In this document: positions 1-39,090 of the stretch, one piece after another
Position numbering within the stretch: position 1 is the stretch's first letter
How the letters are laid out: each line of letters starts with the position of its first letter
Virus record (IMG/VR): IMGVR_UViG_3300020465_000042
Coordinates: 1-39,090 of that record
Source of the DNA: a virus
Direction: 5' to 3' (one strand)
Length of the DNA: 39,090 bases
Translations under genes and position numbers: made by a program
The notes under the pieces: model-generated
The model's database searches: none
The model's input: only the letters and a program-made list of their open reading frames with translations
What the model was told of the DNA's origin: nothing

Positions 1-257
1 ATAGAACCTAAACATAAAGCAATATCTACCATAGGACCATCATATCCTTCGATAGAACACTTAACATCAGCAGCATCGTTGTATGGATCTATACCCCAAA
101 GGTGATCTATTTTGCCTTTGAATTTATTAAATCCACACCCAACATCTAATACCCTAGTAGGTTTTTTAGCATTAACATAATCGACCAACTGATAGCCAGA
201 ATACTTAAGAGATTTAAAATCTTGGTCTTGCCAAACTCCATTAAAATACGAATCCAT
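1..257 (-). CDS. Class I SAM-dependent methyltransferase, N-terminal part (cut by window edge)
   Basis: This reading frame starts at ATG 257-255 and runs off the window at position 1, so about 85 residues are visible. Residues about 33-40 read VLDVGCGF, the glycine-rich motif I that binds S-adenosylmethionine in Rossmann-fold methyltransferases. A GIDPYN stretch follows, where the acidic residue that contacts the ribose is usually found, and then DIALCLGS, consistent with motif II/III. The start codon overlaps the stop of the upstream sulfotransferase by one base (TAATG), which suggests translational coupling and a shared transcript. The acceptor cannot be deduced. Because it follows four sulfotransferase-like genes, a sugar or small-molecule O-methyltransferase is a reasonable inference, and nothing visible favours a DNA methyltransferase. 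The fold call is fairly safe; the substrate is unknown. Confidence 0.75.
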   Translation of the reverse strand, partial: MDSYFNGVWQDQDFKSLKYSGYQLVDYVNAKKPTRVLDVGCGFNKFKGKIDHLWGIDPYNDAADVKCSIEGYDGPMVDIALCLGS

Positions 258-1456
258 TAGGTGTGCCACTTATTATTGTTTAACATATCTACAGCTTCAT
301 CAGACGTAGGTATGCATCCTGGATCAATTCTCATGATCTCTTCAAGTGCTTTTGAAGTTTCTTCTTCAGTCATTTCATTTAACTTAGGAACTTTAACTGT
401 GTCCATAGTCATCCATGATTCAGGTATAGAACCAAACACACGTTCCCACTCAGTATATGCCTCATCCATTATACATCTAGCTACTTGTTGTTGCTGATGG
501 CTTAGATCTACTTGGTCACTCATCCACTGGTCTGACAGATTTGGAAGTTTAGGTGCTCTAGATCCCATCTCAGGAACGTAAACATTTGGAAACATATCAT
601 CTATCTTATATCCTATAAAATCTGATAGTTTCTCCATTGCTTCTTTACCACCCCATTTGTCACCATTACGTTCCCATAGTTCTTCCATCACTGTCATATG
701 GACATTCTCTTCACCAAACGCTTCACACCATCTCCTATAACCTTCTGTATATAAAGTTATAACATCCATCTCATGACCACATAAATGTGTATTCTTACCC
801 AATAAACATTGCCAATATAAATGCCAAGGATCCTGACATCCACCACGTTTCTTTCTTTGGAACCATCTAAATTGATTCTTAGACCATGCCCTTCTAACAG
901 GATCCCTACATGTTATAATTATCTTAACATTAAAAATTTCCCTTACTTGATCTGCAAAGAGTTTTACAAAGTCTTCTGGTAAGTAAATGTTATTAACTGT
1001 AAAGTCTGATACTGCGTGGTATTCCCCATTTTCAACTACATTCTCATGATGAAGTTTATAATAATTAATATATTTTTGAAATGTATGTGGTTGTGAGAAG
1101 AATTTATCAGTATATTCTCTAGTCCAATGCTCATTAGCACCTGATGTATACATCACCTGTGATGGTCTATCTCTTAAACCAAACTCCATAAATTTTTCAT
1201 TATCTGGATCATCACGGAAGGTCTCATGCATTACCCTACGAAATGTTACCTTCTTCTTATCTAAAGTGTAATAATCTTTAATATTATAATGAAATATGTG
1301 CTCTAGATATTTGTTTTCTTTTAAATGCCCACAATGACAATATCTATTCCAATCTCCTAAAGTGTAATACAGTGGACTTGTACCACTCCAACCTGTCCCA
1401 ATACACATGAACAATGTTGGTTTATTTTTCAGATTGATTTTGTACTTGGTTCCCAT
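257..1456 (-). CDS. Sulfotransferase-family protein, copy A
   Basis: A 399-aa protein with the two PAPS-binding signatures of sulfotransferases. The 5'-phosphosulfate loop is GTGWSGTSPLYYTL at about residues 20-33. The 3'-phosphate signature is RDPVRRAWS at about 184-192, with Arg184 and Ser192 in the usual R-x7-S spacing. The expected reaction is transfer of sulfate from PAPS to a hydroxyl or amine of an unknown acceptor, probably a glycan or metabolite in the cytoplasm; no signal peptide or membrane segment is visible. It is closely related to the next gene upstream (1465-2691), sharing nearly identical blocks such as GDWNRYCHCG and NGDKWGGKEAMEKLSDFI. It lies 8 bases downstream of that paralogue and overlaps the methyltransferase start by one base. 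The C-terminal ~40 residues are acidic and differ from the paralogue. The fold is confident; the acceptor is not known. Confidence 0.8.
   Translation of the reverse strand: MGTKYKINLKNKPTLFMCIGTGWSGTSPLYYTLGDWNRYCHCGHLKENKYLEHIFHYNIKDYYTLDKKKVTFRRVMHETFRDDPDNEKFMEFGLRDRPSQVMYTSGANEHWTREYTDKFFSQPHTFQKYINYYKLHHENVVENGEYHAVSDFTVNNIYLPEDFVKLFADQVREIFNVKIIITCRDPVRRAWSKNQFRWFQRKKRGGCQDPWHLYWQCLLGKNTHLCGHEMDVITLYTEGYRRWCEAFGEENVHMTVMEELWERNGDKWGGKEAMEKLSDFIGYKIDDMFPNVYVPEMGSRAPKLPNLSDQWMSDQVDLSHQQQQVARCIMDEAYTEWERVFGSIPESWMTMDTVKVPKLNEMTEEETSKALEEIMRIDPGCIPTSDEAVDMLNNNKWHT
633..681 (-). repeat. 49-bp exact repeat shared by sulfotransferase copies A and B (first copy)
   Basis: The segment 633-681 is identical to 1877-1925, and 1329-1382 is identical to 2573-2626 over 54 bases. 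These lie at corresponding places of two paralogous genes whose other parts have diverged strongly, so they mark recent duplication or gene conversion. Confidence 0.85.
1329..1382 (-). repeat. 54-bp exact repeat shared by sulfotransferase copies A and B (first copy)
   Basis: This is identical to 2573-2626. It codes the SPLYYTLGDWNRYCHCG segment right after the PAPS-binding loop. Confidence 0.85.
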
Positions 1457-1464
1457 AATTTAAT

Positions 1465-2691
1465 TCATACTGATGGTTTACTTAGATATAATGAAGATAT
1501 AGTGTCTCCATTTCCTTTTTTTTCTAACCACTTTATACCCTTCTCTGATGTGGGTTTACAAAGGGGATCAAACTCCATTACTTCCATAAGTGTTGTCAAT
1601 TGTTGTTCTTGATCTGATGTATTTAACTTAGGAACTTTAACTTTGTCTAAAGTCATCCATTCTTTAGGTATGGAACCAAACACACGTTCCCACTCAGTAT
1701 ATGCTTTATCCATTAAACGTCTTGCTACTTGCTCCTGTTCGTAAGTTAAATCTACTTGATCACTCATCCATTGATCTGATAGATATTCAAGTTTAGGTGC
1801 TTTAGATTTCATATCAGGAACATATACATTAGGAAACATATCAGTTATTTTATAATTTATAAAGTCTGACAGTTTTTCCATTGCTTCTTTACCACCCCAT
1901 TTGTCACCATTACGTTCCCATAGTTGTTCCATAACCGTTACGTGGACATTCTCTTTACCAAATGCCTCAGACCATCTCCTATAACCTTCTGTATATAAAG
2001 TTATAAAATCTATATCCTCATAATTATAACTTATATCATTAGCCAATAAAGACTGCCAATATAAATGCCAAGGATCTTGACATTGAAACTTTTTTCCTCT
2101 TTGGAACCATCTAAATTGATTTTGAGACCATGACCTTCTGACAGGATCCCTACAAGTTATAATTATTTTAACATCAAAATGATTTCTTATTTCATTTGCA
2201 AACTCCTTTACGAATTTTTCTGGAAAGTAAATATTTTGAACTGTAAAGTCTGATACTGCATGATATTTACCATTCCCAACTATTCTATTCCAAAGTTTCT
2301 TATAGTAATCAATAAATTTTTCAAATGTATGTGGTTGTGCTAAAAAATCACTAAGATAATCTTTACTCCATTTTCTATTAACTTTCGATTTAAAGGTTAC
2401 TTGTTTGGGTCTAGTCCTCAATCCAAACTCTTTAAATTGTTCATCTTCTACCTCATCACGCAAGGATGCATGCAGCACTCTACGAAAAGATACTTTTTTC
2501 CTGTCTAACAGGAAAAATTCTTTGTTGTTATAAAGATGTATATGTTCCAGATATTTGTTTTCTTTTGCAATTCCACAATGACAATATCTATTCCAATCTC
2601 CTAAAGTGTAATACAGTGGACTTGTAGCACTCCATCCTGTACCTATACACATTAACAATATTGGTTTCTTTTCGACATACTTAGATCCCAT
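1465..2691 (-). CDS. Sulfotransferase-family protein, copy B
   Basis: A 408-aa paralogue of the gene at 257-1456. The P-loop-like 5'-PSB is GTGWSATSPLYYTL at about residues 17-30. The 3'-PB is RDPVRRSWS with Arg181 and Ser189. Both cofactor-contacting motifs are intact, so it is probably an active PAPS-dependent sulfotransferase. The region between the motifs (about 45-170) has diverged most from copy A, which suggests a different acceptor or relaxed constraint, while the C-terminal core stays nearly identical. The ATG overlaps the end of the preceding gene by 11 bases, which implies coupled translation. No transmembrane segment or export signal is visible. Confidence 0.8.
   Translation of the reverse strand: MGSKYVEKKPILLMCIGTGWSATSPLYYTLGDWNRYCHCGIAKENKYLEHIHLYNNKEFFLLDRKKVSFRRVLHASLRDEVEDEQFKEFGLRTRPKQVTFKSKVNRKWSKDYLSDFLAQPHTFEKFIDYYKKLWNRIVGNGKYHAVSDFTVQNIYFPEKFVKEFANEIRNHFDVKIIITCRDPVRRSWSQNQFRWFQRGKKFQCQDPWHLYWQSLLANDISYNYEDIDFITLYTEGYRRWSEAFGKENVHVTVMEQLWERNGDKWGGKEAMEKLSDFINYKITDMFPNVYVPDMKSKAPKLEYLSDQWMSDQVDLTYEQEQVARRLMDKAYTEWERVFGSIPKEWMTLDKVKVPKLNTSDQEQQLTTLMEVMEFDPLCKPTSEKGIKWLEKKGNGDTISSLYLSKPSV
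1877..1925 (-). repeat. 49-bp exact repeat, second copy
   Basis: This is the partner of 633-681. It encodes the NGDKWGGKEAMEK region of copy B, with the same codons as in copy A. Confidence 0.85.
2573..2626 (-). repeat. 54-bp exact repeat, second copy
   Basis: This is the partner of 1329-1382, in the N-terminal part of copy B. Confidence 0.85.
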
Positions 2692-3460
2692 AACCTATTT
2701 CATCCTCACAATTAATAAATGCAATAGCAGTATCCCAACTGGGGGATCTGGTATAGATTGAATAATCTACACAGTAGTTTCTTATATATGCAGTGTATTC
2801 AAACTCACCATTCTTATCCCACACAAACCCCATCTTACCTAAAGTAAACCTAGTAGGAGATATAATAACTGAGTTCTTTGTACGTCTTACAAACGCTCTT
2901 AACTGTACATTATGTCTATGATTTATCTCTTTAAAGTTATCTTCATTCTCCTTACAGTGATTACCTACACCAGCAGACTCGCCAGGATCGTCCTTAACCA
3001 TCCAAGCAGTATATCTAGGGTAATCCTTATCAAACGTCATAGAGGTCAGCCAACGGTCATCACAGAGGTCTCTATCCCTTAGTACACATATGTACTTATT
3101 ATTGGGAAAATGTTTAAACAACCAACGTATATTATGTTCCTCACAGAACCAATGACACTTGATCATATAGTTATCTTTATCATTGATATCCTCATACGGT
3201 TTAATACACTCTTGTATGAACTCTTCCTTAGTATAGTTCTCAGGTATATCATCAAACTTCTCACCATATGTCATACCAGGTCCTATGAAATGACCTTTGT
3301 GTTCAATGTAATATCTTCCTTCATGCTTCATACAACGGTCTTCGTTGTAGTCTGACATACTAAATTTAAAGTTACTACAACACCTTAACAAAGAGTCTAT
3401 CTTTGCCCATCCTGATCCTGGTATACCAAGAAAGAATACTAATTGCTCATCTCTTACCAT
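2681..3460 (-). CDS. Divergent sulfotransferase-like P-loop protein, copy C
   Basis: A 259-aa protein. It begins with a beta strand and a glycine-rich loop, FFLGIPGSGWAKIDSLL at about residues 9-25, in the place and pattern of a sulfotransferase 5'-PSB loop. A later strand, KYICVLRDRDLCDDRW, lies where the 3'-PB helix would begin, but the canonical R-x7-S spacing is missing. It is clearly paralogous to the neighbour at 3454-4212: both share YTK-EFI-EC-KP, FPNNK-ICVLR and the pattern MTF-x-x-x-YP-x-Y-x-AWM. It is much shorter than copies A and B. The first codon lies 7 bases inside the upstream gene. I infer a PAPS-binding or related P-loop transferase; kinase-like or non-catalytic roles cannot be ruled out. 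Confidence 0.6.
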   Translation of the reverse strand: MVRDEQLVFFLGIPGSGWAKIDSLLRCCSNFKFSMSDYNEDRCMKHEGRYYIEHKGHFIGPGMTYGEKFDDIPENYTKEEFIQECIKPYEDINDKDNYMIKCHWFCEEHNIRWLFKHFPNNKYICVLRDRDLCDDRWLTSMTFDKDYPRYTAWMVKDDPGESAGVGNHCKENEDNFKEINHRHNVQLRAFVRRTKNSVIISPTRFTLGKMGFVWDKNGEFEYTAYIRNYCVDYSIYTRSPSWDTAIAFINCEDEIGYGI

Positions 3461-4212
3461 AAGTCGTTACAGTTGTACAATACAAAAGGTGAATCGTAAT
3501 GTGGATAATCACATTTATAAAACTGGTGTATTAGCATCAGTTTATTATATTCTTCTATGCCTTCTCTATCCCAAGAATAGTCTAGATCATTTAAGAATCT
3601 TCTATTGGGATTTATTACATATACCCTACTATCATTTTCCAATACCCATTGCCTTAACATCTTATCATGTCTTTGTATCAAAGACCATAGTTTCTTTTTA
3701 TGTGATGGGTGGTCATCATCATGCCTATGCTCCCATTCCATCCATGCTTTGTACTGGGGATAGTTACCAGTAAAGGTCATACCAGAATACCAACCTTCTA
3801 AACTTAACTGCCTTTCTCTAAGAACACATATAATCTTATTGTTAGGGAAGTTCTCTGTTAACCAGTTAAGGTTATGAGTCTCAGCAAAGAAATGAGATCT
3901 GATAAGATAGTTCCTATCATCATGTTCTTGAAATGGTTTTAAACATTCCTCTATAAACTCTTGCTTAGTATAGTTCTTACCAATATCATCAAACCCATCA
4001 CCAAACTCCATCATAGGATCCCAGTAAGCACCCTTATGATGTATTATTTCAGGTACTCCATTCTTACCACATTCCTGTCTTTCTATAGACCTGTCAGTAT
4101 TATTAAGATTTAATTTTTTACAGCAAGATAGTAGCAGTGATAGTTTTGACCAACCACTACCAGGTATTGCTACGTAAAATATTAATTGTTCTTCTTTAAA
4201 ATGTTCCAGCAT
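3454..4212 (-). CDS. Divergent sulfotransferase-like P-loop protein, copy D
   Basis: The protein is 252 aa from ATG 4212. The frame is open to a GTG at 4224, but the ATG start gives MLEHFKEEQLIF, which lines up with MVRDEQLVF in the paralogue at 2681-3460, so I prefer it. A glycine-rich loop, YVAIPGSGWSKLSLLLS, lies near the N-terminus and resembles the PAPS-binding loop of sulfotransferases. Near the middle is IICVLRERQLSLEGW, at the position of the 3'-phosphate signature but without clean R-x7-S spacing. The start overlaps the end of the 109-aa gene by 17 bases, so it is probably translated as part of the same operon. Function is inferred from fold resemblance and from two bona fide sulfotransferase genes downstream. 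Confidence 0.6.
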   Translation of the reverse strand: MLEHFKEEQLIFYVAIPGSGWSKLSLLLSCCKKLNLNNTDRSIERQECGKNGVPEIIHHKGAYWDPMMEFGDGFDDIGKNYTKQEFIEECLKPFQEHDDRNYLIRSHFFAETHNLNWLTENFPNNKIICVLRERQLSLEGWYSGMTFTGNYPQYKAWMEWEHRHDDDHPSHKKKLWSLIQRHDKMLRQWVLENDSRVYVINPNRRFLNDLDYSWDREGIEEYNKLMLIHQFYKCDYPHYDSPFVLYNCNDLW

Positions 4213-4525
4213 CAGCAGCAGCACTCTTTGCAGCAGGTTTTTGATTCCTTAACGTCCTACTTTTAGGTGCTTTCTTTGCCTTAGATGCAGGTACTGCCTT
4301 TACCTTTGGTGGTTCAGGTGTAGGTTCAGGTTCTGGTTGTATAATAGGACTCCTACTTACTGGTGCTGGTGGAGGTGCTGATTGTAATTGAGTTATTGCT
4401 TCTCCCATCTGCTGTATCTGAGTATTCAACACCATTATCTTTGCTTCATATGCAATAGACTGTGCTTGTGAATCACTCAAACGTTTCTGATATACGTTTA
4501 ATAATGCTTGTACTTCTGGATCCAT
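4196..4525 (-). CDS. Small coiled-coil protein with Pro-rich and Lys/Ala-rich tail
   Basis: A 109-aa protein in three parts. Residues 1-48 are predicted helical and heptad-like (MDPEVQALLNVYQKRLSDSQ, later IQQMGEAITQLQ). Residues about 49-72 are rich in proline and glutamate (PPPAP, PEPEPTPEPP). The C-terminal third is basic and Ala/Lys-rich and ends in DAGTF. That ending resembles the ends of the tail fibre (DGGSF) and of the 124-aa protein (DGGEW). Short proteins of this layout are found in cyanophage tail regions without assigned function. The ATG sits directly after the T-tract of the terminator that follows the tail-fibre gene, leaving no room for a separate promoter or an unobstructed ribosome site. 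A structural or adaptor role is a guess. Confidence 0.7.
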   Translation of the reverse strand: MDPEVQALLNVYQKRLSDSQAQSIAYEAKIMVLNTQIQQMGEAITQLQSAPPPAPVSRSPIIQPEPEPTPEPPKVKAVPASKAKKAPKSRTLRNQKPAAKSAAADAGTF

Positions 4526-4528
4526 AAT

Positions 4529-4554
4529 AAAAAAGGGGACTGTGTAGTCCCCTT
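4529..4554 (-). terminator. Intrinsic terminator after the tail-fibre gene
   Basis: On the minus strand, AAGGGGACT (4554-4546) pairs perfectly with AGTCCCCTT (4541-4533) around a 4-base loop (ACAC). A run of T follows (4534-4529, then ATTAT). It lies 27 bases after the tail-fibre stop, so it closes the fibre transcript. The next gene's ATG (4525) begins right after it, so downstream genes need read-through, or the hairpin also controls translation. Confidence 0.85.
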
Positions 4555-4580
4555 ATATATGTGAATTTTATGAGCGTCTT

Positions 4581-7500
4581 TTAGAACGATCCACCGTCAA
4601 TGGTTATGTTCTCAAGTGATCGTGTAGTACCGCTACAGGAGATAACCTGTGAAGCACCAGCACAGTCATTTAAGTATAGAGAACCAACTTCTAGACCAGC
4701 GTAACTTATGGAACTCATGACTCCAGATGTCTCAGTGACTTCATCACCGAACACAAAGCGTCCAGCAGAGTCATCCCAGAACATCGCTGCTTTCTTAGCA
4801 GATCCGTCATAGTAGTTCATCACAATACCAACGTCCTTGTTAGTATCGTTACTTAAAGCACCACCGTCAACAACTTGAAGTTCAAGTAACACGTCCTCAA
4901 TGGTTGTGTTAGTTGTATTAATCTGAGTTGTTGTACCGTCAACTGTGAGGTTACCAGAGACATTCAGGTTAGTTGCATTTAGAGTACCACCTGAGTATGT
5001 TAAGGTGTTATTGTCCTCAACAGCACCGTTTGATCCAGCGAGAAGAACACGACCCTCAGTCAAGTCAGAGACTGTTAGAGAACCGATAGTTGTTTCACCA
5101 CCAGTGATGTTAGCACCACCGTTAATATCAAGAGCACCACCTACAGTTAAACCAGCACCTACATTAACCGTTGTAGAGTTAAGGTAAGCAATTGTAGAAT
5201 CGCCTGTGTCTGTGATAGATCCAGTTACGTCACCAGTTAGGTTACCAGTTACGTTACCTGTAACATCACCAGTCACGTCTCCAGTTACGTCACCAGTAAG
5301 ATCACCAGTCACGTCTCCAGTTACGTCACCAGTTAAGTTACCCGTTACGTTACCAGTTACAGCACCAGTTACGTTACCCGTGTGTGTTCCAGTTGTGTCA
5401 CCAGTTAGATCACCAGTGAAGTTTGTTGCAGTTACAGCAACACCAGTCAAGTTACCACTGAATCCTGTTGCGGTAGCGATTCCAGTAACAATTAAGTCTC
5501 CGCTAGTCTTTAAAGAATGAACAGAGAATATATCTCCGATTTCTTTAAATGATACGATTTCAACTTCATCACCAGCATTTGATCCAGAATCAAGAACAAC
5601 TGTTGCTCCATCCTGTGCTGTAAAGTCAGTACCTGCGACTAGGCGAACACCGTTTAAGTAAACATCAACGAATCCGTCTGTGTATCCAGCACCGAACGTA
5701 AATGTTGTTTGGTTCTGTACAGCAGTTATTGTCTGGTTTGTTGTGTAAGTCGATGCAGCAACACCACTAATGGTGATAGTTGCCATCTCGTCTTCAACCT
5801 TAAACTCTTCAAGTCCAGTACCGTTGAACTTAAATGCAGTAACAATACCAGCGTGAGTAGCAGAAGAAACACCAACTAAAGGAATTAATCCACCGTTGAC
5901 TTTCTTAACACTTGCTGCTCTAAAGTCAGAAGCAGTAACAATTCCTGTAACGTTAATTGTGTTAGCAGAAACCTGACCAAGTGATGATATACCAGATACG
6001 TCTAACTGTTCAGCATCAACACTCTGGGATGTTGTCATTCCAGATACGTTAATGGCACTGAAGTTAGCACCCTGTCCACCGCCTAATACGTAGTCTTTAA
6101 CACGTGCAACTGTGGTCTTTCTGTTAGTACCACCAGCACCGTCATCAATTAGTAGTAAGTCAGCATCAACGATGTCAGCACCGATATCGGTAGCACCGTC
6201 AATATTAACAGAAGCAACATCAACAACAACTGAAGATGAAAGTGCAGTAGCACTTAAAACTTCTGTATTGTCTATCTTAAGAACTTTACCTGACTGAATG
6301 TCAATGTTCTCAGATGATGTGAAGTTATCGCCTGATGATGAATATTGCCATGTCTTATTTCCGTCACCCGATTGAACTGTAATACCACCACCGTTAGCAG
6401 CAGCATCATTAGCAGCACCATCAGCAAGCATTACGTTGAGGTCATCAACAGTAACTGATGTTGAGTTAACGATTGTTTGTGTACCGTCAACCTGTAAATC
6501 ACCCTTAATTATAACTCTACCTGTGTTATCACCTACTCCAGCAGGGTCAAGGAAGAATGTTGCAGGACCTGTGATACTGTCTGATGTAACAATCAGAGCA
6601 GAACCAGAAGCACCAGTAGCGAACTGATTACCTGAAACATTACCAGAGAATGTACCAGTTGAACCAGCAACTGTTCCTCCAGAAATTGAACCAGTTACGT
6701 CTCCAGTGAGGTCTCCAGTTACATCACCCGTTACGTCTCCAGTTACATTACCAGTCACGTCACCAGTAAGATCACCAGTCACGTCTCCAGTTACGTCACC
6801 AGTAAGGTCTCCAGTTACGTTACCAACAACTCCACCATTTGCTGTAATAGCACCTGTGAAGGTTGAAGCTTCAGCAACGGTTAATCCGTCTAAGGTAGTA
6901 GCACCATCTACATCTAACGCACCAGTTATAGATACGTCTGAACTAGCAGTTAAATCTCCACTTAATGTTTGAGCACCAGTAACAGCAAGAGTCGAACCAT
7001 CAAAGGTTAGATTTCCACTGTCTTCAAGAGAACCACCTGTACCAGCAAGAACAACACGGTTGTCTGTTAAATCTTGAACAGTTGCAGAAGCAGCAGTTAG
7101 TTCTCCACCAGAAACAGTAGCACCACCGTTAGCATTAACTGCTCCAGTGAATGTACTAATTCCAGATACTTTAAGTTGTGTTGCATCAACATAAGCAACA
7201 GTACTGATACCACTTACATTAATTGCTGTGAAAGTAGCACCGTCTCCACCACCTAGGACATAATCCTTAATTGTAGAAGCAGTAACTTTATTGTTAGTAC
7301 CACCAGCACCGTCATCTATTAAGAAGAGGTCAACATCAGCAACTTCTGATGTTTCTGTACCGCCATCTAGGTCGATAGCAGCAAGTGGTAATGTATTAGT
7401 ATCAGCACCAGCAAGAGAACCAGTTATATCACCAGTTACGTCACCAGTTAAGTCTCCAGTAATTCCACCTGATACAGTCAAGTTTCCAAGAGTACCAACG

Positions 7501-9758
7501 CTAGTCAAACTAGAGTTAACAACTCCTGAACCAAGAGTAGTAGCATTAAGAACTGATGTTTCAGCAATGTTATAATCCTTACCAGAAGCAAGATCCATCT
7601 TCTCTGAAGATGTCCATGAATCTGTAGAATCTATCCAGTTAAATGTCTTGTCTGATGTACCCTTCAGAGTTATACCACCACCATCGGCAGAAGTATCTGT
7701 AGGAGAAGCAGTTGAACCAAGTTCAATGTTCTTATCATCAACAGTTAAGGTAGTACTGTTAATTGTGGTTGTTGTACCATCAATTACAAGGTTACCAGAA
7801 ACTGTTAGGTCATTACTGATTGTTGCATCACCAGTAACACCAAGAGTACCAGAAGCGAATGTTAAGTTACCACTGTCAGTTATTTCTCCACCTGTACCAG
7901 CAAGAACAACACGTCCAGATGTAAGGTCTTCTACCTTTACACTACTTGCATTAAGACCACCGTTAGCATCAACAATACCACCAAATGTACTTACACCAAC
8001 AACCTTAATAGTTGCTAGGTCAGTTGCATTTTTACCATTCTTTAAGATGTAATCAACAAGTTGGTCAGCAGTTGCTTTTCTATTAGTACCACCAGCACCG
8101 TCATCTATTAAGAAGAGGTCTGCATCAGCAATAGCACCAACAGCACCAGCACCATCTAAATCGATAGCAGCAACTGGAAGCGTATTAGCAGTAGCACCAG
8201 CAAGAGAACCAGTTATGTCTCCAGTTAAGTCACCAGTTACGTTACCTGTAACATTACCAGTTACGTTACCAGTAAGATCACCAGTTACGTCTCCAGTTAC
8301 ATCACCCTGAACTCCTTGGTCTGCATTAATAACACCACTAAATGTACTTACACCAGAAACTGCTAATGTTGTTGCTTTAGCAAATGTTAATGTACTGATT
8401 CCAGTTACATTGATAGCAGCAAAGTTTGCACCAGCACCACCACCAAGCATGTAATCCTTGATGTCTTCAGCAGTTATCTTCTTATTAGTACCACTAGCAC
8501 CGTCATCAACGATGAATAAGTCTTCGTTCTCTAGGTCAGCACCGATATCGGTTGCACCGTCAATATCAAGTGAATCTAGTGAGACATCAATAGCAGATGC
8601 TAAAGTAGTTCCTGAAAGGACTTCTGTGTTAGCAACTTTAAGTACCTTACCTGAAGCAAGGTTAATGTTTTCAGATGAACCCCAGTTGTCGCCAGTTGCT
8701 TCAAACTGGAAGGTCTTATCACCATCTCCAGAGTCAGCAGTAATACCAGCACCATCAGCAGCAGCATCGTTTGCTGCACCTGTGGCTAATTGAATGTTCT
8801 TATCTGTTACGTTAACTGTTGTTGAGTTAACGATTGTTTGTGTACCATCAACTTGAAGGTCACCAGCAATAACAACTGTACCCGTGTTGTCTCCAACACC
8901 AGCAGGGTCAAGTGTTAATGTAGATGGACCTGATATAGTATTTGTAGTTAATCTTAACGCATTTCCTTCAGTACCCAAATGGACTGCCGAAGTTGTAACG
9001 ATACCAGAATTATTAATCTGGTCTGATGTAATCTGACCAAAGGAATTGTCACCTGTTGAGGTTACATTACCTGTTAGGTTTCCAGTTACATTACCTGTTA
9101 CATCACCAGTAAGGTCTCCAGTGACATCTCCAGTTACGTCACCAGTAAGATCTCCTGTTACATTACCTGTAACATTACCTGTAACATCGCCAGTAAGGTC
9201 TCCAGTGACATCTCCAGTTACATCACCAGTTAAGTTACCAGTTACGTTACCTGTTACATCACCAGTAAGGTCTCCAGTGACATCTCCAGTTACGCCTCCG
9301 CTTGCGGTCAGAGTACCACCAATGGTAGCTGCTGAAGAGACATTTACTGTAGTTGATTGTAAAAATGCGACAGTACCTACACCAACCGAGTTAACTCTGG
9401 TTGCATCTAGGGTGTCGTCCCATGTTAAACTTCCATCAGCAGCAACCTTCAGATATCCGTCTGTGGTTATTGTTGATGGAAAAGTTAGTGTTAAATTCTC
9501 AGCTAGACTTGCAGGAGACTTTAAACTGATGTAGTTAGATCCATTGCCAGAACCTTCAACAAGGTTGACAGAAGAACCAGCAGCAGCCTCTTCCTTTGTC
9601 CAATATCGATGAGATCCAAAAAATTTATTATTTGATGATGTCGAGTCTATTCCGACATAGAGATCGTATTTGTCCGTGGTAAAACCAGGCTCACCCGCAC
9701 GGAGTCCTGGTAGGTTGGCAAACAGACCTCTCTTAAACTGAATTACTGGAGCAGCCAT
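4581..9758 (-). CDS. Giant repetitive tail fibre protein
   Basis: The protein is 1725 aa. The N-terminus, about residues 5-38 (QFKRGLFANLPGLRAGEPGF then TTDKYDLYVG), resembles the N-terminal domain of phage major tropism determinant-like and tail-fibre proteins, which attaches fibres to the baseplate. The body alternates blocks of G-[DN]-[VL]-T tetrapeptides (about residues 153-234, 484-518, 766-779, 976-1023 and 1433-1514) with larger repeated modules built around LFLIDDGAGGTNRK and around VDGTQTIVNST. These suit a long trimeric beta-structured shaft. The last ~110 residues (VGIVMNYYDGSAKKAAMFW onward) are non-repetitive and end in TIDGGSF; this is the likely receptor-binding or chaperone-docking tip. 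Base composition is visibly richer in GC than in the neighbouring genes. A close relative of the late motif lies 27 bases upstream. A fibre role is well supported; receptor and partner proteins are not visible. Confidence 0.85.
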   Translation of the reverse strand: MAAPVIQFKRGLFANLPGLRAGEPGFTTDKYDLYVGIDSTSSNNKFFGSHRYWTKEEAAAGSSVNLVEGSGNGSNYISLKSPASLAENLTLTFPSTITTDGYLKVAADGSLTWDDTLDATRVNSVGVGTVAFLQSTTVNVSSAATIGGTLTASGGVTGDVTGDLTGDVTGNVTGNLTGDVTGDVTGDLTGDVTGNVTGNVTGDLTGDVTGDVTGDLTGDVTGNVTGNLTGNVTSTGDNSFGQITSDQINNSGIVTTSAVHLGTEGNALRLTTNTISGPSTLTLDPAGVGDNTGTVVIAGDLQVDGTQTIVNSTTVNVTDKNIQLATGAANDAAADGAGITADSGDGDKTFQFEATGDNWGSSENINLASGKVLKVANTEVLSGTTLASAIDVSLDSLDIDGATDIGADLENEDLFIVDDGASGTNKKITAEDIKDYMLGGGAGANFAAINVTGISTLTFAKATTLAVSGVSTFSGVINADQGVQGDVTGDVTGDLTGNVTGNVTGNVTGDLTGDITGSLAGATANTLPVAAIDLDGAGAVGAIADADLFLIDDGAGGTNRKATADQLVDYILKNGKNATDLATIKVVGVSTFGGIVDANGGLNASSVKVEDLTSGRVVLAGTGGEITDSGNLTFASGTLGVTGDATISNDLTVSGNLVIDGTTTTINSTTLTVDDKNIELGSTASPTDTSADGGGITLKGTSDKTFNWIDSTDSWTSSEKMDLASGKDYNIAETSVLNATTLGSGVVNSSLTSVGTLGNLTVSGGITGDLTGDVTGDITGSLAGADTNTLPLAAIDLDGGTETSEVADVDLFLIDDGAGGTNNKVTASTIKDYVLGGGDGATFTAINVSGISTVAYVDATQLKVSGISTFTGAVNANGGATVSGGELTAASATVQDLTDNRVVLAGTGGSLEDSGNLTFDGSTLAVTGAQTLSGDLTASSDVSITGALDVDGATTLDGLTVAEASTFTGAITANGGVVGNVTGDLTGDVTGDVTGDLTGDVTGNVTGDVTGDVTGDLTGDVTGSISGGTVAGSTGTFSGNVSGNQFATGASGSALIVTSDSITGPATFFLDPAGVGDNTGRVIIKGDLQVDGTQTIVNSTSVTVDDLNVMLADGAANDAAANGGGITVQSGDGNKTWQYSSSGDNFTSSENIDIQSGKVLKIDNTEVLSATALSSSVVVDVASVNIDGATDIGADIVDADLLLIDDGAGGTNRKTTVARVKDYVLGGGQGANFSAINVSGMTTSQSVDAEQLDVSGISSLGQVSANTINVTGIVTASDFRAASVKKVNGGLIPLVGVSSATHAGIVTAFKFNGTGLEEFKVEDEMATITISGVAASTYTTNQTITAVQNQTTFTFGAGYTDGFVDVYLNGVRLVAGTDFTAQDGATVVLDSGSNAGDEVEIVSFKEIGDIFSVHSLKTSGDLIVTGIATATGFSGNLTGVAVTATNFTGDLTGDTTGTHTGNVTGAVTGNVTGNLTGDVTGDVTGDLTGDVTGDVTGDVTGNVTGNLTGDVTGSITDTGDSTIAYLNSTTVNVGAGLTVGGALDINGGANITGGETTIGSLTVSDLTEGRVLLAGSNGAVEDNNTLTYSGGTLNATNLNVSGNLTVDGTTTQINTTNTTIEDVLLELQVVDGGALSNDTNKDVGIVMNYYDGSAKKAAMFWDDSAGRFVFGDEVTETSGVMSSISYAGLEVGSLYLNDCAGASQVISCSGTTRSLENITIDGGSF
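5216..5460 (-). repeat. Tetrapeptide-coding DNA repeat block, C-terminal shaft
   Basis: Twelve-base units on the plus strand such as ccagttacgtca and ccagttacgtta encode G-[DN]-[VL]-T on the minus strand. Units differ mainly by synonymous or D/N and V/L changes. The block maps to about residues 1433-1514 of the fibre. Confidence 0.85.
6690..6830 (-). repeat. Tetrapeptide-coding DNA repeat block, middle shaft
   Basis: This holds the same 12-base units as the other fibre blocks, coding G-[DN]-[VL]-T at about residues 976-1023. Long stretches match the blocks at 5216-5460 and 9055-9300 almost exactly, so they could recombine. Confidence 0.85.
8205..8305 (-). repeat. Tetrapeptide-coding DNA repeat block
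   Basis: A shorter run of the 12-base units codes G-[DN]-[VL]-T at about residues 484-518. A still shorter run lies at about 7420-7465. Confidence 0.8.
9055..9300 (-). repeat. Tetrapeptide-coding DNA repeat block, N-terminal shaft
   Basis: About twenty 12-base units code G-[DN]-[VL]-T at about residues 153-234. Inside it the higher-order pattern of alternating D-type and N-type units itself recurs, which suggests expansion by unequal exchange or slippage. Confidence 0.85.
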
Positions 9759-9785
9759 TCTTATAAGAGTAGGGTATTATTTCTT

Positions 9786-9793
9786 CATTTATA
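9786..9793 (-). promoter_or_regulatory. Possible late promoter of the tail-fibre gene
   Basis: On the minus strand the sequence is TATAAATG, one base away from the T4-type late element TATAAATA, 27 bases upstream of the fibre ATG. The final base mismatch and a merely plausible spacing make this weaker than the other late motifs in the window. Confidence 0.4.
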
Positions 9794-9807
9794 TTTAGGG
9801 ATTTACG

Positions 9808-10182
9808 CTACCATTCTCCACCATCAAGATCAATCTTATTATCTAATACGTCATCTAGGTAATCTATTGTATCATCGCTTAGTCCAGAAGGTGCTGGATC
9901 GGTGGTTGTTATACCAACAGCACTGTCAATTACGTCATCTGGATTTATAAATCTAAACTTGCTATCTCCTGAGTCATACGTCAGGACAAATTTGTTAGTA
10001 GTTGTAGACAAATTGCTTGAGTCTACATCTAGTAATTCGGTTAATTTTTGCACGTCACCGACTCCTGAAGTACCAGCACCTCCACCACCAACAGTAACAG
10101 AAATTCCACCATCATCTTCCACGATAACGTTAGTAACGTTGAATCCGTTACCATTTTCCGATGTGACAACTATGTCATCCAT
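9808..10182 (-). CDS. Small acidic virion-associated protein, probable fibre accessory
   Basis: A 124-aa acidic protein placed directly before the tail fibre. Residues 1-30 are beta-prone (MDDIVVTSENGNGFNVTNVI). A GGGGAG linker follows at about 32-38. Then comes QKLTELLDVDSSNL and a segment resembling the short Asp/Ser-rich beta modules of marine phage fibres. The protein ends in IDLDGGEW, close to the fibre's ITIDGGSF. Its ATG lies one base after the stop of the 112-aa gene, so the two are translated together. I do not recognise a named family. A structural or fibre-connector role is inferred from location, composition and the shared C-terminal motif. Confidence 0.65.
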   Translation of the reverse strand: MDDIVVTSENGNGFNVTNVIVEDDGGISVTVGGGGAGTSGVGDVQKLTELLDVDSSNLSTTTNKFVLTYDSGDSKFRFINPDDVIDSAVGITTTDPAPSGLSDDTIDYLDDVLDNKIDLDGGEW

Positions 10183-10183
10183 T

Positions 10184-10522
10184 TCAAGTTACCGTAGAAT
10201 TTACAGTTGCTTGTCCTGTTATTACTTTGGTTTTGATATTATTATTAAGATTATTCAATATAATGTCATAATTATATCTACCAGAAGTAATAATACCCGT
10301 GGCAGCATTATCTAATGACATTGTAATCTGACCCAAAGATGGATCAGCATTGTATGTTGTAGCAAATGAAATAGCACCAGCAGCACCAGGCCACTTTTTC
10401 ATCTTTGCTTCAAATGAATAGTTAGTTAAATCCAATGGGTTACCATCAGATCTTTTCAAGTTATAAACCCTTGAAAAATCTGTTCCCTGTTCAAGTACTA
10501 TGTTAATTACTGGAACTGACAC
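10184..10522 (-). CDS. Small virion structural protein with Ig-like beta domain
   Basis: The protein is 112 aa and starts at GTG 10522, with AGGAAA about 7 bases upstream as a reasonable ribosome site. The sequence INIVLEQGTDFSRVYNLKR, DLTNYSFEAKMKK and GRYNYDIILN follows the pattern of the N-terminal immunoglobulin-like domain found in phage baseplate upper proteins and in short structural proteins of T4-like cyanophages. It is preceded by its own late promoter motif, so expression late in infection with the 124-aa protein and fibre is likely. The exact position in the virion is not known. Confidence 0.65.
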   Translation of the reverse strand: MSVPVINIVLEQGTDFSRVYNLKRSDGNPLDLTNYSFEAKMKKWPGAAGAISFATTYNADPSLGQITMSLDNAATGIITSGRYNYDIILNNLNNNIKTKVITGQATVNSTVT

Positions 10523-10533
10523 TAAACTATTTC

Positions 10534-10728
10534 CTATGTAATTTTATTTATCAGTCTCTTCAACTCATCTAGTTCTGATCTAAGGTTATCTAATTCTGCC
10601 TTTTGATCTTCTCTGTATACTTTTTGTGCCATATACTTATCATAACCTTCTTTGTCACTATTAATAATCGCCCCCGTCTCATCGTCCCTATAAAGGGACT
10701 TTGAGTCGGCAACCTTCAGTTTCTTCAT
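10534..10728 (-). CDS. Small coiled-coil protein following the DUF4815 gene
   Basis: A 64-aa protein. The N-terminal half is MKKLKVADSKSLYRDDETGA followed by IINSDKEGYDKYM. The C-terminal third (DQKAELDNLRSELDELKRLI) is a clear heptad coiled coil. The ATG overlaps the stop of the 2358-aa gene by four bases (ATGA), so translation is coupled. Small proteins of this form are recurrent in T4-like cyanophages at this position, without assigned function. The charged coiled coil suggests oligomerisation or a link between large baseplate proteins, which is inference. Confidence 0.7.
   Translation of the reverse strand: MKKLKVADSKSLYRDDETGAIINSDKEGYDKYMAQKVYREDQKAELDNLRSELDELKRLINKIT
10545..10552 (-). 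promoter_or_regulatory. Late promoter motif before the 112-aa structural gene
   Basis: GATAAATA on the minus strand matches the NATAAATA late promoter element described for T4-like cyanophages. It lies 22 bases upstream of the GTG start, inside the last codons of the 64-aa gene. Confidence 0.65.
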
Positions 10729-13700
10729 GCTAATGCTATCGTTCTAAAGTCTATGACCTGTATTGGATCTGCCTGATTGGTAGAAATGCATTCTACCTTA
10801 ACTTGGAAACCACTGAATTGTGGTAGATCATTTACACTCCACTCATACTCCGTGAATTGGTTAGTTAGTGATGGAGAAATATTGCGATCTGGTAATCCAC
10901 TATTGCTCTTAGCACTAATGATCTTACCATTCACATCCATGTTATCATATCCAGGGAAGAGTGAGAATACCTTGTCTATTTCAGATCCGTCAACTCTTTG
11001 TAACCTATAGAGAACTCTGATTTCAGAATCAGATGGTCTATATGCACCCATCAATACCTTCAGTGATGTAGCAGGGTTTTCAAGTGTAATGGTCTTAGTC
11101 ACATAATTGTAATCATGTGGATCATCTACATCAAGATTAACTCGCTTATCAACTGTGTAGTCAGCAATAGGAGCATTAACTCTATGTGACTTGGTAGCAA
11201 TGTAACTTTCAAATACGTTGACTACAGGTGATACGTTCTCATCTGTGGTTGATAATGATACCTCTAAGGTAAATGACTTAGCACCTGGCTGGTCTTCTAA
11301 CTTAGCAAGTTCATTAACTCTAGATGCAACCATTTGTGGTTTAGAGAATACAGTTTCACCATTTAGTGAAATTGCTTGATATCCATTATCATTAAAGGAT
11401 CCTTCTGATCCACTAACGCTAGTAGCAGTAGTTGTCCTTACCTGACCTGAAACCTCAGTAGCATCTGGTACACTATAATTTAAGAATGATGTTAATGAAT
11501 CATACTGAATATTTTGAGAAGCACGTACATCAGTACCACCACCTTTGTAGTTGGTATCAAATGTCTTATCTCCATCAATCTTCAGAACATAAGAATCAAG
11601 ATTAATCTTGTCTACAATGTTATTTGTGACATTAGCAAATAAATGCTCAGTATTAATCTTTCTTAGTGAGATACCTGCTGCCTCATACTTCTGAATAGGA
11701 GTATCAGAATTGTATGTTCTAGGTATAGTACCATCAATACCACGTGTAGTAATACCTGTTAAAGTATTAAGAGTAACACCAGTATATGCTAAAACTTCAT
11801 CTCCAATGATTGCAAATCCTGGATTGCTTGGTTCAACTTGTGCCCCTTCAAACCAGTTGAATCCCATAGAATTACCAATACCAATAGCATCAGTAGAACT
11901 TACTGCATAACCAGCAGTAATTTTAGTTGGGATAGAATCACCAGATACACCTATAATTTCAACTCTATTGTTTACAGCATGCATACCATGGTTATCATGA
12001 GATACCCTGAAGTGCTTACCATCAAACTCATCTGAGTTAACATTGATTGTTGCTGGAACTATAGATGTTAGTGTATTTGTAGCACCACTTGATTCAACAA
12101 CATACTGTAACTGATCTGAACTATTGAAGTCAACTCCTTCACAATTAGCAAGAACTAATTGATTAGTAGCAGTAACTACTCCAACAGTTAATACAGAATT
12201 TGCACCAGTTGTTCCTAATTCAGCAGTCAGTGTATCACCAACATTGTATCCTGTACCAGAATTGGTAACACATACCTTGGTTATACCACCACCAGAAACA
12301 GTTACTATACCAACAGCACCAGTACCAGAACCTGTCTTAGTAATGAAGTTTACACTACCGTAAGTACCTGCTGAGTATCCAATACCAGCCTTAGTGATAT
12401 TGATACCAGTATCATGTAATCCCATAGGACCATTAACTCTTTCAACAAATCCAGTAGAAGATCTATTCTCCTGTTTGATTTGTGTACCAACAACTATATC
12501 TGGGTTGTTAGCATATGTTATAGATGAGGTTAAACCTAGAGTTATCCTCTTAGAGAAGATATCAATTGGATTTTCCTTAAGTCTATTTCTATCACCAAAC
12601 GTTCTAAGTTCTGGGTTATACAATCTGAAAGCAGCAGTTTCTGTAACGAACTTCGCTTTATGGGATGTATACTTAAGGTCTTCAAGTTGAGATGCAGTCC
12701 ATGTGGAAGCATTCTGTGCCTTGAATAGAGAACCTAGAGTTGGTTGCTTGTCAATAATAACCTTCTGTAATTCAGGTAGGTTTCTTGTCTTAATATCCTC
12801 TTCACCAACTTGAGAGATCCACAAGTTGTACTCATCAGTTGTTGTGATGACTACAAATGCATACTCACCAGAAGGGAGGTATATTGGATTAGGAAACTTA
12901 AAGTTTGTTAATACAGATGCATCATTTGATATATTAATTGCTTCAGGTTCTAATGTTACAGAAGCATTCTTCATCATCTTCCTTGTAGGATATCCATTTT
13001 CCAATGTAACTATCCTTAATTCCACAGGAGCAGTTGCACCCTTACTTTGGAAGTAAAGGTCAACAGATGTCATGAATATACCATTAGGTTCCTCTACTTG
13101 GAAACTCTGTGCCAATGGGTCATCATCATCCTCTATCTCAGGTTCTGGCTCTGGTGGTGGTGGTGGAGGTGGAGGATCGGGGGGTGCAGGGGGTTCAATT
13201 ATTATTATAATTGGTGGTGGAGGTGGGGGTGGTGCAGTTCTTACTATCGTAGTCTCTGTAACAAGAGTTCCTCTTGATGTAAAGTTAGCAGTAGCACTAG
13301 AAGTCTTACGTCCAGGTATCTTATCATTTGCCTTAGTTGACACCAATACAGCAGTATTTGTACCATTCTCAAATGATGGATTATCAGGTGGTAAATGTAT
13401 AGAACCTAATAAAGCACCATTAGAATCTGAAATTAAACGTACAGCACTTATAGTTGCTTCTGCACCAGTTGTTTCACCAACTAATTGCATACCAACAGTA
13501 ACAAAACCATAGAATCTTTCGTCAGACTTTTGGTTAAGACTGTTTACATCAATGTTGAGAATAGTTGATGTATCACTATAAGATGCTGCTAATGTAGTAT
13601 CACTGTAAGGAGACTTGGCAAGTGTTAATGAAGGAGCATTAAAAGGACCATCCTTATGGTTTGGTTGTGCAAGTCTAAATCTGATATCAGCAATACTATT

Positions 13701-16700
13701 ACTATCTTGAGTACCTATTGCTTTACCTATAATAGTTTCTCCAATCTGGAATGCACCTTGTACAGGTGTAACTTCAAGATACTTAGGAACTACTAATGCA
13801 CGTTCACCACTTAGATCTACGTTGGAGAATGAAGCAAAGTGCTCAGTACCAGGTTTCAGTCTAGAAGCAGTAAATGAAATATTCTGAGAACGCATATCAG
13901 TAATATTACGTTCTGTGGTTATAGTAGTATTATTGAATCCAAATCCACCATCGGATGATACAGACTCTGATCTAATGAATACATCAGATTCTGGATTCAA
14001 GGTCATTACACCTTTCCAGTCAAAGACAGTATATGGGTTTATATTTTCTACTCTAGAAGCAAATGGTTGTACTCTATCATCTGTCTCGCTATATGACAGC
14101 ATCACATTATTATTATCCTTAGTGACATTTGGTGATCCTAAATCTTGTGCATATCTAGGGTCAACACTAAGGTCTGGTGTACCTGTAGCACCAATTAATG
14201 ATTCAGAACCTACTAATAAGTCAACAGTATCAAAGTAACGTTGAGGAACTAATACACCACTAGCAACATCATGCTTGGGTTCAGTATCAGATAACTGCTT
14301 AGTATCAAAGTTATCAACTACAAATCCAGACTTAAACCTATCAAGTCCTGTATCAGGATCTTGAATAAGTAGTGATTCTGTCTTAGATTCTAGTAAAGAT
14401 AATGATGTATAGTATTCAAGATTTTCAATACGATCTTCCAGACCACCAATATCCTTCATGGTGTAGCGTCTGTTTGCCTTTAACTGTATTACTACATCCT
14501 TAGTTACGTCAATAACATAAGGTTTGTAAACAATGGTAGCAAGTTCAAATGAAGTGTCAATCTTCTCAGGTGCAACTGGTTTATCAGATGGTTCACCTTT
14601 GTTAACTGTGAAGGTCTTATTCTTGTTAACATAAAGTCTATCAATCCTTGGTTGATAGTAGTTGTAATCGAATAAGCAGTTCTCATCGGATACAATAACA
14701 TTTGGTATCTGACCGCCAGAACTGAAATCTCTTGCTTCAAACTCAAAAGGAGACTTACTACCTGTGTAATTAGCAACTCTTGGCCTAAAGTCAAGTATGT
14801 CAGTGTTTCTACGTCCTTGGAAGGATGGTACATTAAATTCATAATTCTCTTTTCCGTAACTGTTAACGGTTATAATATCACCATTATCAAGTGAGTCTAT
14901 AACATAGACATCATAAAATATTGTAAGTCTCTTAGATGGTTCTAATTGACCACGCTTTCTAATCAATCGGGAGAAGTCATAGTAATCAGTTCTTTGTCCA
15001 TTATCTAAGGTAAATGCATTTAAGATGTTTCTATCACCTAAGTTAGATTCACCAACATTACCTGTAACACCAGATTCTAAGAACTCAATGTCCTCAGTCT
15101 CTTTGAACACATACTTGTTCTTATTAACGATGTATACTTGAGAAGTACCTGTCTTTGCTACAACAATAGCAGAAGCACCAGACTTCTTACCAACAATAAT
15201 TTCACCTACAAATATATCATCAACATTAGCATTAGGTCCATTTAAACTATTAAGAACCAATGAAGGTACTGTTGCATCACCAGGTCCTGAAGATTCAAAT
15301 ACACCATGAACCTTAATAACATCAGGAACATTTAATGAAATCTCATTGTCCTGAACTCTTAAACCGTATGATGGGTTAAAGTCTAAACCATCAGTAATAC
15401 CTGTAGTAATACCAGAATGATTATACTTAGACTTATTAACTACTAAAGACTGACAACGCTTAAGTGTCTTAGTTTTAGAAGATACCTTACCTTTCTGAAG
15501 AGTAACAATAACTTCTACAGAAGTTTGACTAGCAGTCAATCCAGAAATAGTAGCACTCTTAGCATTAGCACCCATCGTAAATTGATCAGGTGTTAATGGT
15601 TCTATACTACCATCTGAATAATGTAGAACATATCTTTCTTCATCAAATGCTGCATAAACAAAGTCACCACCTGACAAACTAGGTAGATCTAATACACCTT
15701 GACTATTGGTAGCAAGTCCATCTTCAGTCTTCCTTACAAATATATCAGAAGATGTTAAGTCAATAGACTCGATAAACTCCCTAGGCATATCTGCATATAA
15801 GTATGCACTCTTAGATAAGTCAAACCTAGGTCCCATTACCTGTAGATTAACACCAGTCAATGCACTAGGTGTAGGAAGAGCACCAAGACATACATTAGTA
15901 ACAGACTCAACTGCTTCTACAGTAAGACTTTGACCAGTTGCACTTATTTCTTTAACTCTATTGAAGGCAATAGCATCTCCACCATCACTTTGATAAGCAA
16001 TTATATCTCCAACTTTAGCATGTGACTTCCAACCCTTAACACCACTGGTAACTGTAGACTCACCGCCAGATGCAGCAGTAATAGTAAATCCTTGAGCACC
16101 AAAGTTATGCTTAACAACTAACTCAGTATCAGCAGCAAATATATCACCAGAAATATCTGATCTTACAGACTTAATAGAACTTACATCATACTCTGTAATA
16201 TCACTAATTGTACGTCCATCATTAACACCATTAATAGTAATCTGCTCATCTTCTATGAATGATCCAGATATTTGATGTAGTGTAATATCAACAACACCAC
16301 CTGCATCAGTCCTTAGATATCCTCTAGCACCTGAACTCTTACCTTCTATAACAGCAGGTGTATTAACTGTTACCGCCTGATTAAGAGTCAGTTTAGTATC
16401 AGTCTGAACATCGAATAGGTATAGATCAAATACTGAAGAATTGTCAGCATATGCAGCAGCATTAGATTTAAAGTCATATATCCTTGCTCTACCAATACTA
16501 TTACCAGCAGCAGTTGATTTAGTAGAACCTAACCGTTCATCACGTAAATCAATAAAATCATCTGTAGCAAGACCTATCTGAGGACCACCAAAGCAGTTGT
16601 TAACATGAATCATGTTACCTGCTTGGAATGGAACAGCAGCCTGTTCTATCAATCCAGTAGTTCTAGGTTTAGAAACATCAATAAATTGGTTACCTAAATT

Positions 16701-17801
16701 CTCTACCTCAAATCCACGAACATATGCTTTACCAGGTCCAACTTGAATTTCCATCAAGTCATATGATGGATTATTACCTTGATCCGTTACCTCATCTTTA
16801 TAATACACACCAAATTTCTGGTGTCTATCATTTAAAGATTCTTTAGCATATAAATCAAAGTTTCTAACATAATAATCACCAGACTCATCATAAGTCCTAC
16901 GTGCTAATTCTTTAGCAAGTTCATTATAAATGGTTGTATTGATTAACTTTCTAGTCTGACCTTCACGTACTCTAAAGAGTTCAATGAAGTTCTCGTCTTG
17001 GAAATCTTGTAGGTCTTTCTTGTATAGACTTAATGATATCTTAAATCTATCAGCACCTGGACTTGTATAGTTATTATATCCAGCAGCATTATCATACAAT
17101 GATTCATCATCAACTGCTGTTACAACTTCTTCTTTAACGTAGAATCCAACCCTATAAGAAGGACTATTAGAATACTGATCTAATAAAAGAGTCTCAGAAG
17201 TTACACTAATAAAGGTTCCTCTGGCAAAGAATACACCAGCAGTTACACTAAATGCTGATCCAGTATCAGTTGCATTAGTGGCAATACAAGTTGCAAAGTC
17301 AGAACCATTTTCAATGGTTGTAGTTCCGTATGTAAAATCTTCTAAAGTAAGTAAGTTCTCACCATCTAGGAACTGTTGTGTTCCAAAATCTTGCTCAGAT
17401 GACTTTAGATACTTAACATATATCGTTGTTTCTCCTTCTACAGACTGTGCCCTAGGTAATACCTTCTTAACGATAGCAGTAATACCTGAACTCTTACCCT
17501 TAATAGTTTTTCCTATAATATTTTCGTAGTATAATTCTACTGGTACACCAAAGAATGTTTGCTCTATCTTGACAGCATGGAAATTAGGATCATATGCCAC
17601 TGATCCTGGAATTACTACACTACCTTCTTTGAAAAAATGCTTACCAAATTGTTCAACCTGATTCTGTAGAATAGATTGAAGGGTGCTTAGTTCCCTTGCC
17701 TGAACTGGTACACCAGGCTTAAAGAGAACTCGACTAAAGTTTTTATCCTTGTCAAAATCGTCAAAATATGGATTGACGTTTAGGTTGGTATTCTGTGGCA
17801 T
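10725..17801 (-). CDS. Giant DUF4815-type virion structural protein
   Basis: The protein is 2358 aa. The N-terminus (NVNPYFDDFDKDKNFSRVLF, then PGVPVQARELSTLQSILQNQ) is the hallmark of the DUF4815 family of myovirus structural proteins, found next to baseplate genes in T4-like marine phages. The middle is beta-rich and repetitive. A low-complexity hinge at about residues 1522-1561 contains runs of Pro, five Ile in a row, Glu-Pro pairs and DDDD. Just after the hinge comes DPLAQSFQVEEPNGIFMTSV, a module widespread in cyanophage tail proteins. The gene overlaps the gp8 stop by one base (TGATG). By location it stands where T4 has gp9-gp12, so a role in the baseplate periphery or fibre network is inferred. 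The structural call is firm; the precise role is not. Confidence 0.75.
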   Translation of the reverse strand: MPQNTNLNVNPYFDDFDKDKNFSRVLFKPGVPVQARELSTLQSILQNQVEQFGKHFFKEGSVVIPGSVAYDPNFHAVKIEQTFFGVPVELYYENIIGKTIKGKSSGITAIVKKVLPRAQSVEGETTIYVKYLKSSEQDFGTQQFLDGENLLTLEDFTYGTTTIENGSDFATCIATNATDTGSAFSVTAGVFFARGTFISVTSETLLLDQYSNSPSYRVGFYVKEEVVTAVDDESLYDNAAGYNNYTSPGADRFKISLSLYKKDLQDFQDENFIELFRVREGQTRKLINTTIYNELAKELARRTYDESGDYYVRNFDLYAKESLNDRHQKFGVYYKDEVTDQGNNPSYDLMEIQVGPGKAYVRGFEVENLGNQFIDVSKPRTTGLIEQAAVPFQAGNMIHVNNCFGGPQIGLATDDFIDLRDERLGSTKSTAAGNSIGRARIYDFKSNAAAYADNSSVFDLYLFDVQTDTKLTLNQAVTVNTPAVIEGKSSGARGYLRTDAGGVVDITLHQISGSFIEDEQITINGVNDGRTISDITEYDVSSIKSVRSDISGDIFAADTELVVKHNFGAQGFTITAASGGESTVTSGVKGWKSHAKVGDIIAYQSDGGDAIAFNRVKEISATGQSLTVEAVESVTNVCLGALPTPSALTGVNLQVMGPRFDLSKSAYLYADMPREFIESIDLTSSDIFVRKTEDGLATNSQGVLDLPSLSGGDFVYAAFDEERYVLHYSDGSIEPLTPDQFTMGANAKSATISGLTASQTSVEVIVTLQKGKVSSKTKTLKRCQSLVVNKSKYNHSGITTGITDGLDFNPSYGLRVQDNEISLNVPDVIKVHGVFESSGPGDATVPSLVLNSLNGPNANVDDIFVGEIIVGKKSGASAIVVAKTGTSQVYIVNKNKYVFKETEDIEFLESGVTGNVGESNLGDRNILNAFTLDNGQRTDYYDFSRLIRKRGQLEPSKRLTIFYDVYVIDSLDNGDIITVNSYGKENYEFNVPSFQGRRNTDILDFRPRVANYTGSKSPFEFEARDFSSGGQIPNVIVSDENCLFDYNYYQPRIDRLYVNKNKTFTVNKGEPSDKPVAPEKIDTSFELATIVYKPYVIDVTKDVVIQLKANRRYTMKDIGGLEDRIENLEYYTSLSLLESKTESLLIQDPDTGLDRFKSGFVVDNFDTKQLSDTEPKHDVASGVLVPQRYFDTVDLLVGSESLIGATGTPDLSVDPRYAQDLGSPNVTKDNNNVMLSYSETDDRVQPFASRVENINPYTVFDWKGVMTLNPESDVFIRSESVSSDGGFGFNNTTITTERNITDMRSQNISFTASRLKPGTEHFASFSNVDLSGERALVVPKYLEVTPVQGAFQIGETIIGKAIGTQDSNSIADIRFRLAQPNHKDGPFNAPSLTLAKSPYSDTTLAASYSDTSTILNIDVNSLNQKSDERFYGFVTVGMQLVGETTGAEATISAVRLISDSNGALLGSIHLPPDNPSFENGTNTAVLVSTKANDKIPGRKTSSATANFTSRGTLVTETTIVRTAPPPPPPPIIIIIEPPAPPDPPPPPPPPEPEPEIEDDDDPLAQSFQVEEPNGIFMTSVDLYFQSKGATAPVELRIVTLENGYPTRKMMKNASVTLEPEAINISNDASVLTNFKFPNPIYLPSGEYAFVVITTTDEYNLWISQVGEEDIKTRNLPELQKVIIDKQPTLGSLFKAQNASTWTASQLEDLKYTSHKAKFVTETAAFRLYNPELRTFGDRNRLKENPIDIFSKRITLGLTSSITYANNPDIVVGTQIKQENRSSTGFVERVNGPMGLHDTGINITKAGIGYSAGTYGSVNFITKTGSGTGAVGIVTVSGGGITKVCVTNSGTGYNVGDTLTAELGTTGANSVLTVGVVTATNQLVLANCEGVDFNSSDQLQYVVESSGATNTLTSIVPATINVNSDEFDGKHFRVSHDNHGMHAVNNRVEIIGVSGDSIPTKITAGYAVSSTDAIGIGNSMGFNWFEGAQVEPSNPGFAIIGDEVLAYTGVTLNTLTGITTRGIDGTIPRTYNSDTPIQKYEAAGISLRKINTEHLFANVTNNIVDKINLDSYVLKIDGDKTFDTNYKGGGTDVRASQNIQYDSLTSFLNYSVPDATEVSGQVRTTTATSVSGSEGSFNDNGYQAISLNGETVFSKPQMVASRVNELAKLEDQPGAKSFTLEVSLSTTDENVSPVVNVFESYIATKSHRVNAPIADYTVDKRVNLDVDDPHDYNYVTKTITLENPATSLKVLMGAYRPSDSEIRVLYRLQRVDGSEIDKVFSLFPGYDNMDVNGKIISAKSNSGLPDRNISPSLTNQFTEYEWSVNDLPQFSGFQVKVECISTNQADPIQVIDFRTIALA
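13118..13237 (-). repeat. Pro/Ile/Asp low-complexity hinge in the DUF4815 gene
   Basis: Plus-strand ggtggtggtgg and attattatta microsatellite-like runs code for polyproline, a short polyisoleucine and an acidic run on the minus strand. Purine/pyrimidine bias and trinucleotide repetition make it prone to slippage by multiples of three. Confidence 0.8.
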
Positions 17802-19333
17802 CAGAATTCTAGAACGATTTTAATATCTTCTCGCTGATTTTCTGCTCTAGTCACTTCGGGTCTATTATCTACGTAGATAATATCTCCAGAATGTTGTTTA
17901 ATCTCAGGTTCAGCAAGACCTTTTGTGAAGTTTTGACCAAAGTAATAGGTCTTTGAGTTCACAAGTCCTGAATCACCATTGTAATTAGTATCAATGGCAA
18001 GAGTTTCAGTACCCGTTGTTGTAGTAATAACAACGTTGGTGCTACCACCCGTATCTGGGGTGCTCGTGAATCTATTTAGACGGTAACCGTAAGCGGGAAT
18101 TCCAGCAGTAACGCTATCTGTAGCAAGTGATCTATCTTGCCAGAACTTTAAAATATTCGTTGTAGTGTCATATGAAACTACTTTTCCAACAGCAGTCGAA
18201 CCAATACCTATCGTTTGAGTGACGATACCATCTGTCTGTACAGATAAACTTCCAGCAGAAGATCCAGTAAGACGTAGACCATAAACGCCTGATGCCAGTG
18301 TGTCTGTGAGAAGGTTAGTTGTACCATTAATTTCGGGATTTTTTATAATACCAATTCGTGAGAACTGGTTACCAATAGGTAAGTCAGGGTTTGTTACATC
18401 ACTATTTTCAAGTCTTGTATATACAAGTACGTGGTAAACGCCAAGTTCCCTGTATATATCAGCACCATGTCCACCTGGAGGGGGTATGATTACCGAAAAT
18501 TCTGCACCAGATCCAGATACTAGATTACTTAAGTTTAATGTTCCAAATGTATAATCTCTTCCACCATCAGTTACTTGTACATTAGTTGGTTTACCATCAG
18601 TAAACTCAACAGATGCCATACCATCAAAACCATCACCTTCTATAGGTACATTGTTTAGTACACCAGCATACTGGTATGCTGCACTTGATACGTCATCAAT
18701 GGTGATTACTTCAATCTTACCATTTACAGCAGCATTTCTAACAGCTGATACGGAGGAATTCTCCACCCAGTTAGTTGGGACTGGAATGTATTCAACACTG
18801 TCAAACTTAACGATTTCAGCTGGTTTAATTGTGTAAAGGTATTTCCAGATGTATCCATCACTTTCTAGTTTTGGTTGAAGGTCGGTGTGGGTAGGTTCTT
18901 CTAATGATACTATACCCTTACCCAAATTGGAAGGGGCAGCACCGTTATATATGCACTCATATACTCTGTAATCAGAGTTCATCACATAGTAACGTGCTGC
19001 TTTATACAAGTTGACTGGTCTATCTGTATTGTCAACACTATAGTCATGCCTATACATGTCATAGATTGCACCATTAGTCCATTCTATTTTTGGTATAACT
19101 CTAAGAACATCCGTTGAAGTAATCTTCTTAGCTGCAATCAGAGTTTCAAACCAATCTGATGAGTTATTAAAATTATCAACGGGTGTAGGGGTATTAGTAT
19201 TCCAATCCGCTTTTACATCGGTTGCATTTGGCAAACCAATGAAGACGTAATAGCTATTAGTATCAGTTGAAATTCCACTGACGAAATTAGACGCATTCAA
19301 AACTCTAATCTGATCAGTTATGATCGCTGGCAT
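17801..19333 (-). CDS. 8: Baseplate wedge subunit gp8
   Basis: A 510-aa protein matching T4 gp8, the wedge protein that dimerises and binds gp7, gp6 and gp10 in the baseplate. The clearest match is at residues 159-187, DGYIWKYLYTIKP followed by EYIPVP, against the T4 segment DGYVWEYLFEIPP with EYIVVP. The N-terminal half also follows the family (YYVFIGLPNATDV, VLRVIPKIEWTNG, YECIYNG). T4 gp8 is 334 aa, so about 175 residues are extra here, mostly in the C-terminal beta-rich half. Gene order after gp6 and gp7 agrees. The late promoter at 19354-19361 is 20 bases upstream of the ATG. The stop codon overlaps the next start by one base. Confidence 0.85.
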   Translation of the reverse strand: MPAIITDQIRVLNASNFVSGISTDTNSYYVFIGLPNATDVKADWNTNTPTPVDNFNNSSDWFETLIAAKKITSTDVLRVIPKIEWTNGAIYDMYRHDYSVDNTDRPVNLYKAARYYVMNSDYRVYECIYNGAAPSNLGKGIVSLEEPTHTDLQPKLESDGYIWKYLYTIKPAEIVKFDSVEYIPVPTNWVENSSVSAVRNAAVNGKIEVITIDDVSSAAYQYAGVLNNVPIEGDGFDGMASVEFTDGKPTNVQVTDGGRDYTFGTLNLSNLVSGSGAEFSVIIPPPGGHGADIYRELGVYHVLVYTRLENSDVTNPDLPIGNQFSRIGIIKNPEINGTTNLLTDTLASGVYGLRLTGSSAGSLSVQTDGIVTQTIGIGSTAVGKVVSYDTTTNILKFWQDRSLATDSVTAGIPAYGYRLNRFTSTPDTGGSTNVVITTTTGTETLAIDTNYNGDSGLVNSKTYYFGQNFTKGLAEPEIKQHSGDIIYVDNRPEVTRAENQREDIKIVLEF

Positions 19334-19353
19334 CTCGTTAGACTATTTTTGTT

Positions 19354-19361
19354 TATTTATG
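19354..19361 (-). promoter_or_regulatory. Late promoter motif before gp8
   Basis: CATAAATA on the minus strand fits NATAAATA. It straddles the stop of the 1639-aa gene and lies 20 bases before the gp8 ATG, the same spacing as in front of gp25. It would give gp8 and the following genes an independent late start. Confidence 0.7.
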
Positions 19362-22300
19362 TGTAAGAATCTAGTAAGTGTGTGGTTCTGATTAACTGCG
19401 GTGCAGTTGACAGACCTACTAGACCATTATTTGTGGTGACTGATTGCTCAAATCCACCAGCTCTGGATGAAGTAAACTTCGCCCAACTGAATGAACCATA
19501 AGTATTTCCAGCACCAGAACTTAGTCCTACAAAGGACAGTCCATGATTATCTTGGACATTAGTATGTATACGCATAGTCTTACCCGTTCCTACCACCTCA
19601 AGATGACTAACTTGATAGACAGAATCTAGGAATGAAGTAGCGACTCCAATAACAGATGTAGTACCAAGACCAACTGCTGTTACACCTGAACCAACATTAC
19701 TGTTGGAAACAACAAAGTAATCACCTGTACTAATACCAGTCTTCAATATTCCACCAAACTCATTAATTCTTAATGGAGATTCTAATGGAATATAGAATTC
19801 AAACTGTAATGCATCAGCAGTACATCCTACACCAGTAATAATACCTTCATCACCAAGTACTTCACAACCAGTTACTGTCTCAATAGTGGATGTATCTTCT
19901 GCATTTTCATCTATAATCTTAATATCAAACTCAGCAGTATCTGGTTCTTCAGTCTTACTGAATACCAAACTACCACCATAACCATAGAATGTGTTGGTAG
20001 TTGAACTAATACCTTGTATTAATCTAGTTACAGGTCTTACTCTAGACCTCAACATATCACGGGTTTTATGTATCTTAATACCTGAAATAATCATATCCTC
20101 AGTTTGCTTACACCATGTAACTGGTCTAAGTGGTTGAGGTTCTGAAGATATACCAACACCAGTGTATAAAGTAGTTAATACACTATCTCTACTAATGATA
20201 TCTCTAATAATTCTACCATCCTGTTTTATTGGATTTACTGTTCCATTACGTTTTTGTATAGTTAATTTATCACCAGGTTTAACTGTCTGCAATGATGTCG
20301 AGTCAGTAACGTCTGAATCAGTACCCCTATAGAATAGGATTTGTAAACTAGACCCTGCAACTGGTGGTTCAGTAAACGTTAGTCTAGTACCACCATCAAA
20401 TGTATATGCAACACCAGGATCCTGTAGTATATCATTAATGAAGATTAATAGTACATCTTCTAAACTAATTGGAGAACCTTCTAATTTCTCGATAGATAAT
20501 GGTTTACCATCTTCATGAATAGTAAAGGTTCTTCTTCTACCGTTAAACTGATGTGAGAAGTCATCTAATATTTGTAACTTACCAAGAACCCATCCAGCAA
20601 ACTCATCGTCTCTTACTTCACTAATAGTAAACTTAGGTTCTTCTAAATCACTTCCAAGATACTCATGAGTATACCTTTCACCTGCTTCTGGCATACCAAC
20701 ATCTAATTCTATAGTAGATCCACCTATAGATGTTATTTCAGTACCTATACCAGATATTTGATCTATACCTGATCTAGGATATGAATGAGCACTACCATAC
20801 TCATCTTTAGCACATGTAAACCATAAGGAGTTATTCCTTACGAATACATTAGTTCCTGTTTTAAGACTATGTGAACCTATATTTAAACTTAATAAACCTG
20901 TATCACCACTGTAGGTAGCATCATTAACCCTATGCTGAACATGAGGAGATCTTCCTACATTAAGTGTTACTGTAGTGCCAGCAACAGATACTATAGGGCA
21001 TGCTGTATTGTAGAATGGATCTGTTGATCTAGGATAACTATGCTCACTGGCATTACCGTCCATATCACATGTAAACGTGATACTTTCAGGAAGAAATCTT
21101 AAAGATTCACCACCCTTAATAATACAGTCAGCACTTGACTCTTGGAATATATGATCTGATACGTTAGTTGAAGGTGTTACCTTGAGTACTTCAACCTCGA
21201 AGCTATTAGCAGTGATGTTAGATATGCTAAGCCACTGGTTGCTGTAAGGATCAGAAGATCTTGGATAATTGTGTTCTGTACCATAGTTGTCCTTTGCACA
21301 TTTAAAGGTTAATGACTCATCAACAAATTTGATTCGTTCACCGACAGTGAATCCATGATTGGATATCGTACATGTAATTATACCAGTGTTAGGATTATAT
21401 GCAGCAGTTGTTAAGGAATGTGTAGATCCACCACGTAATGTGTGGGAACCAATAGACATGACCATATCACCAGTATTAGCATCGTAAGTTGCTCCACTAA
21501 CAAGATGACCTACAGTCTGTGATGCACCTACATTAACTGTAAATGTATCTGTAGTAACACCTGTGATAGAAGTGATGACACCTGCTACTGGGTCACTTGC
21601 TCTAGGGTAAGAATGGAGAGTCTCTTTGCCATCCATGCTACATTTCAAGACCATAGAACCAGTCTTTATACCTACACTATCACTTGTAGTTAAACTATGA
21701 CCAGCTAATGTATACTCAACATCACCAGTAGTAGGATTATATGAAACATCAGTAGGACTTATAAACGCTCCAGCAAAACTACCATCTCTTAGAGAATTAC
21801 CTTCAAGAGTAACAGTTTCATGCTCATACTCACCACCACTAATAAGTCCATATGGAGTAGCACCTACAAAGGTATGATTATAAGCACCACCAGATTGAAT
21901 TGGATGTGATACTAGACCAGGTGTTGTTGGAATACCTGCAATAGTACATTCTTCTCTGAAGGTATATCCAAATCCTATATTACCAAGATTAAATTTATCT
22001 AACTGTTTAGCATCATTAATGGTAACTGATACAGATGCACCTATACCTGTACTTGAACTTATGAGTTGTAGATCATCATAAGGAACTGGGGCATCAAACT
22101 CACATGTAATTGGTTTTGATAGTTTACCACCACGTTTGTAGTAATGTCTTTCTGTTGTAGTACCAACTTGACATGTGAATGTATCATTATCAATAACTCT
22201 AATAACATTAGTCTTAGATCCAGCATAGTCACCACCCCTAGGTGCAAATAGAACTCCCTGTACAAAACCACCTGAATGGTAACTGTGTGCCTCTACAGTA

Positions 22301-24276
22301 GACTGACCTACCTGAACCTTAAATTGTGTAGGTGAAAGTATTTCTAGTACTGGAGTACCATTATAGTATGGGTCAGTAGTTCTTGGGTAAGCATCTGATC
22401 CACCTGATGCTGTATATGCACAAGTAAGTCTTATATCATCAAATACAACATCTTTACCTAGACTAAATCCATGATCCGAAGATGTAGTAACAGTCATAAT
22501 ACCACTGCCACCATCATAGTCTGCATTGGTAATTGTTCTACCTGGACTGTAATAGCATGTTAAGGATATACCTGCAAGACTAATAGTATTACCTTGTTTC
22601 AGTTCATGACCTACAGCAGTTATAGTAGCAATACCACTTGTATGGTCATAATCAAAATCTGATATATCCCTTGCTGTATAGAACCCTTGTCCACCTTCAT
22701 TTAACCAAGTCTGATCTATATGACCGTCTGCAACATCAAAAGTACCACCAGCAGAAACAGTAGATCCAGCACCTGCTACCCTAAACTCATATGTTGTAGG
22801 ACCGTTTATATAACCACTACCATCATACTTAACCCAAACATTACTTATAGTACCAGCAGCAGATACTGTAGCAGTACCAATAGCAGTATATTGTGGTTGG
22901 TATCCAAATCCCTGACTATTACCTAGAGTAACAATCAATCCTCTTCTAGGTAGATTATTAGCATTAACATCATCTAAACTATATCTTTCTACTGGGTCTT
23001 TACTATTACCAGTATATTCAATAGATGTAATACCAGTTACAGGACCGCCAATAAACTCATAGTCTGTATCAGGTTTTTGGAATATGTTATTAACTAGCAA
23101 TACACCATAATCACTTGTTATACCAACAGTATTAACACCAGCACTTGTTAAAGTAAATGTCTTACCTATACCAGTAAACTCTTGGGATAAATCATCCATG
23201 ACGATGTTTCCAGTATAGTCAGATCTAATGAATGATCTACCTTGGAATGATGATCCATTTACTACATCAATCAACCTAATAGTATGTGTGCCAATACCAG
23301 GACTGGTCATGGTGATAGCAATACCTGCTAATGCATCATCACGTGTTTCTGCCCATGAGTAACTATTTTGCTGGTTTCTAATTAAGAAATAATCGTCATT
23401 AGCAACTAATGGTTCTGGTGGATCTAAAGTTTCCAACCTTACAGAAGATCCTGTTTCTAATAGATCAGTTAATACAACAAAACTATTACTTGCTACATCA
23501 ACTACTTCTGATGATATACCAGCACTAAATTTAATACCACCAAAAGGAACATCAGCAAAAGTAAGTATATCATCTACAATATTATAATCACCCAATACTA
23601 ACTCTACAGTAGAACCAGCAGCATGTGGTTCATTTCTTGTTCCCATCCAACCACGATCACATAATAAATCGTTAGTATTACCTTGGAACCCTACAACTAA
23701 AATCCTTAAAACTTCATCATCAATCTTTATAAGATCATAGTTTTTAAATAACTGTGCATTTTCAACAGTGATAATTCTATTGTTTACACCAGTTAAAACA
23801 GTATTGTATCCAGGTCTTTGATATAGTGGAGACTGGATCATATTATCCAGTGCAATTATACACTTACTATTCTGCTTCTCTGCTGTAAATGAATGAGAAG
23901 TACCAGCACCTACAGTTATAATATTAATTGGTGATCCTGAATGAGCATCTGCTTCTGTCTCTGCAACCTTTATCTTATTCTCATCAATCTTAATAGCAAA
24001 TACTCTTTCAGGTAGTGTGTTACCAATACCAATAGTAGGATCTATACCTATAGCAGATCCACCACCACCTGCTTCGTAATGTAATGGTTCACCTGTTACA
24101 TAAAAATGATTATTAACTACAAACGTATCAGCACCTAATAAAACCTCAGAAGTAGAGGATCCATCAAATTCCTTATGAAATATAGAATCTCCTTTATGTG
24201 TCAAATTAAACGAATACCTAAAGGTTTCCGTTAAAGAATTATATTGGCGATTTATAGATCCTAACTGAAATCCCAT
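19357..24276 (-). CDS. Giant repeat-containing baseplate-associated structural protein
   Basis: A 1639-aa protein sitting between the gp7-like gene and gp8. The start overlaps the gp7-like stop by one base (TAATG). I do not recognise a named family. Residues 1-250 hold beta-rich segments such as LCDRGWMGTRNEPHAAGSTV, which resembles a repeated 'RG-x-x-GT' motif also present in the gp7-like and DUF4815 proteins (for example CVRGFSAIEK there). Residues about 600-1200 contain five copies of a module centred on the sequence HSYPRSTDP. The C-terminal 300 residues are non-repetitive. No signal peptide or membrane segment is visible. Position and size imply a peripheral baseplate or fibre-holding role specific to this phage lineage, with no T4 counterpart at this place. 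Confidence 0.65.
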   Translation of the reverse strand: MGFQLGSINRQYNSLTETFRYSFNLTHKGDSIFHKEFDGSSTSEVLLGADTFVVNNHFYVTGEPLHYEAGGGGSAIGIDPTIGIGNTLPERVFAIKIDENKIKVAETEADAHSGSPINIITVGAGTSHSFTAEKQNSKCIIALDNMIQSPLYQRPGYNTVLTGVNNRIITVENAQLFKNYDLIKIDDEVLRILVVGFQGNTNDLLCDRGWMGTRNEPHAAGSTVELVLGDYNIVDDILTFADVPFGGIKFSAGISSEVVDVASNSFVVLTDLLETGSSVRLETLDPPEPLVANDDYFLIRNQQNSYSWAETRDDALAGIAITMTSPGIGTHTIRLIDVVNGSSFQGRSFIRSDYTGNIVMDDLSQEFTGIGKTFTLTSAGVNTVGITSDYGVLLVNNIFQKPDTDYEFIGGPVTGITSIEYTGNSKDPVERYSLDDVNANNLPRRGLIVTLGNSQGFGYQPQYTAIGTATVSAAGTISNVWVKYDGSGYINGPTTYEFRVAGAGSTVSAGGTFDVADGHIDQTWLNEGGQGFYTARDISDFDYDHTSGIATITAVGHELKQGNTISLAGISLTCYYSPGRTITNADYDGGSGIMTVTTSSDHGFSLGKDVVFDDIRLTCAYTASGGSDAYPRTTDPYYNGTPVLEILSPTQFKVQVGQSTVEAHSYHSGGFVQGVLFAPRGGDYAGSKTNVIRVIDNDTFTCQVGTTTERHYYKRGGKLSKPITCEFDAPVPYDDLQLISSSTGIGASVSVTINDAKQLDKFNLGNIGFGYTFREECTIAGIPTTPGLVSHPIQSGGAYNHTFVGATPYGLISGGEYEHETVTLEGNSLRDGSFAGAFISPTDVSYNPTTGDVEYTLAGHSLTTSDSVGIKTGSMVLKCSMDGKETLHSYPRASDPVAGVITSITGVTTDTFTVNVGASQTVGHLVSGATYDANTGDMVMSIGSHTLRGGSTHSLTTAAYNPNTGIITCTISNHGFTVGERIKFVDESLTFKCAKDNYGTEHNYPRSSDPYSNQWLSISNITANSFEVEVLKVTPSTNVSDHIFQESSADCIIKGGESLRFLPESITFTCDMDGNASEHSYPRSTDPFYNTACPIVSVAGTTVTLNVGRSPHVQHRVNDATYSGDTGLLSLNIGSHSLKTGTNVFVRNNSLWFTCAKDEYGSAHSYPRSGIDQISGIGTEITSIGGSTIELDVGMPEAGERYTHEYLGSDLEEPKFTISEVRDDEFAGWVLGKLQILDDFSHQFNGRRRTFTIHEDGKPLSIEKLEGSPISLEDVLLIFINDILQDPGVAYTFDGGTRLTFTEPPVAGSSLQILFYRGTDSDVTDSTSLQTVKPGDKLTIQKRNGTVNPIKQDGRIIRDIISRDSVLTTLYTGVGISSEPQPLRPVTWCKQTEDMIISGIKIHKTRDMLRSRVRPVTRLIQGISSTTNTFYGYGGSLVFSKTEEPDTAEFDIKIIDENAEDTSTIETVTGCEVLGDEGIITGVGCTADALQFEFYIPLESPLRINEFGGILKTGISTGDYFVVSNSNVGSGVTAVGLGTTSVIGVATSFLDSVYQVSHLEVVGTGKTMRIHTNVQDNHGLSFVGLSSGAGNTYGSFSWAKFTSSRAGGFEQSVTTNNGLVGLSTAPQLIRTTHLLDSYT
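20740..22400 (-). repeat. Five-copy Y-P-R-[ST]-x-D-P protein repeat
   Basis: Copies are centred at about 22380, 21600, 21255, 21025 and 20770 (residues about 632, 892, 1007, 1083, 1168). Each has an F/L-[TK]-C-[AS]-x-D-like strand, then HSYPRS-x-DP, then a strand ending in V-[NDQ]-VG. The first copy is the most diverged (TTDPYYNG) and the last has lost the DP pair (PRSGID). Confidence 0.75.
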
Positions 24277-27200
24277 TAGCTTAGTGTTTTTACAGTATCG
24301 AAAGGTATACCATCAGGTTTAGTTATCCTAATCTGTGATGTTCGTATAATGTAGTCAATATTGTCTCTTGGTGTAAACCTAAGTAGGCAGTTTGAACCAG
24401 AGACCTGTATCTCCATATTTAGTAGGTCACGCTTGGGGTCTGACGAACCAGTTGATACTAAACCATACCTATTCCAGTTAGCATCACCTTCAAAGGTGTT
24501 GACTGCCATATTGAATACAGACTGTTCACCATCAGTTACGTTTTCGATGTTAACAAGTAATCTCCAAGAAGTGAAATCATTGAATCCCATAGTTTCAATG
24601 GTTTCTATACTGCTAGAAGGACTTTGTGCTATCTCTGTATATGAAGTATGTAATACAGAATCACCAACCTGATACCTAGAAGTCTGAATACCTGTTGTTG
24701 AATTATTGTAAGTTTGTCCAACTCCTATAAATGACGCTAATGCTGATACAGTTGCTGAGTATCCAACATTAGATTGCCAGTCTAATAGGATTTGATTATT
24801 ACCATCGATATTAATACTAAAGTCACCTAGATCAGTACCATCACTATCCATTTCTGCATAGTTAACAAAATGTGCTGTAGAACCAATACCAATAAAGGTA
24901 CTTTCTACAACTTCCTTCTTACCATTACCAGATGCTGCAACTAATACCTGACCACACTTAAAGTCCATAGCATTTACGGACAATAAATTGCGACTTGTAT
25001 TAGCAGGGACATTAGTAGTGTTACCTGACTTAAGAGCACCACCAAATGATGTTGCACCAACACCAGTTGCTATAGTCATTATCTCCTTATAGAAGGTAAT
25101 GTCATAAGTTAATACAGAATTAAATGGACTAAATTTAACTGATACTAGATCACCTATAGTTTCTGTATAGAATGTTCCAAGATTAAATGCATCGGATAAA
25201 GTTGAATACTGGTTATTAAAAGCAACTGTATCATCAGCACTAATTACAAACTCAATATACTGAGTCTCATTAGACTGAAGCATAGTTGATGGTGTAACAA
25301 CTATTTGTGCAAAATATTTGATAGCATTAAATGAACCTAAATTTAAAGTATCAATTTCAATATTTCTCTTAATAGCAGGGTCATTATAGAACTGAGGTGA
25401 TATGTCATCAATCTCAAGAACCCTGTTACCATCACACATTAATGAATTACCAAACTTAAGAGACTTAAAGACAATCTCATCAGTTTTAGTTTCAGTATCA
25501 TTAGTAATTTCATATACTGAATCATAGTTGTAATGGCAGTTAATATGTGCCTCATTATCAAGGAAGATAGTAGATGGTGTCTTCACTTGATCTGTCATTG
25601 TGATAGATCCAGCAACACCAGCAATAGATGGTATTAAAAGATCACTATGCTTCTTAAATCCAGAAATATGTGCCAGTGCATCAACTGGTTCATCCCAACT
25701 ACTGATACCAACTCTAGACTTCAATGAATATGCAAACTGCTGGTAGTAATCACTGTTTTGTATTCTCTGGAAGTATTCATTTAACTTACCAGTATCACGT
25801 TCCCAATCAGAATTACGAATAATAGAAACACCAGTATCAAAATTACCTGTGAAGGACTGCATACCCTTAATGTATGCAGATGCTTGAGATACTTTACCTC
25901 TAATCTGATCTCCAGTATTGAAACCTACTATACTATCAACTCTAAGAACATTGGTTAAGTTTCCATCACCACGAATACAATTATTAGATGCCTTCTTAGT
26001 GTATATTTCTTCACCATTATAGAACTGTGCTTCCTTCAATTCCATACTAAAGGATGCCATATCAGTCTTCTTAACAATAGAACCATACTGTTGAGCATCA
26101 TGATCACCAGGGTCTGTATCAACTTCATAGGTTACAGTTGTTTGATCCAACATACCAAATGCTGTTGAAACACCAGTTAGAGTAAAGTATTGGAAAGCAT
26201 AATCCTGTGAGTTATAACCATGACCTGAAGATACACCTATATTCTCAACAAATACCTTATCACCTATAGTAAATGGTACTGGGAACTCTGTGGTAAATCC
26301 AGACTGAGGAGTTTTAAGACGTAGTGTTACATATGGTGCTGCATATGCTGCTGATACAATACCAACACCGTTACTGTTATTGACAGGGAATAGTACATTA
26401 TCAGTGGATTCCATAGATCCACCATTAGCAGTAATTTCAACTTCTCCTACAGAATTACCTACTAACTCACATCTTACTGCTGCTTCAGGTTGTAATTGGT
26501 CTTGTTTAGTGTTGTATACAACTAAATCAGGTGCTATCAAATAATTCTTACCACCTGTTACGATACCAACAGTATCTAACTGGAAATTATCTCTTAATGT
26601 AATAACATCAGGAACAATTGCCTGTGGTTGCATTGTCTTATCAGTTGGATAATCATATCCATACTCTTCAATATCAACTCTTTGTAAATCACCAATTTTA
26701 ATACCAAATGGTATAAGGTCAGCACCATTACCAGTATCAGATTCAACTTCTACGTTAGGTATAGAAACATAACCCTTACCTTGGTTAAGTATATCAACCT
26801 TGGCAATAGGTCCTATAGTATTTTCTGATGTAGTGGTATATGATATTGTAGAATCTGTACTATATCCAACACGTTCCTGACAGTCAAATATATTGTAAGT
26901 AAATGTGTTAGAAGTACTTGTAGATAAAGAATGTTTACCAGAGAACCTACTTGGACTAACAACAATCTTACCATATTCAGATTGGTCTACATCTACTTCA
27001 ATTATCTTTGTGGGATTATTAGACTCAAATTTATAGAATAAGAAATCAGGTACATTCTCACTAAAATGAATATCTGTGTATGTTTCAAATTCTTTATTAT
27101 CACCTGAAACACCAACATTGGTTATTTCAATAGCATCTAAAGCAGAACCATAGAATCTTTGTGTAAAGAATGGATCTAAGAAAAATTCAATCTTAGTATC

Positions 27201-30200
27201 TGTAAGAGTTGGTGAATGGGTTAAGAATCTTAATGTATCACCCTTAGTTACAGATATTCTAGGGTTATTAATACCATCAATATCTACAAATCTAGTTGCA
27301 CCACTATAACCAGCATATACAGAACTTGATGCAGCAGAAACCAAGGTTAAATCAATATCATCACCTGGTCTCATACCATGTTCTTTGTCTGTAGTAACTG
27401 TAATCTCAAATGATTGTACAGTTCCTAATCCAACTGCTCTATTAGTCTTAAGACTATGTGAATTACCAATACCAATATTACCATTGAATAGTACAGGACT
27501 TCCAGTAGGTTCAGTCTTGATACCAACGATATTATTTCCTATCTGAGAAATATAAACAATACTTGGTAGTGGTTGTTGCTGTACACCATCTGGAGAATAT
27601 GTTAAAGAAGTACCAGCACCAGGACTATACTTACATTTCTCATTATTGAGGAATGAGTTGCCAGGAATGTATATACCACCAGCAGGTACAAAGAATGGTT
27701 TAGTAGTATTACCTGCTGCTACAATAGAAACATAACTTCCTATACCAACACCAGTGCTAGTAATCCCAAGAGTAGAAATACCAACAGTTAAACCAACACC
27801 AACTGAGTTAGCAGCATCAAAGTACCTAATGTAGTTTGTAGGTGTACTAAAGTTTAGTTTTCTTGGTACTTCATAAGTAAATTCTTTTTCTAGTCTTTCA
27901 ATCTTAGATCTATAAGTATGTGCAGCACCAGCAGTACCTAGAAGTGTTCTTTCTAATACTAACTTATTGTTCTTGAGGTCTAGATCTAGTACCTTAAATT
28001 TCTCAGCATCTATTTGTAGTATATCATCTACCCTAAACTTCTTATGTACATCATCACTTGTAGATACAGATGTGGTAAGACCAGTAGGTTGCATTTCATC
28101 CAATAGGAAGGATGAAACGTACTCTAAATCTATTTGAAATCTACCTTCAAGATCAGGTAAGTTTGTATTTGCAACATTGATATAATATCCATCATTCAAA
28201 CCGTGTGGAATTGTAGTGATACCAAGGACTTTTCTACCCATTGGTATTAGTTCAACATCAAGCAATTCATTGATAGATGATGTTACGGTAGTAATACCAA
28301 CACCTTCTATTCTAGAAACTTTTGCTAAAGCACCAAATCCATTTGTACCTTCATTATCAAATACTACTCTATCTCCGACTGTGTAATCTAATCCAGACTC
28401 AAATATATCAAGTTTCTCAATACCACCTTCACTAACCTTAATAATCCTTGAGTTAGTCTCTGTTCCACGATTAGCAGGACCTGAGAACTCATATTCTTTT
28501 AGGTTATATGGAAGAGTATTCTTCAGTAGACCTAATGAACCTGGGTCTATTTCCTGATTGGAGAAGAAACCATAATTGAATAATACTGGATCTGAATGAT
28601 AAGTATGACCAATAATATATGGGAATACGGGAACTAGATCACCTTGAGACTGTTTAACTGTCACATAGTAAGCATAGACTCCATTTGGATACTCTGGTGT
28701 AACAGAGAATCTACCATTATGCTCATCAAGATCTCCATAATTTTCAACATAAGCATAGTCTTCTACAAATGACCCTGCTGGATACTCTGTATAATCAGGT
28801 CCATTAATTCTAATTCCAAAATTCTGAAGTGCATAACTGGACTTCATTAACCTCAATCCACCAGTTCCATCTACATTATGATTTGCAATAGGACCATATA
28901 TTGGGTTGCCATCATAGGCATAACCTAAAATAGGAGAATGTCCATTATTATCATCCCCTAAAAATTCTCTTAATTTCTTAGGAGCATAGTAGTTAACATA
29001 CTTAGAACCATAAGCACTCTTAGTTGGTGTATCAATATATCCATCATCATCACCAGCCATATCATAATGTCTATCTACTTCATCAAGAGTCCATGCGTTA
29101 ATATTACTGGAAAGAATACTGTTCTTACCTGGTGTTTCTGCTCTTACGAATGTAGTAGATTGTTGATAGTTACCGCCCCTGTCGATAATATCAACACCAA
29201 CTAATTTTCCATTATCAACTCTTCCCCTTGCTTTAGCACCATATCCAGTTCCTTCAATAATGATATCTGGAATACTATACCAGTCCTTACCACCATCCTT
29301 AACTAAGATCTGCTCTATTCTGCCATTAACGACATATGGTCTCAACAATGCACCACTACCTTTAATAATATCAATAGGAACTCTAAAGTTATCGTTCATA
29401 ACAATAGAACCGTAGTTCTTACCACCATCTATAATGTGGATATGATCTATAGAACCACGAATAATAGGTGATGCTGATGCAGGGTCTGTAGATATACCTT
29501 GTCTACCTTTGATAGTAACTTCAATAGGAGCATACCTAAAGGTATGAATACCAGCAGTTACAGTACCAAAATCTACACCAATTTTAAAGTTATCATCATC
29601 TAATTTCTCTACAGTATAAAGACCTTTATTGTCTAGACCACTTACAGGATCGTCACATACATACTGGATCTCATCCCCATCAGCATACCCATGACTAGGA
29701 ACATAGATTACATTGGTATACTTATTAATTCTATGATCTACAGTTGGGTTTGGTACTCTTAATGTATTTTCTTTATTATAGAATCTACCACCATCTATAA
29801 TTCTAACCTTATCAACCTTCAATCTTCTTTCTCTAGTTTCAAATATATGGTATCCAATACCATTCTGTGTGATGTCTATAGTACCAATACCAGCAAGAGA
29901 ATTTATCTTACTATCAGTAATGGTCATCTTAAAGTCATCATTAGGATCTGGTATAGCAAAATATGATGCCTTATCTACTAGATTACCAGGAGTTGTGCCT
30001 ATACCAATTGGTGTAGTATCTTGAGTAGAATATATTAACTCTTCACCAACATGGAATCCATGTGGAGTTTTAAAGGTAAATGTATCATTTTCTGTACTAA
30101 CCACACCACCAACAGAAGCACTATTAAAGACTGCTTCATGTGGAACTCTTTTCATCTTTGCTTCAGCGTATCCTTGACCACCGCCACCAGTGATTGATAC

Positions 30201-32456
30201 GATTGGTGTATCTAAGTAATCGACACCTTCATTATCTACAATAACATCAACAACTTCACCACTTACATGGGCATATACGGATGCTCCTACACCACTAATA
30301 TTTTCCCTTACAGACAGTCTAGGTGGATTTACGACATCATAATCTTCTCCGTTGTTTAGAACGCTTACAGAGTCTATAGCACCAAAGTATACTTTATCTG
30401 GTGACTTGTAAGATACAATCTCAACACCATTGGCAAATAGACCAATAGCACCTTCAGATGCTACAGATTTCTTACCTGTAGATGATGGGATAGGTGGATA
30501 GGTTGGTATAGGTATTCTCTTGAATAATTTTTGCCCACCTAGAGTATGACCATATAGATTAAACGGTGTTAGTCTATGGGTTGATATACCAGCTATTACA
30601 CTGAATATCTCAATGAACTCACCACTTCTAACATTCTCCTGTGTAGATGCTAATCTGATCTGATTGTCATTTACCTTCTTAACATAGTAACCTTGTGCAG
30701 TATTCAAACCTACACTACTATCCCAGTCACTAATATGCTCATATACGACTAATTCACCAGTAATGAAATTATGCTGACTTATATCAATCGTATATCCGTC
30801 ATTTTGACTATTATTAAATGTTCTTATCTTACTATCTGCATTTATTTCCCAATGTGGAATACTATTTGATGCAACGTATAAATCAGTTCCTTTTGAATAA
30901 GTATTCTGAACATCAGCTGTATATGTGTTAGTTGTCTTTAAATTTCTTCTAAAGTAATGATTTCTAGTTAAATCGATTGTACCAGCATTAATTTGAATAA
31001 CTAGGTCACTTATGATACTTGTGATCTTTGCAGCAACTGGAGTATCAGTATTAATGTCATATACAGTTATATCGTCACCAACGTATAATTGGTTCTTATT
31101 TTCCAATATTAACTCATATGTACCAGGTGACACTAATTCAATTTTAAATATCGCATATTTGGAAGGTGTATTGTAAATCCAAGCATTATAACGCAATTCG
31201 TCCTTTTCAAGACCTAAACTTCTAACATTAATCTCAGATCCGACATTTTGGTTCTGAGCAACTCCAGTAAAGTCATTTAAAACTTCTACGACTTGTAATT
31301 CGACTTTATTACTTAAATCACCTTCTTCATAAGAATATACGTTCAAACCTGAACTTACAGTCGATCCTATGCCAGCAGTGCTTGATAATCCTTTAATATC
31401 CCTAAATTGGGTATAACTCTTTGCACCATACGTTAATCTGTCTCCACCAAATTTTAAAACGCCTTCACTAGCAAATCCAACCGTAGAATCGACATTTAAG
31501 ATGTCTGTACTTACAACACCGAATTCTGTGATGTAAGTCTTCTTAATTGGTTCAAAATTGCCAAGTATTGTATCTGTTGATAAAGAAACTTTGTAATAAC
31601 GTTTTTTATTGATTACATACTCTTCTATATCATAAATTGCAGCAGATGACTGTATTGGGGTCGTATCTTGGAATAATGTTTCTCCAGAAATCTTACGTGG
31701 GTCTCCATTAACCAAAGTACACAAAAGAACCGTATTTCTAATGAAATCGGCATCAGAAGGTTTGAATAAGTATTTTTGTGGTTGTACTAAGTCAACATCT
31801 TCATTATAGAGAACTCTGAAGAGAATATCAAATGCTTCGGGTGTTCCTTTAGTTGAATAGAAGTCTTTTGCCTGTCTGATGAAATTTGCTTCATCCAACT
31901 CACCAAATAGTCCTCTTTCTTCAAATCCAGGTAATACTTGTATCTTTAACTTCCTTAAGAACTCTTTTAGGAAGATATTGCTTAAATTAGTAACTTGTGC
32001 TTCATTAGCATGAGTAGCAATACCAGTTGATGTAAATGTTAAAAATTCTGGTTTATTAGTAGTCTCATTCTTCTCAATAGCACTAAAACCACGAACACAA
32101 CCCATAAAGGAGTTAGTTGTGATTCCTGTGTAGGTTATTATCTCATTATTGATCTTTAGAAGACCCCATTGCTCAGGCCAACCTTTAGTTGACTGAACAT
32201 TGATAGTATCAGCAGCACCATTTACATATGCAGTCAAACTGGTGACTCCAACAAGATTCTCGTTAGTAATACGAGTTAATCCTTTATATTCAACTAAATT
32301 ATCAGCAATGTCTACAGTACCACCTTGAAATTCTTGTGATATGTAATATTGCTTTAAAAATTCAGCAAATAATGGATTATCGGTATGGATGTGTTCAGGA
32401 ATTTGGCTCTGAACAACATCATTGATTTTTACCTTGTATATTGAGGTTTCAATCAT
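24276..32456 (-). CDS. 7: Giant gp7-like baseplate wedge protein with an embedded YHYH domain
   Basis: A 2726-aa protein encoded directly after gp6, where T4 has gp7 (1032 aa), so the gene is more than twice the usual length. The N-terminal 220 residues are typical of large cyanophage proteins at this locus (IPEHIHTDNPLFAEFLKQYY; LLKINNEIITYTG; FYSTKGTPEAFDILFRVLYN). A domain at about residues 1165-1290 reads YAYDGNPIYGP, then DLDEHNGRF and TPEYPNGVYAYYVT, then PYIIG. This is the pattern of the YHYH domain, better known from secreted bacterial proteins. The rest is beta-rich repeats with many GIGT/VGIS turns. Start and stop both overlap neighbours by one base (TAATG). The gp7 identity rests on order and N-terminal character; the YHYH domain is seen in the sequence. 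Confidence 0.7.
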   Translation of the reverse strand: MIETSIYKVKINDVVQSQIPEHIHTDNPLFAEFLKQYYISQEFQGGTVDIADNLVEYKGLTRITNENLVGVTSLTAYVNGAADTINVQSTKGWPEQWGLLKINNEIITYTGITTNSFMGCVRGFSAIEKNETTNKPEFLTFTSTGIATHANEAQVTNLSNIFLKEFLRKLKIQVLPGFEERGLFGELDEANFIRQAKDFYSTKGTPEAFDILFRVLYNEDVDLVQPQKYLFKPSDADFIRNTVLLCTLVNGDPRKISGETLFQDTTPIQSSAAIYDIEEYVINKKRYYKVSLSTDTILGNFEPIKKTYITEFGVVSTDILNVDSTVGFASEGVLKFGGDRLTYGAKSYTQFRDIKGLSSTAGIGSTVSSGLNVYSYEEGDLSNKVELQVVEVLNDFTGVAQNQNVGSEINVRSLGLEKDELRYNAWIYNTPSKYAIFKIELVSPGTYELILENKNQLYVGDDITVYDINTDTPVAAKITSIISDLVIQINAGTIDLTRNHYFRRNLKTTNTYTADVQNTYSKGTDLYVASNSIPHWEINADSKIRTFNNSQNDGYTIDISQHNFITGELVVYEHISDWDSSVGLNTAQGYYVKKVNDNQIRLASTQENVRSGEFIEIFSVIAGISTHRLTPFNLYGHTLGGQKLFKRIPIPTYPPIPSSTGKKSVASEGAIGLFANGVEIVSYKSPDKVYFGAIDSVSVLNNGEDYDVVNPPRLSVRENISGVGASVYAHVSGEVVDVIVDNEGVDYLDTPIVSITGGGGQGYAEAKMKRVPHEAVFNSASVGGVVSTENDTFTFKTPHGFHVGEELIYSTQDTTPIGIGTTPGNLVDKASYFAIPDPNDDFKMTITDSKINSLAGIGTIDITQNGIGYHIFETRERRLKVDKVRIIDGGRFYNKENTLRVPNPTVDHRINKYTNVIYVPSHGYADGDEIQYVCDDPVSGLDNKGLYTVEKLDDDNFKIGVDFGTVTAGIHTFRYAPIEVTIKGRQGISTDPASASPIIRGSIDHIHIIDGGKNYGSIVMNDNFRVPIDIIKGSGALLRPYVVNGRIEQILVKDGGKDWYSIPDIIIEGTGYGAKARGRVDNGKLVGVDIIDRGGNYQQSTTFVRAETPGKNSILSSNINAWTLDEVDRHYDMAGDDDGYIDTPTKSAYGSKYVNYYAPKKLREFLGDDNNGHSPILGYAYDGNPIYGPIANHNVDGTGGLRLMKSSYALQNFGIRINGPDYTEYPAGSFVEDYAYVENYGDLDEHNGRFSVTPEYPNGVYAYYVTVKQSQGDLVPVFPYIIGHTYHSDPVLFNYGFFSNQEIDPGSLGLLKNTLPYNLKEYEFSGPANRGTETNSRIIKVSEGGIEKLDIFESGLDYTVGDRVVFDNEGTNGFGALAKVSRIEGVGITTVTSSINELLDVELIPMGRKVLGITTIPHGLNDGYYINVANTNLPDLEGRFQIDLEYVSSFLLDEMQPTGLTTSVSTSDDVHKKFRVDDILQIDAEKFKVLDLDLKNNKLVLERTLLGTAGAAHTYRSKIERLEKEFTYEVPRKLNFSTPTNYIRYFDAANSVGVGLTVGISTLGITSTGVGIGSYVSIVAAGNTTKPFFVPAGGIYIPGNSFLNNEKCKYSPGAGTSLTYSPDGVQQQPLPSIVYISQIGNNIVGIKTEPTGSPVLFNGNIGIGNSHSLKTNRAVGLGTVQSFEITVTTDKEHGMRPGDDIDLTLVSAASSSVYAGYSGATRFVDIDGINNPRISVTKGDTLRFLTHSPTLTDTKIEFFLDPFFTQRFYGSALDAIEITNVGVSGDNKEFETYTDIHFSENVPDFLFYKFESNNPTKIIEVDVDQSEYGKIVVSPSRFSGKHSLSTSTSNTFTYNIFDCQERVGYSTDSTISYTTTSENTIGPIAKVDILNQGKGYVSIPNVEVESDTGNGADLIPFGIKIGDLQRVDIEEYGYDYPTDKTMQPQAIVPDVITLRDNFQLDTVGIVTGGKNYLIAPDLVVYNTKQDQLQPEAAVRCELVGNSVGEVEITANGGSMESTDNVLFPVNNSNGVGIVSAAYAAPYVTLRLKTPQSGFTTEFPVPFTIGDKVFVENIGVSSGHGYNSQDYAFQYFTLTGVSTAFGMLDQTTVTYEVDTDPGDHDAQQYGSIVKKTDMASFSMELKEAQFYNGEEIYTKKASNNCIRGDGNLTNVLRVDSIVGFNTGDQIRGKVSQASAYIKGMQSFTGNFDTGVSIIRNSDWERDTGKLNEYFQRIQNSDYYQQFAYSLKSRVGISSWDEPVDALAHISGFKKHSDLLIPSIAGVAGSITMTDQVKTPSTIFLDNEAHINCHYNYDSVYEITNDTETKTDEIVFKSLKFGNSLMCDGNRVLEIDDISPQFYNDPAIKRNIEIDTLNLGSFNAIKYFAQIVVTPSTMLQSNETQYIEFVISADDTVAFNNQYSTLSDAFNLGTFYTETIGDLVSVKFSPFNSVLTYDITFYKEIMTIATGVGATSFGGALKSGNTTNVPANTSRNLLSVNAMDFKCGQVLVAASGNGKKEVVESTFIGIGSTAHFVNYAEMDSDGTDLGDFSINIDGNNQILLDWQSNVGYSATVSALASFIGVGQTYNNSTTGIQTSRYQVGDSVLHTSYTEIAQSPSSSIETIETMGFNDFTSWRLLVNIENVTDGEQSVFNMAVNTFEGDANWNRYGLVSTGSSDPKRDLLNMEIQVSGSNCLLRFTPRDNIDYIIRTSQIRITKPDGIPFDTVKTLS

Positions 32457-34336
32457 TATCGAGTTTTGCTACCGTTTTGATATGAAGATTGAACATCAAA
32501 TCTAGTACCAGATGTATTTCTACCAGAAGAAATGACATCTTGTCTCATGTAGATGTTGCTGTTGGAAGTATCAAGTTGCAAATACAATTCCTGTCTTGCA
32601 AGTACATCATTAGATAATGGAACTGCCTGAACCTCAATGATATTGTTGGATTTGACAGTAGAGGTGATATTGACAGTATCTATAAGCACTTCACCCTTCT
32701 GATAATCAATAGTACCAAACTTAGTACTTAAGATCTCTATTTCATCATCTGTCTTCTTCCTAAACAAGAATAAGTTGCCTTTTGAGGTTCCTTCTATCTT
32801 AGAATCGGAGAAATGGCAAGTTCCACTGAATGTACTAACAGTAAATCCAGTAGACTTAATATTGTAAGTATTATTACCACAATAGAACTCATTTCCAAAG
32901 CACAATTCATATTGTGCAAACTGATTAGCCTTTGCAACTAAATTCCTCCTCATTCTAACCATAGTAATGTTAGAAGTGATAGAACTGTTAACATTATCAA
33001 TTAGAGTCTGAATCTTAGAGTATTTGAATCTACCACCAAACTGGTTGACCTCAGATTCAACTGCATAATGAGTTAAGTTGTTATATATGGATGCTTTTAA
33101 ACTATCTGGATCTCCAACAAAATTAGTATTATAATAAACGTAACTATCAATCTCAACATATAAGAATTTGAGATCTATAAACATAGGAACGATACCAGCA
33201 ACGGTATAACTCCTTAAAGACTTTAATAGTTGCTTTTTAGTATAGTCGGACAGGTAACTACCGTTTCTGGGTTTTGCAGCAATGAATACCCTACCATATT
33301 GCGGTGGGTCAAGTTCTTCTCCACCATATGCACTGACTGAGTGGATATTAGGATAGATTGAAGGAATGATTGCTTCGTAGTCAGTTGCGGTAACTGCTCT
33401 ATGCTGAGAACTATACAACCTTGGTGCATAATACTTAACTGATTGCAATGACTCAATTTCATCACCATTTTCTGCCTGAGATAAAGTATCTAAGAAAGGT
33501 TCGATATTATTTAACTTAGCACCGTTATCATCTAGTACCTGACCAACAAACCTGAATACACTAGCACCATTTGCTGCTATACCTTGAGTCTTAATATAAG
33601 ATGCTCTAATTATTGCACCATTTGGAACTTTCTTACCAAAGACACCATCTCCAAATAACAACTCATATCTTTCATCAGAAGTCTCTTGAATCAAAAAGAT
33701 ATTAGAATCAGCATTAACACCCACAATGTTATCAACCATTGTATATGATTCTTCAACAGTAGATACACCAGATTCTTGAACTGTTACTCTTAATGTCGAA
33801 GTATCAATACTATCATTTGGTAAAACATATCTTTCATTCTCAAGTGAGTTATTTACTGTCCATGCGTTTTCTAGATATTGTCCTTGGAATATATCAAACA
33901 CACCATTTGACACTCCTTCCAATACTGGTAAAGTAATCTTATCAGGAACAGAAAATAAGAAGGTTGTATCTTGTACGTCTGAATTTGTTATTAAACCTGG
34001 TTGTATTTCAATAGTCTTAGTTGTTGAAGATATACCTGTTAACTGAAATGCCACAGTTGCCTTTGCAGCACGTTTAGAACGTGGAACATACCCAATGTTA
34101 CGTGCAAGGGAAACAACGTTCTCACGGAGCGTTGCAGAGTCTATAAAAGACTCATTAACAACCATATTGGTGTTATATGCTGTAATATATGTGTTATACG
34201 CTAAAGTATTGATAAGTACTGAAAGGTTAGAACCTTCAAAGTCGAAATCCGTGAAGTTGGAGTTCTCCCGTAGATAATCCTTTATCGAGGTCTTAATGTC
34301 CTCGTAGTTTAAGTTTGTGAACTGTTGTAATGCCAT
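32456..34336 (-). CDS. 6: Baseplate wedge subunit gp6 (baseplate J family)
   Basis: The protein is 626 aa against 660 in T4. The N-terminus (FTNLNYEDIKTSIKDYLREN; FDFEGSNLSVLINTLAYNTY) and the segment ENVVSLARNIGYVPRSKRAA are characteristic of gp6 in T4-like cyanophages. The middle part carries the baseplate J-like core (SDERYELLFGDGVFGKKVPN; YAPRLYSSQHRAVTATDYEA). gp6 dimers form the backbone ring of the baseplate with gp53 and gp25. The gene is coupled to gp25 upstream and to the gp7-like gene downstream by one-base TAATG overlaps, so all three probably come from the late transcript starting near 34755. Confidence 0.92.
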   Translation of the reverse strand: MALQQFTNLNYEDIKTSIKDYLRENSNFTDFDFEGSNLSVLINTLAYNTYITAYNTNMVVNESFIDSATLRENVVSLARNIGYVPRSKRAAKATVAFQLTGISSTTKTIEIQPGLITNSDVQDTTFLFSVPDKITLPVLEGVSNGVFDIFQGQYLENAWTVNNSLENERYVLPNDSIDTSTLRVTVQESGVSTVEESYTMVDNIVGVNADSNIFLIQETSDERYELLFGDGVFGKKVPNGAIIRASYIKTQGIAANGASVFRFVGQVLDDNGAKLNNIEPFLDTLSQAENGDEIESLQSVKYYAPRLYSSQHRAVTATDYEAIIPSIYPNIHSVSAYGGEELDPPQYGRVFIAAKPRNGSYLSDYTKKQLLKSLRSYTVAGIVPMFIDLKFLYVEIDSYVYYNTNFVGDPDSLKASIYNNLTHYAVESEVNQFGGRFKYSKIQTLIDNVNSSITSNITMVRMRRNLVAKANQFAQYELCFGNEFYCGNNTYNIKSTGFTVSTFSGTCHFSDSKIEGTSKGNLFLFRKKTDDEIEILSTKFGTIDYQKGEVLIDTVNITSTVKSNNIIEVQAVPLSNDVLARQELYLQLDTSNSNIYMRQDVISSGRNTSGTRFDVQSSYQNGSKTR

Positions 34337-34740
34337 TATAGTCTAGTCGGTTCTAATACGAAGAAAACAGTTTGGGTTGGAAGTGATAGACCAACTATGT
34401 CATAACTTATCTCAATATTTAATATATTTTCATCGGGTCTTGATGTAACCCTAACTGATGTAAGATCTACCCTTGGTTCATTATTCTGTATTACTACTTG
34501 AATCTGTGTTTCTAATGGATCTATGAGATCCTTTGTTGCTAACTCAAATAATGATCCAGTTATATTAGTGCCAAGCAATTCATTAAAGAATACTTCCCCT
34601 ATTTGAGTACGAACAAGATTCTGGACTGCTTTTTTAATAGCGTCCTCATTTTTTAGCGGAAGTAAGTCTGAAGTTATAGGATGCCGTTTAAAGGACAATG
34701 AAATGTCTTTAAATCCCCGTGATACTTCTTGAAGAGGCAC
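34336..34740 (-). CDS. 25: Baseplate wedge subunit gp25
   Basis: A 134-aa protein of the gp25/lysozyme-like baseplate family; T4 gp25 is 132 aa. Typical features are SLSFKRHPITSDLLPLKNED near the N-terminus, the IKKAVQNLVRTQIGE helix, and the F-x-x-x-LG-x-N-[IV]-TGSLFE segment. gp25 holds gp6 dimers to the inner baseplate and sheath. The only plausible start is GTG at 34740; no ATG occurs in the first part of the frame. The motif GATAAATA lies 20 bases upstream and AGAAGA serves as a weak ribosome site. Confidence 0.93.
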   Translation of the reverse strand: MPLQEVSRGFKDISLSFKRHPITSDLLPLKNEDAIKKAVQNLVRTQIGEVFFNELLGTNITGSLFELATKDLIDPLETQIQVVIQNNEPRVDLTSVRVTSRPDENILNIEISYDIVGLSLPTQTVFFVLEPTRL

Positions 34741-34760
34741 TGGTCTTCTACAATTCGATG

Positions 34761-34768
34761 TATTTATC
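34761..34768 (-). promoter_or_regulatory. Late promoter motif before gp25
   Basis: GATAAATA on the minus strand fits the NATAAATA late element of T4-like cyanophages. It lies between the strong terminator (34782-34810) and the gp25 start, exactly where a new transcription unit must begin. This is the best-placed late promoter in the window. Confidence 0.78.
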
Positions 34769-34781
34769 CTTATTTAGACCA

Positions 34782-34810
34782 TAAAAAAAGGGGATCCGAA
34801 GATCCCCCCT
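34782..34810 (-). terminator. Intrinsic terminator between the small-protein operon and gp25
   Basis: On the minus strand GGGGATC (34807-34801) pairs with GATCCCC (34796-34790) across a UUCG tetraloop, an unusually stable loop, and seven T follow (34789-34783). It begins right at the stop codon of the 45-aa gene, and the gp25 late promoter follows within about 15 bases. Confidence 0.93.
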
Positions 34811-34948
34811 TTATTTGCCTTGTCCACGGTAACGTTTCCTAGCTTTGTTTTTAGAAGTAGCAGCATATTTAGTATGCTTTCCTCTTCCTTGCCTAGTACG
34901 TTTTGGTCTTGCTTCCATCTTGTCTAGGGTTCCAAAACCTGCTGCCAT
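34811..34948 (-). CDS. Small very basic protein
   Basis: A 45-aa protein missed by usual length cut-offs. It begins MAAGFGTLDKMEARPKRTRQ, continues with a Gly/Lys/Tyr-rich part, and ends KRYRGQGK. About a third of the residues are Lys or Arg, with hardly any acidic ones, so binding to nucleic acid or to an acidic partner is plausible. A small basic protein of this type is, to my recollection, conserved in T4-like cyanophages. The ATG overlaps the stop of the acidic 58-aa gene by one base (TAATG) and the stop abuts a strong terminator, which supports it as the real last gene of its operon. Function is unknown. Confidence 0.78.
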   Translation of the reverse strand: MAAGFGTLDKMEARPKRTRQGRGKHTKYAATSKNKARKRYRGQGK

Positions 34949-35124
34949 TAGTCTAATTCGTTGCCTAGGTATTCTACCACAACATCGTCAGGATGGGGAG
35001 TACCTTCTGAATAAAACTTATCAGCAAGATCTTGGGTTATATCGAACATTTCTTCCTCGGTAATAGAATCGTATTCTAATTCACCTTGAATAAAGATATT
35101 GTATCGATCTATCATTTCTGACAT
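34948..35124 (-). CDS. Small acidic protein of unknown function
   Basis: The protein is 58 aa from ATG 35124: MSEMIDRYNIFIQGELEYDS, then ITEEEMFDITQDLADKFYSE, ending VVVEYLGNELD. It is strongly acidic and probably helical in the middle. The gene starts 18 bases after the glycosyltransferase stop and its stop overlaps the start of the very basic 45-aa protein. The pairing of an acidic and a basic small protein in coupled frames suggests, without proof, that they interact. No known domain is recognised. Confidence 0.72.
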   Translation of the reverse strand: MSEMIDRYNIFIQGELEYDSITEEEMFDITQDLADKFYSEGTPHPDDVVVEYLGNELD

Positions 35125-35142
35125 TGTACTACTGTACTATAC

Positions 35143-35910
35143 TTATATAATTCTTGTCTTCTCGTGACCAACACGACATGCAGGGTCAATCCAGATCTCA
35201 ATACCTGCTTTGATAGCATCTAGGCAGAAACTGACATCTTCACCACACATATCCTGTACTTCACCAGAATCAAAGACTTGCATTTGTGGAGCAAACCAAG
35301 GATACTTCATTTCAGGGTGTTCAAACACACCATGCTTAATAAGTAACCATCCAAATCCAGAATAGTCAACAGTAAACTGTTTTCTGCGTTTTTGTATGCC
35401 ATCAACCATTTCATGATTCATGACTCCTCCATTTTCTTTGAAATCGTCCTCTTCTAACCAGTGAGCACATGAAGTTGTCTTACCATCTTCAGTTACATAC
35501 CAGCCTCCAGCAATCTGCTTATCCATTAAGACAAGACGATAGAATTGCTCTAGTCCAAAAACGATATCACTGTCAATCCAGAGTTGATAGTCATATTTTA
35601 GCTTACCATCCCAAGGTAACTGATCAGGTCCCCTTAGAACATTCGCTCCTAGGCACTTACAACGTGCAAAGTTAACCATGGAGGAGTAATCTTGTGAGAT
35701 TTGAATGCTCGCACCATTTTGTACTAGATCAAAACACAGTTGAACAAAGTTCTTTAGATATGTGTATGAAACACCACGACCAGGTAAGCAGAAGACAATA
35801 GACTTGCCTTTGATTGCTTCTCTGCCTTTATCTACGATTGTTTTTGGTTCTTCTGTCTTTTTCTGACTAGCAGTAGGAGGTTGAGTTACAACCTTAAAAC
35901 CTTTTGCCAT
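35143..35910 (-). CDS. Probable GT-A fold glycosyltransferase
   Basis: A 255-aa protein. After a 35-residue polar N-terminus (MAKGFKVVTQPPTASQKKTE) comes a strand SIVFCLPGRGVSYTYL, typical of the nucleotide-binding half of GT-A enzymes. LWIDSDIVF carries the D-x-D metal/nucleotide-sugar motif at Asp113 and Asp115. A later GEDVSFCLDAIKAGIEIWID has the acidic ED pair usual for the catalytic region, and a final VGHEK places a histidine where many GT-A enzymes bind metal. There is no membrane segment. It probably transfers a sugar from a nucleotide donor; acceptor and sugar are unknown. It is the first gene after the sigma70-like promoter at 35953-35981, with the two small genes behind it. Confidence 0.68.
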   Translation of the reverse strand: MAKGFKVVTQPPTASQKKTEEPKTIVDKGREAIKGKSIVFCLPGRGVSYTYLKNFVQLCFDLVQNGASIQISQDYSSMVNFARCKCLGANVLRGPDQLPWDGKLKYDYQLWIDSDIVFGLEQFYRLVLMDKQIAGGWYVTEDGKTTSCAHWLEEDDFKENGGVMNHEMVDGIQKRRKQFTVDYSGFGWLLIKHGVFEHPEMKYPWFAPQMQVFDSGEVQDMCGEDVSFCLDAIKAGIEIWIDPACRVGHEKTRII

Positions 35911-35923
35911 ACTATATTCAAGT

Positions 35924-35935
35924 GTTTACGTAAAC
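35924..35935. promoter_or_regulatory. 12-base perfect palindrome in the leader of the glycosyltransferase gene
   Basis: GTTTACGTAAAC reads the same on both strands. It lies about 10-20 bases after the predicted transcription start and 13 bases before the ATG. This is the usual size and place for a dimeric repressor operator, but a single site cannot be tested from sequence alone. Confidence 0.35.
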
Positions 35936-35952
35936 GGGTATCACCCAAAAGG

Positions 35953-35981
35953 ATCATACACGATATATAGCGGTTTGTCAA
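35953..35981 (-). promoter_or_regulatory. Sigma70-type (early/host-like) promoter
   Basis: On the minus strand a perfect TTGACA (35981-35976) is followed after 17 bases by TATGAT (35958-35953; five of six to TATAAT), with TG just before it as in extended -10 promoters. It lies in the only gap of notable size upstream of the glycosyltransferase gene and directly after the 84-aa gene. Confidence 0.75.
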
Positions 35982-35986
35982 AGTTG

Positions 35987-36241
35987 TTAATCGCAAAACC
36001 ATACATCATCTTCAGGCAGCACAAAATATGAAAAATCTTGTTGTGGAGTTGGTTTCAAATCCCAACGTATAACTTCAATCTTGTAATACTCTGCTAACTC
36101 TTTCTTTATATCTTCCTCAGTTTTATCGTCAGGGTAATCAATTGCCATTTCCATTAGACAATCATATACTATCTCCCAAGTTGACTTGGGGATACTCTTA
36201 TCCTTGAACTTAAAGTCAAGATAGTGGCTACTCCAAAGCAT
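35987..36241 (-). CDS. Small acidic protein downstream of the radical SAM gene
   Basis: The protein is 84 aa: MLWSSHYLDFKFKDKSIPKS, a helical stretch TWEIVYDCLMEMAIDYPDDK, then a charged helix and a C-terminus rich in aromatic and acidic residues (FVLPEDDVWFCD). The start overlaps the radical SAM gene by 14 bases, so translation is probably coupled. No family is recognised. Small proteins attached to radical SAM genes are sometimes substrates or binding partners; nothing here (no Gly-rich or Cys-rich core) proves a peptide substrate, although Cys83 next to the C-terminus is noticeable. Confidence 0.65.
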   Translation of the reverse strand: MLWSSHYLDFKFKDKSIPKSTWEIVYDCLMEMAIDYPDDKTEEDIKKELAEYYKIEVIRWDLKPTPQQDFSYFVLPEDDVWFCD

Positions 36242-37505
36242 ACTTCGCTAATTCAGGGAATGTTTCTTTCCAATTCGTGTCTCCACGTATTTGGTCAGTC
36301 TTATCAAAATATTCTAATGCAAATTTCCACTGTTGTTCATTTCGTGGTTGCATCATATCATGGTATATATGCTCCGCTACGCTTTTTACATTATCTCCTA
36401 TCTGTTCTTTTATTTCATCTGGTAAATGTCGAGTTTGACAAAATGTAGGATTCTCAATTCTATTCAAAAGTACATTGTCTTCACCAAATATATCATAATC
36501 CTTCATCCACTGTACCGTATTGTGTAAGTCTAATATACCAAGGATACTCGGTGTTATAGTACATTTAAAATTACCTATCTTCCAATTTGGATTAGAGTAA
36601 TGGAGATAGTCTCGCATTGCAAATACGTTATCGATAGTAGTATCCCAATTTGTAGGATATCTCAACCAATGGTTACGTTCAGTTAAACCATCTACAGACC
36701 ATTGCATCTCAATCCATCTAAAAGCGTCAATATACTTCTTCATCTTCTTAATAGTAGTATGTGTCATATTTGAAACATACCCTAATTCAATACCTTTTGC
36801 TTCACCTGATTCTATTAACTCATCTAGAAGTTCAAAATGCGATTTCATCATCATGGGTTCTCCCCCACAAAAGACTATAACCCTAATGTTCTTCGCATGT
36901 TTGACAATATCATCTTTAAATGAACGCCATTGCTCTGGATTTACCTTTTTAACATCCCTATCAACAAATGAATAGCGTTTTAACAATCCTAACCATTTTG
37001 GATCTATTTCACCAAGTTGTTTTACTGCATGTTCTCTACCACTGGAGTTTTCTACCTGACACTCATAACATTGAAGATTGCAGTAGTTACCAAAAGCATT
37101 TAATTCTAACTTAATAAACCTATGGTCTGTTTCGACCATCTTTCCTTCTTTATCAAAGTTTTGCAGACAATCTATATTAAGTGGGTTATTCATTCTTGGT
37201 GACCATCCACTTTCTTTCTCATCCTTCCAGCATAAATCGCAAGAATGCTTTAATCTAGGAGTCTTTTTACCCAATAGCATATCTTTTCGTAATTCAGTAA
37301 ACTCGTCTCCTTTGAAATGCTCTAGAGGATCCTTGTTTTGGGGACCATATGGAGTCATAGTCCTAGCCCAACAACATGGTTGATAATTTATTCCAGTACC
37401 ATTCCTCAACTGCTGAAATGGTAAGTTACACATAACCTTACTATCCTTTATAGACTCATACTCTTCCTTAGTCCATATTTTATTTGGGTTCTCATCTATC
37501 CACAT
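36228..37505 (-). CDS. Radical SAM protein with N-terminal twitch/SPASM-like half
   Basis: A 425-aa protein. The radical SAM [4Fe-4S] motif is C-x3-C-x2-C at Cys142, Cys146 and Cys149 (GNYCNLQCYECQ), and GGEPMM (214-219) is the SAM-binding motif. The N-terminal 100 residues contain further cysteines (Cys26, Cys44-45, Cys89, Cys92; PCCWA and HSCDLCWKDE). These look like the auxiliary-cluster half of 'twitch domain' radical SAM proteins, where the Cys-rich part precedes the barrel. Such enzymes generate a 5'-deoxyadenosyl radical. It starts two bases after the carbamoyltransferase stop, so they very likely act in the same pathway. The substrate is unknown. Confidence 0.82.
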   Translation of the reverse strand: MWIDENPNKIWTKEEYESIKDSKVMCNLPFQQLRNGTGINYQPCCWARTMTPYGPQNKDPLEHFKGDEFTELRKDMLLGKKTPRLKHSCDLCWKDEKESGWSPRMNNPLNIDCLQNFDKEGKMVETDHRFIKLELNAFGNYCNLQCYECQVENSSGREHAVKQLGEIDPKWLGLLKRYSFVDRDVKKVNPEQWRSFKDDIVKHAKNIRVIVFCGGEPMMMKSHFELLDELIESGEAKGIELGYVSNMTHTTIKKMKKYIDAFRWIEMQWSVDGLTERNHWLRYPTNWDTTIDNVFAMRDYLHYSNPNWKIGNFKCTITPSILGILDLHNTVQWMKDYDIFGEDNVLLNRIENPTFCQTRHLPDEIKEQIGDNVKSVAEHIYHDMMQPRNEQQWKFALEYFDKTDQIRGDTNWKETFPELAKYALE

Positions 37506-37506
37506 A

Positions 37507-38898
37507 CTAGAATACCCTTACATCGTATTTTGTAGAAAATGCTACAGCATCATCTATTGTATTTACCATAGGCATACCACGAATGTTTAATGAAGTATTT
37601 AAGAGGACAGGACACCCTGTTCTTTCATACCAGCACTCCAGTATGGGTCTAATGACGCTAGAAGAGATCTTAGGGACAGTTTGGACTCTTGCAGTGTTAT
37701 CGACATGTATACATGCTGGAATGGCACTACCACGCTTTGCAGAGTACACATAAGACATGTGCCTTGACTGCCTAGGCATATCAAAATAGTCTACTGCATG
37801 CTCTTCTAGTATTGCTGGTGCAAATGGTCTAAATCTTTGTCTTTTCTTGATATCATTTACTTTTCTCTTGTTCTCCATTTTTCTCGGATCCGCCAATAGA
37901 CTTCTGTTACCAAGAGCCCTAGGACCAAACTCAGCACGACCATTTGCAACACCAGCGAGTCCAGTTTTGAGGATTTCTTCGACAACTTCTTTAGGATCAC
38001 ACGGTTTCTCTATATTATAACCTAAGTACGGACTAAATGGAACTCTTTTACCATAAGAAAGCAAAGCAGCACCCAATGACCCACCAGCATCGCCAGGATT
38101 GGGCATAATCCATAAGTTATCATCACACTGTACTTGCAACTTAGAGTTAGCAACACAATTCAATGCAACTCCACCCCCATAGCAAATATTATCACTAAAC
38201 TTAAGAGCAATCTTGAATATCTTAGTTAACTCCTCTTCTAACACTACTTGAGCACTAGCAGCGATGTCTACATGGTCTCCATTTATCGGTCTTCTTATAC
38301 CTTTGTGATTATTTGCCCATAATTGTCTCCGTAATCGCTTGGTATGACAGGGTTTTCCAAAGGCACTCATTCCCATGAAAATATATTCTTCATCTAGGGG
38401 TTTTAGACCAACATAATCAGTTAAAGCAGAATACCAGAGTCCAATAGACCTTGGATAACACATATTCCACTTTTTATAGTATTTCGCAACTCCATTTTCA
38501 TATTTCGCCTTCCATATACTTGCAGTATCCCATTCTCCAATACTATCTACTACTACACAAGCTGCCTCGTCATATTTTGACGTTTGAAACGCAGCAGCAG
38601 CATGTGATAAGTGATGATAGTGATTAACTGTCGGTTTTAGTGCTAAAACACGTTCTTTTTTCGCAGTATCAAATTGACCTGCGAACCATTGACGTGATCT
38701 TTTGAGAAATCCAGTTTTTTCGTAAAATGCTATAGTATCATCGCCATTTAGTTCCAACGCTAAAGTCGCTTGTTCAGCAGTTAAGCGTTTATCGTGCTTT
38801 TTACGAGAATATCGTTCAGCATGACTGGCATATGTAATACGCCCATTCTTTACAACTGAAATGGCAGCATCATGAAAACCTTCACTAAATCCAATCAT
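37507..38898 (-). CDS. Carbamoyltransferase, NodU/CmcH/TobZ family
   Basis: A 463-aa protein. N-terminal MIGFSEGFHDAAISVVKNGR is the start of the Kae1-like domain. The metal ligands known in TobZ all appear: HHLSH with His95 and His99, Asp118 in VVVDSIGEWD, and Asp270 in PNPGDAGGSLGAAL. The C-terminal YrdC-like part has GRAEFGPRALGNRS (320-333), FRPFAPAIL and PVLLNTSLN. These enzymes use carbamoyl phosphate and ATP to place a carbamoyl group on a hydroxyl, usually of a sugar or antibiotic. TobZ is about 570 aa, so this version is compact, but it keeps all core motifs. The ATG overlaps the stop of a 28-codon microORF (ATGA) and the stop is one base from the radical SAM ATG. Activity is likely; the acceptor is unknown. 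Confidence 0.9.
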   Translation of the reverse strand: MIGFSEGFHDAAISVVKNGRITYASHAERYSRKKHDKRLTAEQATLALELNGDDTIAFYEKTGFLKRSRQWFAGQFDTAKKERVLALKPTVNHYHHLSHAAAAFQTSKYDEAACVVVDSIGEWDTASIWKAKYENGVAKYYKKWNMCYPRSIGLWYSALTDYVGLKPLDEEYIFMGMSAFGKPCHTKRLRRQLWANNHKGIRRPINGDHVDIAASAQVVLEEELTKIFKIALKFSDNICYGGGVALNCVANSKLQVQCDDNLWIMPNPGDAGGSLGAALLSYGKRVPFSPYLGYNIEKPCDPKEVVEEILKTGLAGVANGRAEFGPRALGNRSLLADPRKMENKRKVNDIKKRQRFRPFAPAILEEHAVDYFDMPRQSRHMSYVYSAKRGSAIPACIHVDNTARVQTVPKISSSVIRPILECWYERTGCPVLLNTSLNIRGMPMVNTIDDAVAFSTKYDVRVF

Positions 38899-38981
38899 TC
38901 TTCGTAAATGTACGGATCACTCTTACGAAGTTTCCTCAACTTCTGCCACTGTTGAAATCTCCTTATCAGTTTTCTTAACAT
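38895..38981 (-). CDS. 28-aa basic microprotein coupled to the carbamoyltransferase
   Basis: An open frame of 28 codons from ATG 38981 encodes MLRKLIRRFQQWQKLRKLRK followed by SDPYIYEE. It is highly basic and would form an amphipathic helix with an acidic tail. Its stop overlaps the carbamoyltransferase start in the four-base ATGA pattern, which is good evidence of translation because the carbamoyltransferase otherwise lies 24 bases beyond the preceding stop with only a weak ribosome site. It overlaps the end of the upstream gene in another frame. Small proteins are known next to carbamoyltransferase genes in bacteria (for example DUF5989), but this one has no clear membrane segment and I do not assign it there. 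It could be a leader peptide rather than a functional protein. Confidence 0.45.
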   Translation of the reverse strand: MLRKLIRRFQQWQKLRKLRKSDPYIYEE

Positions 38982-39090
38982 TTTTAGGTAATAATGAAAT
39001 ACTAACGGAACCGTCTGGGTTCTCGACTCTAGTTATATAGTGATGTGGGAATGCCTTACTTAGAGTATCTTTTCTAGTAAGTTTTTTTGC
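38923..39090 (-). CDS. C-terminal end of an unidentified protein (cut by window edge)
   Basis: The last 55 codons of a frame enter from beyond position 39090 and end at TAA 38925-38923. Visible are AKKLTRKDTLSKAFPHHYIT, then RVENPDGSVSISLLPKN, and a polar tail ending EVEETS. I do not recognise the family. Codon use and amino-acid mix look like a real coding sequence, and the frame continues open to the edge. It overlaps the 28-aa microORF and lies upstream of the carbamoyltransferase, so it probably belongs to the same operon. Confidence 0.6.
   Translation of the reverse strand, partial: AKKLTRKDTLSKAFPHHYITRVENPDGSVSISLLPKNVKKTDKEISTVAEVEETS

Follow-up and report, generated by a model that had tools for sequence, protein, structure and literature searches.

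Four consecutive open reading frames occupy the minus strand at positions 257-4224 of the 39,090-base record IMGVR_UViG_3300020465_000042, the whole of which is the stretch analysed here (the window), and are transcribed in the order D, C, B, A. This agrees with the tandem arrangement on 257-4212 described in the first-pass annotation, which had also divided the genes into two families, a division borne out by identities of 66% between A and B and 42% between C and D. Gene D can also be read from an alternative GTG start at 4224 (3454-4224, 256 aa); the ATG at 4212 agrees with the starts of its homologues and accounts for the end coordinate in the first-pass annotation. The genes and features that concern us are as follows.

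3-269, minus strand: start part only of a 176-aa gene, methyltransferase-like by its LDVGCG motif only; complete in locus L002
257-1456, minus strand: gene A, 399 aa, protein of predicted sulfotransferase fold
1465-2691, minus strand: gene B, 408 aa, tandem paralogue of A
2681-3460, minus strand: gene C, 259 aa, second sulfotransferase-like family, with loop PGSGWAK, an invariant His and a 3' site without serine
3454-4212 (ATG at 4212), minus strand: gene D, 252 aa, paralogue of C with a predicted sulfotransferase-like fold
4196-4525, minus strand: Pro/Ala/Lys-rich open reading frame, 109 aa, upstream of D
4533-4554, minus strand: hairpin resembling an intrinsic terminator, with a run of T after it, separating the array from the fibre gene
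4581-9758, minus strand: structural protein of the long fibre/virion type, 1725 aa, adjoining the array on its upstream side
36228-37505, minus strand: radical SAM protein, in a second modification island near gp25
37507-38898, minus strand: NodU/NolO-type carbamoyltransferase, in the same stretch (36228-38898) as the radical SAM gene

Genes B and C overlap by 11 bases and C and D by 7, A and B are spaced 8 bases apart without overlap, and A overlaps the partial gene at 3-269 by 13 bases. This last gene, for which a Pfam search returned no match, usually follows D-C downstream in other phages; the Pro/Ala/Lys-rich frame is present in Marine virus AG-345-D19 and was not seen in the other D-C loci. 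The G+C content of the array genes (0.32-0.36, against 0.37 for the window) does not decide whether they were acquired.

The window virus is read as an uncultured marine T4-like cyanophage whose host is probably Prochlorococcus or marine Synechococcus. In the baseplate gene gp6 (32456-34336) it shares 99.7% identity with AG-345-D19 and around 50% with cultured Synechococcus T4-like phages. Plate AG-345 was sorted under an extracellular gate, and the data set reports nine extracellular virus particles (PMC6122165). A psbA gene is present on the AG-345-D19 contigs, with up to 95% identity to that of Prochlorococcus, and the host is therefore very probably a marine picocyanobacterium. APS kinase is encoded in all of the ten Prochlorococcus and Synechococcus genomes, and PF13469 sulfotransferases are present in 61 of 101 host-family genomes. 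The earlier placing of the array in a phage is thus supported, and the need it implied for a host that assimilates sulfate and supplies PAPS is matched by a host lineage able to make PAPS.

Predicted fold and active-site motifs of the two families

The structure model of A (pLDDT 84.4) matched the bacterial sulfotransferase 3rnl in Foldseek (E 1.6e-5), and VIA-align returned Z scores of 17.6 for NDST1 (rmsd 3.4, 242 aligned residues), 17.1 for 3-OST-3 and 17.0 for 3rnl, within a range of 16-17.6 for NDST1 and the 3-OST enzymes. Tyrosylprotein sulfotransferases scored 12.7 and cytosolic ones about 12 and below, so that glycan-type enzymes rank highest for A. At the level of sequence, a profile of the A/B family matched 3rnl (E 2.4e-8); single-protein searches of the PDB gave no match, and profiles were required. 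Against Pfam, A scored 17.4 bits for PF00685, under the curated cut-off of 22, and B had no sulfotransferase match. The fold predicted for A is nevertheless securely that of a sulfotransferase: the structural comparison suggested in the first-pass annotation places it with NDST1, 3-OST and 3rnl at a Z of about 17.

Gene A encodes a 5' loop, GTGWSGTS, that contains Trp23, a Lys46-Glu47 motif and a 3' motif, R184-x7-S192. In known sulfotransferases the 3' motif contacts the 3'-phosphate of PAPS, and both of its residues are kept in 85 of the 88 aligned A/B-family proteins. The Lys-Glu motif (K46 in 76/88, E47 in 83/88) aligns with the K-E of cellular relatives, and a catalytic role for E47 may be proposed from this alignment. 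R189 and E258 are invariant (88/88), and D309 and Q310 are each conserved in 85 of the 88 proteins. The C-terminal stretch of the family reads N.Y.P..G..AP....L.DQW.SD, whereas that of most cellular relatives is shorter, around N-A-S-P-K.

At the basic position of the 5' loop the 88 proteins carry W (59), F (17), H (6) or Y (6), and none carries K or R, which stand at the aligned position in 13 relatives, ten of them cellular and three from other phages. Aligning the A/B profile in full with NDST1 or SULT1E1 as single sequences did not give a usable result, and the register of the loop was therefore based on cellular relatives aligned over most of their length. This register is free of gaps, with GVGAQKCGTSWL or similar in cyanobacterial relatives and GNPKSGTTSL in an AG-345-D19 phage relative opposite GTGWSGTSPL in the array, and on these alignments it appears firm. 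The 5'-loop lysine of NDST1, Lys614, has been described as a catalytic acid (PMC3733922). With Trp in place of the basic residue, GTGWSGTS departs from the canonical PAPS 5' loop; of the canonical, intact PAPS motifs formerly ascribed to A and B, the 3' motif stands and the 5' loop does not. Because the replacement extends to the whole family, PAPS use by A and B is something that we infer.

The model of D (pLDDT 87.8) gave a moderate match in VIA-align, with tyrosylprotein sulfotransferases best (Z 9.6, rmsd 3.6, 180 aligned residues) and adenylate kinases at Z 7.7, and it matched a phage 'Sulfotransferase family' model (E 5.5e-13, TM 0.67/0.77). A kinase reading of C/D was put aside, as no Walker A motif is visible by eye and kinases fall below sulfotransferases in VIA-align, though Foldseek against the PDB placed a UMP/CMP kinase first and TPST at only E 0.067. 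Six of eight C/D members matched PF13469 weakly. A sulfotransferase-like fold is likely for C and D on the model, in keeping with their earlier description as shorter, sulfotransferase-like relatives. H63, H111, W145 and Y158 are invariant in the family (26/26). Its loop is PGSGW; column 24 is basic in just 6 of 26 proteins, and at the 3' site R136 is present in 22 of 26 and serine at column 144 in none, R, G or W standing there instead. With both the 5' basic residue and the 3' serine absent, canonical PAPS binding by C/D is putative.

Both families may have kept the sulfotransferase fold around a rebuilt active site, which would serve another donor or transferred group, or would bind glycan without catalysis; we judge this rather unlikely. 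The loss of the basic residue from every A/B protein, set against its presence in the ten cellular and three phage relatives, is consistent with such rebuilding, as are the altered C-terminal stretch, the retention of D309 and Q310, as expected for a maintained but altered site, and the tree, in which the family with the aromatic residue forms one group (88/95). The retained 3' motif argues in the other direction. The 5' loop of WSCD1/2, PGSGNTW, also lacks a basic residue. These sialate O-sulfotransferases use PAPS (PMC9304399), and so loss of the residue need not end activity. A wider proposal, which we hold as doubtful, is that the sulfotransferase fold became a large, diversified cyanophage family with another donor or mechanism, which together with the carbamoyltransferase would write variable decorations on surface glycans.

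Distribution, gene order and diversification

Both families are absent from 50,697 phage records except AG-345-D19, one single-virus genome, and neither had a good match in PHROGs; no paper was found in the literature searched with phrases such as 'phage sulfotransferase'. Across 167 kb AG-345-D19 carries at least seven family genes (three A-type, one with lysine and three C/D-type). On related marine contigs up to eight A-type genes, distributed over both strands, lie within 13 kb, and loci with four to eight copies are common in the lineage. The earlier view that a four-gene array is unusual in a phage thus holds for the catalogued phages but not for the lineage. The A-type family is otherwise concentrated in islands with a carbamoyltransferase. 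The flanks fetched for 77 A-family loci included a NodU/NolO-type carbamoyltransferase in 67 cases and an SGNH-like protein, so labelled from motifs only and with no match in Pfam, in 62; these counts are not independent, because the loci come from related phages. When near-copies were joined, each of the two was present in 32 of 41 groups. The co-occurrence of the carbamoyltransferase partly reflects many loci from one genomic island of related phages.

Genes D and C and a B-type gene stand in the same order in AG-345-D19, B-A recurs in IMGVR_UViG_3300030104_000299 and the D-C pair recurs in many other contigs; the array is therefore not a chance arrangement. In syntenic loci D-C is flanked by a fibre gene on one side and the 176-aa gene on the other, and in the window A-B occupies the same gap. 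D and C are the most conserved array genes: relative to AG-345-D19, D has seven synonymous and no non-synonymous changes, and C has five non-synonymous changes (dN/dS 0.08). Between A and B dS is 0.58 and dN/dS 0.38, and in the tree A, B and the B-type gene of AG-345-D19 group at 100/99; judged from these sequences, A-B is a tandem duplication. D-C is best explained as an older pair, probably fixed between the tail-fibre gene and the small methyltransferase-like gene. We rejected a recent duplication in place as the origin of the whole four-gene array, since A/B and C/D are different families and D-C recurs without A-B. The tree contains old, distinct subfamilies within arrays, and array copies often fall in subfamilies common to several phages. 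The arrays are thus composed of diversified copies and not only of fresh repeats, and the earlier suggestion of adaptive diversification is borne out as regards the several diversified paralogues.

Where the upstream side of a syntenic locus is intact, D-C in most cases follows the fibre gene immediately or after one small open reading frame, an arrangement that would suit modification of the phage tail fibre by D-C, and by A-B on account of its location, with sulfation of Tyr, Ser or Thr or of a fibre-bound glycan tuning adsorption. The conservation of D and C and the tyrosylprotein sulfotransferases found as the best solved-structure matches of D point the same way, although an acceptor is not set by similarity of fold. 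We consider modification of the fibre unlikely, as the terminator-like hairpin between fibre gene and array means that joint expression is not assured, adjacency to the tail region in phages is often merely where cargo accumulates, and the distant C/D relatives (L043-L047) do not lie beside recognised fibres.

Proposed surface glycan tailoring and relation to known systems

The explanation that we prefer, and hold at even probability when taken as a whole with the older D-C pair, is that the array performs host-PAPS-dependent tailoring of a surface glycan by two phage families of sulfotransferase-fold enzymes. During infection, PAPS from the host's own APS kinase would be the sulfate source, and the enzymes would place sulfate on hydroxyls of surface sugars, most likely those of the host envelope polysaccharide; a glycan on the virion is the alternative acceptor. 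Different copies may serve different positions or sugars, and sulfation at several positions of one acceptor, as raised in the first-pass annotation, is possible. A sulfated host envelope would change binding by later phages or released virions, and sulfation possibly acts alongside carbamoylation in altering adsorption. Counting against this explanation are the aromatic 5'-loop residue in all 88 A/B proteins and the absence of the basic residue and of the 3' serine from the C/D proteins, together with the score of A under the Pfam cut-off, the unmatched B and the moderate fold match of D.

It is very improbable that these are host-acquired auxiliary metabolic genes boosting host sulfur or polysaccharide metabolism: related sulfotransferases are frequent in host-family genomes, some of which the A profile matches (best E 3.4e-20), but none of the host relatives examined showed the aromatic 5' loop, the phage family is itself both old and diversified, and the sister virus contigs (AG-345-D19) yielded no PAPS reductase, which leaves a sulfur-metabolism reading with low weight. 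Nor did sequence searches find a close cellular relative of either family in the genomes covered: A/B relatives were not confirmed in 84,980 bacterial and archaeal species genomes by a profile-derived pattern scan that reaches close relatives only, and a weak search without a positive control matched C/D to none of 251 host-family genomes.

Phages from marine metagenomes repeatedly carry two families that are absent from catalogued phages bar one single-virus genome, and, as far as the alignments indicate, an amino acid thought essential for the chemistry is swapped in these large, previously unnamed virus families. If glycan tailoring by the array is true, copy variation would provide a direct handle on adsorption change and competitor exclusion by ocean cyanophages; if the families work without the conserved basic residue, they would serve to test the role of that residue in sulfotransferases.

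Sulfotransferase genes have been described in marine phages, in Synechococcus phage S-SRM01 and OM43 phage contigs, with a function called unclear (PMC10580990). Those genes were reported under PF13469 from a few genomes, whereas A/B and C/D are found only in AG-345-D19 among the 50,697 records. The solved structures closest to D are TPST1/2 (Z 9.6), from which D differs in the absence of the basic residue and the 3' serine, at about 14% identity. The C/D loop PGSGW resembles the PGSGNTW of WSCD1/2, a likeness of motifs and not of aligned sequences that serves as a lead only. The relatives with K or R (host-family L197-L208 and AG-345-D19 MH319720:30929-31747) align with A/B over most of their length, keep the basic 5'-loop residue and, in the tree, do not belong to the 91-row phage group. 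The heparan sulfate N- and 3-O-sulfotransferases NDST1 and 3-OST-1/3/5 and the bacterial enzyme 3rnl are like A in fold (Z 16-17.6), in the 3' motif and in the order of elements, whereas A has Trp and not Lys in the 5' loop, a different C-terminal loop and about 12-16% identity to them, and the A/B enzymes are phage-encoded and multi-copy.

Fibre protein and genes beside the baseplate

The window's fibre protein (4581-9758) contains long runs of GDVTG/GNVTG/GDLTG repeats and comprises 1725 aa, compared with 1615 aa for the copy in the sister single-virus genome AG-345-D19. A separate gene pair lies close to the window's end, which falls shortly past it:

Window 36228-38898, adjoining the gp25/gp6 baseplate genes: one gene for a radical SAM protein, one for a NodU/NolO-type carbamoyltransferase

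In related phages the same site beside gp25/gp6 is occupied by A-type sulfotransferase-like genes (the family of window genes A and B).

Additional sulfotransferase-like and neighbouring genes

Further genes lie on other contigs:

L002:2919-3566, L002:4296-5018 and L023:6165-8079, opposite strand: third family, sulfotransferase-like loop GPQGSGNHL...
L005:2585-3904 and L020:4636-5955: 439-aa protein, amidinotransferase-like by eye, next to an A-type gene
L108:30929-31747 (MH319720): sulfotransferase-like gene flanked by AG-345-D19 structural genes

The third family lies between the neck genes and the D-C cassette, often in two or three copies; the two members tested had no Pfam match. Pfam also gave no convincing match for the 439-aa protein. 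The AG-345-D19 product has a lysine in its 5'-phosphosulfate loop (NPKSGTTSL), and three relatives of its gene are present on viral contigs (L194-L196).

psbA in a Euryarchaeota-labelled MAG

PAZU01000034.1, from a MAG labelled Euryarchaeota, has a psbA that shares 93% identity with the phage gene, an indication that a cyanobacterial or phage contig was wrongly binned.
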